From contig JAPPGH010000031.1 of the NCBI GenBank assembly GCA_026914155.1, forward strand, positions 1 through 64,000: a stretch of 64,000 nucleotides of DNA, in the 5' to 3' direction. Both the position numbers and the translations under genes were made by a program. Positions 1-64,000 of the stretch are shown here, one piece after another. The stretch comes from Candidatus Palauibacter rhopaloidicola. Its GTDB lineage: Bacteria; Gemmatimonadota; Gemmatimonadetes; Palauibacterales; Palauibacteraceae. The notes beneath the pieces were generated by a model. The model made no database searches. It saw only the letters and a list, made by a program, of their open reading frames with translations, and was not told the origin of the DNA. Numbering within the stretch: position 1 is the stretch's first letter; every line of letters begins with the position of its first letter.

Positions 1-36
1 CGTAACCCTCACGGATCAAACCAGTTAGCAATCTCA

Positions 37-1647
37 TTGCCAAAGCTGGGACAGCTCGAACAGTTGATGACAGGCGGCACGGGACTGTGCCGGCCGGCGG
101 ATGCGCGTTTCGACGCCTGGTTCCGCACAATAGCTGATCGCTGGGTGGTGCCGTGCGAGCGCGGGGCCGCCGTCTACCTGACCCAGTCCGTGCAATCATG
201 GGACGATCCGGTGTCATTGCTCGCCGGAAGGTCGGCGTTGCTCCGGGTTTTCGTGACGGCGCCACAAGGCAGTGGCGCCGCGATGCCGGATGTCCGGGCC
301 ACGTTCTATCTCGATGGTGCCGAACGGCACACCGTCCACATCCCCGCGAGCACGCAAACCATTCCCACCTATGTCACAGAAGACGACCTTGCGCTGTCGG
401 CCAACGCCGAGATTCCGGGGGAAGTCATCGCGCCGGGCCTGGAGATGGTGATCGAAGTCGATCCGGATGGCACGCTGGATCCGGCGCTCGGCGTGACGAA
501 GCGGGTTCCTGACTCGGGTCGCATGCAGGTTGACGTGCGGACGCTGCCACCGTTCCAGCTGACCCTGATCCCGTTCCTCACAGAGGGCGATCCGGATTCG
601 GCTGCTGTGGACACCGTCGCCTCGATGGCGGCGGATCCGAATGGTGGTCACGAGTGGCTCCGTGACGTCAGGACCATCCTGCCGGTCGGCGAACTCGTCG
701 TGCTGGCGCACGATCCCGTGACCACCTCCTACAGGCACGTCGTCCGAAGGCTGGGACAGGTGGAAGCGATGCGCCTCATGGAAGGGGGCACGGGGCATTG
801 GATGGGGATGTTCGCCCAACCGGAATCACGCACGACCTTTCCGAGTATTGCCAATCTGGGCGGACGCGAAACCATGGTGTCTGTGAGTGCAGGACGAGAC
901 GCACCACGCATCGTGGCGCATGAGCTGGGCCATAATCTTGGACTCGGGCATGCGCCATGCGGAACCAATGTCTCGGGCCTCGACCCCTGGTTCCCTCATC
1001 GCGGCGGACGCATCGGAGCTTGGGGCTACGACCCCGAGCGGAGGGCATTGCTGGATCCCAAGGCCTACGACCTCATGTCCTATTGCTGGGGCAACCACTG
1101 GATCAGCGATTACTTCTACAACAAGGCCTTCGACCACCGCGCCGCGGAAGTTGCCACCGAAGCGGCGACGATGGCGGATCCGGGGCGGTCGCTGCTCGTT
1201 TGGGGTGGACTGGATGAGGATGGCGCTCCTTATCTCGATCCGGCCTTCGTCGTCGACGCCGCGCCCTCTCTTCCTTCCGCCGGTGGGGAGCACATGATTG
1301 TTGGAGCCACATCCGACGGCTCACCTCTCTTCTCGTTTACTTTTGATTTGCCGATCATCGACGACGCCGAGGGCGAAGAAACGAGCTTCGTGTTCGCCCT
1401 GCCCGTGCAGGCCAACTGGACCGACTTGGCGAGCGTCACGCTGTCTGGCCCGGCTGGGTCGGCGACGCTGGACGAGAGCACGGACCGTCCGATGGCCATC
1501 CTGACCGATCCCGGCACGGGGCAGGTGCGCGCGTTCCTGTCGAATCCGCGGTCGGCGACCCGAGCTGCGGCGGGACAGACTCCCGCGCAGGGGCTGGAAG
1601 TGCTGTTCAGCCGCGGCATCCCGAGTGCAGGAGCGTGGAGGCCGTGA
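37..1647 (+). CDS. Metzincin-type zinc metalloprotease, 5' end uncertain
   Basis: Probable secreted zinc endopeptidase. With the TTG at 37 as residue 1, the zinc site HELGHNLGLGH is at residues 295-305 (His295, His299, His305 as ligands, Glu296 as base) and the metzincin Met-turn YDLMSYC is near 344-350 (Met347). About 290 residues of beta-rich sequence precede the catalytic part and a beta-rich tail follows. The layout recalls M66-like or other large metzincins, but I cannot fix the family. The frame is open to base 1 with no stop, so the true start, and probably a signal peptide, may lie upstream of the window. It ends 28 nt before a small exported protein gene and may share its transcript. 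The protease fold is well supported; the substrate is unknown. Confidence 0.8.
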   Translation: MPKLGQLEQLMTGGTGLCRPADARFDAWFRTIADRWVVPCERGAAVYLTQSVQSWDDPVSLLAGRSALLRVFVTAPQGSGAAMPDVRATFYLDGAERHTVHIPASTQTIPTYVTEDDLALSANAEIPGEVIAPGLEMVIEVDPDGTLDPALGVTKRVPDSGRMQVDVRTLPPFQLTLIPFLTEGDPDSAAVDTVASMAADPNGGHEWLRDVRTILPVGELVVLAHDPVTTSYRHVVRRLGQVEAMRLMEGGTGHWMGMFAQPESRTTFPSIANLGGRETMVSVSAGRDAPRIVAHELGHNLGLGHAPCGTNVSGLDPWFPHRGGRIGAWGYDPERRALLDPKAYDLMSYCWGNHWISDYFYNKAFDHRAAEVATEAATMADPGRSLLVWGGLDEDGAPYLDPAFVVDAAPSLPSAGGEHMIVGATSDGSPLFSFTFDLPIIDDAEGEETSFVFALPVQANWTDLASVTLSGPAGSATLDESTDRPMAILTDPGTGQVRAFLSNPRSATRAAAGQTPAQGLEVLFSRGIPSAGAWRP

Positions 1648-1675
1648 GCGGTACATCAACAAGGAGGGGAGAGGG

Positions 1676-2209
1676 ATGAACCGCGTCGCGAGGTTGTTGG
1701 CTGCGGTCGTTGTCGCGGCGGCTTGCGTGAGGATGGACCCTGCCTTCGCCGTGGCGCAGGAGCCGGGTGAACGGATTCGCGTAACGCTTCCGTCGAGCAC
1801 GGTGATCGGTTCATTCGTCGAGATGCGGCAGGACGGGCTGGTTCTACAGGACGAAGGCGGGACACGATCCATCGCGCTCGACGCGATTCATCGGATAGAG
1901 CGCCAGGTTGAGCGTCGTCCCCGCACGAAGGGGGCGCTGATCGGTGCGGGGTCCGGCGTGGCTGTTGCGGGGCTGCTTGGCCTTGTTAACCCTGAGCTCT
2001 ATGAGGACGACTGGCTGTTCAGTGGCGCGGAGACGTTTGGACTTGTGGCCGGCACCTTCGCGGCCATCGGTGCGGGTGTCGGCTGGATTGCTGGGTCGGT
2101 CATCCGGGGTGACGGGTGGGAGGATATGAACTTCGGCTCGACATCGAGCTTGACGGCCGGTTTGCACCGGGGATCGAATGTGTTCGTCGGCGGGCGCATT
2201 CGGTTCTGA
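1676..2209 (+). CDS. Small exported hypothetical protein with glycine-rich hydrophobic core
   Basis: 177 aa, function not recognised. The ATG at 1676 follows a strong Shine-Dalgarno (GGAGGGG) at 1663-1669, preferred over a start 51 nt upstream because it exposes a clean signal peptide (residues 1 to about 28, ending in an AVAQ-like cleavage site). The mature part has a short beta region (residues 30-75, with ERIRVTLPSS and IHRIERQVE), which looks like a small all-beta domain. Then come two glycine-rich hydrophobic stretches (GALIGAGSGVAVAGLLGL and the later VAGTFAAIGAGVGWIAG) that could be membrane hairpins or glycine zippers. The protein ends with a short strand finishing in Phe. It probably resides in the periplasm or envelope. 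Possible co-transcription with the upstream metalloprotease. Confidence 0.65.
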   Translation: MNRVARLLAAVVVAAACVRMDPAFAVAQEPGERIRVTLPSSTVIGSFVEMRQDGLVLQDEGGTRSIALDAIHRIERQVERRPRTKGALIGAGSGVAVAGLLGLVNPELYEDDWLFSGAETFGLVAGTFAAIGAGVGWIAGSVIRGDGWEDMNFGSTSSLTAGLHRGSNVFVGGRIRF

Positions 2210-2234
2210 AGCGCCGGAGGAAGTCGACTGACCG

Positions 2235-2987
2235 CTAGGGAGCCGGAAGCAGCTCGTCGAGGTAGCGGAGGAGCATGTGGCGCCACGTGGGCCAGTCGTG
2301 GTGCCACTCCTCGCCCCAGTCGTCCATCCGGTTCGGCACGCCTTTCCGCCCCAGGAGAGAGGCGGCGCGCCAGGATTCGCCGATGTCCTCCGCCCGTCCG
2401 CGCCCGGAGGCGAGGAGCACGAAGCGCTGGCGCAGCCGGTCGAGCGTCTCGCCCGCGAGTTGCGGCAGGTGGTGCACGGGCGAGGCGCGGTGGAAGTCGT
2501 CCGTCGCTCTCGCTTCGGCGCCGGTCTCGTGTTTCAGAAAGCGCTGGAGGTCGTAGGTGCCGCTCATGCACACGGCGTGCGAGAAGGCGTCGGGGAACCG
2601 GCACAGCACGGCGAGCGCGTTGAACGCTCCGATCGAGGAGCCCGCGACGATGACCTCGATCCCGGGATCGTTGCAATCCTCCCGGATCATGGGGACGAAC
2701 TCGCGGTAGACAAACTCCTGAAACCGGTTGAGGACCGCCATGCGGTGTTCGGGGGTTCCCTCGCGTCCGAGCATGACGCGGCCCGCCACGCTGTCGCACG
2801 AGTAGACCTTGAGCCGGCCGTCCGCCAGGTAGTCGGCGACCGTGTCGATGACGAGGAAGCGCTCGATCTCCTCGGCGTCTCCTCCGGCGGTCGGGAACAT
2901 GAGGAAGGGCACGCCGACCTCCCCCCAGCGCGCGACGTTGACCTCCTGGCCGAGACGGTGCGACCACCAGCTGGCGTTGAGTTTCAT
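2235..2987 (-). CDS. PF00756-type alpha/beta-hydrolase esterase
   Basis: 250 aa cytoplasmic esterase-fold protein with no signal peptide. The nucleophile elbow GSSIG gives Ser118 as nucleophile. A C-terminal EWHHDW..W segment carries the likely catalytic His, as in esterase D / enterochelin-esterase-like proteins. It is the last gene of a five-gene minus-strand operon, and its ATG overlaps the TGA of the preceding ATP-grasp gene by 4 nt, implying translational coupling. It is a single-domain relative of the longer esterase two genes upstream. The context, ATP-grasp ligases plus an S51-like protein, suggests it hydrolyses an ester or thioester of a compound made or handled by the ligases. The substrate is unknown. 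Confidence 0.78.
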   Translation of the reverse strand: MKLNASWWSHRLGQEVNVARWGEVGVPFLMFPTAGGDAEEIERFLVIDTVADYLADGRLKVYSCDSVAGRVMLGREGTPEHRMAVLNRFQEFVYREFVPMIREDCNDPGIEVIVAGSSIGAFNALAVLCRFPDAFSHAVCMSGTYDLQRFLKHETGAEARATDDFHRASPVHHLPQLAGETLDRLRQRFVLLASGRGRAEDIGESWRAASLLGRKGVPNRMDDWGEEWHHDWPTWRHMLLRYLDELLPAP

Positions 2988-4261
2988 GAGGCGAGCATCG
3001 GCACAGCGCCGGGGGGTTCCTCCCGGCGGGCCGCCTGTATGCGGTCGAAGAAGAGCGCGGTGAACTCCTCGATCTCGTGATCGGGGTAGAGCGAGGCCAC
3101 CTTCGCGCGCACCGCGTCGCGGGCCGCCTCGCTGCCGAAGAAGTCGTCGGCCACCTCGTCGAGTTCCGCGAGATGCGTCCCGCAGAACTCCACGAAGCGG
3201 TCGGTCTCGAACCGGGCCTCCGCGATCCCGGCGCAGGCCCGTACCTTCTCTCCTGTCGACATCCCCGGACGGCAGGCATCGAAGAACGGCTGCCAGTCGA
3301 GGTTGACGCGCATCCCGCGCCGGGTCGCCGCGCAGAAGAGGGACCAGCGCAGATTCGCCTTGATGAGCCACGGGAAGTGGTAGTGGAGCGACGTGACCTG
3401 CGAATCCGGACAGGGGTTCGCGAAGTCGATCGGCATCCACCGCCCGCCGCTGCGGAGCACCTCGCACGAGTTGAAGTCCCACCCGAAGAACGCGTTGATC
3501 GTGAGCGTCGTGTCCCGGATCGCGCCGGCGTCGGCGGGCTCGAGGTGGTCCCGCTCGACGGTGTAGCGGTCGTGCGCGGGGGCGCCGGGATCGTAGAGAA
3601 CGGCGCGCGTTTGAGGGCCCAGTCCGATGCAGCGGACGAAACGGTCGTGCTCCACTCCCTGCTGGAGGTGCATGACGAACTTGCCGCTCTCGTCGTAGGC
3701 GGTGCCGAGCGCCTCGTCGTCCTCTATCCGCGACACGCCGCGCCAGCCGCCGCCGTCGTAGGGCTTCATGAACACCGGATAACCCAGGTCGTGCGCGACG
3801 GCGGGGAGGTCGAAGAGCCGCGCGTAGCGCTTCAGCGTGACCGCCAGATCGTCCTGCGGGTCGTACGACTTGGGCGGGAGGAGCCAGGTCCGCGGAACCG
3901 GGAGGCCCAGCCTCATCATCGCGCAGTAGGTGGAATGCTTTTCCATCGACTGGACGCTCCACGGATTGTTGAACACGTAGAGCCCGTCCATGATCACCGA
4001 CTTCTTGATCCACTCCCGCGTGGGGAAATACCAGTGCGTGAGGCGGTCGATGACGACGTCGTACTTCCTCTTCTGCTGCAGGTCGAAGGGTTCGATCGTG
4101 ACGTCCTCGAGATGAAACCGGATCGTGCCGTCGGAGGAGGGGATCCGGGGGTTCAGCCGCTCGAGGATCGCGCGGTAGGCGATGGGCCAGCAGAGGTCCG
4201 CCCCGAGCGAGAGGCCGATGCGGCGGGTGATCTCGCGCGCGGACGCCGCCGCGGCCGTCAT
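2984..4261 (-). CDS. ATP-grasp ligase-like protein, long form
   Basis: 425 aa. Recognised as ATP-grasp from the sequence YPVFMKPYDGGGWRGV (Lys166 as nucleotide-binding lysine, glycine-rich loop after it) and a late metal-binding segment (PIDFANPCPDSQ) in which Asp and Asn are suited to bind Mg-ATP. The N-terminal 130 residues form a Rossmann-like preATP domain that includes EKHSTYCAMMRLGLPVPRT, typical of RimK-type carboxylate-amine ligases. The sequence differs clearly from the other three ATP-grasp proteins nearby, so it is a separate subfamily, not a recent duplicate. Its ATG overlaps the upstream esterase stop and its TGA overlaps the downstream esterase start. Expected reaction: ATP-dependent coupling of a carboxylate to an amine or thiol. 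Substrates are unknown. Confidence 0.82.
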   Translation of the reverse strand: MTAAAASAREITRRIGLSLGADLCWPIAYRAILERLNPRIPSSDGTIRFHLEDVTIEPFDLQQKRKYDVVIDRLTHWYFPTREWIKKSVIMDGLYVFNNPWSVQSMEKHSTYCAMMRLGLPVPRTWLLPPKSYDPQDDLAVTLKRYARLFDLPAVAHDLGYPVFMKPYDGGGWRGVSRIEDDEALGTAYDESGKFVMHLQQGVEHDRFVRCIGLGPQTRAVLYDPGAPAHDRYTVERDHLEPADAGAIRDTTLTINAFFGWDFNSCEVLRSGGRWMPIDFANPCPDSQVTSLHYHFPWLIKANLRWSLFCAATRRGMRVNLDWQPFFDACRPGMSTGEKVRACAGIAEARFETDRFVEFCGTHLAELDEVADDFFGSEAARDAVRAKVASLYPDHEIEEFTALFFDRIQAARREEPPGAVPMLAS

Positions 4262-5454
4262 TCGTACACCATCCAGAGCGGACCCGGGAAGAGCCACGAC
4301 AGGCCCTCGCGCAGGCGGTCCCGCCAGTTCTCCCAGTTGTGGCCGTCGCGCGACTCGACGAAGCGCACCTCCGCGCCACCGCGCCGGAGGACCGGGATCA
4401 GGGCTCGATTCTCCGAGACCAGCGGTTCGTAAACGCCCACCGAGACGAACGCCTTCTCGGCGATGACGGTCGGCGCCGCCCGGTACGCGTTCATCATGTC
4501 GACGACGCGGTCGAAGACCGGGCCGCTCTCGTGGGCGCCGATGTCCGTGAACAGGAAGGAGCCCGACTGGAGCAGTATGCGGCCGAAGCGGCCGGGGTAT
4601 TCGAGCGCGGCGTGGAAGGAGGCGACGGCGCCCAGGCTCGCGCCCATGAGGCCGCGGGAGCCGGGGTCCGGGAGGAGCGGATAGTCGCGTTCGAGGCGCG
4701 GGAGCAACTCTTCGGCGACGAACCGCGCGTGCGCCGGATCCGCCGAGTATTCCGACATCCGGTCGTCCGGGTGCAGGAGCGCGACGATCATACGGGGGAT
4801 TTCGAAGCGGTCGATCAGCCGGTCGAGCACCCGTCTCAGGCCGGCGTACTCGACGTAATCCCCGCCGTCGTGCACGATGAGCAGCGGGTAGCGCCGGTTG
4901 GCGCGGAACTCCGCCGGCCGGTACACGGTCACGTGCCGCGCGGACGCGAACGCCTCGCTCTCGACCGCGAGTTCGTCCATCTCGCCGGGCCGCACGTCCT
5001 CGCCCTCGCGGGCCCAGTCCGGGATCTCGTAGCCCCGGGCCTGCACGACGGAGTTCGCGCCGAACGGATCGCGGGCGCGCTGCGGGTTCAGCGGGTCCTC
5101 GATCCACTCCGCGCGGCCGAGGGCCACCACCTCGATCTTGTATTCCACCCGCGACTCGTCGGGCAGTTCGAGCGTGTAGCACCAGAGGTCCGTTCCGTCC
5201 AGGCGGCGGAAGGGCGCCGAAGTCTGGAGACCGTGCACCCAGTGCCGGAGCCGGACCGCGTCGGCATGGCCCCGATACACGAAGGTGTAGAGGGGAGGCT
5301 CGGCGAGCGGGAACTCGTTCGCATCGAGGAACGCGCCCACGGCATCCACCCCGCCGGAACCGGACGCGAGCCGCTCCTCGAGCGCCGCGATCGCGGACGA
5401 ACGCGGCATGGACGCGTCCTGCCCCCGGACCCGACCGTGGGGATCGAACCGCAT
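4258..5454 (-). CDS. Enterochelin-esterase-like (Fes-type) two-domain esterase
   Basis: 398 aa. Residues about 55-140 form a beta-sandwich CBM48/E-set-like N-terminal domain (LYTFVYRG, LWCYTLELP, IEDPLNPQRARDPFG). Residues about 170-395 form the PF00756 esterase domain, with nucleophile Ser273 in GASLG and a C-terminal His372 in DGHNWENWRDRL, an arrangement typical of Fes and CE1 enzymes. It probably acts in the cytoplasm, as no signal peptide is seen. The start at 5454 is 6 nt after the upstream stop; a second in-frame ATG at 5409 is possible. The CBM48-like domain is shared with glycogen-branching enzymes, of interest because GlgB and GlgA lie 15 kb away. A siderophore role is possible but no iron-uptake gene is nearby. 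Confidence 0.8.
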   Translation of the reverse strand: MRFDPHGRVRGQDASMPRSSAIAALEERLASGSGGVDAVGAFLDANEFPLAEPPLYTFVYRGHADAVRLRHWVHGLQTSAPFRRLDGTDLWCYTLELPDESRVEYKIEVVALGRAEWIEDPLNPQRARDPFGANSVVQARGYEIPDWAREGEDVRPGEMDELAVESEAFASARHVTVYRPAEFRANRRYPLLIVHDGGDYVEYAGLRRVLDRLIDRFEIPRMIVALLHPDDRMSEYSADPAHARFVAEELLPRLERDYPLLPDPGSRGLMGASLGAVASFHAALEYPGRFGRILLQSGSFLFTDIGAHESGPVFDRVVDMMNAYRAAPTVIAEKAFVSVGVYEPLVSENRALIPVLRRGGAEVRFVESRDGHNWENWRDRLREGLSWLFPGPLWMVYE

Positions 5455-5460
5455 GCCGGA

Positions 5461-6411
5461 CTACGCCGCCGTACGGAAGGGGACGCGGCGCCCCGCCGCG
5501 TCGAGGCGTTCGAGACCGTCCCCGCCGCTCCAGCCGTCGCCGGCCCGGTCGATTCGGTGGCCCGCATCGAGGAGGAGGCAGGTATCGGGGGAGAAGCGGG
5601 CCGCGAGCCGCGCTGCGCGCGTCCGATCGTCCAGGGCGAGCCGAGCCGAAGCGTGCGGCAGGGCGACGAGCCCTTCGGCGATCCCGAGCCCCGCGTCGAA
5701 GACTTCGGGATGGCCCGCGCCCCACGGCGGCCGATCGTGAAAGAGCACGACGCGCTCCGTCAGCACCATGGCGCCCGCCGACCGGCCGATCACGACCCGT
5801 CCGCCCAGGAGCTTCCGTCCCCCGAACAGGCGCAGGCGGCTCAGCAGGTTCCCGACGTGCCCGCCCTCCAGCACGATCGCCTCCGCGCCCTCGAGCCGCG
5901 CGTGCACCTCGCGCCGTTGCGATCGCACCGCGTCGCGCTCGGGGGGTGTCAGGCGGCGCTCGAACTCCGACCGGATCTCGATCACGCGGGCCAAATGCCG
6001 GGCATCGAGACGCCGGATGGCCGCGAGGGCTTCACCGCGCTCGGCCCGGAGCACCGACGCGTCCCCCCGCAATTCGGCCAGCCGCCGGTGCGCCTCGATG
6101 AGGCCGTGGAGGCGCAGATTGTAGGCGCGACGCAGCGACCGGAGCCGGTCCCGTGTCTCGCGGTGCGCACGCGCGAGTTCCGCGTCCGCCTCGGCGATCC
6201 GGTCGGAGCGCCGATAGAGTTCGAGATCGACGACGCGGTTGGCGAGGCCTGGATCGATGAGCCCCTCGTTCGCCTCGCGGTCCCGCCACCCGGCGGTGAT
6301 GGCGGCGATCCGTGCGCCCGGGGACAGCGCGCCCCCGGCCTCCAGTTCCCGCACCACGTCCCGGAGCGCGAGGCCGCCCCCGCGCGGACCCAGCAGGACA
6401 AGCGCGCTCAT
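5461..6411 (-). CDS. S51-like (class-I amidotransferase fold) hydrolase with coiled-coil insertion
   Basis: 316 aa. The nucleophile motif GRSAGAM (Ser211) and the preceding EGGHVGNLL (182-190) match the serine-peptidase S51 / cyanophycinase branch of the type-1 glutamine amidotransferase-like fold, where EGGN and GxSAGA are hallmarks. Unlike canonical S51 peptidases, residues about 68-155 form a long charged, heptad-like alpha-helical stretch inserted between the first Rossmann strands and the catalytic half. A later EGLVALPH segment fits the usual catalytic-His region. S51 enzymes cleave after acidic residues (peptidase E, cyanophycinase). Here it is coupled by a 4-nt overlap to an ATP-grasp ligase, so it could degrade or trim the ligase product. 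The exact substrate is unknown. Confidence 0.72.
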   Translation of the reverse strand: MSALVLLGPRGGGLALRDVVRELEAGGALSPGARIAAITAGWRDREANEGLIDPGLANRVVDLELYRRSDRIAEADAELARAHRETRDRLRSLRRAYNLRLHGLIEAHRRLAELRGDASVLRAERGEALAAIRRLDARHLARVIEIRSEFERRLTPPERDAVRSQRREVHARLEGAEAIVLEGGHVGNLLSRLRLFGGRKLLGGRVVIGRSAGAMVLTERVVLFHDRPPWGAGHPEVFDAGLGIAEGLVALPHASARLALDDRTRAARLAARFSPDTCLLLDAGHRIDRAGDGWSGGDGLERLDAAGRRVPFRTAA

Positions 6412-7631
6412 CTGGCGCGCACTCTCACCCAGCGCCCGGCGGCGTCGAGCATGCGGCGCAGTTCGTCGTAGTCCGGGTGCCGCAGCCGGAGCCAGGCGTT
6501 CGCCATGTACCCGGCCTCCACCGGTTGGGTGGGCGTGCCGGGCGGCGGCAGGTGCGTATCGATGATCCACTCCCCGAAGCGGGTTTCCACCTTCTCCAGG
6601 CCCTCGTACCCCGCGATCCGTCCATCGTTTTCGGGCCGAAGCGTCACGATCCCCGCGGAGTAGCGGCGCGACGCGTCTCGCAGTTTCCGGCCATGCACGA
6701 TGCAGGACGCCCATTCGCGGTACACGTCCATTTCGTTCGCCGCCCCGTACAGGTCCCAGGCCCGCACGCCGGGCGGGCGGCAGCCGATCTCGGAGAACTT
6801 GAGCCCTTTCTCGCCGAAGAACCATTCCATGTGGGTGGCGGAGGTCCCGATCTCGAGCGCGTCGATGACCCGCCGTCCGAGTTCCCGGACCTCCGCGTAG
6901 GCGGAGGCGGTGTCGATCCGGTTCGTGGCGATGAACTGGGGCGACACCTCCCGCGTCCGCATGGCCTCGAGCACGTTCGGGTAGTAGTGCGTCATGAAAT
7001 CGTGGACGACGGTGCCGCCCACCGTCAGCGTGTCATAGAAGGCCTCGTGTCCGTCCACGAACTCCTCTACGGCAACTTCGGGGCCGCGCCCCACGCCGAG
7101 GCGCGGGAGCAGTGCCGCGAGCTGTGCCTCATCGTCGACGCGAACCGTGCCCGAGGCGCCCGCCCCCGCGCGAGGCTTGACGATGAGCGGATAACCAACC
7201 CTCCGGCCGAACGCCGCGATCTCGTCCGCGTCGCCTCCGCCCATCGACTGGGCGGTCGCGATCCCCGCATCGCGAAGGGCGTCCTTCATTGCCGGCTTGT
7301 CGCGGCACAGGTGCGCGGTCTTCACGGAGGTCCCGGCCAGTCCCGCGGCTTCCCGCACGCGGGCGACCGGGAGGATGTGGGCTTCGACGGTGGCCTCGAG
7401 GCGGTCCACGGGCCACCGCCGGTGGATCTCGTGAACGGCGTGCGCGAGCGCGCCCTCGTCGCACACGGAGCCGACCTGCTCGTAGCAGGTGAGCCAGCGG
7501 TGGAGGTCGGCGCCCAGCGCTTCCGGCGGGGCCTCGCCCACCGCGGACACCTCGGCGCCGACTTCGTGCAGGCCGCGCACGAAGTCCTTCTGGTTTCCGG
7601 GAAACAGGGGTTCGACGAATACGACGTGCAT
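6408..7631 (-). CDS. ATP-grasp carboxylate-amine ligase, first gene of minus operon
   Basis: 407 aa. Residues 1-105 are a Rossmann-like N-terminal domain. The B-domain signature LIVKPRAGAGASG (Lys152) is followed by VEEFVDG (188-194), HMEWF (267-271) and EIGCRPPG (281-288), the usual hinge, metal-site and C-terminal elements of carbamoyl-phosphate-synthetase-like ATP-grasp enzymes. Expected chemistry is acyl-phosphate formation followed by attack of an amine. The start MHVVFVEP at 7631 was chosen because an in-frame extension to 7763 lacks coding character. Same length and fold as the divergent ATP-grasp gene at 7756 and the interrupted one at 18499; all three share the THMEWF/Y and RPPG motifs and are likely paralogues. 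Heads the operon running to 2235. Confidence 0.85.
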   Translation of the reverse strand: MHVVFVEPLFPGNQKDFVRGLHEVGAEVSAVGEAPPEALGADLHRWLTCYEQVGSVCDEGALAHAVHEIHRRWPVDRLEATVEAHILPVARVREAAGLAGTSVKTAHLCRDKPAMKDALRDAGIATAQSMGGGDADEIAAFGRRVGYPLIVKPRAGAGASGTVRVDDEAQLAALLPRLGVGRGPEVAVEEFVDGHEAFYDTLTVGGTVVHDFMTHYYPNVLEAMRTREVSPQFIATNRIDTASAYAEVRELGRRVIDALEIGTSATHMEWFFGEKGLKFSEIGCRPPGVRAWDLYGAANEMDVYREWASCIVHGRKLRDASRRYSAGIVTLRPENDGRIAGYEGLEKVETRFGEWIIDTHLPPPGTPTQPVEAGYMANAWLRLRHPDYDELRRMLDAAGRWVRVRAR

Positions 7632-7755
7632 TGCTTCGCCAACGACTCGGGGGAAAAACTTCACTTTGAGGGCCCGACATAGTACAGTCCCTGCGCTCGA
7701 ACGCCAGCCCGTCCGGCGGCGGCCGTTCGGCCCGCCGCTGCAACCCGGAAAACCC
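7632..7755. promoter_or_regulatory. Divergent intergenic region between two ATP-grasp genes
   Basis: This 124-bp gap separates the outward-facing starts at 7631 (minus) and 7756 (plus), so it must hold promoters for both operons. Around 7655-7690 it has the only relatively AT-rich patch (AAAAACTTCACTTTGAG, then CATAGTACAG). On the minus strand this contains TACTAT, a weak -10-like hexamer; no convincing -35 partner was found on either strand. A CCCGGAA segment just before the plus-strand ATG is at most a weak ribosome binding site. Placement is secure; the promoter elements are guesses. Confidence 0.45.
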
Positions 7756-8979
7756 ATGCCCAACGTCGCTTTCGTCGCCCCGTTCTATCTCCCTGCCACG
7801 CTGCGGTTTCTGGAAGCCGCCGCGGGGCTCGCCGGCGTGCGCCTCGGGGTCGTGACCCAGGAACCGCTCGAGCGAATGCCCGCCTCCCTGCGGCGGAGGG
7901 TCGCGGCGCACGCCCGGGTCGACGACGCGCTGTCGGCGGAGGGCATCCACGTCGGGCTGCGCCAGCTCTCCGGCGAACTCGGCGGGATCGACCGGCTGCT
8001 GGGTGCGCTCGAGGAGCTGCAGGTACCGCTCGGCGAACTGCGAGACGCCCTCGGAATCGAGGGGATGGGCGCGGGGGCGGCGCGCAACTTCCGCGACAAG
8101 TCCCGCATGAAGGACGTTCTGCGGGCGCACGGCCTGCCCTGCGCCCGGCACGCGCTGGTCCGGGACGAGGCCGAGGCGGTGGCCTTCGCGGACGCGACGG
8201 GCTTCCCGCTCATCGTGAAGCCGCCGGCCGGCTCCGGCGCCCGCGGCACATTCCGCGTCGAAACGACGGCGCAGTTGCGCACGGCGATCGCGATGTCGCG
8301 GCCGAGCGCCGAGCGGCCGACACTCATCGAGGAGTTCGTCGTCGGCGAGGAACACTCCTTCGACGCGGTCTCGATCGGCGGACGCGTCGTCTGGCATTCG
8401 ATCAACCACTACCTGCCTTCGCCGCTCGAGGTGCTGCGCGAGCCGTGGATCCAGTGGTGCGTCCTCCTTCCGCGGGAGGTCGACTCGCCCCGGTACGACG
8501 AGATCCGGCGCGTCGCCGGACCCGCGCTCGATGCGCTCGGGATGGAGACGGGGCTGAGCCACATGGAGTGGTTCCGGCGGCCCGACGGTCCGGTGGCAAT
8601 CTCCGAAGTCGGGGCCCGGCCGCCCGGCGCCCAGTTCGTCACACTGATCTCCCAGGCGCACGACTTCGACCTCTACGGCGCCTGGGCGCACCTCCTGGTC
8701 TTCGACGAGTTCGACCCGCCGCCGCGCCCCTATGCGGCCGGCGCGGCCTATCTCCGGGGACAGGGCCGGGGCTCCGTGCGGCGGGTGGCCGGCATCGAAG
8801 AGATCGCGCGGGATCTCGGGCCCCTCTGCGTCGAATGGCGTCTCCCCCGCGCGGGACAGGCGCAGAGCGCGTCCTACGAGGGAGAGGGCTACATCATCGT
8901 CCGCCACCCGCGCACCGAGGTCGTCGAGGAGGCGCTGGAGCGGATCATCACCCGCGTGCGGGTGGAACTCGCCACGTAA
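7756..8979 (+). CDS. ATP-grasp carboxylate-amine ligase
   Basis: 407 aa. N-terminal Rossmann-like domain (MPNVAFVAPFYLP), central ATP-binding loop PLIVKPPAGSGARGT (Lys155), then LIEEFVVGEE, LSHMEWF and EVGARPPGAQ, in the canonical ATP-grasp order. The start is placed at the ATG at 7756, at the point where similarity to the neighbouring ATP-grasp proteins begins; the reading frame extends upstream but only through the divergent intergenic region. Divergently transcribed from the ATP-grasp gene at 7631. It originally preceded the third paralogue by 38 nt, before the integrated element at 9.04-18.52 kb separated them. Likely cytoplasmic; substrate unknown. Close in length and motif order to its two paralogues, pointing to local gene duplication. 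Confidence 0.85.
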   Translation: MPNVAFVAPFYLPATLRFLEAAAGLAGVRLGVVTQEPLERMPASLRRRVAAHARVDDALSAEGIHVGLRQLSGELGGIDRLLGALEELQVPLGELRDALGIEGMGAGAARNFRDKSRMKDVLRAHGLPCARHALVRDEAEAVAFADATGFPLIVKPPAGSGARGTFRVETTAQLRTAIAMSRPSAERPTLIEEFVVGEEHSFDAVSIGGRVVWHSINHYLPSPLEVLREPWIQWCVLLPREVDSPRYDEIRRVAGPALDALGMETGLSHMEWFRRPDGPVAISEVGARPPGAQFVTLISQAHDFDLYGAWAHLLVFDEFDPPPRPYAAGAAYLRGQGRGSVRRVAGIEEIARDLGPLCVEWRLPRAGQAQSASYEGEGYIIVRHPRTEVVEEALERIITRVRVELAT

Positions 8980-9035
8980 CGAAACAGCTCACAAGTAACG
9001 GAACAACACAACGGACCATGAACGTATTGATGATT

Positions 9036-9043
9036 TCGCCGGG
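9036..9043 (+). other. attL core (left junction)
   Basis: TCGCCGGG, encoding Ser-Pro and the first two bases of the Gly codon at codons 7-9 of the interrupted gene start at 9018. The same eight bases occur at 18517-18524 in the same codon positions of the rejoined gene. Flanking similarity (GAACGT, and an ATG five codons in) continues on the 5' side, as expected if the element carries a copy of the gene start. The integrase gene begins 60 bp to the right, the usual position for a tyrosine integrase next to its attachment site. Crossover limits cannot be set more finely without an empty-site sequence. Confidence 0.6.
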
Positions 9044-9056
9044 GAAGGGCGATAAA

Positions 9057-9073
9057 TCCGCAAAGATTGCGGA
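9057..9073. promoter_or_regulatory. Inverted repeat between attL and the integrase gene
   Basis: Perfect 7-bp arms TCCGCAA and TTGCGGA separated by AGA. It lies 13 bp inside the left core and 30 bp before the integrase ATG. The position suits an integrase or directionality-factor binding site, or an operator controlling integrase expression. Function is inferred from position only. Confidence 0.45.
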
Positions 9074-9103
9074 CGCCATGAGGACCCGAAACTAGGGGGA
9101 CCG

Positions 9104-10156
9104 ATGGCGGAGCTTCACGAGCGACACCGGCAACTTCTGGAAAAGGCGACCATGAACCGCAAACTCTCGCCCGCGACGATTCGGAGTTACCGGGGCGGCT
9201 GGAAGCGGTTCCGGCAATGGCTCGCGAGCGAGTATCCGGGGGCGGACCCCTTCGAGGCTGACGCGGACACCGTGGCCGCGTTCGTGGTCGATCTTGTCCA
9301 CGGGGCGACGTTGAGCGACGGGACGGAGCTAAAGCCTTCCACACCCGCGACGGCGGTGCAACGGATCGTCGCTATCAATCACTACCGCCGGGAGCGCGGG
9401 TTGCCGCCGTTCAAGCGGGGAGAGGGAACGATTGCGGAGGCGCTGCACACCGTCCGGCGGGCCGCGCCGCCGACGAAACAAGCGAAGGCGCTACGGCGGA
9501 CCGATCTTGAGACGATATGCGACATGCTGGAGCACCGGACCCGGTGCGGACGAGTGGACCGCCGCAACCGGGCCGGAAACATCCTTTACACGGACTGGCC
9601 GCACGAGCCGGACGCACGTTGCCGGTTCCGCAATCCGACACCCGACGCGGTGAGTAGTGCGCTCGCAATGAAGGCTTACGTCCGCGTCTCGTTCGGTGCG
9701 CTCTTGCGGGTTTCGGAGTGCGTGGCGCTCCGGTGGCGGGACGTGAAGCCTCACCCGGAAGAAAAAGGTTGGGGCGAGGTTCATATCCGGCGGAGCAAGA
9801 CTGACCAGTACGGAGAGGGCGCGGTCCGCTCCGTGGAGCCCGAAGTGATGGATGCGCTCCGGGCGTGGAAACGGCGATCCCGGACCGCCCGCCCGAAGGA
9901 CTACGTTTTCCCGTGGCGGCGACCCGGCAACTACACCCGCCGTCTCAAGCTGGCGGCCAGAGACGCCGGGCTCGCGGACCCGGAGGGGTATTCGTCGCAT
10001 AGCTTGCGGATCGGTCGGGCCGTGGAGCTGGCGGCGGCGGGTGCGTCTGTTTTCGAGATTATGAGCGCCGGACGGTGGAAGGACCCCGCCATCGCTGAGC
10101 GGTACTGCCAGCAAGCGGACCGGGCGCGGGCGGACGCGGCGCTCCGCCGTCTCTGA
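9104..10156 (+). CDS. int: Tyrosine recombinase / site-specific integrase
   Basis: 350 aa. N-terminal SAM-like core-binding domain (residues about 18-120, with LSPATIRSYRGGWKRFRQWL) and C-terminal catalytic domain. Catalytic residues visible are Arg202 in LLRVSE, Lys232 in RRSKTD, His299-xx-Arg302 in HSLR, Trp325 in GRWKD at the usual His/Trp position, and the nucleophile Tyr334 in AERYC, so the enzyme looks intact. Expected role: integration and, with a directionality factor, excision of the element at the ATP-grasp gene start. The ATG at 9104 follows the purine-rich AGGGGGA at 9094-9100. A terminator-like hairpin follows the gene. No excisionase was recognised, though one of the small downstream proteins could serve. 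Confidence 0.92.
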   Translation: MAELHERHRQLLEKATMNRKLSPATIRSYRGGWKRFRQWLASEYPGADPFEADADTVAAFVVDLVHGATLSDGTELKPSTPATAVQRIVAINHYRRERGLPPFKRGEGTIAEALHTVRRAAPPTKQAKALRRTDLETICDMLEHRTRCGRVDRRNRAGNILYTDWPHEPDARCRFRNPTPDAVSSALAMKAYVRVSFGALLRVSECVALRWRDVKPHPEEKGWGEVHIRRSKTDQYGEGAVRSVEPEVMDALRAWKRRSRTARPKDYVFPWRRPGNYTRRLKLAARDAGLADPEGYSSHSLRIGRAVELAAAGASVFEIMSAGRWKDPAIAERYCQQADRARADAALRRL

Positions 10157-10226
10157 GGCTGGCCCGGCGGTGGTGCGGATGCCATCGTGAGGGACTGATA
10201 CCGGCAACGTCGATTTTTGAGGGCTG

Positions 10227-10263
10227 GCCGGGGCGCGGGGGGTTTTGCGCTCCGGCTTTTTTT
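10227..10263 (+). terminator. Rho-independent terminator after the integrase gene
   Basis: 10-bp stem (GCCGGGGCGC paired with GCGCTCCGGC, one G-U pair), 10-nt loop and a run of seven T at 10257-10263. It starts 70 bp after the integrase stop and lies 30 bp upstream of the next start, so it should insulate integrase transcription from the following small-gene operon or act as an attenuator for it. Confidence 0.78.
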
Positions 10264-10292
10264 GTGGAACACGAGCAATGGAGGAACGAGGG

Positions 10293-10589
10293 ATGGAAGG
10301 AACAAGGACGGTGCTCGCGCGGAACATGACGTACCGGCAAATCTGGGAGGCTTATTTTTCGGCCCGCCGGGAACGGCAGCCGCGGTGGAGCGGAGTGGCG
10401 CAGACAAAGCTGGCGCTCGAAGAGGACGGCAAACGCGGCATCTCGCCTGCGGACGCTTTGGAAACGGCCGAGATGCTGCGGCGGATGGCGGAGCGGATGG
10501 AAAGCCCGACCGACCATGACCGTTTCGTAGACGTGGCCGAATCGTGCGAGATAATCGCGGGCAAGCTGCAGGGAGACGAAGAGACATGA
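10293..10589 (+). CDS. Hypothetical helical protein of the element
   Basis: 98 aa, not recognised. The ATG at 10293 is chosen because GGAGG at 10280-10284 lies 8 nt upstream; an ATG at 10278 is an alternative. The protein is mostly helical and charged. Its C-terminal half (LETAEMLRRMAERM, then ESPTDHDRFVDVAESCE) resembles a stretch of the last gene of the element at 17874 (ETASVLRRLADVV, then EPDPDR), hinting at a shared small domain. First gene of a run coupled by ATGA overlaps; its stop overlaps the start of the zinc-ribbon gene. It could be a regulator or excisionase-like factor, but there is no direct evidence. Confidence 0.6.
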   Translation: MEGTRTVLARNMTYRQIWEAYFSARRERQPRWSGVAQTKLALEEDGKRGISPADALETAEMLRRMAERMESPTDHDRFVDVAESCEIIAGKLQGDEET

Positions 10590-10789
10590 CGCCGGAACAA
10601 GCAACATGCGAGACGTGCGGGGGCGCGCTAATTGTCTGCGATAACTGCGGCGTTGCGCTCGCTCCGTTCAAGGTGCCCCGGGTCGGGAAGGGCCGGATAT
10701 GTACGCGGTGCCTCGCGGCTAAGTGGGAGGAAGATTCCGGCGAAGGTGACGCCGCTTCCGAACAACGGGACCGGGCCGACAGGACATGA
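10586..10789 (+). CDS. Small zinc-ribbon protein of the element
   Basis: 67 aa. Contains three CxxC knuckles (CETC, CDNC and CTRC), enough for one four-cysteine zinc ribbon plus an extra pair, followed by an acidic tail. Start at 10586 overlaps the upstream stop by 4 nt (ATGA), and its own stop overlaps the next ATG in the same way. Such small zinc proteins are common accessory or regulatory proteins in phages and satellites. No specific function can be assigned. Confidence 0.6.
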   Translation: MTPEQATCETCGGALIVCDNCGVALAPFKVPRVGKGRICTRCLAAKWEEDSGEGDAASEQRDRADRT

Positions 10790-10887
10790 CGACGCCTAAC
10801 GACCTGCACCGGGACATCGCGCGTTGGGCTTTTCGCGCCGCCCGCCTACGGCGACTCGCGGGCGATGGCGGGAGCGAGCCCGGTTGA
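10786..10887 (+). CDS. Very small basic protein (33 aa) coupled to the zinc-ribbon gene
   Basis: 33 codons, beginning MTTPNDLHRDIARW and rich in Arg, ending in TGA at 10885-10887. Support comes only from the ATGA overlap with the upstream gene, a pattern used throughout the element, and from its place just before a strong terminator. Not recognised; may be a leader-like or spurious frame. Confidence 0.35.
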   Translation: MTTPNDLHRDIARWAFRAARLRRLAGDGGSEPG

Positions 10888-10932
10888 GTAGCTTCCAGAG
10901 ACGACAACCCCGGCAAGGGTGACGCAAAGAGT

Positions 10933-10966
10933 GGCCGGGAGTGCATCGCGCACTCCCGGCCTTTTT
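10933..10966 (+). terminator. Strong Rho-independent terminator
   Basis: Perfect 12-bp stem (GGCCGGGAGTGC with GCACTCCCGGCC), 5-nt loop ATCGC and five T at 10962-10966. It closes the 10293-10887 small-gene run and separates it from the packaging and head operon that begins at 10985, which therefore needs its own promoter or antitermination. Confidence 0.88.
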
Positions 10967-10984
10967 GCATCGTGGAGGGACCGT

Positions 10985-11182
10985 ATGAGGGACAAGCGGA
11001 CGTGTCTTGTATGCGGAAAACGGTTCCAGCCCGCTAAAACCGGCCCGTTCCCCGACGTATGCGGCGGACGGGACGGAGAGTGTTACCGGACACGGGAGCG
11101 CCGCCGCCGGAGGAACAATCCGCGCTATCGCAATGCGCTCGACCGTATCCGCCACGGTTACCGCGCCGCGCCGGTTCGATGA
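10985..11182 (+). CDS. Small zinc-finger, basic protein of the element
   Basis: 65 aa. N-terminal CLVCGKRF knuckle, a second pair of cysteines (VCGGRDGECY), then a strongly basic tail (RTRERRRRRNNPRYRNALDR), suggesting a nucleic-acid-binding zinc finger. The ATG at 10985 is preceded by GGAGGG at 10974-10979 with 5-nt spacing. First gene after the terminator, so it probably leads the morphogenesis operon. Its stop overlaps the next start by 4 nt. It could be a regulator of the late operon; this is inference. Confidence 0.6.
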   Translation: MRDKRTCLVCGKRFQPAKTGPFPDVCGGRDGECYRTRERRRRRNNPRYRNALDRIRHGYRAAPVR

Positions 11183-11592
11183 CGCTACGCGGGCAAGCGG
11201 GACTCCACCGTAAGGACGTAAACGCCGCATATCACGCTTACGCCGTCGCCCGTCCGGGACTCGCCCGTAATGCGCTGCTCGCCTTGCTGACGAAAAAAGC
11301 TCTAAACGATCCCGACTGGTTCGAGGCGCTCCCGCCCGATCCTGGACCGCCGAACGGCGACAGTTACTCGGTGAACCTTACCGGACCCGGTTGGAAAACG
11401 CTGGACGAACTGTGGCGGCGGGAGTGGAAACGGGAGCCGGGCGTTTCTAAGGCGACCATCTGCCGCCGCATCTTTCGAGGCGTGGCGGAATCCTCCGCGC
11501 TCGGCAAGCTCACGCCCAAAAATCAGCGCATCGCGCAGCCGTTCGCCGGGGTGGATCGTATCGAAATTCAACGCGAGGCGGGATCGTGCTAA
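11179..11592 (+). CDS. Hypothetical protein, possible small terminase (TerS) by position
   Basis: 137 aa, not recognised by family. The ATG at 11179 overlaps the upstream stop. A C-terminal segment (GVSKATICRRIFRG) reads like a helix-turn-helix recognition region. The element has a large terminase but no other recognisable small terminase, and this gene is the only one of suitable size with a DNA-binding-like segment in the packaging operon, so TerS is a reasonable candidate. Other possibilities are a late regulator or neck protein. Its last bases overlap the GTG start of the connector gene. Confidence 0.45.
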   Translation: MTLRGQAGLHRKDVNAAYHAYAVARPGLARNALLALLTKKALNDPDWFEALPPDPGPPNGDSYSVNLTGPGWKTLDELWRREWKREPGVSKATICRRIFRGVAESSALGKLTPKNQRIAQPFAGVDRIEIQREAGSC

Positions 11593-12188
11593 CCGTCGTC
11601 ACCGTTCCCGCCGTCCAGCCTATCGAACTCGCGGACGTCAAGGCGCATCTCCGCATCACGGGCTCACGAGAGGACGATACGCTAGGGCGATACATCGCCG
11701 GTTCCGTTTCCGCGCTGGAGGAACGTCTACGCCGTTCGCTTATCACGCGGCGGTATGCGCTGGAGGTTCCCGCGTGGCCGGGCGACGAATGGCCGATAGA
11801 CGCCGCCTCCGTGCGTCTCCGGCGTTGCGTTGACGACCGCGAGGGCCAGCGCCTCCGCCTCCCGCGTCCGCCGATACAACGGCTCGTGGCCGTGGAGACC
11901 GTGACGGCGGACGGAACGGCGACGGCGCTAACCGGGCTCTTGCTCGTGGACGGTGCGATCCTCCGCCCGGATACGGGCTGGCCGGAACTCGCCACGGGCG
12001 ACCGTATCCGCGTGACGTTCGAGGCGGGCCACGGGGCCAGCGCCTCCACGATGCCGGCGGACGTACAACACGCGCTCCGCCTCTACGTCGGCGATATGTA
12101 CTTGAACCGCGAACCGTCCACCGCATCGCCGGACGCTCCCGGTACGATGGCGCTATTCCATCGCCGCGCCGAACGCTGGTCCATATGA
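11586..12188 (+). CDS. Phage head-tail connector (HK97 gp6-like)
   Basis: 200 aa, GTG start at 11586 overlapping the upstream TAA. The N-terminal segment (IELADVKAHLRI, DDTLGRYIAGSVSALEERLRRSL) is the classic start of gp6-type connector / DNA-packaging adaptor proteins (PF05135-like). Near the C-terminus, PADVQHALRLYVGDMYLNRE is the usual final helix. The protein forms a ring below the portal and prepares the head for tail joining. Its presence in an element without tail genes is notable, since it provides the docking surface for a tail made elsewhere. Tail interaction is inferred. Confidence 0.82.
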   Translation: MLTVVTVPAVQPIELADVKAHLRITGSREDDTLGRYIAGSVSALEERLRRSLITRRYALEVPAWPGDEWPIDAASVRLRRCVDDREGQRLRLPRPPIQRLVAVETVTADGTATALTGLLLVDGAILRPDTGWPELATGDRIRVTFEAGHGASASTMPADVQHALRLYVGDMYLNREPSTASPDAPGTMALFHRRAERWSI

Positions 12189-12298
12189 GACCGCCCGCAA
12201 CGCACCGGGAGACCCCGGAGACCCCTACCGCGTCCCGCCGTGGAGAACGTAACCGCGAGTGGACTTCGCATTTCACGGAGCCGGAGGGCTGTATCTGA
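12185..12298 (+). CDS. Short frame (37 aa) in the head-tail adaptor position
   Basis: Starts with ATGA overlapping the connector stop and ends with TGATG overlapping the start of the gp10-like gene, so it is tightly coupled on both sides. In HK97-type phages a head-tail adaptor of about 100 aa usually sits between gp6 and gp10. This frame is far too short and shows no adaptor motif I recognise. It may be a reduced adaptor, an unrelated small protein, or a non-coding spacer. Translation is supported only by the overlaps. Confidence 0.35.
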   Translation: MRPPATHRETPETPTASRRGERNREWTSHFTEPEGCI

Positions 12299-12699
12299 TG
12301 CCGGGGCCGTGGGATGTTCGCTTGGACGGTATCGAGGCGCTGGAGGAAGCCCTACGGGCCGTGGAGCGGGCGGCGGGCGACGTGGAGGGCTCGCGCTCCG
12401 TCGCCGTCTCCGGGACGGCGGACGCGGCGCTAGAGAACTACGCTCGCGGGCCGGGCTTGAATGAGGTACGGGACGCAACGCCGGTGCTTACCGGGCGGCT
12501 CCGGGCGCGGTGGTACGCGGAGCGGTGGGGCGCGGGCCGCGTGTCGATACACAATCCCGAAGTTTACGCCGGGCTCGTGATGGTGCCGGGCGGGATTCCG
12601 TCGCCGCGTTTCGGGGCGGCGCTGGAGAGGGTTAGAGAGGGCGCGGAGCGCGCCATCGGTGACGCGGTGAATAGAGAGCTTGAACGCTTGAACCGTTGA
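12298..12699 (+). CDS. HK97 gp10-like neck / tail-completion protein
   Basis: 133 aa with the ATG at 12298 in a TGATG overlap. The core TPVLTGRLRARW, AGRVSIHNPEVYAGLVMVPGG matches the HK97-gp10-like family pattern (TPxxTGxLR, xVxNxxxYAxxVExG), followed by a C-terminal amphipathic helix. Family members complete the neck or tail-terminator region in siphophages. It is the most tail-proximal protein in the element, consistent with an interface to a helper tail. An in-frame GTG at 12259 is a less likely start. Confidence 0.75.
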   Translation: MPGPWDVRLDGIEALEEALRAVERAAGDVEGSRSVAVSGTADAALENYARGPGLNEVRDATPVLTGRLRARWYAERWGAGRVSIHNPEVYAGLVMVPGGIPSPRFGAALERVREGAERAIGDAVNRELERLNR

Positions 12700-14192
12700 G
12701 CCGGGCTACCGCCGTAGAGCGGTACGTTGCGGGTCTGGAGTGTACGCAAGGCGCGGGCGCTGGCGAGCCGCTGGCGGTGCTCCCGTGGGAGCGCAGTTTC
12801 CTCCGGGGGGCGCTGGCCGATGGTGTGCAGGTTGCCGGGCTCACCGTCGCCCGTGGAGCCGGTAAGACGACGTTTACCGCCGCCATCGCTTGCGCGGCTC
12901 TTGATGGTCCGCTCGCGGTTCCACGGGGCGAGGTTGTGATCGCCGCCTCCAGCTTCGATCAAGCGAAAATCGGACTCCGCCACGTTATGGCGTTCATGGA
13001 GACGCGGGCCGATTTGCGGGACCGCTCCCGGTGGCGCACGGCGGACTCGCAAAACGCCGGATTTATCGAGGATCGGGCGACCGGCTCCCGCGTCCGGTGC
13101 ATCGCCTCAGACCCGCGACGGGCTCACGGGCTCGCGCCGTGTCTGATTCTCGCCGATGAACCGGCACAATGGCCGGAATCCACCGCCGACCGCATGTACG
13201 CCGCGCTCGTTACGTCTCTCGGAAAGATTCCCGGCTCCCGTATGTTCGCGCTCGGAACACGTCCGGCCACGCCGGGCCATTTTTTCGCCCGGTTGCTGGA
13301 CGGCGGCGCGGATTACGCACAACTCCACACCGCGCCGGACGGAGCGCCCATCACGGAGCCGGAGACGTGGCGGGCCGCTAATCCGTCTCTCTCGATTATG
13401 CCCGCGCTGGAGGCGGCGATACGGGCGGAGGCGGAGGACGCCGCCCGCGATCCTTCCTTACTCCCGCAGTTTGAGGCGCTGAGGCTCAATCGAGGGACGC
13501 CGGACACGGCGGAATCACTACTCGCCGACGCGGCGACATGGACGGCGGCGGAGGGCGAGGCGGAGCGGGCCGGGGCGCACGTCATGGGCGTAGATATGGG
13601 CGGTTCCGTCTCGTGGAGCGCCGCCGCCGCATACTGGCCGGATTCGGGAAGGCTGGAGGCGCTCGCGGTTACGGGCGACTCGCCCGCCCTGGACGAAAAA
13701 GCGACACGCGACGGAGTAGACCCGGCGCTTTATCGCGGGCTCCACCGTTCGGGCGAACTCGTGACCGCACCGGGCCGCGTTCCTCCGGCGTCCGCGCTAT
13801 TCGGCGAGGCGATCGACCGATGGGGCGTTCCGGCGCTGATCGTCTGCGACCGCTGGAGGCTCGGCGAGGTAGCGGACGCGCTGGCGGGCGCACGTCTCGC
13901 CGTCCCGGTCGAGACTCGCGGGCAAGGGTGGAAGGATGGCGGCGAGGATGTGAGACGGTTCCGCCGCGCTCTACTCCGTGGCCGCGTGACCCCGGCCCGG
14001 TCGGGTCTCTTGACTCACGCCATATCGGAGACCCGCACCGCCGCCGATCCCGCCGGAAATGAAAAGCTCACGAAACGCCGGGGCGTCCGGTCGCGAGAGG
14101 ATGCCGCCGTCGCCGCCGTCATGGCGGTGGCCGCTGGCGAACGCTCGCGGGCGTTTCCCGTTGTGAAACTCCGCTCCGTGGCGGTGGCGTGA
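12696..14192 (+). CDS. terL: Terminase large subunit
   Basis: 498 aa, TTG start in a TTGA overlap. N-terminal ATPase with Walker A ARGAGKTT (residues 52-59) and Walker B CLILADE (149-155), then a C-terminal RNase-H-like nuclease domain beginning around VMGVDMGG (first acidic residue) with a later IVCDR strand. Length is normal for phage large terminases of the HK97/phi-C31 class. Function: ATP-driven packaging of element DNA into proheads and cutting of the concatemer. The neighbouring HNH protein is a typical cofactor for cos-cutting terminases. Confidence 0.9.
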   Translation: MSRATAVERYVAGLECTQGAGAGEPLAVLPWERSFLRGALADGVQVAGLTVARGAGKTTFTAAIACAALDGPLAVPRGEVVIAASSFDQAKIGLRHVMAFMETRADLRDRSRWRTADSQNAGFIEDRATGSRVRCIASDPRRAHGLAPCLILADEPAQWPESTADRMYAALVTSLGKIPGSRMFALGTRPATPGHFFARLLDGGADYAQLHTAPDGAPITEPETWRAANPSLSIMPALEAAIRAEAEDAARDPSLLPQFEALRLNRGTPDTAESLLADAATWTAAEGEAERAGAHVMGVDMGGSVSWSAAAAYWPDSGRLEALAVTGDSPALDEKATRDGVDPALYRGLHRSGELVTAPGRVPPASALFGEAIDRWGVPALIVCDRWRLGEVADALAGARLAVPVETRGQGWKDGGEDVRRFRRALLRGRVTPARSGLLTHAISETRTAADPAGNEKLTKRRGVRSREDAAVAAVMAVAAGERSRAFPVVKLRSVAVA

Positions 14193-14446
14193 TGTCCGCT
14201 CCGTATGCGCGAGGGTGGCAAGCCCTACGGGACGCGGTAGTGGTGCGAGACGGAGCCGCGTGTACGCGGTGCGCCTCTCGGGATTTTCTGGAGGTACACC
14301 ACCGGGACCGGAACAAGTGGAATAACTCGCCCGGCAATCTGACGACGTTATGCCGGGGTTGTCATAAGCAAGCCCACCGCCGCCGCAATCGTGCCGGGCC
14401 ACGGGCGGACGCTTGGGATCAACTCGCCCGGCAACGGATAGGGTGA
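14192..14446 (+). CDS. HNH endonuclease (terminase-associated)
   Basis: 84 aa. Structural CxxC (CTRC) followed by the HNH core LEVHHRDRNKWNNSPGN and CRGCHKQAH, with both His and the Asn residues present. The ATG at 14192 overlaps the terminase stop as TGATG; a GTG at 14189 is an alternative. In HK97-like phages the HNH protein next to terminase is required for specific DNA cutting during packaging. Here it lies between terminase and capsid rather than upstream of TerS. Confidence 0.88.
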   Translation: MSAPYARGWQALRDAVVVRDGAACTRCASRDFLEVHHRDRNKWNNSPGNLTTLCRGCHKQAHRRRNRAGPRADAWDQLARQRIG

Positions 14447-14453
14447 TGGGAAG

Positions 14454-15698
14454 ATGACGAACGTACAAAAGCTGACGGTAGAGGCGTCCGAACTCCGCGA
14501 GGCGCTAAACACGCTCGCCGGAGATGCGGAGGCTGACGAAACCGCGATCAACGAAAAAACGGCGGAGTATCGCCGCGTGGAGGCGCGGTTGCGGGCCGCG
14601 ATCATCGCGGAGGGCGAGACGCGGGAGCCGGTCGAGCCGGGCGGAGACGCGGAGGCGCGGGAGCGGGACCGCCTCATCGGGGCGGCGGACGTTCGCCGGT
14701 ACGTCTCCGCCGGGCTGCGGGACCGGGCGCTAGAGGGCGCGGAGGCGGAGCTAAACGCGGCGCTTGACTGTCCCGACAACCGGCTCCCGTGGGAGATGCT
14801 GGCGGAGCCGGAGGTGCGCCACCGCGCCGACACGGTGACGGCGGCTCCATCGGACGTCCCGCGCCGCCCGCAACGGACGATCCCGCGAGTTTTCGCCGAT
14901 TCCATACTCCAGTATCTCGGAGTTGAGATGCCGCGAGTAGCGGCGGGCGAGGCGGTTTATACGCACGTCACCGCCGGGGCGTCACCGGCTCCCGTGGCGT
15001 CCGGCGTGGCGAAAGACGCGGAGGCGGGAACGCTCACCGCGATTACGATGAAGCCTATCCGGTTCTCCGCCGCCTATCGGTATCAGGTGGAGGACCGGGC
15101 GCTCTTGGCGTCCATGCCGGACGTACTGCGTTCCGACCTACGGGCGGCGCTCCGCGAAGAACTTTCGGACGTGGCGCTAAATGGCGACGGGGCCAAGCTG
15201 ACGGGCGGCGAGGCGACGGAAAAAGCGCCGGAGGGCTTCATCGGGTCTGACGCGCTCGGGACCGCGCCGACCGATCCCACCGACGCCGCCACGTTCACCA
15301 ACTTCCGCTCGCTGCTTATCTCCGGCGTGGACGGGAAACACGCCTACACGCTCGGCGGCGTCCGGGCGCTCTTGGGCGTGGCGGGCTACAAGCGGGCGGC
15401 GGCGGCGACTGATTCCGCGCTCCAGACTGACGCGCTGGAGTTTATGGCGAGGCGGGGCGGTGGCGTCCGCTCTACCGCGCTCATCACGCCCGCATCGAAT
15501 ATCGAGCAAGCGGTGATTTTCCGGGCCGAACGCGGCGGCGGTTCCGCCGTGTTTCCGATGTGGCAAGGCGTGGAGATTATCGAGGATCGTTACACCGGGG
15601 CGAGTAAGGGCGAGGTACGGTTGCAGCTTATCGCGCTCGGGAACTTCAAGATTGTTCGCACCGCCGCCTATGGGCGGGCGAAACTGAAGGTTGCGTAA
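14454..15698 (+). CDS. HK97-type major capsid protein with N-terminal scaffold domain
   Basis: 414 aa. Residues 1-75 are a charged coiled-coil delta/scaffolding domain (LTVEASELREALNTLAG, INEKTAEYRRVEARLRAAI), and the rest is the HK97 fold. Recognisable parts are the E-loop/spine region (ITMKPIRFSAAYRYQVEDRALL), the P-domain with LSDVALNGDG, and the C-terminal strands (PMWQGVEIIEDRYTGASKGEVRL, LIALGNFKIV). Cleavage of the delta domain by the adjacent protease is expected. The presence of its own capsid separates the element from classical PICIs that remodel the helper capsid. No auxiliary decoration protein was seen. Confidence 0.87.
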   Translation: MTNVQKLTVEASELREALNTLAGDAEADETAINEKTAEYRRVEARLRAAIIAEGETREPVEPGGDAEARERDRLIGAADVRRYVSAGLRDRALEGAEAELNAALDCPDNRLPWEMLAEPEVRHRADTVTAAPSDVPRRPQRTIPRVFADSILQYLGVEMPRVAAGEAVYTHVTAGASPAPVASGVAKDAEAGTLTAITMKPIRFSAAYRYQVEDRALLASMPDVLRSDLRAALREELSDVALNGDGAKLTGGEATEKAPEGFIGSDALGTAPTDPTDAATFTNFRSLLISGVDGKHAYTLGGVRALLGVAGYKRAAAATDSALQTDALEFMARRGGGVRSTALITPASNIEQAVIFRAERGGGSAVFPMWQGVEIIEDRYTGASKGEVRLQLIALGNFKIVRTAAYGRAKLKVA

Positions 15699-15701
15699 CC
15701 G

Positions 15702-16274
15702 ATGCTGTACGGGGTTCGGTGGCGTGCGTCCGGGGCGGTGGAGGCGACCGGGCGCACGCTGGCCGGTACGGTGGTCCAGTATGGGGACGTGGCGGAAACG
15801 CCGGAGGGACCGGAACGGTTCGAGGCGGGAGCTTTTGGCGACGTGGAGACCGTCGCAACGGCGCTCACGCTAACGCACGATCATCTCACGCCGCATCTCG
15901 TGACGACCGGGGCCGGGCTCACGCTTGCCGACGATGGCGAGGCGTTCCGATTCCGGGCCGAACTCCCGCCCGGCAAGCTCGCGGACGGTGCGCTTGATAT
16001 GGTCCGCTCCGGTGCGCTCGCGGGTGCCTCCATGAGTTACGTCCCGCTCCGCGAGCATATGGCCGATGGTGTGCGAGTTGTGACGCGGGCCATGATGCCC
16101 GCTCGCGGTATCGCGCTCGTACATGCTCCGGCGTTTCCCGCCTCCACGGTGGAGGCGAGGGCGGCGGCGACGGCGAACGCGGCGGCGTTTCCCGCCGTGA
16201 TGTGGACGGTAACGGGGCCGGAGGTACGGGAGCCGGTAGAGGGCCGGAGGGAGCGCCGGAGGGTGTTTCTATGA
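15702..16274 (+). CDS. Prohead maturation protease (S78-like)
   Basis: 190 aa. Catalytic His is probably His59 or His61 in LTHDH and the nucleophile Ser110 in AGASMSYV, matching the H...S pattern of HK97 gp4-type proteases. A family-typical VHAPAFPAS strand follows. It should cleave the scaffold domain from the capsid protein encoded just upstream. Starts 3 nt after the capsid stop and overlaps the portal start by 4 nt. The order capsid-protease-portal is the reverse of the common portal-protease-capsid. Confidence 0.87.
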   Translation: MLYGVRWRASGAVEATGRTLAGTVVQYGDVAETPEGPERFEAGAFGDVETVATALTLTHDHLTPHLVTTGAGLTLADDGEAFRFRAELPPGKLADGALDMVRSGALAGASMSYVPLREHMADGVRVVTRAMMPARGIALVHAPAFPASTVEARAAATANAAAFPAVMWTVTGPEVREPVEGRRERRRVFL

Positions 16275-17359
16275 GGCTAGCGGGACTCTGGCGGCGGAGA
16301 ACTCCGGCGGGACGCCACCGGGCCGGGAGCGCACCGTATACGGAGGCGTGGGAAACGCTCTTGATGCGGGCGGCGTCCGGGACTCTCGCCGCCTCCGCCG
16401 CCTCCACGGCGGCGCTTGGGGCCGCGTCCGGGCTTTTCGCCCGTTCGCTTGCCGGGGCCACCGTCCGGCCAGGTGGACACGCGAGGGCCGGGGCCGTCTC
16501 TCGTTCGGTTCTCTACGCCATCGGGCGGGACGTGATCGAGACCGGCGAACATCTCTCGCTCATTGACATGGACACGTCCGCTCGTGTCCGGCTCTTGCCG
16601 GTGGCCGCGTGGGACGTGACCGGCGGGCCGGACCCCGAAACGTGGCGTTATGCGCTCACGCTGGAGGGACCATCGCAAGCGGAGGTTGTCACAACGTCCG
16701 GGGCCGGTGTCCTCCATATTCGGCTATCGCCGGACCCGCGCCGCCCGTGGCGCGGGCGCTCGCCCATCGCCGCCGAAACTGACCGGCTCGCCGGAGGGCT
16801 GGAGCGCCAGCTTGCGGGCGAGGCTGGCGGGCCGGGCGGGAAGGTTTTCCCGGTCCCGACCGTGGGGCGAGAGGGCGAGGCGGCTACACAACTCGCCGCC
16901 AGTCTGAAAACGGCGGCGGGCGGAGTGGTGATTCAAGAGCAAGCGGCGTTTTCCGGGCGCGGCTCCAGTCTGAACGAATACGGGGCGCTCGCCGTCCGGG
17001 GCGGTTATCAAGCTCACACACCGGCCCGGCTCGGAATCGACCCAAACGCCGCTACCGTCGAACTCCGGCGGGACGTGTTCCGCTCCGTGTTGGGGGCCGT
17101 CGGCGTCCCGTCCGATCTATTCGAGCCGGGGCCGGGCGGCGGGCAACGCGAGGCGTTCCGGCGATTCCTCCACGCCAGCGCCGCACCGCTCGCCGGGCTC
17201 GTGGGAGACGCCATCGGCGAGGCGCTGGACATACCGGACTTTGCGCTTGATCTATCGACGCTCAACGCCGCCGACGTGATGGGCCGCGCTCGCGCATACG
17301 GGTCTCTCGTAGGCGCGGGCATGGACCCCGCCGACGCGCTGGAGAAAACCGGGCTGTAA
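16271..17359 (+). CDS. Phage portal protein (HK97 family)
   Basis: 362 aa, slightly short for the family. The ATG at 16271 overlaps the protease stop, giving a start MRLAGLWRRR typical of HK97-type portals. Visible family features are SVLYAIGRDVIETGEHLSLI, the strand AAWDVTGGPDPETWRY, VLHIRLSPDPRRPWRGRSPI and LGIDPNAATVELRRDVFRSVLGAVGVPSDLF, the clip/wing and stem region. It forms the dodecameric ring for packaging and tail docking. Last gene of the head operon; about 500 bp without an obvious gene follow. Confidence 0.87.
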   Translation: MRLAGLWRRRTPAGRHRAGSAPYTEAWETLLMRAASGTLAASAASTAALGAASGLFARSLAGATVRPGGHARAGAVSRSVLYAIGRDVIETGEHLSLIDMDTSARVRLLPVAAWDVTGGPDPETWRYALTLEGPSQAEVVTTSGAGVLHIRLSPDPRRPWRGRSPIAAETDRLAGGLERQLAGEAGGPGGKVFPVPTVGREGEAATQLAASLKTAAGGVVIQEQAAFSGRGSSLNEYGALAVRGGYQAHTPARLGIDPNAATVELRRDVFRSVLGAVGVPSDLFEPGPGGGQREAFRRFLHASAAPLAGLVGDAIGEALDIPDFALDLSTLNAADVMGRARAYGSLVGAGMDPADALEKTGL

Positions 17360-17556
17360 ATCCCACCGTCCCGAAACCGCCTCTCCCGTCACGCTCACAA
17401 TCGCGACGGAGCCGCGCCAGAGCCTCCAGAATCGACGGAGAGGGCCGCGCCGGTATCAGTAGATGCCCGGACCCCGAACGTCGAAAAGAGGCACCATTAC
17501 GCACCGATTAGCGTTTTCCGGCGGGTCTGACGCAGACTTTCGGAGTGCTCCACGGA

Positions 17557-17605
17557 GGGGGGGAAAGAGAGGGGGGGACCGTAGGGGGGGAGAGATTGGG
17601 GCGGG
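17557..17605 (+). other. Putative G-quadruplex-forming sequence
   Basis: Three runs of seven G (17557-17563, 17571-17577, 17584-17590) followed by G4 (17598-17601) and G3 (17603-17605), with loops of 7, 6 and 7 nt. This satisfies the usual four-tract quadruplex rule with unusually long tracts. It lies in the intergenic region after the portal gene. A role in replication, packaging or transcription control is speculative. Confidence 0.55.
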
Positions 17606-17768
17606 TGGCTTTTCTCCGATCCTTCCACGGCGACGCCGTAGGGTTTCGAGGGAGTGAGGGTTGAGAGATGGAGTAGAGGGCGAGAGTAGGTAGGGAGGGA
17701 CTTTCGCCCGATTCCGGGGCAACCGTCGAAACGTCGCAAAACGCAGTAACGGCGCGGGTTCTCCCAAA

Positions 17769-17784
17769 TCTGCAAATTTGCAGA
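17769..17784. promoter_or_regulatory. 16-bp perfect palindrome, probable operator
   Basis: TCTGCAAATTTGCAGA is identical to its reverse complement and sits 89 bp upstream of the GTG at 17874, in the most AT-rich part of the element. The form is that of a site for a dimeric helix-turn-helix repressor. No such repressor is obvious in the element, so the binder could be a host or helper-phage protein, or one of the unrecognised small proteins. Confidence 0.5.
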
Positions 17785-17873
17785 ATAGGGGAAAGCGCAG
17801 GTCCGGTGCGGATGGACAGACCCGGCGGTATCTTCCCCGCGACCGCAGGTTGAGCACGAGGAGCGGAGGAACG

Positions 17874-18353
17874 GTGACGGAGGATACGAGGGACCGGAGA
17901 TGGCACGAGGGCGAGTGCGTCCGTTGCGGCCAGCTTGGCGCGGTGGATGCCGAGACGCGGTTAGACACCGCGTGTTTTGTGCAACTCGCGGACGCCGTGC
18001 TTCACGGTCGGAAAGTGACGGGTCCCGGCGTGGACGCGGTGCGGGCGCGGTTCGGATTGCTCGTGAGGTATGATCGGGAAGCGGCGGAGCGATACCTGCA
18101 CGAGATTCGGGAGACGTGGGCGGCGGTTGTCGGCGACCAACTCACCCGGACGGAGCTACAGGAAACCGCCTCCGTCCTCCGAAGGCTCGCCGACGTGGTG
18201 AAGGGCTACGCGGAGCGCGCCGGAGAGCCGGACCCGGACCGGATGCGCCACGTTGTGGACCTAACGACCGTCGCCGCCGGATGTGAGGCTGCCGCCGAAG
18301 CTGCGGACGATCCCGCCGGACGCGCGTTGGCGCTGGAAAGGTGGCTCACCTAG
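17874..18353 (+). CDS. Hypothetical protein at the right end of the element
   Basis: 159 aa, not recognised. GTG at 17874 with GGAGG at 17865-17869; a start further upstream is possible but lacks a ribosome binding site. The N-terminus has a single CVRC knuckle (residues about 14-17). The rest is predominantly helical (LLVRYDREAAERYLHEIRE, ELQETASVLRRLADVVKGY). A segment resembles the C-terminal half of the protein at 10293, the other hypothetical protein flanking the structural genes. It has its own intergenic region with a palindrome, so it may be separately regulated, for example a cargo or interference gene or a regulator. Function unknown. Confidence 0.55.
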   Translation: MTEDTRDRRWHEGECVRCGQLGAVDAETRLDTACFVQLADAVLHGRKVTGPGVDAVRARFGLLVRYDREAAERYLHEIRETWAAVVGDQLTRTELQETASVLRRLADVVKGYAERAGEPDPDRMRHVVDLTTVAAGCEAAAEAADDPAGRALALERWLT

Positions 18354-18419
18354 ACCGCCCGATCATTCGGGCATCTTCGGGTCCGGGCCATGTTCGAGGC
18401 GCGGACTCGACTCCATAAT

Positions 18420-18436
18420 CCGTTTTACCGAAACGG
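18420..18436. promoter_or_regulatory. Inverted repeat near attR
   Basis: CCGTTT and AAACGG arms around TACCG, about 80 bp left of the right core, in the 145-bp gap before the rejoined ATP-grasp gene. A CATAAT hexamer at 18414-18419 just before it could be a -10 element but has no good -35 partner. It may be an integrase arm site or part of a promoter that now drives the ATP-grasp gene. Confidence 0.3.
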
Positions 18437-18498
18437 TTTATACCGCCTCTCGCGTACACCGCGCGGAGGTAGTACCTTTTACTGGAGCCGGATTTTTG

Positions 18499-19716
18499 TT
18501 GAACGTCCTCATGGTATCGCCGGGCTACCCGGCCGAGATGACCTGGTTCACGCGCGGGCTCGCGGAGGTGGGAGCGAACGTCATCGGCCTGGGCGATCAG
18601 CCCGGGGCGGCGCTGCCCGAGATCGCCCGGGCGAGCGTGTCCGACCACCTGCAGGTGAGATCGCTGGCCGATGAGGCGGACGTGATGCGGCAGGTCGCCG
18701 AGTTCGCCGCGCGAACACGGATCGATCGCGTGGAGTGCCTGTGGGAGCCCTTCATGATCCTCGCCGCGCGGCTGCGCGAGATGCTGGAACTGCCGGGGCC
18801 GACCGTCGAGCAGACGCTCCCCTTCCGCGACAAGGAAGTGATGAAGGACGTGCTCGACGCCGCCGGGATCCGGACGCCCCGCCACGGGAGGGCCACGAGC
18901 AACGCCGAGTGCCGCGAGGTCTCGGAGCGCGTCGGCTTCCCCCTCATCGTGAAGCCCGTCGCCGGCGCCGGCTCGGCCGATACCCACCGGGTCGATTCGG
19001 CGCGGGATCTGGAGCGGGTCCTTCCCGCCCTGCGGCACGTCCCCCAGGTCACGGTCGAGGAGTTCATCGAGGGCGAGGACATGACCTTCGACACGGTCAC
19101 GGTCGGAGGCGCCGTGGCGCACTACAACATCTGCCGCTACTGGCCCCGCGCCCTCGAGTCGAAGACGCACGAGTGGCTCAGCCCCATCACGTACGCGCTG
19201 CGCGACGTGGAGGCGGATGATGTCGCCGCCGGACGCGAGATGGGGTTCGCCGTGCTCGCCGCGCTCGGATTCGAGACCGGCTATACGCACATGGAGTGGT
19301 ACCGGACCGCGGACGGGGAGGCCGTGTTCGGCGAGATCGCCGCGCGTCCCCCCGGCGTGCGGACGGTCGACCTCATCAACTTCGCGAGCGACATCGACAC
19401 CTACCGCGGGTGGGCCGAAGGCGTCGTGCACGCGACGTGGTCGCAGCCGGTGGAACGGAAGTACAACGCCTGCTGGATCGTCAAGCGGGCGCGTGGACAG
19501 GGCCGGATCCAGCGCATCGAAGGGCTCGGCCCGCTGCTCCAGGAGTACGGCGAGCGGGTGTGCAGTCTGGATCTGCTCCCGGTGGGGTCACCCCGGCGGA
19601 ACTGGCAGGCGACGCTCGTCTCCGACGGGATGATCTTCCTCCGGCACCCGGACCTCGCGGCGCTGGAGACGATCGCCGGCGAGTTCGCGACGCGCCTGCA
19701 ACTCTACGCCGCCTAG
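18499..19716 (+). CDS. ATP-grasp ligase whose first codons are supplied by the integrated element
   Basis: 405 aa with TTG start; GGAG at 18484-18487 lies 11 nt upstream. Rossmann-like N-terminus (MNVLMVSPGY), ATP loop PLIVKPVAGAGSADT (Lys152), VEEFIEGED, THMEWY and EIAARPPGV, the same order as the paralogues at 6408 and 7756. The native start is stranded at 9018-9043 on the far side of the element; codons 1-6 here differ in DNA (TTG AAC GTC CTC ATG GTA) but almost preserve the protein (one Ile to Val change). The gene thus remains intact after integration, though its native promoter is 9.5 kb away. Its TAG overlaps the stop of the convergent branching-enzyme gene by 2 nt. Confidence 0.85.
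   Translation: MNVLMVSPGYPAEMTWFTRGLAEVGANVIGLGDQPGAALPEIARASVSDHLQVRSLADEADVMRQVAEFAARTRIDRVECLWEPFMILAARLREMLELPGPTVEQTLPFRDKEVMKDVLDAAGIRTPRHGRATSNAECREVSERVGFPLIVKPVAGAGSADTHRVDSARDLERVLPALRHVPQVTVEEFIEGEDMTFDTVTVGGAVAHYNICRYWPRALESKTHEWLSPITYALRDVEADDVAAGREMGFAVLAALGFETGYTHMEWYRTADGEAVFGEIAARPPGVRTVDLINFASDIDTYRGWAEGVVHATWSQPVERKYNACWIVKRARGQGRIQRIEGLGPLLQEYGERVCSLDLLPVGSPRRNWQATLVSDGMIFLRHPDLAALETIAGEFATRLQLYAA
18517..18524 (+). other. attR core (right junction)
   Basis: TCGCCGGG, identical to 9036-9043 and in the same codons (Ser-Pro-Gly) of the ATP-grasp start. To its left is element DNA carrying a substitute start; to its right the uninterrupted host gene continues. Joining 9018-9043 to 18525 onward restores an open frame reading MNVLMISPGYPAEM without any shift, which supports these limits. 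Confidence 0.6.
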
Positions 19717-21731
19717 CGGCCGTCCTCGGGCTCTTCGGCGCGCTGGAGCAGGAGGAAGCCCAGCGGCGGGAGATCGACGGCGAGCGAGGCGGGACGCGCG
19801 TGGTGAGGCGCCTCCTCGGCGCGGGCCGAAATCGTGGCGCGCCCGTTCCCCCCGAACTCCGGGTCGCCGCTGTCGAGCAGGACGCGGTACGGCCCGGCTT
19901 CGGGCAGGGCGACCCTATACCCCGGCCACGCGGTGGCGGAGAAGTTCGCGACGACGACGACGGCCCCCTCCCACTCCGGCCGCCACCGCAGGTAGCTCAG
20001 CACGTTGCGCTTCGCGTCGTGCACGTCCAGCCACTCGAAGCCTTCCGGCGCGTGGTCCAGGGCGTGCAGCGCGGGTTCGGTAGTGTAGAGACGGTTCAGC
20101 GCGCGCACCCAGCGCCGGAGCCCGCGGTGCATCCCGTGCGCCGGGTTCGCTGACGCATCCGGCAGACTCCAGTCCAGCGCGCCCTCCTCGTGCCATTCCC
20201 GCCGCTCTCCGATCTCCCCTCCCATGAACAGGAGCTTGGCCCCGGGGTGCGTCCACATGTAGCCGAGGAGGAGGCGGAGGCCGGCGAACTTCTCCTCGTC
20301 CGTCCCCGGCATCTTCTCCAGGAGAGAACGCTTTAGGTGAACGACTTCATCGTGCGACAGGGGAAGGAGATGCCGTTCCGTATGGGCGTAGTGAAGCGAG
20401 AACGTCAGGCGTCGGTGCAGGTGGGGCCGCCGCTCCGGCGGAGCAGCCAGCACGCGGAGCGTGTCGTTCATCCATCCCATGTTCCACTTGAAGTCGAACC
20501 CGAGCCCGCCCTCGCCCACGGGCGCCGTCACGCCGGTCCACGCGCTGCTCTCCTCCGCAAACAGGAGGACGCCGGGAAAGCGGTCATGGACCATCTCCGA
20601 CAGCGCCTTGAGGAAGGCGATCGCGGCGAGGTTCTCGCGTCCTCCGAGTTCGTTCGGCTCCCACTCTCCCTCTTCCCGGGAATAGTCGAGGTGGAGCATC
20701 GACGCCACCGCGTCGACGCGCAGGCCATCCACGTGGTAATGCTCGATCCAGTGGCGCGCGCTCGAAAGGAGGAAGGAGAGGACCTCCGGCCGGCTGAAAT
20801 CGAAGGCGAGGGTGCCCCAGTCCGGATGAACGGCCTGAGACTCCTCCCCCATCTCGTAGAGGGGCGCCCCGTCGAACGTCCTCAGGCCGTGGAGGTCCGG
20901 GCCGAAGTGGCCCGGCACCCAGTCGAGCACGACGCCCAGCCCCAGGCGGTGCGCCTCATCCACGAAATGCGCGAAGTCCTCGGGAGGCCCGTAGCGTGAG
21001 GTGGGGGCGAAGTACCCGACCGTCTGATATCCCCAGCTCCCGTCATAGGGGTGTTCCATGACGGGGAGGAGTTCGATGTGGGTGAAGCCCAGATCGGCGG
21101 CATAGGGCAGCAGCTCCCGGGCGAGCGCGCGATAACCGAGCCACGAGCCGTCCGCGTGCCGACGCCAGGAGCCGGGGTGGACCTCGTAGATGGACATGGG
21201 ATGGTCGGGGGCCGCGCGGTCCGGGCGAGTCTCGCACCACTCCGCATCCGTCCATTCGTACGGGGCGGTCGAGGCGACGCGCGATGCGGTGCCCGGCCGG
21301 ACTTCGGCGGCGCGCCCGAGCGGATCCGCCTTGTCGACCGCGACGGCGGGCCTGTCCGGTTCCCCGTCCCCGTCGGTCCCGGAACGCACCTGGAACTTGT
21401 ACAGGTCTCCCGGCCCGACGCCGGGGAGGAAGCGTTCCCACACGCCGGCGTCGCCCACCCGAGACATGGGATGCGCCGTTCCATCCCACGCGTTGAACGA
21501 GCCCACGACGCTGACGCTCCGGGCGCGCGGGGCCCATACGGCGAACCGCGTCCCCGCCTCCCCGCCGCGCTCGCACGGGTGCGCGCCGAGGAGGTCGTGG
21601 AGCGCGGACTCCCGTCCCGCGTGGAACGCCTCGAAGTCGGGAGCCTTCAGAGGGAACGAAGGATCGCGCGCCGGGGTTTGGAGAGGTCCGGGGGGGCCGC
21701 TAGTTTTTTTGTGTTCGATCTGCCACCTCAT
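19713..21731 (-). CDS. glgB: 1,4-alpha-glucan branching enzyme
   Basis: 672 aa from the ATG at 21731, a normal GlgB length. Residues about 55-130 are the CBM48/E-set domain (FAVWAPRARSVSVVGSFNAWD). A GH13 catalytic barrel follows with DGLRVDAVAS (nucleophile Asp340), FAEESSAW (acid/base Glu393) and LPLSHDEVVH, then a C-terminal beta domain. It forms alpha-1,6 branches in glycogen. It is divergent from the glycogen synthase gene, the two starts being about 67 bp apart, so they share a regulatory region. A further upstream in-frame extension exists but would overlap glgA. Its stop overlaps that of the convergent ATP-grasp gene. Confidence 0.9.
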   Translation of the reverse strand: MRWQIEHKKTSGPPGPLQTPARDPSFPLKAPDFEAFHAGRESALHDLLGAHPCERGGEAGTRFAVWAPRARSVSVVGSFNAWDGTAHPMSRVGDAGVWERFLPGVGPGDLYKFQVRSGTDGDGEPDRPAVAVDKADPLGRAAEVRPGTASRVASTAPYEWTDAEWCETRPDRAAPDHPMSIYEVHPGSWRRHADGSWLGYRALARELLPYAADLGFTHIELLPVMEHPYDGSWGYQTVGYFAPTSRYGPPEDFAHFVDEAHRLGLGVVLDWVPGHFGPDLHGLRTFDGAPLYEMGEESQAVHPDWGTLAFDFSRPEVLSFLLSSARHWIEHYHVDGLRVDAVASMLHLDYSREEGEWEPNELGGRENLAAIAFLKALSEMVHDRFPGVLLFAEESSAWTGVTAPVGEGGLGFDFKWNMGWMNDTLRVLAAPPERRPHLHRRLTFSLHYAHTERHLLPLSHDEVVHLKRSLLEKMPGTDEEKFAGLRLLLGYMWTHPGAKLLFMGGEIGERREWHEEGALDWSLPDASANPAHGMHRGLRRWVRALNRLYTTEPALHALDHAPEGFEWLDVHDAKRNVLSYLRWRPEWEGAVVVVANFSATAWPGYRVALPEAGPYRVLLDSGDPEFGGNGRATISARAEEAPHHARPASLAVDLPPLGFLLLQRAEEPEDGR

Positions 21732-21798
21732 CGCGGCGCGTCCGTCCGGACCGGGCGCCGTCCCTTGCAGCCACACATACACCACTTCGCGACGAAGT

Positions 21799-23319
21799 AT
21801 GAGCCGCATGCCTGCAATCGCCAAGCCAGCGCCGACACGACCGCGGGCGGGGGTCAAGCCCCCGGAGGAACTTGCCGTCGTGCATCTCGTCGCCGAGTAC
21901 TGGCCGTACGCCCGCACGGGCGGCCTCGCGGAGGCGGTGCGGGGCATCGCGACCTTCCAGGCCGCCCAGGGGACGCCCGTTACGGTCTTCATGCCGCTCT
22001 ACCGGTCGGTGCGCGAGGCCTTCCCCGATCTGGAGCCGATTGCGGACGGTTTCCGCGTGCGCGTGGGGCGGCGGGTGGAGGAAGTCCGGATTCTCCAGCA
22101 CCCCGGCCCGCGCCGGAACCCGCGCGTGCTCTTCGTCGACCACCCCGGGTGCTTCGACCGGGAGGGGATCTACGGCGAAGGCGGGGCGGACTACGCGGAC
22201 AACCCGCTGCGCTTCGCGCTTTACAACCTCGCGGCGCTCCGGATTCTGCCGGAACTCGCCAACGTGCCCGTCGTCGTCCACGCGCACGACTGGCATGCGG
22301 CCCTCGCCCCCGTCTTCCTGCGCACGCGGTTCGCCGGGCGCGAGGCGCACGACCGCATGGCGGCCGTCCTCTCGATCCACAACGCAGGCTACCAGGGACT
22401 TCAGGGGCCCGAAGTGCTGGAGGAGATCGGGCTGCCGCGCGAGCTGTTCCACTGGCGGCTCATGGAGTTCTACGGCCACCTGAACCTGCTCAAGGGCGGC
22501 CTCGTGTTCGCGGACTACGCGACGACCGTGAGTCCCACGCACGCGCACGAGCTTCGCACGGCCGACGGCGGGTTCGGTCTCCACGGCTCGTTCATCGAGA
22601 TGGGCGACCGCTTTCTCGGGATTCTGAACGGCGTCGACCTGGAGGTCTGGGATCCCGGGACGGACCCGGAGATCGCCGCCACGTTCTCGAGCGAAGACCT
22701 GGCCGGGAAGGCCGTGTGCAAGCGGGCGCTGCAGCGGGAGTACGCGCTCACCGAGGCGCCGGGCGTACCGCTGTACGGCATGACCGCGCGGCTCGTCGCG
22801 CAGAAGGGGCTCGACCTCCTCATCGACGGCGGACCGCTGGAGCGGGCCGAAGGGCAGTTCATCTTTCTCGGCCAGGGTGAGGAGCGGTACGAAACAGCGC
22901 TGCGCGAGTTGGCCGGGCGGTACCCGGACCGGATCGCCGTGGACACCGAGTTCGCCGAAGCGAAGGAGCACCGGCTGCTGGCGGGCATCGACCTCCTCCT
23001 GATGCCGTCGCTCTACGAACCGTGCGGTCTCACGCAGATGCGGGCGCAGCTCTACGGCGTGCTCCCGGTCGCCCGGCGCGTCGGGGGGCTGGCCGACACC
23101 ATCGAGGACCAGGTCACGGGCTTCCTGTTCGACGGATACACGCCGGAAGACCTGGAGATCGCGCTCGGGCGGGCCGCCGCGCTGTATGCGGGGAGCCGGG
23201 AGGCATGGAACGAGCATGCCGTGCAGGCGATGACCCGCGACTTCGGCTGGGCGAGCAGCGCCGGCCGCTACCTGGACGTGTACCGGCGGGCGCTCGCCGC
23301 GCACGCCCCGGGCGACTGA
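21799..23319 (+). CDS. glgA: Glycogen synthase (GT5)
   Basis: 506 aa. After an N-terminal extension of about 25 residues it begins VVHLVAEYWPYARTGGLAEAV, the GT5 sugar-nucleotide loop; the usual Lys of KTGGL is Arg39 here. Further features are VVHAHDWHAAL (acceptor site region), ILNGVDLEVWDP, and the C-terminal EPCGLTQMRAQLYG with the conserved Glu of retaining GT-B enzymes. It elongates alpha-1,4-glucan from ADP- or UDP-glucose. No GlgC is in the window. Start at the ATG at 21799 or 21808; no strong Shine-Dalgarno. Head of a plus-strand run with two GH57 genes. Confidence 0.9.
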   Translation: MSRMPAIAKPAPTRPRAGVKPPEELAVVHLVAEYWPYARTGGLAEAVRGIATFQAAQGTPVTVFMPLYRSVREAFPDLEPIADGFRVRVGRRVEEVRILQHPGPRRNPRVLFVDHPGCFDREGIYGEGGADYADNPLRFALYNLAALRILPELANVPVVVHAHDWHAALAPVFLRTRFAGREAHDRMAAVLSIHNAGYQGLQGPEVLEEIGLPRELFHWRLMEFYGHLNLLKGGLVFADYATTVSPTHAHELRTADGGFGLHGSFIEMGDRFLGILNGVDLEVWDPGTDPEIAATFSSEDLAGKAVCKRALQREYALTEAPGVPLYGMTARLVAQKGLDLLIDGGPLERAEGQFIFLGQGEERYETALRELAGRYPDRIAVDTEFAEAKEHRLLAGIDLLLMPSLYEPCGLTQMRAQLYGVLPVARRVGGLADTIEDQVTGFLFDGYTPEDLEIALGRAAALYAGSREAWNEHAVQAMTRDFGWASSAGRYLDVYRRALAAHAPGD

Positions 23320-23333
23320 ATCCGCCTTCGGCC

Positions 23334-24761
23334 GTGGATCGCGCCACGGTTGTCCTTCACGGCCACTTCTACCAGCCGCCGCGGGAGGACCCGTGGACGG
23401 GCCGGATCCGCCACGAGCCGGGCGCGGCCCCGTTCGAGAACTGGAACGAACGGATCGCCGCGGAATGTTACGAACCACTGGCGCGGGCGGGGGCGTTCGA
23501 CTGGCTGAGCTTCGACCTCGGCCCCACGCTCGCGCGCTGGCTCGAGGGGGAGCGCCCGGACGTCCACGAGGGCTTCATCCTCGGGGACCGGGCGAGCCGC
23601 GCGCGGCTGGGGCACGGCAACGCGATCGCGCAGCCCTATCACCACATCATCCTCCCGCTCGCCTCCCGCCGCGAGAAGGAGACGGAGGTGCGCTGGGGGC
23701 TGCGGGACTTCGAGCGGCGCTTCGGGCGGAGGGCCGAGGGCATGTGGCTCCCCGAGACGGCCGTCGACACGGAGACGCTCGACGTGCTGGCGGCGGCGGG
23801 CGTGGCCTTCACGATCCTGGCGCCGCACCAGGTCGCGGACGTGCCGGCCGGCGGCGTGGGGCGAGTCGGCCTCGGCGGGAACCGCGAGATCGCGGTCTTC
23901 ATCTACGACGGCGAACTCTCGCACGGCGTGGCGTTCGGGGCCCTGCTCGACGGTCGCGACGCGTGGTTCGAGGCGCTGCGGTCGGCTTCGAGCCGCGAGA
24001 TTCCCTTCGTCGCGCTGGCGACGGATGGCGAGACCTTCGGGCACCACCATCGGGGCGCCGACCGCACGCTCATGCGAGTGATCCGTCGCGCCCGCGAGAG
24101 CGGAGAAGTGAAGATCGGGAACTTCGCCTCGGCGCTCGCCGCCGCGGGTGAGGTGCCGCTCGTGACCCTGGAAGAGCCCACCTCCTGGAGCTGCGCGCAC
24201 GGCGTGGAACGCTGGCGCTCCGAGTGCGGATGCCGGATGGCGCCTCACCACGACTCGCAACAGCGCTGGCGGGGGCCGCTCCGCGGGGCGCTTCAGTCGC
24301 TCGCGGTCGGACTCGATGAGGCGTACGCGGAGTTGGCGCCGGGCCGGTTGCCGGACCCGGATCGGGCCATGGAGACACTTGGCGAGGTTCTGGGCGCGCC
24401 GCCGGGGCTGGAGGACTTCGCCGCGCGCGCCGCCGGCGCGGGAACCGGCGGCGGAGAACGCCGGGCCGAAGCGCTGGCGCTGCTCGAGGTCGCCCGCGAC
24501 CGGGCGGCGATGTTCACATCCTGCGCCTGGTTCTTCGACGATGTCGCGGGCCTTGAGGTGAAGCAGGTGCTCGGCTACGCCGCGCATGCTCTCGACCGCC
24601 TGCGTGGGCTCGCGCCGGAGCGTGCCGAGGCTCTGGAGACCGCCCTCGTATCGGACCTCGCGAAGGCCCCGGCCAACGACGCCGACCTCGCGAGCGCCGC
24701 GGCTGTGTACGAACGTGCGTTCAGGTTGGGCGCCGGCGCCCCCGCCCCCGGGGACGCGTGA
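23334..24761 (+). CDS. GH57 glycoside hydrolase with DUF3536-type C-terminal region
   Basis: 475 aa, GTG start at 23334, 14 nt after the glgA stop. GH57 motifs: LHGHFYQPPRED near the N-terminus (residues 8-19), GMWLPETAVD with nucleophile candidate Glu141, and ALATDGETFGHHH with acid/base candidate Asp231. The later PTSWSCAHGVERWRSECGC is characteristic of the DUF3536 region of this GH57 subgroup. It is likely a cytoplasmic alpha-glucan-active hydrolase or transferase working with GlgA and GlgB. Its stop overlaps the next GH57 gene by 4 nt. Confidence 0.85.
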   Translation: MDRATVVLHGHFYQPPREDPWTGRIRHEPGAAPFENWNERIAAECYEPLARAGAFDWLSFDLGPTLARWLEGERPDVHEGFILGDRASRARLGHGNAIAQPYHHIILPLASRREKETEVRWGLRDFERRFGRRAEGMWLPETAVDTETLDVLAAAGVAFTILAPHQVADVPAGGVGRVGLGGNREIAVFIYDGELSHGVAFGALLDGRDAWFEALRSASSREIPFVALATDGETFGHHHRGADRTLMRVIRRARESGEVKIGNFASALAAAGEVPLVTLEEPTSWSCAHGVERWRSECGCRMAPHHDSQQRWRGPLRGALQSLAVGLDEAYAELAPGRLPDPDRAMETLGEVLGAPPGLEDFAARAAGAGTGGGERRAEALALLEVARDRAAMFTSCAWFFDDVAGLEVKQVLGYAAHALDRLRGLAPERAEALETALVSDLAKAPANDADLASAAAVYERAFRLGAGAPAPGDA

Positions 24762-26773
24762 GCCGAGGCCCGCTCCACTTCGCGTTCGCGATTCACCTCC
24801 ACCAGCCGGTGGGGAACTTCGACCATGTGTTCGAGGATCACCTGACCGGCGTGTACCGGCCTCTGCTCGACGCAATCCACCGGCACGGCGCCTACCCCAT
24901 CTCGCTTCACGTCTCCGGTCCCCTCCTCGACTGGATCGAGCGCCACGCCCCGGACTTCCTCGATGACCTCGGGGAGCGGGCGGCGGAAGGCCATATCGAG
25001 CTCCTCGCCTCCGGACGCTACGAGCCCATCCTCGCGGCGCTCTCCACGGAGGACCGCGTGGAACAGGTCGAGTGGATGCGGGCGGATCTGCGCCGCCGGT
25101 TCGGGGTCGAGGCCCCGGGGCTCTGGCTCACGGAACGCGTCTGGGAACCCGATCTCGCCGCCGACCTGGCGCGGGCGGGCATCGAATACACGCTCCTCGA
25201 CGACCGTCACTTCCTCGCCTGCGGACTCGAACGCGAGGAACTGGACGGCGTCTTCACGACGGAGAGCGGCGGGGAGCGGCTCCGTCTCCTTCCGATCGAC
25301 GAGCGGCTCCGGTACCTGATCCCGTTTCGGCCCGTGGAGGAGATCGAGCACTTCATCGCCGGGCGGCGGCGGGCCGGGCAGCGTCAGATCGTGCTCGGCG
25401 ACGACGGCGAGAAGTTCGGAGGGTGGCCGGACACACGCGAATGGGTGTACGGCGGCGGCTGGCTGGATGCGTTCCTCGAGGCGCTGAACGCGGCCCGCGG
25501 GCGGGGCGAACTGGAGCTGGTCACGACCCGCGAGGCAACTTCCGGTCCGAGCCGCGGGCTCGTCTACCCCGCAACGGGCGCGTACCGCGAGATGGAGGAG
25601 TGGACGCTCCCCCGCCCCGCCGCGCGGCGCCTCGCCCGACTTGTCGCGACAACTTCGGGGGCCGCCCGCACCGACGCCGATGCCGGCCCGCTGATCCGCG
25701 GCGGGCACTGGAAGGGCTTCCTGCGCCGATACCCCGAGGCGAACCGCATGCACAAGACGGCGCTGAGGCTCTCTCGTCTGTGTCGGGAGCGCGGCGACCC
25801 GCCGGAGGCGAGGCGCGCCATCGGGCGGGCGCAGTGCAACGACGCGTATTGGCACGGGGTGTTCGGCGGGGTCTACCTTCCACACCTGCGCCGGGCGATC
25901 TGGCGCGAACTCTCCGCTGCCGAGCGGCGGCTGCGCGAGGAAGAACGCATCGCGTTCGAGATTCTCGACTTCGACCTGGACGGCCATGACGAGATCTGGA
26001 TCCACTCGGCCCGGAGTTCCATCGTGATCAGCCCCCAACGCGGCGGCGCGATCGAGAGCCTCACGGTCTTCCGGGACGGCGTGAACTACGTCGATGTCCT
26101 CTCCCGCCGCATCGAGGCCTACCACCAGGATCCGGCGGCCTCCGGCGCGACGTGCGAGGGGGGTGAGGACATGGCCCGGCGCGCGCGAACGCGGAACGAT
26201 GGCGTCGCCTCGGTCCACGAACGCGAGTCCGAAGCCCCGGTCGCGCCCGCTCCAGACGACGCCCCCCTGGCGCTGCTGCAGGAGATCGCCGTCGCACCGC
26301 CCCACGGCCCGGGAACGCGGCAACGCTCCGTGATCGCGGACTGGCGACGGCATCCGTTCCGGCTCACCGACCTGCCGGATGTCGTACCCGACTCCGGGTC
26401 CGGCCGCATCCGTCTCCGTCTCGAGTCCGAACCGGGCCTCCCCCGCCTTGAGAAGACGCTGGAGATTCGAGGCGACGGCAGGATCGAAGCGACGCTCGAC
26501 TGGAGCGCGGCGGACCTCCCCGAAGGCAGCCTGGTCGCCACCCGGCTGCCGCTTGCACACCCGCTGCGAATCGAGCCGATGGTGACCGAGGGCGAGTCAC
26601 GTACGCCCAGGGAGTCGCACACGCGGATCGTCACGCTGGCGCGATCCGAGCGAGGGTTCGAGGAAATCGACCAGGGGGAACTCGTCGAACTCGCGTGGCC
26701 GGCCGCGGCCGGAGGTGCCGGCGTCCGCCTGAATCCCGAACGCGATCCCGGCGCCGCCGGAGGCGCGGAATGA
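24758..26773 (+). CDS. 4-alpha-glucanotransferase-like GH57 enzyme
   Basis: 671 aa, GTG start in a GTGA overlap. HLHQP at residues 13-17, nucleophile Glu126 in LWLTERVWEP, and acid/base at Asp215 or Asp216 in GDDGEKFGGWP: the same motifs and order as Thermococcus-type 4-alpha-glucanotransferase. The C-terminal half (from about 400) is the beta-rich DUF1925/DUF1926 part (IVISPQRGGAIESLTVFRDG). It probably rearranges glucan chains during glycogen turnover. Together with glgB, glgA and the first GH57 gene it makes a coherent glycogen cluster. Substrate preference, maltodextrin or amylomaltase activity, is inferred from family. Confidence 0.86.
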   Translation: MSRGPLHFAFAIHLHQPVGNFDHVFEDHLTGVYRPLLDAIHRHGAYPISLHVSGPLLDWIERHAPDFLDDLGERAAEGHIELLASGRYEPILAALSTEDRVEQVEWMRADLRRRFGVEAPGLWLTERVWEPDLAADLARAGIEYTLLDDRHFLACGLEREELDGVFTTESGGERLRLLPIDERLRYLIPFRPVEEIEHFIAGRRRAGQRQIVLGDDGEKFGGWPDTREWVYGGGWLDAFLEALNAARGRGELELVTTREATSGPSRGLVYPATGAYREMEEWTLPRPAARRLARLVATTSGAARTDADAGPLIRGGHWKGFLRRYPEANRMHKTALRLSRLCRERGDPPEARRAIGRAQCNDAYWHGVFGGVYLPHLRRAIWRELSAAERRLREEERIAFEILDFDLDGHDEIWIHSARSSIVISPQRGGAIESLTVFRDGVNYVDVLSRRIEAYHQDPAASGATCEGGEDMARRARTRNDGVASVHERESEAPVAPAPDDAPLALLQEIAVAPPHGPGTRQRSVIADWRRHPFRLTDLPDVVPDSGSGRIRLRLESEPGLPRLEKTLEIRGDGRIEATLDWSAADLPEGSLVATRLPLAHPLRIEPMVTEGESRTPRESHTRIVTLARSERGFEEIDQGELVELAWPAAAGGAGVRLNPERDPGAAGGAE

Positions 26774-28164
26774 CGGGGGGCGGACGCTCCGCACGTCGCC
26801 CGCGCTGGGCGGTCCTGCTCGTCCCGGCCATCGCCGCCGCCTGCGGCGAAGCCGACACCGTCGCGCCCGCCGAGACCGGCCCGGCATCCATCGTCGTTCT
26901 GGCGGGGGCGGGCCAGCGGGGTGTGCCGGGGCGCCCGCCGGCCGAAGCGATCGCGGTCCGCGTCCTCGACGGCGACGGACGTCCCGTTCCCGGCGCCGCC
27001 GTCACGTTTCAACCCGGTTCCGGCCACGGGATCGCGGACCCGACTTCGACGATCGCGGACGCTGGCGGCGAGGCGGCGACGTCGTGGACGCTCGGGGCTA
27101 CGCCCGGCCCGCAGCGCCTCGAGGTCTCCGCCGGCCGGGCGAGCGCCACGGTCCGCGCGGAGGCCGTCGATCTGGAAGCGGAACTCGATGCGCTGTTCGC
27201 TCCGGCCACGGCGACGGAGGTGGAGGCGGTACGGGCCGACTGGGCCCGCCGCGACATTTCCGCGGCGGGGGTGTCCGTCGAACTGATCGAGGAGCTGGCG
27301 CTCGGCGAATCGATGGCCACGCTGCGGATCGTCTCCCACGTCGTGGCCGGCGCCCGCCACTTCGGCGCCATCATCGTGCCGGACGGCGCGGAGCCCGAGA
27401 CCCTGCCCCTGCTCATGTACACTCACGGGGGCGACGGCGGCGTGTCGGTCGACGCCATCGATATCGTGGTGCTGGCCCTCGGTGAGCGGAGCCGCCGGTT
27501 CGTCTACGCGATCCCCTCATTCCGCAGCGAGCCGCTCCGCTACGGGGGCCGGAGCTGGGTCTCCGACGGCCCCTCGGGTCACTGGGACTACGATGTCGAC
27601 GACGCGCTCGCGCTCGCGAACGTCGTCTTCGAGACGACGCCGGAGGCCCGGCCGGACGCCATCCACATCGTCGGCGGCAGCCGGGGGGCCGGCGTCGCCC
27701 TGCTCGCGGGCGCGCGGGACGAGCGGGTCGAACGCATCGCGGCGTTCTACGGGCCGACGGACTTCTTTGACGACTGGATCAAGGTGATCGCGCGGAAGAC
27801 CGCGCTCGACGGCCCCTGGGACCTGCCCGGTCTCATCCATCTCGACTCCACCGTCGTACAGCCGCTGGTCCGGGGCACCCTGTCCAACTCCGAGGCGCGC
27901 CTCGAACTCGTGCGCCGCTCGTCCGTCCTCTTCGCGGACGATCTCCCCGCGGTCCAGGTGCATCACGGCACGGCGGATTTCGTCGTGCCCGTGAGCCAGG
28001 CGGAGTCGCTGATGCGAACGATGGCCGCTCTCGGCCGCACCACCCCCGACTTCGAGGCGTTCATCTACGAGGGCGGCGGCCACGATTTCCTGGCCCTTCC
28101 CGGGGCCATCCCGCGCGCGGTCGAGTTCATCGCCGAGGCACTGCAACCGAAAGGAAACCCGTAA
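26770..28164 (+). CDS. Exported alpha/beta-hydrolase with bacterial Ig-like domain
   Basis: 464 aa, ATG overlapping the GH57 stop. The N-terminal hydrophobic segment (WAVLLVPAIAAAC) resembles a lipoprotein signal, though the lipobox is not canonical. Residues about 40-135 form a Big_1/Ig-like domain (IAVRVLDGDGRPVPGAAVTF). A hydrolase domain follows with nucleophile elbow GGSRGAG, acid region VHHGTADFVVPVSQ and a final GGGHDF with the catalytic His. An exported esterase or peptidase is likely. The coupling to a cytoplasmic glycogen enzyme may be fortuitous, given how compact the genome is. Confidence 0.75.
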   Translation: MTGGGRSARRPRWAVLLVPAIAAACGEADTVAPAETGPASIVVLAGAGQRGVPGRPPAEAIAVRVLDGDGRPVPGAAVTFQPGSGHGIADPTSTIADAGGEAATSWTLGATPGPQRLEVSAGRASATVRAEAVDLEAELDALFAPATATEVEAVRADWARRDISAAGVSVELIEELALGESMATLRIVSHVVAGARHFGAIIVPDGAEPETLPLLMYTHGGDGGVSVDAIDIVVLALGERSRRFVYAIPSFRSEPLRYGGRSWVSDGPSGHWDYDVDDALALANVVFETTPEARPDAIHIVGGSRGAGVALLAGARDERVERIAAFYGPTDFFDDWIKVIARKTALDGPWDLPGLIHLDSTVVQPLVRGTLSNSEARLELVRRSSVLFADDLPAVQVHHGTADFVVPVSQAESLMRTMAALGRTTPDFEAFIYEGGGHDFLALPGAIPRAVEFIAEALQPKGNP

Positions 28165-28166
28165 GG

Positions 28167-28664
28167 ATGAGGACCAGGATCGTCCACACCATCGAGATCT
28201 TCGAGGCCGCGCGCAGACCCCTGTTCACCGTGCTCGACGGGATATCGCGCGAGGATCTCGACTGGCAGCCCGCGAACGGGATGCGCGGAATCGGGAAGAT
28301 CTGCCGCCACATGTACCGCGTGGACGTCTGGTTCCTGAGGCAACTCGGCATCGTGCCCGTAATCCACGAAGACGCCCCCGGTCCGGCAGAGGACATCGCC
28401 GCGCGCATGCGAACGATCCAGGAGCAGATCATCGCCGAGGTGGACGCCTGCGAGAGCGACGCGGAGCTCGCGGCCGAGCGTACGTCTCCGGACGGAGAAA
28501 GGACGTTGCGGCTGGGGGCGACCGTCCTCCATATCGCCCAGCACTATCTTTATCACCTGGCACAGATCACCTACCTGCGCCGCATCCGCGACCGCGCGTG
28601 GTCCGCACCGCTGGACGAATGGGAAACGGCCACCCACATCATCGAGGACCGGATTCTGGAGTAG
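28167..28664 (+). CDS. DinB-like four-helix metal-binding protein
   Basis: 165 aa. Four-helix-bundle pattern with likely metal ligands His48 (CRHMYR) and His126 and His130 (HIAQHYLYH), as in DinB/YfiT-type proteins. Such proteins often act as thiol-dependent transferases or hydrolases in detoxification. Starts 2 nt after the preceding hydrolase gene, so it is probably co-transcribed. No specific substrate can be given. Confidence 0.75.
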   Translation: MRTRIVHTIEIFEAARRPLFTVLDGISREDLDWQPANGMRGIGKICRHMYRVDVWFLRQLGIVPVIHEDAPGPAEDIAARMRTIQEQIIAEVDACESDAELAAERTSPDGERTLRLGATVLHIAQHYLYHLAQITYLRRIRDRAWSAPLDEWETATHIIEDRILE

Positions 28665-28667
28665 CCC

Positions 28668-29567
28668 GTGATACCACAGAGACCCCTGGGGTTCGGCGAG
28701 ATACTGGACGGCGCCATCCAGTTCTACCGCCGCGACTTCGGACTCTACTTCCTCATCGCCCTCGTGGGCTCCCTCCCCGGCTATGCCATGGGGCTGGCAG
28801 TGGGGGTGCCCAGCACGGGCGTCGACGCCTCGGGGAACCCCGCCTTCAGCGAGCTCGGACTCGACTTCGCGATCCTGCTGCCGGCGGCGGCCATCTCGTG
28901 GATCGGGACGCTGGCCGTCGCCGTCGCCGTCTGCGCACGGCTGGAGGATCGTCCAGCGTCGCTGGAGCAAGCGTACCGGGGCGTGCTCCGGCCCTTCCCG
29001 AGCGCCGCCGGAGGGCACCTGCTCGCTGTGCTCGCCGTCCTCCTCGGAAGCGCGCTCGCCATGATCCCCGTCTTCGTCCTGGGGGGGATCGGGATCGCCG
29101 TGTCGAATAACGCCACCGTAGCGGCGATCTTCTTCGGAATCGTAGGGCTCTCGGCCGGGCTCGCGATCCTGGGGCTCTGGTACTGGACCACGTTCGCAAT
29201 CTTCCCGGCCGTGCTCCTGGAGGGTCGGACCGCCGCGGAGGCGGTACGCCGCTCGCTGAAGCTCAGCAAGGGAGCCCGGCTCCGGATCCTCGGGATCATG
29301 CTCGTCGTGTTGATCATCCGTGACGGTCCGTCCTTCGGCATCTTCGCGCTTTTCGGCGGCTTCGAGATGTTCACGTCGCCCGCGACGGCGGGCACCGTCA
29401 GCGCGGGCGTCATGGCGGTGCAGGATACGCTCGATCTGCTGTTCGGATCGCTGATCACGCCGTTCGCGGTGGCCACGCTGTTCCTCCTCTACCATGATCG
29501 GCGCGTACGCCTGGAAGCCGCCGACCTGGAGACGGCCGCGGCCGCGATGGCGACGGACGGACCGTGA
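28668..29567 (+). CDS. Polytopic membrane protein
   Basis: 299 aa, GTG start. Begins with a soluble stretch (RPLGFGEILDGAIQFYRRDF) typical of DUF-type integral membrane proteins related to the glycerophosphodiesterase membrane domain. About six hydrophobic segments follow, including IALVGSLPGYAMGLAVG, LAVLAVLLGSALAMIPVFVL and ILGIMLVVLII. It leads a coupled run: its TGA overlaps the GTG of the DUF4129 gene. Function unknown; in this cluster it may assist the MoxR/DUF58 system in the membrane. Confidence 0.7.
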   Translation: MIPQRPLGFGEILDGAIQFYRRDFGLYFLIALVGSLPGYAMGLAVGVPSTGVDASGNPAFSELGLDFAILLPAAAISWIGTLAVAVAVCARLEDRPASLEQAYRGVLRPFPSAAGGHLLAVLAVLLGSALAMIPVFVLGGIGIAVSNNATVAAIFFGIVGLSAGLAILGLWYWTTFAIFPAVLLEGRTAAEAVRRSLKLSKGARLRILGIMLVVLIIRDGPSFGIFALFGGFEMFTSPATAGTVSAGVMAVQDTLDLLFGSLITPFAVATLFLLYHDRRVRLEAADLETAAAAMATDGP

Positions 29568-30250
29568 CGCGACTCCCCGGTCCCGCCGCCTTCCCGGCCG
29601 GGCAGGAGCCGTCGCCCGCCACTGAAGCTCTCCCCCCACCGGAGGTGATGTCCGACGCGCTGCGGGAGATCCTCGCCCAGCCGGACTTCCTTTCCCGACC
29701 GCTGCCGACGCGACAGCGGATCCGCGAATGGATCGCCAACGCGCTCTCCGATGCGTGGGATTGGCTCAGTCGCTTCCTGTTCGACGAGGCCGGGGGGCTC
29801 ATGGAAGCGATGGCCATCCTTGTTGTCCTGGCCGCGCTCATCGCGCTGGGAGCGGTGGCTCTGCGCCATGGGCCGCGGTGGGTGCAGGGCGTGCGTGAGA
29901 GGGGGGACGAGGGTCCGGAGGCTGATGGCGCGCCCACCTCGGCGCGCGAGTGGCTCGGCCTCGCGCGGACCCGCGCCGGCGAGGGAGAGTTCCGGCCCGC
30001 GGCCACCGCGCTGTACCAGGGGTTCCTCCTCACTCTCGACGGGAAGGGCACGGTGGCGTTCCACGCGTCCAAGACGCCTGGCGACTACGCCCTCGAGATG
30101 GAAGCCGGCGCCGGCCGCAATTTCATCCGTCATTTCCAAGGACTGTCCTTCGGCCAGGAGACGCCCACCCCGGCCGGCTACGAGGCCCTGAAGGATCTCG
30201 CGCAGGACGCGGGGTGCCCGACATCCGCGCCGAACGAGGAGTCCGGTTGA
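29564..30250 (+). CDS. DUF4129 membrane-anchored protein
   Basis: 228 aa, GTG start in a GTGA overlap. An N-terminal soluble part is followed by one transmembrane helix (AILVVLAALIALGAVAL, residues about 85-102). The C-terminal DUF4129 domain has the EWLGLARTRAGEGEFRPAATALYQGFL and HFQGLSFGQETPT segments. DUF4129 proteins are commonly encoded with MoxR, DUF58 and DUF4350 genes, as here. Molecular role unknown; a membrane scaffold or chaperone function is often proposed. Confidence 0.78.
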   Translation: MTRLPGPAAFPAGQEPSPATEALPPPEVMSDALREILAQPDFLSRPLPTRQRIREWIANALSDAWDWLSRFLFDEAGGLMEAMAILVVLAALIALGAVALRHGPRWVQGVRERGDEGPEADGAPTSAREWLGLARTRAGEGEFRPAATALYQGFLLTLDGKGTVAFHASKTPGDYALEMEAGAGRNFIRHFQGLSFGQETPTPAGYEALKDLAQDAGCPTSAPNEESG

Positions 30251-31473
30251 TCGTGAGCGGCGCCCGCAGGTTCAGGACGTTCGCGTGGGTCGGCGCAATC
30301 GCGGTCGCAGCGGGACTCGCCGCGTACCTCGCCCGGCCGGCGGGGCGCGCGGCGGTCGACGTGAGGCGGAGTTCGTTCCGGACGACGCCGGATGGCGTGG
30401 CTGCGTTCGCGCGCGGGCTCGAGCGATTCGGCCGTGCGACCGCGCCGCGGCTCACGCCTCTGGCAGACGCGGATCCGGTGCCGGGGGCGCTCGTGCTGCT
30501 CTCGCCCGCCGTCGTCCCGAGCCCGGCGGAGGTACAGGCCGTCCTAGAGCGAGTGCGCCGGGGAGGCACCCTCGTGTACGCGCCGCAGCTGTTTCCGGCC
30601 ATCTCCAGCACGTTGAGGATCACGCCGCTGATGGACTCCCTGGGGATCGCGTTCCGCGTGCCCCGGCCGGGCGACCTGGAACAGCCGGAGTGGGCCGCCC
30701 ACTCGCTGACCGACAGCCTGCCGGCGCCGCTGGCTCCGCGTCGCGCGCTCCGGCGGACGACGGCCCGCGAACTCGGCGAAGGCACGCGGTCCGTCCCCCC
30801 CCTTCAAACGCTGCTGACCGTGGGGGAGAGCGAGGGCCCGAGGTGGACCGGCGCCGGTCTCATGCCCTTCGGGGAGGGCCGCATCATCGTCCTCAGCGAC
30901 GCCGAGGCGCTCTCGAACGGGCGCGTCGCCGACGACCCTCTGGCGCTCGTCGTCATGCGGGCCGTACTCACCCACACGACGCCCGCCGACACGATCTTCT
31001 TCGCCGAGTTTCACCAGGGCATCCGCGGCTACGAGAGTACGGCGAGGCGCTGGGCGGGCTTCATCTTCGGCACGCCCCAGGGGCGGACGCTCCTTCAACT
31101 CCTCCTCGCCGCGTTCGTCGCGCTCGCGTGCGCAGGGCTGCGCTTCGGCGCTCCGACGACGGCCGTCGCTCCGCCGGACGTCGAAAGAAGGTCTCCGCTC
31201 GAGCACGTCTCCGCGCTCGGCGACCTGTACGAGAAGGCGCGCGCCCGGCGGACGGCCGCCCTCCTCCTCCTGGCGCGACTGGCCCGCGGCGTCCGGCGCC
31301 CTCCGCCCAGGGACGTTGCCGAGGCCCGGGCTCTGATCCGTGAGCTGGAGGCCCGGAGGGGAGAGCAGCCCGCACTGGCCCGGATCCGACGCGGCTTGCG
31401 CACCGATCCGGTGGACCTGACGATGGTCGCCGCCGGAATCGACGACCACCTCGGACGAAGGGCGGAGTCATGA
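30247..31473 (+). CDS. DUF4350 membrane protein
   Basis: 408 aa from a TTG at 30247 overlapping the DUF4129 stop; GTG at 30253 is an equally acceptable start. N-terminal transmembrane helix ([18 protein letters not shown]), a periplasmic domain ([32 protein letters not shown]) resembling the GATase-like fold of DUF4350 proteins, a second helix near residue 285 ([17 protein letters not shown]), then a cytoplasmic helical tail. Stop overlaps the MoxR start by 4 nt. A typical partner of MoxR/DUF58 operons. Confidence 0.75.
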
Positions 31474-32417
31474 CGACGCACGACGCGGCGCTGCGTCTGC
31501 TGGGCGACATCGAGAAGGTGATCCTGGGCCAGGAGACTGTCCTCAGGCAGCTCATGATCACGCTCCTCGCCCGCGGCCACGCACTCCTGGAGGGCGTGCC
31601 GGGGACGGCCAAGACGCTCTCCGTCCGTGCCCTCGCCCGCGGCCTGGGGCTCGACTTCGGCCGCGTCCAGTTCACGCCCGATCTCATGCCCACGGACCTC
31701 GTCGGCGTGAGCGTGCTGGACGATACGCAACGGAACTTCCGCTACCGGCCCGGTCCCGTGTTCACCGACCTCCTGCTCGCCGACGAGATCAACCGCGCGC
31801 CGCCCAAGACCCAGGCGGCGCTGCTGGAGGCGATGGAGGAGCGCCAGGTCACCGTCGACGGCGCGACGCGTGCCCTGCCCGCGCCGTTCACGGTCTTCGC
31901 GACCCAGAATCCGGTCGAATACGAGGGGACCTATCCCCTGCCCGAGGCACAGGTGGACCGCTTTCTGATGAAGATCGTGATCGACTATCCGCCGGAGGAA
32001 GCGGAGCGGGCGATCCTCGACCGGCACGAGGCGGGGTTCCGGGCGGACGACGAGGCCACCTATCCGATGGGCGAACCGCTGACGCGCGAGGCACTCCTCG
32101 CGGCGCGCGACGCGGTGGACGGCGTCCACATGGATGAGAGGATCCGGCGCTACGTGACCGGGATCGTGCGGGCGACGCGGGACGACCAGGCATTCGCGCT
32201 CGGAGCGAGCCCCCGCGCCGGCGTGGCCCTCTTCCAGGCCGCGAGGGCGGGGGCGTTTCTGCACGGCAGGGACTTCGTCACGCCGGACGACGTGAAGTCG
32301 CTCTCGTTCCCCGTGCTTCGGCATCGCGTCGTGCTGACCGCCGAGGCGGAGGTCGAGGGGCGTTCTTCCGACGACGAACTTCGGGCGCTCCTCGAGACGC
32401 TGGAGGCGCCCCGATAG
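31470..32417 (+). CDS. MoxR-family AAA+ ATPase
   Basis: 315 aa. Walker A GVPGTAKT (residues 42-49), Walker [10 protein letters not shown], sensor-1 region [20 protein letters not shown], and the C-terminal lid with [14 protein letters not shown]: all hallmarks of MoxR ATPases. These act as chaperones for maturation of metal-dependent or VWA/DUF58 proteins. ATG overlaps the DUF4350 stop; the DUF58 partner follows 11 nt downstream. Complete and of normal length. Confidence 0.9.
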
Positions 32418-32428
32418 TCCGCATCGCG

Positions 32429-33736
32429 GTGGTGCCGAGCGGGCGGACACTGTGGCTGCTGGGGCTGACCTCGTTCGTTTTCATGTTCTCGGCGGCAGCC
32501 GCCCTGGTGGCGGACGCCGCCATCCTCCTCCTGGTCTGGATCGACGGCCGGCGGACGCGGCCTCCATCGGCCTCCCGCACGGCGCCGAGCATTGCGGCGC
32601 TCGGGGAGATCGCCGAGGTCGCGATCGAGTTGGGCAACCCGGCGGAGCGTCGGCTCTCCATCCGGCTGACGGACGATCTCGATCCCTCCCTCCGCCGCCT
32701 CCCCGGGCGCGATGGAAGCGATGCGTGGGAGGCGGGCGTGCGACTGGACGTCCCCCCCGCTTCGGTCGTGCGCACCGGCTACCGGGTGCGCCCGCGCACG
32801 CGCGGGTTTCTCGCAGTGGGCGCGATCCACCTCCGTACACGCTCGCCGTGGGGGTTCGCTTGGCGGCGTTCCACGGTGGACGCGGCGCACACGCTGCAGG
32901 TGCAACCCGGGATCCGGAGCCTGCTGCGCGACCGGAGTGGCCACGCGCTCCGGCGCGGCCTGCGCACGGCCGGTTCGCGCCGCAGCCGGCAGTGGGGCGA
33001 CGGCCGCGAGTTCGAGAGCCTGCGCGACTACGCGGAGGGGGACGACCCGCGCATCGTCGACTGGAAGGCGTCGGCGAAGCGCCAGCGGTTCGTCGTCCGC
33101 AACTACGAGGCGGAACGCAGCCAGAACGTCGTCCTCGCCATCGACGCGGGCCGCCACATGCGCGAGCGGCTCGAGGAGCGGGAGCGGGTGGACTTCGCGC
33201 TGGCGGCAGGCATGATGCTCGCCAACCGCGCGCGCAGCTTCGGGGACCGCGTCGGAACCGTGGTGTTCGACGACGAGATCCGGCATCTGTCGCCGCCCCG
33301 CCGGTCCGATCCGGCCGCGCTGGCCCGCATCTTCGCGGGCGTGGAGACCCGGCCGGTCGAGCCCAACTATCCGCTCGCGCTCGCCACGCTGAGCCGGACG
33401 TTCCGCAAGCGGTCGCTCGTCATCCTCTTCTGCGATGTGATCGACGAGGCCGTCTCGAAGGCGCTCGTGACCTCGCTCGCCCGGATCGGGCGCGCGCACC
33501 TGCCGCTGGCCGTTGCCATCCGCAACCCGGCGCTGGAAGGGGCCGCGACGCGGCCCGCGACGGATGAAGCCGCGGTCTTCCATCGCGCCGCCGCCGAGGA
33601 ACTCGTGCAGGCGCGCGCGACGACGCTTCAGGTCATGCGCCAGTCGGGGATCCTCGTCGTGGACACGCCGCCCGGCGACGCGCTCGTGCGCACGCTGGAC
33701 AAGTACGTCGAGATCAAGGAGCGGGGGCTGCTGTGA
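32429..33736 (+). CDS. DUF58 (VWA-like) protein
   Basis: 435 aa, GTG start. Two closely spaced N-terminal hydrophobic helices (LGLTSFVFMFSAAAALVADAAILLLV), a beta-rich middle, and the DUF58 core GREFESLRDYAEGDDPRIVDWKASAKR, followed by a VWA-like fold with VVLAIDAGRHMR in place of the metal-site DxSxS. The usual partner of the MoxR ATPase upstream. Its last 23 bp overlap the end of the convergent RDD-SpoIIM gene. Confidence 0.87.
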   Translation: MVPSGRTLWLLGLTSFVFMFSAAAALVADAAILLLVWIDGRRTRPPSASRTAPSIAALGEIAEVAIELGNPAERRLSIRLTDDLDPSLRRLPGRDGSDAWEAGVRLDVPPASVVRTGYRVRPRTRGFLAVGAIHLRTRSPWGFAWRRSTVDAAHTLQVQPGIRSLLRDRSGHALRRGLRTAGSRRSRQWGDGREFESLRDYAEGDDPRIVDWKASAKRQRFVVRNYEAERSQNVVLAIDAGRHMRERLEERERVDFALAAGMMLANRARSFGDRVGTVVFDDEIRHLSPPRRSDPAALARIFAGVETRPVEPNYPLALATLSRTFRKRSLVILFCDVIDEAVSKALVTSLARIGRAHLPLAVAIRNPALEGAATRPATDEAAVFHRAAAEELVQARATTLQVMRQSGILVVDTPPGDALVRTLDKYVEIKERGLL

Positions 33737-35483
33737 CCTTCCCACGCGGGTCGTCGTCGGAGCCGCGGCCCGCGAGACCGAAGTACGCCGAGAGCAGGAG
33801 CGCGGTGGCGCCGCCGAACGCGAATTTCGCCACGGCCGGAAGTCCGGACGGGGAATAGAACCCCTCCACGAGACCCGCCACGATCAGCAGGAGCACCGAA
33901 CCGCCGACGAGCGAGAGGAAGGCGCGGCCCCGCTCCCGCAACGCCTCCCGACGGGTGCGCCGTCCGGGTACGAGGAGCGCCGACCCGAGCCCCAGCCCCG
34001 CCCCGCCGGCCAGGCAGATGGCGGTGAGTTCCATCACGCCGTGCGGGAAGACGAAGGCGAGAATCACCCCCAGGACCTCGTTGTTCGCATACAGACCGAA
34101 CCCGGCCCCGAGCATGACGCCGTTCAAGACGAGGATCAGCACCGTGCCCGCGCCGGCGAGCAAACCGCCCGCGAAGGCGAAGAAACTCACCTGCACATTG
34201 TTGGTCATGAGGGCGGAGGACAGGGCTGGCCGCGCGGCGCCGTCGACATCGATGTAGGAGGCGTTGATGTCGCCACGTGCGGTGCTCTCGGCTCTCGCCA
34301 GCATCTCCGCCGGCATGATCGCACGCGCCCTCGCCGGCCGGTCGCGAACGGCCGCGTACGAGGCCAGCATGGGACCGAAGAGCAGCAGAGCCGCGAGGAG
34401 CACCGGCCGGTGGTGGCGCCGCACCGCCCGCGGCAGTTCGCGCGCAATCCAGCGGCCGAGGGGGACCGCCGCCCTTCCCTTCGCGCGGTACAGGATGTTG
34501 TGCCCGGCCCCCGCCCACCGTTCCACCGCCTCCAGCAGCCCCGGCGAGGCGCCATAGGTGCGCGCGCGCGCCAGGTCCGCCGTCACACCGCGGTACAGGC
34601 GGCCGAACGCGCGCACTTCCGCCTCGCTGAACCGGTCCAGCCCGCCGGCGCGCCCCTTCTCCACGAGGTCCGTGTAGGCGGCCCACGCCTCGCGACGCTC
34701 GCGCGCCATCGTCGCGGCCTGCAGGCTCGCCCCGCCCTGGCGCGCCGCGTGTCTCGGGGCTTCGTCGTCATGCAACCGGACCAGGCGCGTATCGGGAGCC
34801 GCCTCGGGGTCCAGGCCACCCAGGCCGTCCGGACCCACCGCCGGTCGCACCGCCTCCCAGACGGAGGCGGCCACGCGGCTCCGGACATCCGGTTCGAGCC
34901 CGGCCCGGCGCGCCACGTAACCTGATACCAGCGAGAACTGTTCGACGGAGAGTCGAGGGCGGCCCGAGCGGCCGTCCGTCCGCGCCTCGTCCCCGAACAT
35001 CTCGCCGCCTCCGGTATCCCGGACCACGATCGTGCCGGCGACGAGGTCTCCGAGGCGTTGCGCCCGGCGGCTGACGAGGATCGACGCGGCCCCGGCCATG
35101 CCCGTCGGCAACGGCTGCAGATCCACGATTCGGATCAGGTTGCGGAGCACCGACCCCTGGAAGGAGAGCGGCTCGCCGCCGTCGTGCAGCACTCGCAGCC
35201 CCAGCGCGCGTTTCCCGGGCGTGCGTCCGTCCCACACCGCTTCGAAAAAGAGGAAATACCCCCACACAGCGAAGAAGCCGACGACGTAGAGCACGGCCTG
35301 TCCGAGCCCGCCCGTGTACCGGAAAACGAGCGCCACGAGCAGCATGGCCGCCACGATGATGCCCAGATCGAGGGTGAGCGCGGCCGCCCGCGACCCCAGA
35401 TCCGCGAGCTGATACTCGAGCTTGACGTGCTCCGGCGTCTCCAGCGACACCCGCCGATGAAGCCCCGCCCGCGTCTCACCCAT
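33714..35483 (-). CDS. RDD domain fused to SpoIIM-like membrane protein
   Basis: 589 aa. Residues about 25-165 are an RDD domain with two or three helices (LADLGSRAAALTLDLGIIVAAMLLVALVF, TPGKRALGLRVL). After a charged linker comes a C-terminal SpoIIM-type domain with several helices (NNVQVSFFAFAGGLLAGAGTVLILVLNGVMLG, HGVMELTAICLAGG), where PHGVMEL is the family hallmark. The ATG at 35483 has GAGG 7 nt upstream; an ATG at 35486 is also possible. RDD and SpoIIM are usually separate genes beside MoxR/DUF58 operons; here they are one protein. Likely a cytoplasmic-membrane component of that system. Confidence 0.8.
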   Translation of the reverse strand: MGETRAGLHRRVSLETPEHVKLEYQLADLGSRAAALTLDLGIIVAAMLLVALVFRYTGGLGQAVLYVVGFFAVWGYFLFFEAVWDGRTPGKRALGLRVLHDGGEPLSFQGSVLRNLIRIVDLQPLPTGMAGAASILVSRRAQRLGDLVAGTIVVRDTGGGEMFGDEARTDGRSGRPRLSVEQFSLVSGYVARRAGLEPDVRSRVAASVWEAVRPAVGPDGLGGLDPEAAPDTRLVRLHDDEAPRHAARQGGASLQAATMARERREAWAAYTDLVEKGRAGGLDRFSEAEVRAFGRLYRGVTADLARARTYGASPGLLEAVERWAGAGHNILYRAKGRAAVPLGRWIARELPRAVRRHHRPVLLAALLLFGPMLASYAAVRDRPARARAIMPAEMLARAESTARGDINASYIDVDGAARPALSSALMTNNVQVSFFAFAGGLLAGAGTVLILVLNGVMLGAGFGLYANNEVLGVILAFVFPHGVMELTAICLAGGAGLGLGSALLVPGRRTRREALRERGRAFLSLVGGSVLLLIVAGLVEGFYSPSGLPAVAKFAFGGATALLLSAYFGLAGRGSDDDPRGKVTAAPAP

Positions 35484-36516
35484 CATGCAACCTCGATCTG
35501 GATCCCCGATCCGTTCCATACTTCTCGAAGAAGGCATCGGTGCCGGCCGGGAGCAGCAGCCGGTCCGCGATCGCCGCGATCTCCTCCGCCTCGCGCCACG
35601 CCTGTTCCAGCACCCATAGCTCGCCCTCGAGCGCGCGCCTCTCCTGCTCCTCGTGCAGCGCCATCTCCAGCGCGAGCCGCGTCGGCTTCGGCATGTTCCT
35701 CACGTAGCCGGAAACGTCCCGCTTGTTGCGACGCGCGTTATCCGGCACGGCATGGGCCAGGTAGCGCTCCGGGTGCCCCCTCGCTTCGATCTCCGCTAGG
35801 GCAGCGTGAACCGCCCGACGCGTACCACCCCTCTGGTTCAGTTTCGGCAGGATCACCGAAGCGACGCGCCGGGCATCGTCCCCGGCGAAACGGGCGCTTC
35901 GGCCCCGCCCGATCATGTCGACGACAAATCCCGGCGCCACGTCGGCGGGGAACATTCTGATCGTCTCAACGTCCATCCGACTGAACTTCACGACCGAGCC
36001 CGGATCCATCGGAACGTCGCCGGCTTCGCGACCGCCGATCGAAGTCTTTGCGGCTGTGCCGCGATACGACCAGGCCAGGAAGACCGCCAGGACGCCGAGA
36101 GACACGGCCACTGGCGGACTGGCTTGGGCAAGAAGCAAGCCGGCCCCGGTAGATAGCGGCGTAAGAGCCGCGTACTGCCGCAGCCTCCGGCGGAACAGGT
36201 CGCCGTAGCGCCAGGCGGCGAACTCGTCGCGGGGCGGCTTCCCGATGCGGACGAGTTCCAGGCCTTCGCGATGGCGCGCGAGCCCGATCTGATCGGTCGA
36301 GGCGCGGAGCGGCGTGGCGCGGAAGAGCCGTTCGCACGCTTCGACGGCTTCCCAGCGTTGTTCGAGCGGCGTGAGGTTCCAGCGCCGACACTTCCGGCAC
36401 ACCACCCACAGCCGACCCCTGGCCGGGTCGAAGGCGAGCCGGCGCCCCACCGGAAAGCTCTCGACGACCTCGTTGGACCCCAGCGGCCGCTTGCAGAACA
36501 TGCAGGTGCTGTACAC
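35476..36516 (-). CDS. Zinc-ribbon membrane-associated hypothetical protein
   Basis: 346 aa, GTG start. N-terminal zinc ribbon with CMFC and CRKC knuckles (residues 5-8 and about 40-43). Then come a helical section and a hydrophobic stretch (STGAGLLLAQASPPVAVSLGVLAVFLAW, residues about 122-150) that may cross the membrane. The C-terminal part is helical and charged (MALHEEQERRALEGELWVLEQAWREAEEIAA). Overlaps the start of the RDD-SpoIIM gene by several nucleotides, so the two are coupled. Function unknown. Confidence 0.65.
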   Translation of the reverse strand: MYSTCMFCKRPLGSNEVVESFPVGRRLAFDPARGRLWVVCRKCRRWNLTPLEQRWEAVEACERLFRATPLRASTDQIGLARHREGLELVRIGKPPRDEFAAWRYGDLFRRRLRQYAALTPLSTGAGLLLAQASPPVAVSLGVLAVFLAWSYRGTAAKTSIGGREAGDVPMDPGSVVKFSRMDVETIRMFPADVAPGFVVDMIGRGRSARFAGDDARRVASVILPKLNQRGGTRRAVHAALAEIEARGHPERYLAHAVPDNARRNKRDVSGYVRNMPKPTRLALEMALHEEQERRALEGELWVLEQAWREAEEIAAIADRLLLPAGTDAFFEKYGTDRGSRSRLHDG

Positions 36517-36645
36517 GGCTCGCCGTCAGGACTCCTTGCTATAGCGCTTCCATCGGTACGCCGGTTTCCACATCGCGGCACCTCGCTGAATTGAAGCTGG
36601 AGACGCCACGCTGGAACCGCCGTCTTGCGGGCGCAAGGGCCGGGG

Positions 36646-37479
36646 TCAGAGGTCCCGGCGGCGGAACGAGATGAAGGCGATCCCGACGAGGAGCGCGGTC
36701 CAGACGGCGGCCGTGATCAGGTGCCCCGCGGGGTCGACGGCGGGGGACGGTGTCCGGCCCGCCGCCTCGACGGCGGCGGCGTAGCGCTCGTAGGTCGCCG
36801 CGTCGTAGTTGCGGAAATCCAGGAGCGGGAAGGTGTTCGAGAACGGCAGGTAGTCGAGCCAGCCGGTGTAGTCCGGCAGGAAGCGGCGGACGAGCGCGGG
36901 CAGCATCCCGGACTCGATGGGGCCGATCCAGAGGAACCACACGGCCAGCGCCGCCCCGGTCCTGCGGATCACGAGCGACAGGAGAAAGGCCAGCGCGGCC
37001 ACGCTCAGGAAGGCCAGCCCGAGCCCCCCGGCCGCCTGGAATACGGACAGCGGGACGAGCGCCCCCCCGGCGGTCCCGAAATCGGTCCGAATCAGCGCGA
37101 GCACCGTCGGGATCAACACGTGGACGCCGATGAAGGCGAGCCCCACCACGGGTAGCAGGAGCGACTTGCCCCAGAACCACTGCGACTTCGAGAGGCCGTC
37201 GATCACGTTCTGCCGGGCGGTTCGCCAGCCGAACTCCGTCGCCGACAGCAGCACGAGCGTGAGCGCGGCGAAGATCACCACCATGGTGGATTCGTCCCCG
37301 AACACGGCGGCCCAGATGTCGGGGAGCCGGAAGCCCTCGCTGCGGTCGAGGAACGGCTGGGCGTGGTTCATTACCGTGAAGAACGCGTAGAAGCCGAGCG
37401 CGATCCAGAAGGCGAGCCGCTTCCTCGCCTTGAACCACTCGTTGCGCAGCAGCACGCCGAACGCCCGCGCGCCCTTCAT
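36646..37479 (-). CDS. ABC-2 type transporter permease
   Basis: 277 aa with about six hydrophobic helices (LAFWIALGFYAFFTV, TMVVIFAALTLVLLSATEFG, FLSVAALAFLLSLVIRRTGAALAVWFLW, AAVWTALLVGIAFISF). The first cytoplasmic motif LLRNEWFKARKR and TEFGWRTARQNVIDGLSK are typical of ABC-2 permeases. ATG overlaps the ATPase stop by 4 nt. Pairs with the ATPase to form an exporter; substrate unknown. Confidence 0.83.
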   Translation of the reverse strand: MKGARAFGVLLRNEWFKARKRLAFWIALGFYAFFTVMNHAQPFLDRSEGFRLPDIWAAVFGDESTMVVIFAALTLVLLSATEFGWRTARQNVIDGLSKSQWFWGKSLLLPVVGLAFIGVHVLIPTVLALIRTDFGTAGGALVPLSVFQAAGGLGLAFLSVAALAFLLSLVIRRTGAALAVWFLWIGPIESGMLPALVRRFLPDYTGWLDYLPFSNTFPLLDFRNYDAATYERYAAAVEAAGRTPSPAVDPAGHLITAAVWTALLVGIAFISFRRRDL

Positions 37480-38411
37480 TGGATCTCTCCAAACCCCTCG
37501 GGCGTGCCCGTGATCTCCATGAAGGCGTCCTCCAGCGATTGCCGTTCCAGCGACAGGTGCGAAGCGTAGATCCCCCGCCCGGCGAGAAAGCGGTTCAATT
37601 CGGAGAGCCCGGCGCCTCCGATCTGCACCAGGACGCGGCCGTCCTCGACCCGCGTGTGCCCGGCGCCCTCGAACTCCGACACCGCCTGCCGAAGCGTCTC
37701 CATGTCCCCATCGGCGCTCACGGCGGCCACCGTTCGGGCGGAAGTGAGGTCGTCCACGCTCCCCTCGCGGACGAGGCGGCCGGTTTCGATGATCGCGACG
37801 TGCGTGCAGGTGCGCTCGACCTCGTGCAGCATGTGGCTCGAGAGGAAGATCGTCTTCCCGCGGCTGGCGAGTTCGCGGATGATGTCGCGGATCTCCCGCT
37901 GCCCCGCCGGATCGAGCCCGTTGGCCGGCTCGTCGAGGATGATGAGTTCCGGGTCGCCGATCATCGTGGCCGCAAGCGCGAGCCGCTGCTTCATGCCCAG
38001 CGAGCACGCCTTGAACTTCGTCTTCCGGCGCGAGGCCAGACCCACGATGTCCAGCACCTCGGCGATGTCCGCCTCGTCGCTTCCCTTCACGCGGGCCACG
38101 ACCCGCAGGTTGTCCCGGCAACTCAGGTAGGGATAGAAGTTGGGGTACTCGAGCGTGGCGCCGATCCGCTGCCGCGCGGCGTGCAACTCGGCGGGCGTCT
38201 CCCCGCCGAACAGCCGGAAGGCACCGCCCGTCGGGTTGATGATCCCGAGGAGCATGCCGATCGTCGTCGTCTTGCCGCTTCCGTTCGGCCCCAGGAACCC
38301 GTACACCTGCCCGGCCTCCACCTGCACGGAGAGCCGGTCCACGGCGAGCGTCCCGTCGCCGCGCAGCGCCGCGTACCGCTTGGACAGCCCTTCGGTCTCG
38401 ATGATCGTCAT
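37476..38411 (-). CDS. ABC transporter ATP-binding protein
   Basis: 311 aa. Walker A GPNGSGKTT, Q-loop region ATLEYPNFYPYLS, signature CSLGMKQRLALA, Walker B LIILDEPANGLDPAG and the H-loop SSHMLHEVE, followed by a C-terminal domain of about 90 residues common in ABC-2 exporters of the CcmA/NatA class. Start ATG at 38411 overlaps the stop of a small coiled-coil gene. Drives the permease encoded next. Confidence 0.9.
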   Translation of the reverse strand: MTIIETEGLSKRYAALRGDGTLAVDRLSVQVEAGQVYGFLGPNGSGKTTTIGMLLGIINPTGGAFRLFGGETPAELHAARQRIGATLEYPNFYPYLSCRDNLRVVARVKGSDEADIAEVLDIVGLASRRKTKFKACSLGMKQRLALAATMIGDPELIILDEPANGLDPAGQREIRDIIRELASRGKTIFLSSHMLHEVERTCTHVAIIETGRLVREGSVDDLTSARTVAAVSADGDMETLRQAVSEFEGAGHTRVEDGRVLVQIGGAGLSELNRFLAGRGIYASHLSLERQSLEDAFMEITGTPEGFGEIQ

Positions 38412-38698
38412 GTGATGTCCCGTGTGGTTTCCCCGCCGGCGCGCTCTTCCAGTTGCCGCCGGAACAGTTCCGCCTCCGCAAGCTGGTCCAGGAGTTCGCC
38501 CCGCTGTCGGCTCTCGCCTTCGAGCCGCTCGACCCGCTCCGCGAGCCGGGCGATCATCTCCCGCTCCCGCTTCCGCGGCCCGAGCGCCTCGGCCATATCC
38601 CGCACCAGCGGCCGCAGGGCGAAGTGCGTCGCCATCGCGAGGACCGGTATGCCGATGGTGAAGAAGATCGCAACGACGGCGATGATCATTTCTTCCAT
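38408..38698 (-). CDS. Small membrane-anchored coiled-coil protein
   Basis: 96 aa. One N-terminal transmembrane helix (MIIAVVAIFFTIGIPVLAMATHFAL), then a charged coiled coil (REREMIARLAERVERLEGESRQR). The architecture resembles phage-shock PspB-like proteins, but I would not assign that name. Overlaps the ABC ATPase start by 4 nt, so it is likely part of the transporter operon, perhaps as a membrane accessory or regulator. Confidence 0.68.
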   Translation of the reverse strand: MEEMIIAVVAIFFTIGIPVLAMATHFALRPLVRDMAEALGPRKREREMIARLAERVERLEGESRQRGELLDQLAEAELFRRQLEERAGGETTRDIT

Positions 38699-38834
38699 GT
38701 CTCACCCCTGCGCATGCGCTTCATCCGGCATCAGAACGGAAGGCGTGGCGCGGTGGTTTCGCGGGCCGGGAAGACCACGCCCTGCCAGCCCACCGGAAAA
38801 ACGTCGCTGCGGGTGGCTCCGCGGAGTGGCGGCG

Positions 38835-40916
38835 CTACCGGGGAGGCCGGCGTCCGAGAATGCCCCGGCCCCACACGTTGTTCCCGCGGTTCACGTCGGG
38901 CATCACGCCGTCCGGGTCGATCTGGACGTTCCGCACGGGCCCGCCGGGCACCTCCAGCACGTAGGTGCCGTCCACCTGCCACGCGTCGACCGGCACCTCG
39001 TATCGCTGCTCCTCCCCGTCCTGGAAGAGGATCCGCGCCTCCAGCGGCATCGGGATGCCTCCACGATTCTCGAACACGACCCGCGTCGTATCCCCCACAC
39101 GGGTGACGGAAGCGATCGCCTGGTCGAGCATCGCGTCATCGTAGATCCAGCCCCGGAAGAACCAGTCGAGATCCCGCCCCGACACGTCCTCCATCGTGCG
39201 GATGAAATCGGCCGGCTGCGGGTGCTTGTACGCCCAGCGCCGGATGTATTCCCGGAAGCCCTCGTCGAACACCTCGGGCCCGAGAATCTCCTCCCGCAGG
39301 AGGACGAGCACCGCGGCCGGCTTGTTGTAGGCGAGGACCCCGATGTCCGCTTCCGGAATGCTGTCGGCCGGCGTGTACACGGCGTAGCTCGGGAGGCGCG
39401 TGTCCGTCGCAATCTGGGCGGGGGACATGAGTTCGCCCAGGATCGGCTCCCCACCCGCGAACTCGATGCCGGAATAGTAGTTGATGAAGGTGTTGAACCC
39501 CTCGTCCATCCACGCGTACCGCCGCTCGTCGGAGCCCACGATCATCGGGAACCAGGTGTGTCCGATCTCGTGGTCCGTGACTGAGAAGAGGAAGGCGCCG
39601 CGCGACCGCCAGGAACAGAAGACGATCATGGGATATTCCATCCCGAGCGCGAGGCCGGCCACATTGATCGCGACGGGATACGGATAGCGGAGCCACTTTT
39701 CCGAATAGTACCGGACGCTGTGACGGAGGTATTCCGTGGAGCGCTCCCAGCCGCTGCCCACGGGACCGCCGATGCTCTCCTGCGGGTAGGCGGACATGAT
39801 GAGGACATCCTCCCAGCCGGCGGCGTCCCAGACGAAGCGGTCGGACGTGGCCCAGGCGAAGTCGCGCACGTTCTCCGCGCGGAAGCGCCATGTGAGCGGC
39901 GCCTCGCCCGGTGGCCGCGTGTGATCCTCTCCGGCTTCATCCGGCCGGATGATGTGGACCGCCTCGTCCGAGAGGCGCGCCTCCGCGAGCCGTTCGCGCT
40001 GAACCGGGGTGAGAACCTCCTCCGGATTGAGGAGTTCTCCCGTGGCGACGACGATGAAATCGCGCGGGACGGTGAGTTCGACATCGAAGTCGCCGTACTC
40101 CAGGTACCACTCGCCCTGCCCCAGGAAGGGGGACTGGTTCCATCCGTTCACGTCGTCGTATGTGAAGACGCGGGGGTACCACTGCGCGAGCTGATAGATG
40201 ATCCCGCCCCGGATGTCGAGTTGCCCCATGCGGTCGCCGCCCGTCTCGGGGATCTCGAACGCGAAGTCGATCTCGACGTCGACCTGGCTCCCGCCCGGAG
40301 CGAGGGGTTCGCCGAGGAGGATCTCCATCATCGTGTCCTCGGTCCGGTACTCGGGGACCGTCATCTCGCCCCCGAGCTCGGCGCGTACCCCCGATATCAC
40401 GAAACCGCCGTCCTTGAAGAAGCCGCCGTGGCGGACGTCCCCGCCGAGTTCTTCCGCTCGCAGCGCCCCGTAGCTGGTTTCGCGAAAGAGGTTCTGATCG
40501 AGCTGGACCCAGATGCTCGTGAGCGAATCGGGGCTGTTGTTCGTGTAGGTGATGCGCTCCGTGCCCTCGATGCGGTCATCGTCGAGCGTCACCCGGATGT
40601 GGTAGTCGGCCCGCTGCTGCCAGTAGGCCTCGCCGGGGGCGCCGGCGGCGTCCCGAAACTCGCCGGGCTCGGGGAGATCGAGGGGTTCGAAGGCGCCCGC
40701 CGGATCGTAGATCCTGCGCAGGGAATCGCGGCGCGCGAGTTCTGCCGCTTCCGCCGCCTCCCGGGCTTCCCGTTCATCCTCCTGCGCCGCCAGCCCGCCC
40801 GCGGGCGAGAGGCCCGTGACGGACGGCAGGGCGGCCAGCGGAGAGAGGACAAGCATGAGCAGCGCGACCGGCCCCGCCGCGTGAAGTGCCCGCATCCCAG
40901 CCCCGATCCCCTTCAT
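38835..40916 (-). CDS. Exported M1-family metallopeptidase
   Basis: 693 aa with a signal peptide (residues 1 to about 45) ending at GLAAQ. Zinc site HEIGH (449-453) plus Glu472 in DEGFNTF gives the M1 spacing HEXXH-18-E, and GMEYP (425-429) stands in place of the GAMEN substrate motif. N-terminal beta domain of M1 type (residues 100-290). The ATG at 40916 follows GGAGG; an upstream ATG at 40934 is less likely. It is expected to trim peptides in the periplasm or outside the cell. Confidence 0.87.
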   Translation of the reverse strand: MKGIGAGMRALHAAGPVALLMLVLSPLAALPSVTGLSPAGGLAAQEDEREAREAAEAAELARRDSLRRIYDPAGAFEPLDLPEPGEFRDAAGAPGEAYWQQRADYHIRVTLDDDRIEGTERITYTNNSPDSLTSIWVQLDQNLFRETSYGALRAEELGGDVRHGGFFKDGGFVISGVRAELGGEMTVPEYRTEDTMMEILLGEPLAPGGSQVDVEIDFAFEIPETGGDRMGQLDIRGGIIYQLAQWYPRVFTYDDVNGWNQSPFLGQGEWYLEYGDFDVELTVPRDFIVVATGELLNPEEVLTPVQRERLAEARLSDEAVHIIRPDEAGEDHTRPPGEAPLTWRFRAENVRDFAWATSDRFVWDAAGWEDVLIMSAYPQESIGGPVGSGWERSTEYLRHSVRYYSEKWLRYPYPVAINVAGLALGMEYPMIVFCSWRSRGAFLFSVTDHEIGHTWFPMIVGSDERRYAWMDEGFNTFINYYSGIEFAGGEPILGELMSPAQIATDTRLPSYAVYTPADSIPEADIGVLAYNKPAAVLVLLREEILGPEVFDEGFREYIRRWAYKHPQPADFIRTMEDVSGRDLDWFFRGWIYDDAMLDQAIASVTRVGDTTRVVFENRGGIPMPLEARILFQDGEEQRYEVPVDAWQVDGTYVLEVPGGPVRNVQIDPDGVMPDVNRGNNVWGRGILGRRPPR

Positions 40917-40974
40917 CGAACCTCCATGTTCCATGCTGCGTTCAGTTCCGCTCCGTGTTCGGCTGCCCTTGTCC

Positions 40975-42222
40975 TCACACGATCCTCATCGGCTGACGCT
41001 TCCCGTAGGACAGGGTACGCCAGACCCACTCCAGGGGTCCGAAGCGGAACCGGGCGAGCCACCACGGCGACCACGCCAGCTGGAGCGCCCAGATGCCGGC
41101 GACGACGCCGACGCACGCCGCGCCCCCCACGCGCTCGAACAGACCCAGCCCGTGACCGTAGAAGATGAGTGAACACAGCACGCTCTGGGCAATGTAGTTC
41201 GTGAACGCCATGCGACCGACGGCGGCCAGTCGCGCCTGGGCACGAGCCAGGCGCCCGCTCCGGGCCACGAGCATCACCAGCCCCACGTAGCCAAGAAAGA
41301 CACCGATGGAGCCGACGTAGTTGAAGAGGGTCCCCCCCAACTTCGACTGCTCCCACGCGAACCCGCCCTCCACGCTGTACCAGACCCCGGCGGCGGCGAG
41401 CGGCAGGCCCAGCCCGAGCCCCCAGAGGACGAGCCGGCGGTAGAACGAGGCCGGCCACGTCGCCGAGAGCACGCCCAGCTTGTAGAGGGCCATACCCACG
41501 AGCATGAGCCCGCCCGCTCGCCACAGGAGGTAGCCCGCGAATGCGACCGTCTCGACCAGGAAGGCGTAGTAGGCACGGACCGGCATCTGCTGCGCCCAGC
41601 CGCCGCGCATGGCTTCGATCTCCGCGCCGATCTCCGCCGCCGAGGGCGCCCATTGAGCCGCGACCTCCGCCCGCTCGCCGGCCGGCCAGTACGGAATCGA
41701 CCATTGGGCGAGACCCATGACGAGCACGACGATCCCGACCGCACACCCGCCGCCCCACAGCAGGCGCCGGGGCGTCCAGTCGCGGAACCCGTACAGGATG
41801 AAGCCGCAGAGGGCGTAGGGGACAAGGACGTCGCCGTGCCAGATCCCGTAGGCGTGAAGGAGTCCGATCGCGAGGAGCCAGAACTGGCGGCGATAGTGCA
41901 GCCGGCCTCCCGGGACGCCGCGACGGTCCATGCGCTCGCTCATCATCGCGATCCCCGCGCCGAACAGGAGGGAGAAGATCGAGATGAACTTCGTGTCCGC
42001 GAACACGTTGACCGCGGCCCAGATCCAGAAGTCGGTGGCCCCGAGGCCGCCGCCCGGGGCGGCGGACGGATTCCGGTACGCGGCGGAGACCCAGGCGAAG
42101 CTCCAGATGTTGACGATGAGGATGCCCAGCACCGCGACGCCGCGGAGCACATCGATCGCATGGATGCGCTCGGATCCCGACACGGGTGCGGCGCCGGGGC
42201 TGGCCGGCAGAGTCTCCGACAT
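40975..42222 (-). CDS. DUF418 family membrane protein
   Basis: 415 aa with about ten hydrophobic helices. The family start ERIHAIDVLRGVAVLGILIVN and the C-terminal GRMAFTNYIAQSVLCSLIF, GPLEWVWRTLSYG are hallmarks of DUF418/YeiB-like proteins, probable transmembrane acyltransferase relatives. ATG at 42222. It is divergent from the S9 peptidase gene at 42312, the 89-bp gap holding an 11-bp direct repeat. Role unknown. Confidence 0.87.
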   Translation of the reverse strand: MSETLPASPGAAPVSGSERIHAIDVLRGVAVLGILIVNIWSFAWVSAAYRNPSAAPGGGLGATDFWIWAAVNVFADTKFISIFSLLFGAGIAMMSERMDRRGVPGGRLHYRRQFWLLAIGLLHAYGIWHGDVLVPYALCGFILYGFRDWTPRRLLWGGGCAVGIVVLVMGLAQWSIPYWPAGERAEVAAQWAPSAAEIGAEIEAMRGGWAQQMPVRAYYAFLVETVAFAGYLLWRAGGLMLVGMALYKLGVLSATWPASFYRRLVLWGLGLGLPLAAAGVWYSVEGGFAWEQSKLGGTLFNYVGSIGVFLGYVGLVMLVARSGRLARAQARLAAVGRMAFTNYIAQSVLCSLIFYGHGLGLFERVGGAACVGVVAGIWALQLAWSPWWLARFRFGPLEWVWRTLSYGKRQPMRIV

Positions 42223-42227
42223 CTGTT

Positions 42228-42253
42228 GCCTGTTCGCTTGTGGCCTGTTCGCT
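42228..42253. repeat. Two 11-bp direct repeats in a divergent promoter region
   Basis: GCCTGTTCGCT at 42228-42238 and again at 42243-42253, exactly 15 bp apart, between the divergent DUF418 and S9 peptidase genes. Could be a binding site for a regulator in tandem, or a chance duplication. TATGTT just after the second copy (42253-42258) is a possible -10 for the S9 gene. Confidence 0.4.
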
Positions 42254-42311
42254 ATGTTGGGCGCGTGGTGCGATGCGCGAGCACGCTACGACGCCCAGTG
42301 AACCGAGAGGT

Positions 42312-44552
42312 ATGAACATGTCCGGGTCCAGGAACATTCTGTCTCAGCCCTTCCTCCTCCGCACCCCGCTGCGGGTCCTCGCGCTCGCCGCGGCCCTGAT
42401 CCTGACTGCGTCCTTCGGAGCGCATGAAGCCCACGCCCAGGCCGACGACGCCTGGACGCCGGCGCTGAGCATGCAGTACCGCGCGGTCTCCGGGACCGCG
42501 ATCTCCCCCGACGGTTCCCGCATCGCCTTCGTCGTGCGCGAGCCGCTGATGGAAGGACCCCAGTCGGAGTACCTGAGTCACATCTGGATGACGGACGCGG
42601 ACGGGACGAGGGCCGCGCAGTGGACGCGCGGAGAGGCGTCGGCGGGGTCGCCGCAGTTCTCGCCCGATGGCGCCTGGCTGAGCTTCACCTCCGGCCGTGA
42701 CGGAGAGGGCGAGGGGGGCAGCCAGGTGTGGGCGCTGCCGATGGCGGGCGGCGAGGCGCGGCAACTCACGAAGGCGGAGGGGTCGGCGGGGGGATACCGC
42801 TGGTCGCCCGATGGGACGCGGATCGCCTTCCTCATGCGGGACCCGGCGACCGCGGAGGAGAAGAAGGCGCGGGAGGAGAAGCGGGATGTGATCCTCGTGG
42901 ACCGGGACTACAAGTTCTCGCACCTCTACGTGGCCGCCATCGACCCGGATGCGGACGAGCCCGCGACGCCGGTTCGGCTCACCGCCGGCGACTTCCACGT
43001 CACCGGATTCAGCTGGGCGCCGGACGGGGAGCGGATCGTGTTCGCGCACCAGGTCGATCCCCGCATCAACACGGGGCGGCTGAGCGGAGACCTCTCCACG
43101 ACCACCGTCCCGGACGCCGCGCAGATCGCGGAAATTGTGGCCTCTCGCGAGTGGGCGGAGAGCGAGGGACCGGCGGAGGGCAACGTAACACGTACGGAGG
43201 CCGCGGAAGCCGCGGAGGCCGGGCTCTTCGCAGGCAACATAAGACTCACCGAGATCGATGACGGCATCGGAGAGGTCACGCTCCTCGTCGGCGGGGCGGG
43301 GATCGAACGGAGCCCGCTCTGGTCGCCGGACGGGGCCTGGATCGCGTACGTATCCACCGGCGATCAGCCGGAGCCGATCGGACTGGGCGACGTGTACGTC
43401 ATGCCGGCCGAGGGAGGCGAGGCGAGACGGCTGGACACCCCCAACCGGAGCGCGGCCGTCCTCGGCTGGGCGGGCGACTCCTCCGAACTGCTGCTGCTCG
43501 AATCGCTCGGCACGCGCCGGCACGTGCTGGCCGTTCCGGCCGATGGCGGCGAGATGCGTTTCATCTCCTACGGGGACGGCGTCATCGGCTCCGTCGCGCT
43601 CACCGACGACGCGAGCCGGATGGCTTTCACATGGCAGACCCCCGAAGAACCGTGGGATGTCTTCGTGTCGCCCACGAACGGGTACTCTCCGCAGCAGGTG
43701 ACGGATCTCCATGCCAGCGTGCCGCGCCCGGAGATGGGGCGCACGCACCTTGTCTCCTGGACTTCCACGGAAGGGTTCGAGATCGAGGGGCTACTCACCT
43801 ACCCCGTGGGCTACGAGGAGGGCGAGCGCGTGCCGCTCATCCTGAACGTGCACGGAGGGCCGGCGGGCGTCTTCAGCCAGGGCTTCACCGGCAGCGCGGC
43901 CGCGTACATGCTCCAGTACTTCGCCCAGGAGGGCTTCGCGATCCTGCGCCCGAACCCCCGCGGCTCCACCGGCTACGGGAAGGACTTCCGCTACGCAAAC
44001 TTCCAGGACTGGGGCTTCGGCGACTTCCGTGATCTCATGTCGGGCGTCGACCACGTGATCGAGATGGGGGTGGCGGACCCTGACCGCCTCCTGCTCATGG
44101 GCTGGAGCTACGGCGGCTACATGACGTCGTGGGCGGTCACGCAGACGGACCGCTTCGTGGCGGCGAGCATGGGGGCCGGACTCCCGAACCTGGTCTCGAT
44201 GACGACGACGACGGACATCCAGGACTACCTCGTGGGCCACATGGGGGTCGAGTTCTGGGAGGACTACGAGCGCTACGAGCGGCACTCGGCGATGTACCAC
44301 ATCGCGAACGTGGTCACGCCGACGCAGGTGATTCACGGAGCCGAGGATCTGCGCGTCCCGTTCACACAGGGACAGGAGTTCTACCGCGCCCTCGACCGCC
44401 GCGGCGTGCCGACGGAGATGGTCGTGTACCCGCGCACGCCGCACGGGCCGCGCGAACCCAAGTTCGTCATGGACGTGTCGGAGCGGATCCTGACCTGGTT
44501 CCGGAAGCACCTGGGATCGGAGGCGGTCACGGCCGGGGACGAGAGCCGCTGA
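42312..44552 (+). CDS. Exported S9 prolyl-oligopeptidase-family serine peptidase
   Basis: 746 aa. Signal peptide (residues 1 to about 41, ending in AHAQ), a WD40-like beta-propeller built of SPDGSRIAF / SPDGAWLSF type repeats (residues 50-480), and a C-terminal alpha/beta-hydrolase domain with nucleophile Ser599 in GWSYGGYM. Acid and base are in HGAEDLRVPF and the final TPHGPRE. ATG at 42312 with GAGAGG just upstream. Likely a periplasmic dipeptidyl- or acylaminoacyl-peptidase. Confidence 0.88.
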   Translation: MNMSGSRNILSQPFLLRTPLRVLALAAALILTASFGAHEAHAQADDAWTPALSMQYRAVSGTAISPDGSRIAFVVREPLMEGPQSEYLSHIWMTDADGTRAAQWTRGEASAGSPQFSPDGAWLSFTSGRDGEGEGGSQVWALPMAGGEARQLTKAEGSAGGYRWSPDGTRIAFLMRDPATAEEKKAREEKRDVILVDRDYKFSHLYVAAIDPDADEPATPVRLTAGDFHVTGFSWAPDGERIVFAHQVDPRINTGRLSGDLSTTTVPDAAQIAEIVASREWAESEGPAEGNVTRTEAAEAAEAGLFAGNIRLTEIDDGIGEVTLLVGGAGIERSPLWSPDGAWIAYVSTGDQPEPIGLGDVYVMPAEGGEARRLDTPNRSAAVLGWAGDSSELLLLESLGTRRHVLAVPADGGEMRFISYGDGVIGSVALTDDASRMAFTWQTPEEPWDVFVSPTNGYSPQQVTDLHASVPRPEMGRTHLVSWTSTEGFEIEGLLTYPVGYEEGERVPLILNVHGGPAGVFSQGFTGSAAAYMLQYFAQEGFAILRPNPRGSTGYGKDFRYANFQDWGFGDFRDLMSGVDHVIEMGVADPDRLLLMGWSYGGYMTSWAVTQTDRFVAASMGAGLPNLVSMTTTTDIQDYLVGHMGVEFWEDYERYERHSAMYHIANVVTPTQVIHGAEDLRVPFTQGQEFYRALDRRGVPTEMVVYPRTPHGPREPKFVMDVSERILTWFRKHLGSEAVTAGDESR

Positions 44553-45763
44553 GCCGCCAGGGCCGCCCGACGTTCACGCGGGAGGCGGCCACCCGATTGT
44601 GGCTGCACCGCCAGGGGCTCGACCGGCCGCGGGGGTCGAGCCCGCTCGTCCCCGCGGCCTTCGTCGACCATCTCGAGCGGACGGGCGCGCTGCAACTCGA
44701 CAGCGTGAACGTCGTGGACCGGGCCCACTACCTCACCCTCTGGAGCCGGTTCGGCTCGTATGACCGCGCGGACGTGGACCGCTGGGTGTACCGGGACCGC
44801 CTCGCGTACGAGTACTGGGGGCACGAAGCCTCGATCCTTCCCATCTCCCATCTCCCGCTCGGACGGCGGCGCATGCGACGCTTCCCGCCCGAGAGCTGGT
44901 CGGGACGCGCGTGGTGGAGCCGATACGCGACCTCGACGGCGTCGAAGCGGCGGGTGCTGCGGCGGCTACGCGCGGAAGGACCTCTGGAGAGCGTCGACTT
45001 CCAGCCGCAGCCGGCCGAACGCGAGGAGAAGACGGACTCGCTTGCGTGGCGGCTGAAAGAGGACAAGCGCTCGCTCAAGCTGCTGTGGCACGACGGACGC
45101 GTCGCGGTGACGGGGCGGCGTCACTTCCGCTGCGTCTATGACCTGGCGGAACGGGTCTACCCGGACGGGCCGGACGGGCCGGCCGCGACGCTCGCGCAGT
45201 ACCACGACAGCTGGCTCCTCATCGGACTTTCGGGCTGCGGCATCGCCCCCGAGCGGCACCTCGTCAACTACTTCACCGGACCGGAACTCAACGCGGCGGA
45301 GCGGCGGCGGGCCATCGCCCGCAACCTGCGGAAGAAGCGGATCGTCGAGGTCGAGGTGGAGGGACTGCGGGGGCCGTGCTACGCCCTGCCCGAACACCTG
45401 GACTGCATCGACCAGCTCCCGGAGCCCGCGGGGACGACGCTCATCTGCCCCTTCGATTCCCTCCTCTGGCAGCGGAAGCGCGCCGCCGAACTCCTGGACT
45501 TTCGCTACACCGTCGAGATCTACGTCCCCGCGAAGAAGCGGAAGTACGGCTACTACGTCCTGCCCATCCTGCACGACGGCCGCCTCGTGGGCCGGCTCGA
45601 CCCGAAACTGCACCGCGACCGCGGCGTGCTCGAAATCCGGGCGCTGCATCTCGAGCCGGACTTCACCCCGACGACGCGATTCGAAACCGGATTGAACGAC
45701 GCCGTCGCGGACCTCGCCGGTTTCCTGGGCGCGACCGGCATCGTCATGCCCCCGAGCGGCTGA
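44549..45763 (+). CDS. YcaQ-like winged-helix DNA glycosylase family protein
   Basis: 404 aa if started at the CTG at 44549, which overlaps the S9 stop (CTGA). No ATG, GTG or TTG lies nearby in frame until TTG at 44597, which would remove the first conserved helix (FTREAATRLWLHRQGL). Family marks are ALQLDSVNVVDRAHYLTLWSRFG, LAYEYWGHEASILPI, LICPFDSLLWQRKR and the final GRLDPKLHRDRGVLEIRAL, matching HTH_42/YcaQ proteins, known for unhooking DNA interstrand crosslinks. The start codon is the weak point. Confidence 0.78.
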   Translation: MSRQGRPTFTREAATRLWLHRQGLDRPRGSSPLVPAAFVDHLERTGALQLDSVNVVDRAHYLTLWSRFGSYDRADVDRWVYRDRLAYEYWGHEASILPISHLPLGRRRMRRFPPESWSGRAWWSRYATSTASKRRVLRRLRAEGPLESVDFQPQPAEREEKTDSLAWRLKEDKRSLKLLWHDGRVAVTGRRHFRCVYDLAERVYPDGPDGPAATLAQYHDSWLLIGLSGCGIAPERHLVNYFTGPELNAAERRRAIARNLRKKRIVEVEVEGLRGPCYALPEHLDCIDQLPEPAGTTLICPFDSLLWQRKRAAELLDFRYTVEIYVPAKKRKYGYYVLPILHDGRLVGRLDPKLHRDRGVLEIRALHLEPDFTPTTRFETGLNDAVADLAGFLGATGIVMPPSG

Positions 45764-45856
45764 GCCGGAGTCTCTCAGGGTATGCCTCGAGGTATGGACC
45801 GGCGCGACCGCCGGACCGTACCCTTGGGAAGGTCTCGCGAACTTCGGAGGTTCCCG

Positions 45857-46936
45857 ATGAAATGCCTGCTCCGGCCCCGCGGCGCCCACGCCCCCGCGGC
45901 TGTCGTCCCGGCCCTTCTCGCCCTCGCGCTTTCCTCCGCCACCCCCGTGGCCGCGCAGGAGGGGAAACTGCGGATTGTTCAGACGAACTCGGCGGGGGAC
46001 AACGTCCACATCATCGATCCGGCGACGAACAGGGTGGTTCAGGTGATCGAGGGGATTCCGAAGGCGCACGGGGTCGCCGCGGCGCCGGATGGGGGGACGC
46101 TCTACTTCAGCAACGAGATCGACCGCACCCTGGAGATCGTCCCCACGGACGTCATGAAGGTCGTGGAGCGGATCCCCCTCTCGGGGCGCCCGCACAACGT
46201 CGCGATCAGCAACGACGGCCGGAAGGTGTACGTCGCGATCATCCAGGACTGCAGTTGCGTCGATATCGTGGACCTGGAGAAGGGCGAGGTCGTGAAGTCG
46301 ATCCCCACGCGGGGGACGGTGCACAACGTCTTCATGTCGCCGGACGGGCGGCACGTCGCAGCGGGGATGATCGGGGCGCGCACGCTGACGATCATCGATA
46401 CGGCGATCGACGAGGCGATCTGGTCGCTCCACTTCAGCGGACGCACGACGGGAGGCTACGCGGACGGCGGCGTGCGCCCGATGGCGTTCGAGACGCATCT
46501 CGACGGATCGACCTGGAGGCTGTTCATCCAGATCTCGAACTACCACGGCGTGTACGTGGTCGACTTCGAGAAGCGGAGGGTCGTGGAGAAGCTGGACATG
46601 CCGAGCCTTCCGATCTCGCGGGTGACGAACGACGCGCTGCAGGGATCGCCGGGCCACGGCCTCGCCGTGTCTCCGGACGGACGGCAGCTCTGGTCCACCA
46701 GCAAGCCCAACGGGCACGTCTACGCGTGGTCGCTGCCGGACCTCGAGTACCTGGGCGGGGTCGAGGTCGGCCACATCCCCGACTGGCTCACGATGACGCC
46801 GGACAGCCGCTACCTGTACGTGGCGAACGCGGGCTCGAACGATGTCTCCGTCGTCGACACTAAGGAGATGAAGGAGATCGCCCGCATCCCCGTCGGCCAG
46901 ACGCCGAAGCGCAACAAGACGGTGGTGTTCCCGTGA
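45857..46936 (+). CDS. Exported YVTN-type beta-propeller protein
   Basis: 359 aa, ATG with GGAGG 6 nt upstream. A signal peptide ends near AQEGK (about residue 34). Then seven or so propeller blades with YVTN-family phrases (VHIIDPATNRVVQVIEG, NVAISNDGRKVYVAI, PDSRYLYVANAGSNDVSVVDT). It overlaps the di-heme cytochrome gene by 4 nt, and such propellers often accompany cytochromes or redox proteins in the periplasm. Function unknown beyond a probable periplasmic scaffold or binding protein. Confidence 0.78.
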   Translation: MKCLLRPRGAHAPAAVVPALLALALSSATPVAAQEGKLRIVQTNSAGDNVHIIDPATNRVVQVIEGIPKAHGVAAAPDGGTLYFSNEIDRTLEIVPTDVMKVVERIPLSGRPHNVAISNDGRKVYVAIIQDCSCVDIVDLEKGEVVKSIPTRGTVHNVFMSPDGRHVAAGMIGARTLTIIDTAIDEAIWSLHFSGRTTGGYADGGVRPMAFETHLDGSTWRLFIQISNYHGVYVVDFEKRRVVEKLDMPSLPISRVTNDALQGSPGHGLAVSPDGRQLWSTSKPNGHVYAWSLPDLEYLGGVEVGHIPDWLTMTPDSRYLYVANAGSNDVSVVDTKEMKEIARIPVGQTPKRNKTVVFP

Positions 46937-47817
46937 GACGCGCGAACCCGGCGCGGCGGCGCGCAGCGTTCGGGCGGTACATGGCAGCGGTCACCCTTGC
47001 GTGGATGGCGTCAGCTTCCGGCGCCGGCGGTGTGGCAGGCCAGGAGCCGCTCGACTTCGAGCGCTACCGCGAGGCCATCGAGCCCATTTTCCTGGCGGAC
47101 CGCGGCGGATGGGGGCCGGGACGGGCGCCGTGCGTCACCTGCCATGCCGAGCAGGGCACGCCGCTGCGGCTTCAGCGGCTTCGCGAGACGGACGACGGCG
47201 AGGTGTACTGGTCGGAGGACGATTCCCGCCGGAACTTCGAGGTCGTGTCGCGCCTCGTCACGCCGGGCGACCCCGATGGCAGCCGCCTGCTGAGGAAGAC
47301 GCTTACGGTGCCGGCCGGCGGCGCCCCGTTCCACGTGGGCGGGAAGTTCTTCGAGTCGAAGTCGGACCCGGAATGGCGGGCCATGGCCGACTGGGTCGCG
47401 GCGGCCGAGCCGGTGGAGCGCCCCGCCCCGCCGCGGCTCGACTTCGATTTCTTCCGCGACTGCGTCCAGAAGATGTACCTCGACAAGCGCCCGGGCGACG
47501 TGGAGTGTATCCACTGTCATGAGACCGGAGCGCGCGGCTTCGCCCGGCACATCCCCGACGATCGCGACTTCTGGAACCAGGAGGAGTCGCGCGGCAACTT
47601 CGCGATCACGCGCCGCTATGTGGAGCCCGGCGAGCCGATGATGAGCCGGCTCCTCACGCATCCCCTCCACCCGGCGGCGGGCGGCGACTATTTCCACGGC
47701 GGCCCCCGCCGCTGGGACACGACGGATGACCCCGAGTGGCAGATGCTCGCCGCGTGGGTGCGCGGCGAGACTCCCGAGTGCGTGGTCGGAGCGGAGGCTG
47801 ACACGGGCGGTCGATGA
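46933..47817 (+). CDS. Exported di-heme c-type cytochrome-like protein
   Basis: 294 aa, GTG start overlapping the YVTN stop. Signal peptide (to about residue 36), then two CxxCH heme sites, CVTCH at 67-71 and CIHCH at 192-196, each in a repeat unit with similar surroundings (RRNFEVVSRLVTPGDPDGSRLL versus RGNFAITRRYVEPGEPMMSRLL), so it is an internal duplication. Likely a periplasmic electron carrier, possibly working with the YVTN protein and the following FAD oxidoreductase. Confidence 0.78.
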   Translation: MRRANPARRRAAFGRYMAAVTLAWMASASGAGGVAGQEPLDFERYREAIEPIFLADRGGWGPGRAPCVTCHAEQGTPLRLQRLRETDDGEVYWSEDDSRRNFEVVSRLVTPGDPDGSRLLRKTLTVPAGGAPFHVGGKFFESKSDPEWRAMADWVAAAEPVERPAPPRLDFDFFRDCVQKMYLDKRPGDVECIHCHETGARGFARHIPDDRDFWNQEESRGNFAITRRYVEPGEPMMSRLLTHPLHPAAGGDYFHGGPRRWDTTDDPEWQMLAAWVRGETPECVVGAEADTGGR

Positions 47818-49013
47818 CGAAACCGCTCGACATCGCCGTCATCGGGGGCGGCATCGTCGGGCTCGCCACGGCCGACGCGATCCGCCGGACCCGGCCGGAC
47901 CTCTCGCTCACCGTGCTCGAGAAGGAACCGGAGGTCGCGGCGCACCAGACCGGTCGCAACAGCGGCGTCATCCACGCCGGGCTGTACTACGCGCCGGGGT
48001 CGCTCAAGGCGCGGCTGTGCGCCGAAGGGGCGGAGCGGCTGTTTCGCTACTGCGCCGAGCGGGGCATTCCGACCACGCGCACCGGCAAGATCGTCGTCGC
48101 CACTTCGCGCGATCAGCTCACGGCCCTCGCCGAACTCGAGCGGCGCGGGACGGCGAACGGCGTGGCCATGCAGCGGATCGGCCCCGGCGGGATCGCGGAG
48201 ATCGAACCGCACGCGCGCGGCGTCGAGGCGCTCCACGTACCCGCCACCGGGGCGGTCGACTTCGGTGACGTGGCGCGAGCCTTCGCGGCGGATCTTTCCC
48301 GCGACGGCCACCCGATCCGCGCCGGCTTCGAGGTGCGGGAAGCCCGCCGCTCCGGGCGCCTCACCGTGCTCGCCGGCCCCCCGGGCGACATCGCCGCCCG
48401 CGTCGTCGTCAACTGCGCCGGGCTGCACGTCGACCGCGTGATGCGGATCCTCGGGCACGAACCCGATCTCAAGGTTCTGCCCTTCCGGGGTGAGTACTGG
48501 GGCCTGTCGGAAACCGCCGCCGGGCTCGTGCGGGGCCACATCTACCCGGTCCCCGACCCCCGGCTTCCCCATCTGGGCGTCCACTTCACGCGAAACGTGG
48601 ACGGACGCGTGGAACTCGGGCCGAACGCGGTCTGGGCCTGGGGCCGGGAGGCGTACGGCCGGCTGTCGGGACGCCTTCCCGACGCCCTGGAAGCGTTGAG
48701 CTACCGCGGCTTTCGGCGCCTGGCGCAGGCCCACTGGCGGACCGCCATCGAGGAGCAGTGGCGCTCGCTGGACCGGCGCTCCGTCGTGCGCAAGGCGCGC
48801 ACCATGCTGCCCGAACTCGAAGTGCGCGACCTCGAGACTTGGCGCTCCGGCATCCGCGCGCAGGCCGTGGACACGGATGGCGCCCTGGTCCACGACTTCG
48901 TGATTCGCGAGGGGCCGGGCGTCGTGAATGTGCTCAACGCCCCCTCCCCCGCCGCCACCGCCTGCCTGGCCATCGGACGCCACATCGCGGAGCGCGCCCT
49001 CCAACAACTCTGA
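47814..49013 (+). CDS. lhgO: L-2-hydroxyglutarate oxidase/dehydrogenase-like FAD protein
   Basis: 399 aa. N-terminal dinucleotide-binding motif GGGIVGLATA and the DAO-type FAD segments (HQTGRNSGVIHAGLYYAPGSLKA, KARTMLPELEVRDL and SGIRAQAVDTDGALVHDF) match L-2-hydroxyglutarate oxidases. ATG overlaps the cytochrome stop, so the electron route from flavin to the cytochrome is an attractive inference. If correct, it oxidises L-2-hydroxyglutarate to 2-oxoglutarate. Substrate assignment is by family only. Confidence 0.8.
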   Translation: MTKPLDIAVIGGGIVGLATADAIRRTRPDLSLTVLEKEPEVAAHQTGRNSGVIHAGLYYAPGSLKARLCAEGAERLFRYCAERGIPTTRTGKIVVATSRDQLTALAELERRGTANGVAMQRIGPGGIAEIEPHARGVEALHVPATGAVDFGDVARAFAADLSRDGHPIRAGFEVREARRSGRLTVLAGPPGDIAARVVVNCAGLHVDRVMRILGHEPDLKVLPFRGEYWGLSETAAGLVRGHIYPVPDPRLPHLGVHFTRNVDGRVELGPNAVWAWGREAYGRLSGRLPDALEALSYRGFRRLAQAHWRTAIEEQWRSLDRRSVVRKARTMLPELEVRDLETWRSGIRAQAVDTDGALVHDFVIREGPGVVNVLNAPSPAATACLAIGRHIAERALQQL

Positions 49014-49038
49014 CCGGCCTCAACCGAGCGGTGCGCGG

Positions 49039-49821
49039 TCAGGTGGCGTAGTCCTGGCCTTCGGCGTCGAGCATTTCCTTCATGCCCTCGAGATAGCCGG
49101 CCTCTCCGGCCGATTCGACGGACATGTCGGCGTTGTGCTGAGCCGCGTCGACCGGGATCGGGCGGATCTGCCGGCCCGCCTGGAGCGCGAGCATCTCGTT
49201 CATGCAGGCGCGCTCGAGCTGGTAGAGCCACAGCATCGACTTCTCGATCGTGTCGCCGACCAACAGCACCCCGTGGTTCGCGAGGAAGAGCACCCGCTTG
49301 TCCCCCAGGGCCTCGACCATGCGCTCGCCCTCGTCCGCCTCCGTGACGATCCCCTCGTATCCGAAGTACGCGCAGTTCCCGTAGAAGACCGCGGCGTTCT
49401 GGCTTCCGCGCTCATCCAGTCTCCACCCGTCGATGGAGGCCAGCGCCGTGCTGTACGGGGCGTGAATGTGGAGCGCGCACATGATGTCGGGCCGGGCGCG
49501 CTGGACGGGTTCGTGGATCGCCCACGCGCTCACGTTGAGCCGTCCGTCGCCGCCCACGGGGCGGCCGTCAGGTCCCACCTCGACCAGGTTGCTGGCCGTG
49601 ACGCGCGAGAAGTGCGTCTGTCCGGGCGTGATGAGCAGATGCCCCGGCCTGCCGGGCACCTTGCAGCTGAAGTGGTTCCATGTGCCCTCGTGCATGTCCT
49701 CGTGCACGATGATCCGGTGCACCGCCGCGAAGTCGATGCGCGCCCGCCGGATCGCGGCTTCGTCGATGCCCTCCCCCGCCGGGGACGGAATGGGAGCGAC
49801 TGCGGTCTCGACCGTGCTCAT
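49039..49821 (-). CDS. Class II aldolase/adducin-family protein
   Basis: 260 aa, ATG with AGGAGG 6 nt upstream. Zinc-site residues lie in HIHAPYS and ANHGVLLVG, with NHFSCKVPG near the N-terminus for the phosphate-binding loop. Members are aldolases or epimerases of sugar phosphates, or methylthioribulose-phosphate dehydratases; the exact one cannot be decided. Convergent with the LhgO-like gene. Confidence 0.8.
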   Translation of the reverse strand: MSTVETAVAPIPSPAGEGIDEAAIRRARIDFAAVHRIIVHEDMHEGTWNHFSCKVPGRPGHLLITPGQTHFSRVTASNLVEVGPDGRPVGGDGRLNVSAWAIHEPVQRARPDIMCALHIHAPYSTALASIDGWRLDERGSQNAAVFYGNCAYFGYEGIVTEADEGERMVEALGDKRVLFLANHGVLLVGDTIEKSMLWLYQLERACMNEMLALQAGRQIRPIPVDAAQHNADMSVESAGEAGYLEGMKEMLDAEGQDYAT

Positions 49822-49985
49822 CGCCTGCCTCCTGAAGAATCGATGTCGGAGCCTCGCGCAACCTCATGCGCGACACCTGCCGGATCAAGCGGCGCGACGC
49901 CCTCCCGGTTCCCCGTTCCCGGTCCAGCGATTACCATCCCGCGCTCACGGATTCTCCCGGGAAAGTGCGGGTGACAGCGCGGACC

Positions 49986-51008
49986 ATGCCGGATTCCATC
50001 GCCGAGACCGAACCGCTTGACGCGATCATCGTCGGGGCCGGCCCGTGCGGGCTCGCCGTGGCGGTCGCCGCGAAGGCGCGCGGGCTGAGGTACGCGATTC
50101 TCGACCGCGGGTGCATCACCGAGTCGCTGACCCGCTATCCCTCCTACATGACGTTCTTCTCGACGGCGGAATTGCTGGAGATCGGCGGCGTGCCGTTCAC
50201 GATTCCCGAGCCGAAACCCACCCGCCGCGACGCCCTCGCCTACTACCGGAAGGTCGTCTCTCACCACGGCATCGACGTCCGCCAGTACGAGGAGGTCACG
50301 GCCATCCACCGGGAGGCGGACGCCTTCACGCTCGACACCCGAACACGGGACGGGCGCGAGGGGCGGATCGCCTCGCGGGCGGTGGTCATCGCCACGGGAG
50401 GTTTCGGAGAGCCGAACCGGCTGGAGTTCGAAGGAGACAGCCCGCACGACCGCGTCGTCCACTACTACAGGGAACCGTATCCCTTCTTCGACCAGGACGT
50501 CATCGTCGTGGGCGGGGGGAACTCCGCCGTCGAGGCGGCGCTGGACATGTACCGAAACGGCGTCCGGGTGCGGATGGTCCACTTCGCCGACACGCTGGAC
50601 CGGGGCGTGAAGCCATGGGTGCGCCCGGACATCGAAAACCGGATCGCGGGCGGGGAGATCCCGATGCACTGGAACGCGCGGGTCGCCGGGCTCGGACAGG
50701 GCACGGCCACGGTCGTCGATGAGGAAGCGGGCGAAGAGACCGAGGTCGCGAACGACTGGGTGTTGGCGATGACGGGTTGGCGACCGGACGCCGCCCTGCT
50801 CACCGGCCTGGGCGTTCCCACGGATCCAGACACGGGGATCCCCGCGCACGACCCGGCGACCATGGAGACGACGGTGCCGGGCGTCTACATCGCGGGCGTG
50901 ATCGCCGCCGGCTTCAACGCGAACAAGATCTTCATCGAGAACGGCCGCGAGCACGGCGCCCTCATCGCCGCCCACCTGTCAGCTCGCCTCCGGACAGCGG
51001 GCCCTTGA
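49986..51008 (+). CDS. YpdA/Bdr-like FAD-dependent disulfide reductase
   Basis: 340 aa. FAD-binding GAGPCGLA (conserved in YpdA), RYPSYMTFFST, NADPH-binding VVGGGNSAVEAALDMYR and the C-terminal GVYIAGVIAAGFNANKIFIENGR all fit YpdA, the putative bacillithiol-disulfide reductase. ATG at 49986; the frame extends 120 nt upstream without coding character. Divergent from the aldolase gene. If right, it points to bacillithiol or a related thiol in this organism. Its stop abuts that of the convergent amidohydrolase. Confidence 0.8.
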   Translation: MPDSIAETEPLDAIIVGAGPCGLAVAVAAKARGLRYAILDRGCITESLTRYPSYMTFFSTAELLEIGGVPFTIPEPKPTRRDALAYYRKVVSHHGIDVRQYEEVTAIHREADAFTLDTRTRDGREGRIASRAVVIATGGFGEPNRLEFEGDSPHDRVVHYYREPYPFFDQDVIVVGGGNSAVEAALDMYRNGVRVRMVHFADTLDRGVKPWVRPDIENRIAGGEIPMHWNARVAGLGQGTATVVDEEAGEETEVANDWVLAMTGWRPDAALLTGLGVPTDPDTGIPAHDPATMETTVPGVYIAGVIAAGFNANKIFIENGREHGALIAAHLSARLRTAGP

Positions 51009-52442
51009 TCAGCCTTCCGGCTTCAGGACGCTGATGATCGGCGCCACGGGGAGCGCGTCGAGGTCGACCCGCTGCCCGTCCTTGATCACCGCGTGGATCG
51101 ACCGATAGTTGCGGGCCGCCTCCAACGGGTTCGCATCGAGGATGACGAGATCCGCGATCATCCCCGGCTGCAGCGAGCCGATCTCGCCGTCGAGTTCGTA
51201 GGCGCGGGCGATGTGGCTCGTGGCGGAGCGCAGGATCTCCATCGGCGCCATCCCCAGTTCCTCCAGCGCGGCCAGCGCGTTGAAGTGCCCCTCGCCCAGC
51301 TTCGTGCGCTGATCCACGGTGTCCGAGGCGATCGTCGAGGACTCGGCGAGGAGCACCGGATGCTTGATCCCGGCGTCCGTCGAAAGGAGCATCGCGACGC
51401 CCGCCTCGATCATCCGCGCCTGGTTCTCGCGGCCGACGACCATATAGGGCGTGAGCGTCCCGTCCGGGTTGTGCTCCTGCAGCGCTTCCAGTCGCCGCTG
51501 CGTGATCGGCAGCACCGAGACGGCGATGTCCCGCTCTACCAGCTTCCGCATCGTCTCCATCGGGATCGGGACGACGGGGCCGGAAATGTCGCCGTGCGTG
51601 ATGATGTCGACGCCGGCCTCGATCGCCATGTCGAGGCTCTCGACCGAGGTGGTGTGCGTCTGAACCGTCATGCCCGCCCGGTGCCCCTCCTCCACGATCA
51701 CGCGCTGCACGCGCTCGGAGAAGGAGATGAAGTACATCTCCACGTGGCTGCTCGACCCGTACTTGAGGAAATCGACACCTGTCCCCGTGTACTCGCGGAT
51801 CGCGGCGCGCACGGAGTCCGGCGTCATCCACATGAGGTCGCGGCCCGTCCCCCGCTCCCACGCCTCGTTCGTCCGGCTCGCGAAGGCCTTGCTCACATGG
51901 GACGCCGCCTCGCCGCGGAAGTCCCGCGAGAGAGGACCGTCGAAGCCGATGATGTTGCCGGCGAAGTAGATCCGGCTACCGGGGGCCTCACCCGCGTTGA
52001 TCATGTCGCGCGCCCTCGCCAGCGAGGCCAGCGGTCCCCAGGTGTCGAAGACCGTCGTCTGGCCCGTCTTGAGCGTGAGCTGCGCCGCCTCCAGCACGAT
52101 CTCGTGGTATCGGCCCTCGTACTTGATGAGGGTCTCGAGATCGAGATTCAGGTAGAGGTGGACGTTCGCATCCATCAGCCCGGGGATGAGGTACTTCCCC
52201 CGCGCGTCGATGACCGGCATTCCCGCGGGAACGTCCACGGCCCCGACCGGGCCCACTGCCGTGATCCGCCCATCCTCGATGAGCACGACGCCATCGGAGA
52301 GGGGCGCATCCGCGAGAGGATCGATTACCGTCGCCCCCGTGACCGCCAGCGTCTGGGCCATAGCCGGGTTCACACCGACCCTGCACGCGATGAGTGCCGC
52401 TGCGAGAAGGAACGTTGCTGCGACTCGCCATGCCCGGATCAT
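51009..52442 (-). CDS. Exported amidohydrolase-family protein
   Basis: 477 aa, ATG with AGGAG 6 nt upstream, signal peptide (to about residue 29). Amidohydrolase fold: N-terminal beta domain, GLMDANVHLYLN at the position of the usual DxHxH metal motif, FLKYG around the bridging Lys, TVQTHTTS and ITHGD for the His ligands, STDAG for the final Asp. The first His of the HxH pair is replaced by Asn. This may change metal content or indicate a different subgroup. Stop directly abuts the YpdA stop. Confidence 0.78.
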   Translation of the reverse strand: MIRAWRVAATFLLAAALIACRVGVNPAMAQTLAVTGATVIDPLADAPLSDGVVLIEDGRITAVGPVGAVDVPAGMPVIDARGKYLIPGLMDANVHLYLNLDLETLIKYEGRYHEIVLEAAQLTLKTGQTTVFDTWGPLASLARARDMINAGEAPGSRIYFAGNIIGFDGPLSRDFRGEAASHVSKAFASRTNEAWERGTGRDLMWMTPDSVRAAIREYTGTGVDFLKYGSSSHVEMYFISFSERVQRVIVEEGHRAGMTVQTHTTSVESLDMAIEAGVDIITHGDISGPVVPIPMETMRKLVERDIAVSVLPITQRRLEALQEHNPDGTLTPYMVVGRENQARMIEAGVAMLLSTDAGIKHPVLLAESSTIASDTVDQRTKLGEGHFNALAALEELGMAPMEILRSATSHIARAYELDGEIGSLQPGMIADLVILDANPLEAARNYRSIHAVIKDGQRVDLDALPVAPIISVLKPEG

Positions 52443-52495
52443 CTGTCGCTCCTCGAATGTCGTATCTGCGCTGGACGGCACCCGATGCAATTCGA

Positions 52496-52879
52496 TCAAT
52501 CCAGCGAGATCAACGTGAACTTGCTCCCGGATGGCGGCACCCTTAACGCGAAAGGACGCCGGGTCTTGGCGGCGAAGTCCTTTATCCGTGGCCAGTTTCG
52601 TACAAGTTGCTGGATCAGGTCGCAGCGACTTCGGTTCTTACCGCCAAGGAAGAACGCTCCCACCTGATGCTCCTTCAACGCACCCCACTCGTTCGGACGA
52701 TGCCGGATACGTTCATCGCGAGTGATCAGGAACCAGCCTTCTTTCCCGATATGCGCCAGCCATTCGGGGTCCGCGGTGTCCGCAGCGAAGTGATCCTGTA
52801 GATGAACGACATCTTCGCCGAACCCCTTCATCCCGACGGCGAGCGCCGTACTCAGATTGTTGTCGACGAAGAACGTCAT
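52496..52879 (-). CDS. PIN-like (DUF5615) toxin-type protein
   Basis: 127 aa. Begins MTFFVDNNLS, the PIN-like family start with the acidic Asp6, and has LITRDERIRHRP as the second acidic segment. Such proteins pair with DUF433 partners in putative toxin-antitoxin modules and are expected to be ribonucleases. ATG overlaps the upstream DUF433 gene stop by 4 nt. The module sits in a lower-GC stretch, suggesting recent acquisition. Confidence 0.75.
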   Translation of the reverse strand: MTFFVDNNLSTALAVGMKGFGEDVVHLQDHFAADTADPEWLAHIGKEGWFLITRDERIRHRPNEWGALKEHQVGAFFLGGKNRSRCDLIQQLVRNWPRIKDFAAKTRRPFALRVPPSGSKFTLISLD

Positions 52880-53583
52880 GCCGCGAGTTGTCGCTCAAAC
52901 CTTACCGCTGCCTCGACCTCACCTGAAGTTAGTTCCCACCAGGCACGAACGGCTTCGATCCTCTCGTCCTCGGCGCGGAAAAGGTCGTAGACGTTCGCCG
53001 TTGCCACTCCTTTCCGGGCAAGCACGGGACGACCGAAGCACATGAAGGGATCGAGGACGACGTGCCCTTCCCGGCCAAGCGGATACCACCGGCGCGCCAA
53101 GCCCCCGGGTGACTCGAATTCGATTTGGGTCGAGAGCTGCTGGATGACCGGAGCAATGGTCCATTGTCCACCCGACAGAAGTTCGAGGATCGCATCGCCC
53201 GTGTGCCGCACCCTGACGTAGATATCGCTCCCATCTGTGAAGAACGTCTCCCGCAGCGCGCGCGTCGTTCCGAGTATTTCGAAGGCTTCGCGTAGTGCCG
53301 CCCGAACCCTCTGAAGCGAGACGCCGTGGTCGAGGAAACGCTTCACGAACAGGAGGTCCACCAGGTCGAGGAACGAAGCGTATGACGTTCCCCGCGCGCC
53401 ATCCCGTTGGACGACGGGTGCCTGGCGGCGAACGGCCCCGCCGTGGAGGTAGTCGTAGCCTCTCAACCAGCGGCGTACACGGGCTGGATTCAGACCCACC
53501 AAGCGTCCCGCTTCGGCTGCCGGATAGGACGGCCGATCCCTCAGATCGTCGGCTGGCACGCCTGTCATCCGGATGTCGGACAT
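52876..53583 (-). CDS. DUF433-type antitoxin with N-terminal MerR-like helix-turn-helix
   Basis: 235 aa. Residues about 15-60 read as a winged or MerR-like HTH (SYPAAEAGRLVGLNPARVRRWLRG). Residues about 170-215 contain the DUF433 core (FMCFGRPVLARKGVATANVYDLF). The typical arrangement is DUF433 upstream of a DUF5615 PIN-like protein, as here. Likely autoregulates the pair. ATG at 53583. Confidence 0.75.
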   Translation of the reverse strand: MSDIRMTGVPADDLRDRPSYPAAEAGRLVGLNPARVRRWLRGYDYLHGGAVRRQAPVVQRDGARGTSYASFLDLVDLLFVKRFLDHGVSLQRVRAALREAFEILGTTRALRETFFTDGSDIYVRVRHTGDAILELLSGGQWTIAPVIQQLSTQIEFESPGGLARRWYPLGREGHVVLDPFMCFGRPVLARKGVATANVYDLFRAEDERIEAVRAWWELTSGEVEAAVRFERQLAA

Positions 53584-53675
53584 CTCCAGATCAACGACGA
53601 TGCACCCCTTTCGCTCGCAGGTTCACGGCAGGCACCTCAAGCTACCCCCCTACTCTCAACGCGGGAACAAGAGGC

Positions 53676-54725
53676 TTACGGCTTCGGGCCGTACTTCATG
53701 ATCGCCTGCCTTGTCGACTCCAACCACCGCAGAATGGAGTCAATTTCGACGCCTGTGAACGCACGGTCGACGTAACACTTGAGGTCTCCGCGGCCTGCAC
53801 GAACGAAGAGCTGAGTCCGCTCGGCCTGCTCGCGGAGAGAAGCGACGACCTTCTCGGGCGTAGCCGTTGTCGACAAGCCAAAACGATCACTGATGGCAAG
53901 GTACAATTGCTGCTTCCAACCGGAGTAGGCCGGGTATGCGTAGCAGATATTGACGCGTGAGGCATCGAAGTAGACACCGGCGGAGAAGCCTCGAACACCC
54001 CAGTTGGTCGACAGAGGTTCTTGGCTGGCCCATTCGAGAATAGGCGAGAACACAGCCCTTCCGTGTTCGTCGCATGACGCGAGGAACTCTGCCTCGGTCG
54101 TCTTGCGCGATGCACCTGAGACTTGACCGGCCTTGGGCCGTTCCTCACCCACCACGATGTCTTGGGAGAGGAGACGACGACCTCCCTCCGCCTCGAAGAA
54201 TGTGAACTCGACGCATGTGACGTGCACGCCCTTGGATCCGAGAAACGCGGCAGTTTGCCGGATCTGCGGAGTCACACTCTGACCGATGACGACGATGCGC
54301 TGATCCTTGTTGAACGCCACGGCTTCGGCATCGTCAAGTTCGAAGTACTCACGATGCTGATCGGCGAGATTCAGCGAGTCGTCACCCTCATGGACCCTCA
54401 GGAAGCTCTCCAGTGCATCTGCGTCGAGCCGCGAAGCGTATGTTGCGTATTCGAGCGACTGCGCAATCGTCTCCCGGGGAGTGCGATCTCGCTTCAGCTC
54501 CACGACGACCGCATTCCCGCTGCGGTCCAGGCCGAGCAGATCGATAAACCCGCCGAGATCCGTCTGAACCTGGCGGCCAATGATCATGACCCCACCTCCG
54601 TCGAGGATTCCGTCGGGATTCGCCTCCAGCCATTTCTCGAGGACCACCTCTTCATGCTCCGCTTCGAACCGCTTAATCTCGTACTCCCTGAAGCTGTCGT
54701 CCGACCCGATGCTGAACACTCTCAT
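53676..54725 (-). CDS. NucS/DUF91-like nuclease
   Basis: 349 aa. N-terminal part contains GFIDLLGLDRSGNAVVVELKRDR, with the D...ExK nuclease triad typical of NucS/EndoMS and restriction-like folds, and ETIAQSLEYATYAS after it, typical of DUF91 proteins. The C-terminal half (residues about 210-349) is an unrecognised extension with several aromatic residues (WKQQLYLAISDRFG). ATG at 54725; longer upstream frame rejected. Base composition is lower in GC than the flanks. Could act in mismatch repair or in defence. Confidence 0.72.
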   Translation of the reverse strand: MRVFSIGSDDSFREYEIKRFEAEHEEVVLEKWLEANPDGILDGGGVMIIGRQVQTDLGGFIDLLGLDRSGNAVVVELKRDRTPRETIAQSLEYATYASRLDADALESFLRVHEGDDSLNLADQHREYFELDDAEAVAFNKDQRIVVIGQSVTPQIRQTAAFLGSKGVHVTCVEFTFFEAEGGRRLLSQDIVVGEERPKAGQVSGASRKTTEAEFLASCDEHGRAVFSPILEWASQEPLSTNWGVRGFSAGVYFDASRVNICYAYPAYSGWKQQLYLAISDRFGLSTTATPEKVVASLREQAERTQLFVRAGRGDLKCYVDRAFTGVEIDSILRWLESTRQAIMKYGPKP

Positions 54726-54836
54726 GGGGTCACCTTGGTACGCGTCATGACCGGCCTCGCCCGCGCGAAGTGTGAGCCGATGACCCATCCGAAGCAACGA
54801 GCGCTGCCTCGCAAACCGATTACTGGAGGTCAGGAG

Positions 54837-56216
54837 ATGAAGAAGATCACTATCCTCGCAGCCGTAGCGCTGTCCTTAGCCGCAATGCTCCGGTTCTCGG
54901 TGACCGCGGTGGAGGCGCAGGCGCGGGACTACCGGCCGGAGCGGCCGTTCGGGACGCTTCGGGAGCAGGCGCGGACGCAGCAGGCGTGGCTGGCGGAGCG
55001 GCTCGAGACGAACCTTCCCATGCTGATGCGGAAGCACGGCGTGGACATGTGGGTCGTCGCGATGCGGGAGTACAACGAGGATCCCGTTTTCCGGGCCCTC
55101 GTTTCCCCGACCACCTTCGCGGCGCGTCGGCGGACCATCTACATCTTCCACGACCGCGGGCCGGAACACGGCGTGGAACGCCTGGCGCTCGGGGGAAGCT
55201 CGCAGGGAGGCGTATACGAGGCCGTGCGCGCCACCGCCACCGCGCCGGACGGGAGGCAGGCGGAACTCTGGGGCTCCGACCAGTGGGACCTCTTCGCCGA
55301 GATGGTGAGGGAGCGCGACCCGCGGCGGATCGCCGTCAATATCTCGCACGATCACAACTTCGCCGACGGGCTCTCGGCCGGTGAATGGGAGCAGATGGCG
55401 GCGGCGCTCGGCGCCGATCTCGCGAGCCGCGTGGTCCGCGAACCGCTGTTGGCGATCGAGTACCTCGCGATGCGCGTGCCCGCCATGACGCCCGTCTACC
55501 GGCGGGTGCAGGCGGTCGTGCACGAGATCATCGGCACCGCCTTCTCGGAGGTCGTCATCGTCCCCGGCCGGACCACGACCGCCGATGTCGTGTGGTGGAT
55601 GCGGCAGCGCGTGCACGATCTGGGCCTCGACTCGTGGTTCCAGCCCTCGGTCTCGGTGCAGCGGCGCGGCGCGGAGATGAGCGGCGTGACGGCGCCGGTG
55701 ATCGAGCGGGGCGACGTCCTCCACTGCGACTTCGGGCTCGTCGCGTTCGGACTTGCGACGGATACGCAGCACATGGCCTACGTCCTGCGCGAAGGCGAGA
55801 CGGAAGCGCCCGCCGGGCTCAGGCAGGCGCTGGCGAACTCGAACCGCCTCCAGGACATCCTCCTCGAGGAGACGAAGGTCGGCCGCACCGGAAACGAGAT
55901 CCTGGCCACGGTGCTGGCGAAGATGAGGGCGGAGGGGCTCAACGGGACGATGTACACGCACCCGATCGGCGACCACGGCCACGGCGCCGGTCCGCTGATC
56001 GGCCTGTGGGACTACCAGACCGGCGTCCCCGGCCGCGGCGATCCCCCGGTGATCCCCGGGATGTGGTTCTCGACCGAACTCCAGGTCACGACCCCGGTCC
56101 CCGAGTGGGACGGCCAGCCCGTCCGCATGGCTCAGGAAGAGGAAGCGGAGATCACGCTCGACGGCGAGATTCGCTGGATGCTCCGCCGGCAAACCGAACT
56201 GCACCTCATCCGGTAG
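54837..56216 (+). CDS. Exported M24-family Xaa-Pro aminopeptidase-like protein
   Basis: 459 aa, ATG with GGAGG 7 nt upstream, signal peptide (to about residue 28). C-terminal pita-bread domain with metal ligands in HCDFGL, TDTQHM, GDHGHG, STELQVTTP and EEEAEIT, so the five-ligand set seems complete. The N-terminal domain is non-catalytic. Probably removes N-terminal residues next to proline, or another dipeptide function, outside the cytoplasm. Confidence 0.83.
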   Translation: MKKITILAAVALSLAAMLRFSVTAVEAQARDYRPERPFGTLREQARTQQAWLAERLETNLPMLMRKHGVDMWVVAMREYNEDPVFRALVSPTTFAARRRTIYIFHDRGPEHGVERLALGGSSQGGVYEAVRATATAPDGRQAELWGSDQWDLFAEMVRERDPRRIAVNISHDHNFADGLSAGEWEQMAAALGADLASRVVREPLLAIEYLAMRVPAMTPVYRRVQAVVHEIIGTAFSEVVIVPGRTTTADVVWWMRQRVHDLGLDSWFQPSVSVQRRGAEMSGVTAPVIERGDVLHCDFGLVAFGLATDTQHMAYVLREGETEAPAGLRQALANSNRLQDILLEETKVGRTGNEILATVLAKMRAEGLNGTMYTHPIGDHGHGAGPLIGLWDYQTGVPGRGDPPVIPGMWFSTELQVTTPVPEWDGQPVRMAQEEEAEITLDGEIRWMLRRQTELHLIR

Positions 56217-56235
56217 CGGCGCGCCGGGCGCGACT

Positions 56236-56263
56236 CCGGACGTTCCCGCGGGAACGTGTCCGG
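56236..56263. terminator. Large hairpin between convergent genes, candidate bidirectional terminator
   Basis: A perfect 16-bp palindrome CGTTCCCGCGGGAACG (56241-56256) flanked by CCGG on both sides makes a stem of about 12 bp with a short bulge. It lies between the M24 stop (56216) and the CaiB stop (56275). There is no T-run, so it may work as a Rho-assisted or imperfect terminator for both genes. Confidence 0.5.
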
Positions 56264-56274
56264 CGCTTGTTCGG

Positions 56275-57504
56275 CTATGCCGCGGCGGTACCGATCACGG
56301 AATCCGCCGCCAGTCGGGAGACCTCGGCGTCGGAGAGGTCGAGGATTTTGGTGAGGATCTGGCGCGTGTCGCGGCCCAGGGTAGGTGCGGGGTTCACGGG
56401 GACGTCGGGTGCGTCGGACGTGAGCAGCGGGCTACGGACGAACTGGAGTTCCCCGAGTCCGTCGTAGTCCACCGTCACCCGCACTCCGCGCGCCTCCAGT
56501 TGCGGACATTCCAGCAGGTCATCGGAGGTCTGCACGGGCCCCGCGGGGACGCCCGCTTCCTGGAGCCGCCGCACCGCTTCGTCCCGGGTCAGTCCGGCGA
56601 ACACGGGGCGGACGACCTCGTCGAGGAGCGCCCGGTTCTCGGTGCGGGCATCGGGGGAGTCCAGGCGCGGGTCCTCCAGCAGGTCGGGGCGTTCCAGCAT
56701 GCTGCAGAAGCGGCGCCACATGATGTCGTCGGGGATCGTGAAGGCGACGTAGCCGTCGCTCACCGGCATCGGTCCGCGCGGGTAGAAGCCGGGCGGATCG
56801 CCTCGCATCGGCCGCGCCCCCGTGTTGGCGGCGAGCGAGACCATGCGCTCGTTCAGCGACAGCACGCCGTCGTACATGGCGGAGTCGATGAACTGGCCCT
56901 TCCCCGTCACGGTGCGCCGGTAGAGCGCCATCGAGACGCCGTGCGCCGCCGCCATCCCCGCGTAGAGGTCCGGCATCCCGTAGATCGAGGGCGAGGGCGG
57001 CTTGTCGGCGAAACCGATCATGTGCATGACGCCCCCCATCGCCTCCGCCACGACGTCGAACGAGGGCCAGTTCCCGTACGGGCCCTCGCGCCCCGGCAGC
57101 CGCCCGAACCCGGACACGGCGGCGTACACGAGCCCCGGGTTCAGTTCGGCCAGCGCCTCGTAGCCCAGACCCATCCGGTCGACGGACCCCGGCCGCAGGT
57201 TCTCCACCACGACGTCGGACTTCGCCACGAGGGAACGGTAGAGGTGGCGCCCCTCGTCGCTCTTGAGGTTGAGCGCGAGGGATTTCTTGTTCCGGTTGTA
57301 GGCCATGAACCCGACGCCCATGCGGACGCCGTTCCGCTCCACGAAGGGAGGGATGGACCGGCGCGGATCCCCCAGGCCCGGGCGCTCGATCTTGATGACC
57401 TCGGCCCCCGCGTCCGCGAGCAGGAGCGAGCAGTAGGGGGCGGACATGTACTGTTCGAGCGCAAGGACGCGCACTCCCGCCAGCGGCCGGCCGGCGTCGC
57501 TCAT
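56275..57504 (-). CDS. CaiB/BaiF-type class III CoA-transferase
   Basis: 409 aa. Starts GVRVLALEQYMSAPYCSLLLADAGAEVIKIERPG, the typical first motif, with NLRPGSVDRMGLGYEAL, and the catalytic Asp is expected in PDLYAG. Full family length. Moves CoA between acids without an acyl-enzyme anhydride of class I type. Acceptor and donor are unknown. ATG at 57504; next minus gene upstream is unrelated. Confidence 0.87.
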   Translation of the reverse strand: MSDAGRPLAGVRVLALEQYMSAPYCSLLLADAGAEVIKIERPGLGDPRRSIPPFVERNGVRMGVGFMAYNRNKKSLALNLKSDEGRHLYRSLVAKSDVVVENLRPGSVDRMGLGYEALAELNPGLVYAAVSGFGRLPGREGPYGNWPSFDVVAEAMGGVMHMIGFADKPPSPSIYGMPDLYAGMAAAHGVSMALYRRTVTGKGQFIDSAMYDGVLSLNERMVSLAANTGARPMRGDPPGFYPRGPMPVSDGYVAFTIPDDIMWRRFCSMLERPDLLEDPRLDSPDARTENRALLDEVVRPVFAGLTRDEAVRRLQEAGVPAGPVQTSDDLLECPQLEARGVRVTVDYDGLGELQFVRSPLLTSDAPDVPVNPAPTLGRDTRQILTKILDLSDAEVSRLAADSVIGTAAA

Positions 57505-57553
57505 GCGTGATCTCCCGGGTTCGGGGGCAGCGTTCGACGATAGGTCCGAGGCG

Positions 57554-59611
57554 TCAACTCGTGGCGGGCGGGGTCCGGTACTTGTCGAACCACGCCACGA
57601 TGTTCGCGATCTTGGCCATGAGCTGGCTCGGGCGGCGGCTCATGTCGTGCGACGCGCCCGGCAGCCGGATCACGGCCGTGTCGATCCCGCGCAGCTTGAG
57701 CGCGTGGAACATCTGGTACGACTCCGACAGCGGCGTCCGCAGGTCTTCCTCCCCCGTGATGATCATCGTGGGCGTGTTCACGTCTCCCACGAGCGAGATG
57801 GGAGAGAACTCCCAGTACGCGTCCGGGTTCTCCCACGGGAGCCCTTCGTAGCGGCTGTGGTAGTAGCCGTACCAGTTGTCCGCCGTGAGCGTCTTGCTGA
57901 TCCAGTTGACGACGGGCTTCTGGGACACCGCGGCCCGGAAGCGGTCCGTCTTGCCGACGATCCAGGCCGTCATGATGCCGCCGGCGCTCCCTCCGGTGAC
58001 GAAGAGGTTGGCCTCGTCGATGTATCCGCGCTCGATCACGGCATCGACCCCGGACATGAGGTCGTCGTAGTCCTGCCCCGGGTAGTTGTGGTAGAGGAGG
58101 TCCGCGAACTCCTCGCCGTAGCTCGTGCTCCCCCGCGGGTTCGCGTACAGAACGACGTAGCCGGCGGCGGCGAGCAGTTGCATCTCCGCCGAGAAACGGT
58201 CTCCGTAGTTGGAGACGGGTCCGCCGTGGATTTCGAGGATGAGGGGATAGCGCCGGTCCGGATCGAAGTCGGGCGGCTTCACGATCCACCCCTGGATGGG
58301 ACGGTCGTCGAAGGACGAATCCCACCAGATCTCCTCGACCTCGCCGAGCTGCCGGTTCGCGAGCAGGTCCTCGTTCAGCGACGTGATGCGGCGCACGCCG
58401 CGACCCCTCGCGCCCACCGCGACCTCTCCCGGCGATTCGGGGCGGGTCTGGTTGAGCGCGAAGCTCCCGTCGTCGGCGACGCTGAAGGAGCCGCCGCCGT
58501 ACGGACGCCCGTAGGACGTGCCCCCCAGATCCTCCGCCAGCACTTCGAGGTCGCCGTCGAGCGTGGCGAAGCCGACCTTCGAGTTCCCCTCGTCGTCGTA
58601 CTGGAAGTAGATCCCGCTCCCGTCGGGGGCCCACACCGGGTTGGAGACGCTGCGGTCGAGACCGCCCGTGAGGACGCGCTGCCCGCTCCCGTCCAGGTTC
58701 ATCAGCTGGAGCCGGCTCACCTGGTAGGTGCGCGTGCGGTCCTCGTAGCCCACGAAGGCGATCTGCCGCCCGTCGGGAGAGATCGCCGGATTTCGGTCAG
58801 GTCCGGGGCGGTCGGTGAGAGGCCGCACCTCTCCGGTGGCGACCGAGACGATGTAGAGTTCCGAGTTCCGGTAGTCGTGGATCCAGTCGTCGTTCCGGTT
58901 CGACGAGAAGACGAGGCTCGCGCCGTCCGGGGTCCACGCGGCGGGGCTCTGGTGCTGGAAGTCGCCCGACGTCACCTGCGTGGGCGTGCCTCCCTCGACC
59001 GGGACGATGAAGAGGTGGTCGAAGCCGAAGTCGAGATAGCCGACGCCGTCCTGCCGGTTCTTGAAGCGGTCCTCCATGATGGGAGGATCGGCCCACTCCG
59101 CCCCGGCGGGCGGTTTGGGCGGCGGGGCGAGGCTCGGCGGCGGATACGGGACGAGCTTGTTGAACGCGAGGTAGCGCCCGTCCGGCGACCAGCGCAGCCC
59201 GCGCGGCGATTCGATGAGCTGCGTGAGCGTGGCTTCCTCGCCCGTGTCCATCCAGCGCACGTGGATCTGGCCGTCGTCCGTGTAGGCGATCCGGGTCCCG
59301 TCGGGCGACCACCGCGGGGATCCGCCCACGCCCACTCGCCGGTGGTCCGACCCGTCGGCGTTCATGATCCACAGCTCGGACTTCTTCGCGTCCCGCATGA
59401 TGTCCATGGACGTGCGGACGTAGATGACCTGACTGCCGTCGGGGGAGATCCGCGGGTCCGCGGCGTATTCGATCTCGAACACGTCCATCGGCTCGAACCG
59501 GCCCTGTCCGGCCAACGGGCCGGCGCTCAGCGCGCCTGACCCGGCGAGCAGGGCCAGGGCGAACTTCGTCAGTCGGATCTTGTGGAGGCTCTTCTCGCTC
59601 ATCTCACGCAT
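57554..59611 (-). CDS. Exported S9 prolyl-oligopeptidase-family serine peptidase (second)
   Basis: 685 aa, ATG at 59611 with GGGAG 6 nt upstream (the internal ATG at 59602 is an alternative). Signal peptide to about residue 36 (PLAGQ). Propeller repeats with SPDGSQVIY, SPDGTRIAY and SPDGRYLAF, then a hydrolase domain with HGGP (462-465), nucleophile Ser542 in GGSAGG, acid in GEEDLRTPL and His in GASHDMS. A very long open frame continues upstream on this strand but is an artefact of codon bias. Related to, but not a close copy of, the S9 gene at 42312. Confidence 0.87.
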   Translation of the reverse strand: MREMSEKSLHKIRLTKFALALLAGSGALSAGPLAGQGRFEPMDVFEIEYAADPRISPDGSQVIYVRTSMDIMRDAKKSELWIMNADGSDHRRVGVGGSPRWSPDGTRIAYTDDGQIHVRWMDTGEEATLTQLIESPRGLRWSPDGRYLAFNKLVPYPPPSLAPPPKPPAGAEWADPPIMEDRFKNRQDGVGYLDFGFDHLFIVPVEGGTPTQVTSGDFQHQSPAAWTPDGASLVFSSNRNDDWIHDYRNSELYIVSVATGEVRPLTDRPGPDRNPAISPDGRQIAFVGYEDRTRTYQVSRLQLMNLDGSGQRVLTGGLDRSVSNPVWAPDGSGIYFQYDDEGNSKVGFATLDGDLEVLAEDLGGTSYGRPYGGGSFSVADDGSFALNQTRPESPGEVAVGARGRGVRRITSLNEDLLANRQLGEVEEIWWDSSFDDRPIQGWIVKPPDFDPDRRYPLILEIHGGPVSNYGDRFSAEMQLLAAAGYVVLYANPRGSTSYGEEFADLLYHNYPGQDYDDLMSGVDAVIERGYIDEANLFVTGGSAGGIMTAWIVGKTDRFRAAVSQKPVVNWISKTLTADNWYGYYHSRYEGLPWENPDAYWEFSPISLVGDVNTPTMIITGEEDLRTPLSESYQMFHALKLRGIDTAVIRLPGASHDMSRRPSQLMAKIANIVAWFDKYRTPPATS

Positions 59612-59749
59612 CGTCGGCTCCCGGGATCGAACAGGGGACAAGGGCCGGAAACATATCTCCCCGATTCGACCCGCGGGCAACCGTCGCGTTATCGTCCGGC
59701 TGGTCAGGGTCGTCCGACAGTGCCGCGTTGTTTCTCCGGGGTGATTGAC

Positions 59750-61489
59750 ATGATTCGGCTTACCGCACCATGCGCCGCCTTCCTGGTCACGAGCGCCGCC
59801 CTCGCGGGAGGCGCCTTCCCCCTCCCGCTGTCCGGGCAGGAGTACGACATCCTCATCCGGAACGGGCGCGTCATCGACGGCACCGGAAACCCGTGGTTCG
59901 CGGCGGACATCGCCATCGCCGGCGACCGGATCGTGCGGATCGGGGGGCTCGGCGCTGCGACGGCGCAGCGGGTCGTGGACGCGACGGGGATGTACGTCTC
60001 GCCGGGCTTCATCGACCTGCACTCGCACGCCGACCGCGCCATGACCTCCGAGCACCTGGAGGCACGGCGCGCGAAAAGCCTGAACAGCCAGGGGCTCACG
60101 ACGGTCATCGGGGGGCCGGACGGCCGCAATCAGACGTGGCCGCTCAGCGCGGAGATCGCGGCTCTCCGGGAGCTGGGACACGCGATGAACTTCGTCCCCA
60201 TGGTCGGCCACAGCACGGTGCGCGCCGAAGTGATGGGCAACGACTACTGGCGTGCGGCGACGGAGGACGAGGTCGCCCGCATGCAGGCGCTCGTGCGCGA
60301 GGGAATGGAGTCGGGGGCGTGGGGGCTGGGAGCCGGGGTCGAGTACCGCCCCGCCCGCTACAGCACGCCGGAGGAGGTCATCGCCCTCGCCGATGCCGTG
60401 GCCCCCTACGACGGCTTCTACGTCGCGCACCAGCGCAGCGAGGCGGCCATGCCGCTGTGGGAGCTTCCGAGCACCGTGACGGAGGGGCCCGTGGACGGGA
60501 ACGAGGGGCTGGCGGAGACCGTGAACGTCGCCCGCCAAACGGGGATCCGAGTCGTGGCGAGCCACCACAAGGCGCGGGGCCGCGCCAGCTTCGGCCGCTC
60601 CGGGCAGGACACGCTGGTCGTGAACCGGGCGCGGGCGGAGGGGCTGGAAGTCTACCTGGACGTCTACCCCTACGAGACGTTCGGCGGGGGCGCGCGGCCC
60701 ATGATCCCGCGCTGGAGCCTGGTGCACGACACCGTGGACACGAGCGGCGGGAGGGACAGCCCGGTCTACAACCGCCCGGGGGTGTTCGACGATGCCCGGG
60801 CGCACCTGGAGCGCCGCTGGGCGGACCCGGAACTCCGGGGCCTCATCGCCCGCGACATCGAGTGGATCGTGGACCACAACGGGGGGCCGGACCGCGTGGT
60901 CGTGGTGGGCTACCCCGACTCGACCTGGGTGGGCCGCACGCTGGAGGAACTGGGTCGCCGGCTGGACTCCACGTACCAGGAGGTCATCGTCCACATGGCG
61001 CTCAACGGATACCCGGAGGTGCTCGGCGGAGCTTGGACGCGCGGCTACGGGATCCACGATTCGGACGTCATCAACTACTACCGGCAGGACTACACGGCCA
61101 CGGCGTCCGACGCGGCCGTGAGCGGGGTCGAAGGCGTGCCCGAGTTCGCCTCGCGGCCCGGCGCGCACCCCCGCCACTTCGGCGCCTTCACGCGCAAGAT
61201 CGCCCGCTACGTGAAGGACCTGGAGGCGATCACGCTTCCGTTCGCGGTCCGCTCGATGACGGGGCTGCCGGCGCGGATCATCGGGCTGGAGGACCGCGGC
61301 TTCGTGCGTGAAGGCTACAAGGCGGACCTCGTCGTGTTCGACCTCGAGCGGCTCCGGGACCGGGCCACCGTGCTCGAGCCGGACCTGTTCAGCGAGGGGG
61401 TCGACTACGTGATGGTGAACGGCGTGTTCACGGTGGACGCGGGAGAGTTCACCGACGAACTCCCGGGCGAGGTCATCCTCCGGCCCTGA
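59750..61489 (+). CDS. Exported N-acyl-D-amino-acid deacylase-family amidohydrolase
   Basis: 579 aa with signal peptide (to about residue 29). Metal motif GFIDLHSHADR (HxH present), later THR/ASHHKARG and the final LPARIIGLEDRGFVREGYKADLVVFD are typical of D-aminoacylase-family amidohydrolases. ATG at 59750 follows GGGGTG. Divergent from the S9 gene with about 138 bp between starts. Likely releases D-amino acids from N-acyl or peptide substrates in the periplasm. Confidence 0.82.
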   Translation: MIRLTAPCAAFLVTSAALAGGAFPLPLSGQEYDILIRNGRVIDGTGNPWFAADIAIAGDRIVRIGGLGAATAQRVVDATGMYVSPGFIDLHSHADRAMTSEHLEARRAKSLNSQGLTTVIGGPDGRNQTWPLSAEIAALRELGHAMNFVPMVGHSTVRAEVMGNDYWRAATEDEVARMQALVREGMESGAWGLGAGVEYRPARYSTPEEVIALADAVAPYDGFYVAHQRSEAAMPLWELPSTVTEGPVDGNEGLAETVNVARQTGIRVVASHHKARGRASFGRSGQDTLVVNRARAEGLEVYLDVYPYETFGGGARPMIPRWSLVHDTVDTSGGRDSPVYNRPGVFDDARAHLERRWADPELRGLIARDIEWIVDHNGGPDRVVVVGYPDSTWVGRTLEELGRRLDSTYQEVIVHMALNGYPEVLGGAWTRGYGIHDSDVINYYRQDYTATASDAAVSGVEGVPEFASRPGAHPRHFGAFTRKIARYVKDLEAITLPFAVRSMTGLPARIIGLEDRGFVREGYKADLVVFDLERLRDRATVLEPDLFSEGVDYVMVNGVFTVDAGEFTDELPGEVILRP

Positions 61490-61570
61490 GCCCGCGGCCC
61501 GTGTCGCGCTCGGAGGTTTCCGGGCTATTGTTTCCGCCTGATTCGGCAACCGTGAGATTGGGAGAGCCTT

Positions 61571-63694
61571 ATGCGCACGCGACTCCATGCCCTGCTGCTC
61601 CTCGCTCCCGTCGCCGCCTGCACCGCGGACGCGCCGCCGCCCGAGCCGTCGGCCGTGCGGAGCGCCAGCGATGTGACCGACGCCGTGCTCGAGGCGGCGC
61701 GGCCCGACGGCAACTGGCTCACCTACGGCGGCAACTACGCGGAGGATCGCTTCAGCACGCTGGATGAAGTCACGCGGGACAACGTCGACGGACTCGGCCT
61801 CGCCTGGACGTACGACATCGAACTGCGCGGCGGCGTCGAGGCCACGCCGCTCGTCGTGGGCGGCGTCATGTACATCAGTTCCCCGTGGAGCGTGGTGCAC
61901 GCGATCGACACGCGGACGGGAGAGCGGCTGTGGCGTCACGACCCCGGCGTTCCGCGCATCCGCGGGCGCCTCGCCTGCTGCGACGTCGTGAACCGTGGCG
62001 TCGCGCTCTACGAGGGCAAGGTGATCGTGGGCACGATCGACGGCCGCCTCGTCGCCCTCGACGCGGAGACCGGCGACGTCGTGTGGGAGACGCTCACCAT
62101 CGACCCCGACGAGGCCTACACGATCACGGGCGCGGTGCGCGTGGTGCAGGGGCTCGCGATCATCGGCAACGGGGGAGCCGAGTACGGCGTCCGGGGCTAC
62201 GTGTCCGCCTACGACGCGGACGATGGCGAACTCGTGTGGCGCACCTACACGGTGCCCGGCAACCCGGCGGACGGCTTCGAGTCCGAAACCATGGAGATGG
62301 CGGCGGAGACGTGGAGCGGCGAGTGGTGGGTCGCGGGAGGCGGCGGGACGGCCTGGGACTCGATCATCTACGACCCGGACCTCGACCTCCTCTACATCGG
62401 AACGGGGAACGGGTCCCCGTGGTCGCGGAGCCACCGGAGCCCGGGGGGCGGTGACAACCTCTTCCTCGCCTCGATCCTCGCGTTGCGCCCGCAGACGGGC
62501 GAGTACGTGTGGCACTTCCAGACGACGCCCGGCGACCACTGGGACTACACGGCCGTGCAGCCGATGACGCTTGCCGACCTCGAGTTCGACGGCCGCATGC
62601 GCCGCGTGATCATGCAGGCGCCGAAGAACGGGTTCTTCTACGTCCTCGACGCCGAGACGGGCGAGTTCCTGTCGGGTCAGGAATACATCGTGCAGAACTG
62701 GGCGGAGGGACTCGACCTCGAGACGGGCCGCCCCACGGACCGACCGGAAGCCGTGCACGCGGAGGTCTGGACGCTCATCACGCCGGCCGCCCTCGGGGGC
62801 CACAACTGGCAGCCACAGTCGTTCAACCCGGAAACGGGGCTCATGTACCTGCCGATCCAGGAGGGGTGGGTCGAGCGCAGCGAGCCGCCCGACTGGGTGT
62901 TCACGGACCTCGCGATCGAGGACCACAGCTACGGACCCGCGGTCAGCAACCTGGGGCTCCAGAGCCGCTATGGCGCCCGCGATGACGCCGGGTTCCTCGT
63001 GGCCTGGGACCCCAAGGCGCAGGAGGCGCGCTGGACCGTCGCCCAGCTCGGCTACTGGAACGGCGGGACGATGACGACGTCGTCGGGGCTCGTGTTCCAG
63101 GGCGGCGGGGACGGCCGCTTCGTCGCGTACGACGCGGAGACCGGAGACCAGTTGTGGGAGGTCTCCACCGGCCTCGGGATCCTCGGCGGCCCGGTAACCT
63201 ACCTCGTCGACGGTCGGCAGCATGTGTCCGTGGCGGCCGGCTGGGGCGGCGCGCGCGGACGCAGCGGGTCTCCGTACGGCGACGCGGCGAACTACGAGCA
63301 GCGGGGACGGGTCTTCACCTTCGTGCTGGGCGGGACGGAGCCCATGCCGACGCCGCAGCGGAAACGGCCTGAGAACGTGCCCGACCTCGATCTGCCCACG
63401 GACGCCGAGTCGCTGGAGCGCGGGGCGGACGTGTACGGGCAGTATTGCGGCATCTGTCACGGCGGCGGAGGCGGCTCGGAGGGCGCGATGCCGAACCTGC
63501 AGCGGTCGACCGACATCGTGCACCGCAACTTCGAGGACATCGTGCTCGGAGGGAGTCGCGAGGCGCAGGGAATGCCATCGTACGAGGGATTGCTCGACTC
63601 CGAGCAGGTTCGGGCGATCCAGGCGTACATCGTGTCGCAGGCGAGGGAGACGCTCGCCGCGGCGGCCGAGACGCCGGCGGATGGCGACCACTGA
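61571..63694 (+). CDS. PQQ-dependent dehydrogenase with C-terminal cytochrome c (quinohemoprotein), lipoprotein
   Basis: 707 aa. Lipobox VAAC with Cys17 as lipidated residue. Eight-bladed PQQ propeller with the vicinal-cysteine CCDVVNRG motif, HWDYTAVQP and GGHNWQP. C-terminal cytochrome with CGICH (Cys626, Cys629, His630) and the later GMPSYEG providing the Met ligand. Expected to oxidise an alcohol or sugar in the periplasm, passing electrons to the heme. Substrate cannot be told. ATG with GGGAG upstream. Confidence 0.88.
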   Translation: MRTRLHALLLLAPVAACTADAPPPEPSAVRSASDVTDAVLEAARPDGNWLTYGGNYAEDRFSTLDEVTRDNVDGLGLAWTYDIELRGGVEATPLVVGGVMYISSPWSVVHAIDTRTGERLWRHDPGVPRIRGRLACCDVVNRGVALYEGKVIVGTIDGRLVALDAETGDVVWETLTIDPDEAYTITGAVRVVQGLAIIGNGGAEYGVRGYVSAYDADDGELVWRTYTVPGNPADGFESETMEMAAETWSGEWWVAGGGGTAWDSIIYDPDLDLLYIGTGNGSPWSRSHRSPGGGDNLFLASILALRPQTGEYVWHFQTTPGDHWDYTAVQPMTLADLEFDGRMRRVIMQAPKNGFFYVLDAETGEFLSGQEYIVQNWAEGLDLETGRPTDRPEAVHAEVWTLITPAALGGHNWQPQSFNPETGLMYLPIQEGWVERSEPPDWVFTDLAIEDHSYGPAVSNLGLQSRYGARDDAGFLVAWDPKAQEARWTVAQLGYWNGGTMTTSSGLVFQGGGDGRFVAYDAETGDQLWEVSTGLGILGGPVTYLVDGRQHVSVAAGWGGARGRSGSPYGDAANYEQRGRVFTFVLGGTEPMPTPQRKRPENVPDLDLPTDAESLERGADVYGQYCGICHGGGGGSEGAMPNLQRSTDIVHRNFEDIVLGGSREAQGMPSYEGLLDSEQVRAIQAYIVSQARETLAAAAETPADGDH

Positions 63695-63726
63695 ACCGGG
63701 AGCCCCGAACGGGCGACCACTGAACC
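63683..63726. repeat. 15-bp direct repeat around the PQQ dehydrogenase stop
   Basis: GGCGACCACTGAACC occurs at 63683-63697, including the TGA stop, and again at 63712-63726, spaced exactly 29 bp. It looks like a small tandem duplication of the gene end. No function is apparent. Confidence 0.55.
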
Positions 63727-63746
63727 ACAACAAGAGGAACGGACTC

Positions 63747-64000
63747 ATGAAGCGCTTCATCCTGGTCTCACTTCTTGCCACCGGAGGTTTCACGGCCATG
63801 GCTTCCGATCTTTCGGCCCAGCGTGAGTACATCAACCCGCGGCACGCGAGCGAGGAAGGCGTCCTTCCCTTCAGCGGTGCCGTCTGGGTGGGCGACCTGC
63901 TCTTCGTGTCCGGGTCGCTGGGACTCGTGGACGGGCGTCCGCCGAACGACGCGGAGGAGGAGGCCCGACTCGTCATGGAGGCGATCAAGAACACGGTGGA
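63747..64000 (+). CDS. Exported RidA/YjgF-family protein, cut by window end
   Basis: 84 codons visible, continuing beyond the window. Signal peptide (residues 1 to about 25, ending in LSAQ), then the RidA start REYINPRHASEEGVLPFSGAVWVGDLLFVSGSLG. Cytoplasmic RidA members hydrolyse reactive enamine or imine intermediates; an exported one is less usual. ATG follows AGAGGAAC. Lies 52 bp after the PQQ dehydrogenase gene and probably shares its transcript. Confidence 0.75.
   Translation, partial: MKRFILVSLLATGGFTAMASDLSAQREYINPRHASEEGVLPFSGAVWVGDLLFVSGSLGLVDGRPPNDAEEEARLVMEAIKNTV

Follow-up and report, generated by a model that had tools for sequence, protein, structure and literature searches.

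Introduction

In the accounts on which we draw, satellites that make their own head and take a tail from another phage are known chiefly from enterobacteria, Pasteurella and firmicutes. Streptomyces and Vibrio provide further cases, and one paper calls the capsid-forming phage-inducible islands (cf-PICIs) widely distributed across Bacteria. As defined in PMC10690885, cf-PICIs such as EcCIEDL933 carry genes for an integrase, capsid, protease, portal, connectors, large terminase and HNH protein, and no tail genes. The same source describes the Mulch/Flayer satellites of Streptomyces phages (MulchRoom, MiniFlayer), which have their own capsid and packaging genes and no obvious replicase, parasitise virulent phages, and possess direct terminal repeats and an unusually low GC content; MulchRoom appears to take its helper's tail. 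The cf-PISP satellite-plasmids of Vibrio, in the description given in PMC13230959, combine head and packaging genes with an Stl-like regulator and have no tails.

Here we analyze a 64,000-nucleotide stretch of DNA from Candidatus Palauibacter rhopaloidicola (contig JAPPGH010000031.1, positions 1 to 64,000; hereafter the window), in which an initial annotation had pointed to an element with its own head and packaging functions and a borrowed tail. Compared by description, this element resembles cf-PICIs in having capsid, protease, portal, connector, large terminase (TerL), HNH and integrase genes, an att site, and no recognised tail gene; the 280–329 kb region of EDL933, examined for EcCIEDL933, had no capsid or portal gene annotated. 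AlpA is a PICI trait, and primase or replication genes are usual in PICIs. Because no small terminase, AlpA/Stl-like regulator or primase was recognised in the window element, and because its 9.5 kb falls below the mean of 14 kb quoted for cf-PICIs in PMC10803314, strict membership of that class is unproven; class aside, the gene content fits the logic originally proposed. The Mulch/Flayer satellites are likened to the element by description; the virulent phages that they parasitise, their terminal repeats and their low GC content set them apart. Compared with the cf-PISPs described in PMC13230959, the window element differs in its integrated state and in lacking a recognised ParA, but a similar idea is seen in a relative (L041), apparently circular at 9,018 bp, in which a ParA-like gene but no integrase was labelled.

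Results

A discrete element inserted at the start of an ATP-grasp gene

The initial annotation had placed the element at 9036–18524, and these positions proved to be its ends. The core repeat, TCGCCGGG, lies at 9036–9043 in attL and at 18517–18524 in attR, delimiting a discrete integrated element of 9,481 bp (Table 1). As an 8-bp repeat alone is no proof, the ends were accepted because the insert is missing from relatives: the proposed search for the element at the same site in related genomes found the site empty in all 12 same-genus loci having both flanks. The two flank matches overlap in 11 of the 12, and in the most diverged (L127) about 63 unaligned bases lie between them. The flanks are host genes that directly adjoin in these relatives, and the larger prophage with the same ends that would have spoken against a satellite was not seen. 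The element is inserted site-specifically in the 5′ end of the ATP-grasp gene, of which it re-supplies the first nine codons. The genome assembly comprises 63 contigs, with an estimated contamination of 6.11%.

Table 1. Features of the element and of its integration site, in window positions
Feature	Position	Strand	Evidence and remarks
attL	9018..9043	+	severed 5′ end of host ATP-grasp ORF (MNVLMISPG); identical to the start of the gene in G010 (L116), where it is uninterrupted
Tyrosine recombinase (integrase), 350 aa	9104..10156	+	PF00589 1.8e-11, phrog_1 2.5e-16
Terminator-like hairpin 3′ of integrase	10226..10257	+	surrounding fold ordinary against shuffles, z −1.36
98-aa ORF	10293..10589	+	no family match
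67-aa zinc-ribbon-like ORF	10586..10789	+	PF12773 E 0.016, below cut-off (scanned as 10544–10789); Cys pairs visible
Terminator-like hairpin, 12 perfect pairs then T-run	10933..10961	+	z −3.75; 0/200 shuffles as stable
65-aa Cys-containing ORF	10985..11182	+	no match at E≤0.01 (scanned as 10919–11182)
137-aa ORF, just 5′ of adaptor	11179..11592	+	no family match (scanned as 11059–11592, which includes the ORF)
Head-tail adaptor	11586..12188	+	phrog_442 3.5e-22; PF05135 1.1e-8
Neck / HK97 gp10-like protein	12259..12699	+	phrog_5 1.1e-4; alternative ATG at 12298
Terminase large subunit (TerL)	12696..14192	+	phrog_9 1.7e-57; TTG start
HNH endonuclease, 85 aa	14189..14446	+	PF01844 1.5e-6
HK97-type major capsid protein, 414 aa	14454..15698	+	PF05065 3.5e-4, below Pfam cut-off; phrog_617 1.7e-4
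Prohead serine protease	15702..16274	+	PF04586 1.5e-8
Portal protein	16271..17359	+	PF04860 2e-6, below cut-off; analysed as 16274–17359 or 16202–17359
159-aa ORF at right end	17874..18353	+	best match E 0.027 (scanned as 17778–18353)
attR	18499..18524	+	element-borne substitute for first nine ATP-grasp codons; TTG start, LNVLMVSPG
Host ATP-grasp gene (integration site)	18499..19716	+	reading frame restored by the element

Head and packaging genes

The element reads integrase, small ORFs, adaptor, neck protein, large terminase, HNH, capsid, protease and portal. All the genes listed beforehand (integrase, connector, gp10-like protein, TerL, HNH, capsid, protease and portal) are present with open frames and Pfam or PHROG matches. 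The statement that the structural genes are intact and overlap their neighbours holds for the frames, but only in part for the overlaps: between the 137-aa ORF and the portal gene there are seven junctions, of which four overlap by 4–7 bases and three are gaps of 3, 7 and 70 bases. The best solved match of the adaptor is Rcc01688 of the Rhodobacter gene transfer agent (6tba, 6.2e-10), and the relative of the neck protein in L022 matches phrog_5 at 5.3e-8. TerL carries what we take to be the Walker A, Walker B and nuclease Asp residues, which are conserved in alignment A1; the A1 profile matches the solved terminase 6z6d at 5.2e-56. The HNH protein has a further match, to phrog_4581 (labelled terminase small subunit), at 2.5e-7, which is weaker than its matches to HNH families. 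For capsid and portal, whose own matches are weak, family profiles lend support: alignment A2 reaches the solved capsid 8gta at 2.3e-5 and alignment A3 the solved portal 9i8c at 1e-5. Neither the window capsid nor the window portal had a match in 50,697 phage records (tblastn, E≤0.01), and the capsid of relative L098 had none there at E≤0.01. This gene content shows that an HK97-type head programme, a packaging motor (large terminase with HNH nuclease) and head-side connectors are encoded. Two features at the right end were absent from the initial annotation: about 514 bp without a called gene (17360–17873) and the 159-aa ORF. The two terminator-like hairpins in Table 1 are likewise additions to it.

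The early region and missing functions

The hairpin at 10933–10961 separates the early ORFs from the head operon. Of the two hairpins this very stable one alone is telling, because a scan for terminator-like sites gave 11 where shuffled sequence gave 6.6 on average. Rfam gave nothing at gathering score in 8500–19000 and, at E≤5 in 10150–11000, only weak matches that we took as chance; no iteron-like array was seen in 9000–18560 among the repeat families listed (20 of 24). The position of the 137-aa ORF (11179–11592) would suit a small terminase.

As had been claimed, no tail, lysis, replication or repressor gene was recognised among the element's ORFs in Pfam and PHROG scans; tail families were found for none of the scanned window-element ORFs by Pfam, nor by PHROG among the matches listed (25 of 82 families over 80 ORFs). 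No small terminase, excisionase, AlpA/Stl-like regulator or primase/replication gene was recognised in the window element, in which several small ORFs have no assignment. In the relatives' ORF set A6, HTH_17 matched 2 of 80 ORFs and replication-initiation-type families matched 3 of 80. An intact temperate siphophage was rejected, no tail, lysis or replication modules having been recognised within the element ends.

The helper prophage that had been suggested for the same genome was not found in limited profile searches. With phrog_9 and phrog_2 the window TerL alone was recovered, and the tail families PF10145 and PF04984 gave nothing. PF04860 and PF05065 were also silent, which means little because both models miss even the window's own portal and capsid.

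Relatives of near-uniform size

The same head block was confirmed at 17 loci in GTDB genome contigs, and related TerL proteins occur in 59 viral contigs. An end search covering 14 loci gave no repeat, and hence no size, for L022, L026, L100, L104 and L109. Both ends are defined in nine elements including that of the window, which measure 9,471–10,658 bp (mean 9,906, s.d. 462), although the nine sizes are not independent, L110 and L111 sharing a site and L101 and L103 coming from one bin. The eight relatives with defined ends stop at the 3′ end of a tRNA and are bounded by exact repeats 16–47 bp long. Five viral contigs of 9,018–10,416 bp were taken as circular from exact 99- or 127-bp end repeats, their TerL proteins being 36–50% identical to that of the window. 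Three of the apparently circular genomes of about 10 kb encode a protein of 602–766 aa, of a type that the window element does not have; in L050 the long protein, read by eye, has a gp6-type adaptor-like start followed by a low-complexity, fibre-like stretch.

Among 126 otherwise unlabelled ORFs of these 14 elements (nine with defined ends and five apparent circles), the listed matches to structural families comprised types of connector and a single Dit-like tail-family match (in L103), the Pfam list being complete for the 80 ORFs of A6 and the PHROG matches listed being 25 of 82 and 25 of 33 families. A tail terminator was recognised in L027, another relative (phrog_179, 2.7e-8). In nine gene comparisons from three pairs of relatives, dN/dS was 0.13–0.39, with dS near 1 in four, showing purifying selection in the relatives compared. 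Searching 60 genomes with the capsid returned the own genome only (1/60), scanning viral contigs with a single protein (TerL or capsid) revealed no relative, and searching plasmids with a group-B block gave nothing. L098 and L160 look like one contig, with the same length and the same ORFs.

TerL phylogeny and comparison with phages

In a TerL tree, the window element belongs to a supported clade; its hosts carry the labels of eight phyla, and the labels include Gemmatimonadota, Chloroflexota, Alphaproteobacteria and Binatota. Tree rows were at least 380 aa long, to which were added L036 (352 aa) and other rows that had been read again from tblastn ranges; L028–L035, L037, L038, L050, L053, L057, L063, L071, L078, L079, L084, L090, L091 and L092 lie outside the tree, and L106–L108 were omitted because they duplicate the contigs of L023, L036 and L022.

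The block had been expected not to form part of a full siphophage genome, and this mostly held. The TerL of one siphophage (contigs L054/L055) sits within the window clade, on a very long branch (1.83), and the adaptor profile also labels L055; with the profiles for capsid, protease and portal, neither contig was labelled. L034 is a more complete prophage of this class and has ORFs of 959 and 1,515 aa; its matches to the iterated adaptor, capsid, portal and TerL profiles are distant (identity 28% for TerL and 24% for the adaptor). HK97-type siphophages have the same kinds of head proteins, on the HK97 map, and a TerL of 24.8% identity over 82% of the query, but they measure about 37–42 kb and carry full tails, and the window capsid and portal were undetected in phage records by tblastn. 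A second IMG/VR group (most of L058–L090) likewise has TerL, capsid, protease, portal, connector and integrase genes, often in about 10 kb. By contrast with the window element, its connector lies 3′ of the portal gene and there is often a large upstream ORF, and an ORF of 1,511 aa occurs in L060; the group's TerL proteins, of about 30% identity, form a separate 26-row clade with 100/100 support.

Discussion

We consider it likely that the element is a capsid-forming phage satellite, which makes and fills a head of its own but relies on a borrowed tail. Since no helper was found in the genome, the borrowing of the tail is a step that we infer. In such a life cycle, infection by or induction of a tailed phage would cause the island to excise, and helper or host enzymes would replicate it. 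The late head genes, lying behind the strong terminator-like hairpin, would then be turned on, and the element's own small head would be filled with one genome of about 9.5 kb. The adaptor and neck proteins would join this head to the helper's tail, and the helper's lysis would release hybrid particles able to infect new cells.

Prophage decay is common, and limited searches of the genome reveal no other phage module; a related TerL in G046 is, moreover, clearly broken into three fragments. It nevertheless seems quite unlikely that the locus is a degenerate prophage that has lost its tail, lysis and replication genes. Its ends are precise, 12 of 12 relatives have no insert, the window ORFs are intact and the dN/dS values among relatives are low (0.13–0.39), while att-bounded and circular relatives in differently labelled hosts keep to a narrow size range; a shared size and gene set argue against decay, as independent decay would not be expected to converge. 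The earlier opinion that this is no rotting prophage draws support from the same precise ends, empty sites, tight size in unrelated hosts and purifying selection in relatives.

An autonomous minimal virus, whose genome of about 10 kb would be complete and whose short neck or an unrecognised protein would deliver DNA without a helper tail, appears unlikely. In its favour are the apparently circular genomes of this size in metagenomes and the 602–766-aa protein of three of them, with its fibre-like stretch in L050, but the window element has no such long protein; its ORFs of 98, 67, 65, 137 and 159 aa could hide functions, yet no lysis or replication genes were recognised in it. The neck proteins, moreover, are of kinds that join head to tail in siphophages, and the tail terminator of L027 would serve no purpose unless there were a tail tube. 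Gene transfer agents occupy fixed positions in the host genome and comprise complete clusters of head and tail genes. The adaptor's best solved match speaks for a domesticated capsid cluster of that sort, which is nevertheless very improbable for an element with its own integrase and att sites that is missing at all 12 same-genus sites, encodes no recognised tail and has relatives that seem to circularise.

For a tail-taking satellite, the occurrence of relatives of near-equal size in several labelled phyla suggests a widespread parasite. More tentatively, and with rather less than even confidence, we propose that they form an undescribed lineage of compact capsid-forming satellites, with a genome of about 10 kb per small head (perhaps T=3), across eight labelled phyla in communities such as sponge microbiomes. 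These would make the head themselves and take only the host-specific tail from whatever tailed phage infects, and some members would be circular, integrase-less or ParA-bearing episomes. Spread across phyla would then be possible, as the tail, the host-specific part, is all that such a satellite would have to borrow.

For T=3 capsids, PMC7762592 predicts genomes with a mean of 11.8 kb (range 8.1–17.1), and describes such capsids as unseen in tailed phages at its writing; the lineage would provide candidate tailed-phage-type heads for about 10 kb of DNA, a size predicted for T=3. Some contigs of about 10 kb held as 'incomplete phage' in viral databases may be complete satellites. One conserved genome size across labelled phyla would show how general the head-making, tail-taking lifestyle is, and such a lineage would offer a route for DNA between phyla.

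Integration site

We searched all 17 genomes of the genus, the source genome included, for the ATP-grasp gene starting at 18499, and matched it in 14. Both flanks were present at 12 loci, from 12 other genomes of the genus (G003 gave a weak match only), and the insert was absent from all 12. At 11 of these empty loci the flank matches overlapped by the length of the repeat; at the most diverged, L127, about 63 unaligned bases separated them. The nearest empty site (L116 in genome G010; 97-98% identity) has an uninterrupted gene start, MNVLMISPGYPAEM. In the window, the left end retains MNVLMISPG followed by element sequence, and the right end reads LNVLMVSPG, with a TTG start, fused to YPAEM. 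Together with the intact gene in G010, these ends indicate that the element integrated site-specifically into the 5′ end of the ATP-grasp gene, supplying its new first nine codons. Most differences between the two nine-codon copies lie at third codon positions, a pattern to be expected had one copy arrived with the element. Other ATP-grasp similarities near the site are tabulated.

Table. Elements with defined ends and other features; L-numbers denote loci or contigs of relatives, other positions refer to the window
Feature	Position	Size	Remark
Window element	9036-18524	9,481 bp	both ends defined
Core common to both ends	9036-9043, 18517-18524		TCGCCGGG
Terminator-like hairpin	10933-10961		z -3.75
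ATP-grasp-like genes side by side	6408-8979, 18499-19716		from reading of translations
Short similarity to ATP-grasp gene at 18499	8186-8381
GC dip	52000-55000		GC about 0.62
ORF in GC dip	52876-53583	235 aa	regulator- or antitoxin-like by eye
ORF in GC dip	53676-54797	373 aa	nuclease-like by eye
L098		10,658 bp	tRNA 3′ end, predicted Sec
L099		10,148 bp	tRNA 3′ end, Arg
L101		9,863 bp	tRNA 3′ end, Arg
L103		10,594 bp	tRNA 3′ end, Ser
L110		9,709 bp	tRNA 3′ end, Ala
L111		9,471 bp	tRNA 3′ end, Ala
L113		9,740 bp	tRNA 3′ end, Lys
L114		9,494 bp	tRNA 3′ end, Glu
Dit-like match	L103:3107-3595	162 aa	where L101 has a neck-type protein
Long protein	L050:3484-5778		between protease and portal
Long protein	L092:3263-5563		between protease and portal
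Long protein	L091:3535-5343		between protease and portal
Long protein	L048:5314-7986		between protease and portal
ParA-like gene	L041:4095-4712 (-)		no integrase label on contig

Gene content and helper search

The source genome comprises 4.1 Mb in 63 contigs, and the window covers bases 1-64000 of its contig 44. The element is a single block with all genes running left to right: integrase, small ORFs, adaptor, neck protein, large terminase (TerL), HNH, capsid, protease, portal and, after a gap of about 514 bp, a 159-aa ORF. The integrase, adaptor, neck, terminase, HNH and protease were recognised by Pfam and PHROG. Capsid and portal matched their own Pfam models under the curated cut-off, and family-member alignments linked the capsid to solved capsids (8gta and, more weakly, HK97 gp5) and the portal to a solved portal. 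The TerL family profile matched the solved terminase 6z6d (5.2e-56), and the closest solved match of the adaptor was Rcc01688 of the Rhodobacter gene transfer agent (6.2e-10). The element carries a head and motor gene set, minus a recognised small terminase; among the window ORFs scanned, Pfam and PHROG matched none to a family of tail, lysis, replication or repressor proteins, and ARAGORN found no tRNA in the window. Per-kilobase GC was 0.66-0.71 inside the block versus about 0.71 in the adjoining kilobases.

When the source genome was searched with phrog_9 and phrog_2, the window TerL was the sole match, and PF10145 and PF04984 had none; within these limited searches, no resident helper was seen. 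The known capsid-forming island EcCIEDL933 can likewise be without a helper in its own strain: HK106 and HK446 mobilise it, and none of the 17 prophages of its strain does so detectably (PMC11389934).

Element size

End repeats were sought in 14 loci, and the five without one were excluded from the size count. Eight end-defined relatives carry exact repeats of 16-47 bp at tRNA 3′ ends. The TerL profile scan yielded 59 viral contigs, seven of which had exact end repeats of at least 15 bp. In five of these (L041, L049, L050, L091 and L092), whose TerL is 36-50% identical to that of the window, the repeats measure 99 or 127 bp, and the contigs were taken as circular, at 9,018-10,416 bp; the others were L057 (TerL 32%, 9,236 bp) and L077, from a second group of elements, with a 24-bp repeat only. 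The mean over 14 elements (nine end-defined, five circular) was 9,871 bp (s.d. 485). That element sizes agree so closely across unrelated sites and hosts suggests that the head sets a size limit. For a genome of about 9.5-10.7 kb, a head of about T=3 would be predicted (PMC7762592).

Relatives and their tail-side genes

TerL matches, some weak or fragmented, occurred in 16 of 395 genomes of the phylum, the source genome included, and portal matches in 14 of 394 genomes of the class, namely the source genome and 13 from one other family. Of 309 candidate stretches in GTDB genome contigs, 17 were borne out by a profile scan; they are titled Gemmatimonadetes, Alphaproteobacteria (some Rhodospirillales), Latescibacterota, Binatia, Truepera, Acidimicrobiia, Actinomycetes, Chloroflexi, Nitrospinota and one Gammaproteobacteria. 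These host phyla are submitters' labels on metagenome bins and may be wrong; the Gammaproteobacteria label (L107) is doubtful, the match being the same as L036, placed in the window's class. Apart from the jk18x7 bins, we presume a sponge origin for other bins among the relatives, partly from their names. The jk18x7 bins derive from an Ircinia sponge (PMC9531527). Two differently named Chloroflexi bins (L110 and L111) share one element, located in both at the same tRNA-Ala site, and five compared proteins are 93-97% identical between them. In L104 and L025 the order of the head genes is a circular permutation of that in the window: capsid and portal precede terminase, as though one circular head module had received exchanged att sites and integrases. 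In genome G188, TerL pieces lie at several contig ends (C8, both ends, C53 and C50; L030-L032, L161), which suggests two or more satellite copies with common DNA that broke the assembly.

We then considered the 126 ORFs of 14 bounded or circular elements that profiles for integrase, adaptor, TerL, HNH, capsid, protease and portal left unexplained (sets A6, 80 ORFs, and A7, 46). Pfam, run on A6, gave a complete list of 18 families, made up of integrase domains, HTH types, a DnaT-like family, HNH, trypsin, DUF4145 and one Dit-like tail family. With PHROG, the best 25 of 82 families for A6 and the best 25 of 33 for A7 comprised integrase, adaptor, replication initiation, HNH, small-terminase-labelled, neck, head closure, ParA and repressor kinds, and included no tail tube or tape measure. 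Other relatives carry adaptor, closure and neck proteins, and L027 also a tail terminator, all of which are head-side parts of a siphophage neck.

Four viral contigs, of which L050, L092 and L091 are apparently circular, encode a 602-890-aa protein. The L092, L091 and L048 copies are 32%, 36% and 23% identical to the L050 copy, which leaves the kinship of the L048 copy unsure. By eye, the L050 protein has a gp6-type adaptor-like start followed by a long fibre-like stretch; a fusion of adaptor and fibre might equip a head that lacks a tail with an attachment organ of its own. The ParA-like gene of L041, an apparently circular 9,018-bp relative, and its missing integrase label suggest a plasmid-like satellite resembling in idea the Vibrio cf-PISPs.

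Phylogeny and comparison with phages

In a 75-row TerL tree the window fell inside a 36-row clade (support 100/98), apart from HK97, PAJU2, AP-16-3, phiC31 and BhaS-171. A second clade of 26 rows, mostly elements of about 10 kb, was separate; the second group, from IMG/VR (L058-L090, mostly about 10 kb), carries TerL, capsid, protease, portal, connector and integrase. Differently labelled host phyla alternate within the window clade, for example Nitrospinota L114 lying with L022 of the window's class and Alphaproteobacteria L113 near Gemmatimonadetes L098.

Counting against the satellite reading, a siphophage (two contigs, L054 and L055; full length 42-43 kb) lies in the same clade beside L110 and L111, on a branch of 1.83. 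L055 has a 2,352-aa ORF, tail-tip-like by eye, and an adaptor matching the family profile; capsid, protease and portal profiles labelled nothing on either contig. A fuller prophage of the window's class, L034, has ORFs of 959 and 1,515 aa and distantly matches the adaptor, capsid, portal and TerL profiles (TerL 28%, adaptor 24% identity). Searched against 50,697 phage records, the window capsid, the window portal and the L098 capsid matched nothing at E<=0.01; by contrast, TerL had 69 matches at E<=0.001. By a simple count method, dN/dS was 0.13-0.39 in nine gene comparisons from three pairs of relatives, with dS near 1 in four; these values indicate that the compared genes of the relatives have been kept functional. 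No relative is near enough to the window element for it to be compared in this way.

Proposed life cycle

Under the satellite reading, helper arrival would trigger excision, and helper or host would replicate the element. Late genes would be expressed downstream of the terminator-like hairpin, one genome would be packaged per small head, the head would dock to a helper tail via adaptor and neck, and helper lysis would free the particles. In the literature searched, mostly without subscription papers, we found no publication that reported capsid-forming satellites from Gemmatimonadota or from symbionts of sponges. The own-head, borrowed-tail way of life is already known; what seems new is a compact, replication-poor lineage whose hosts are labelled as many phyla.
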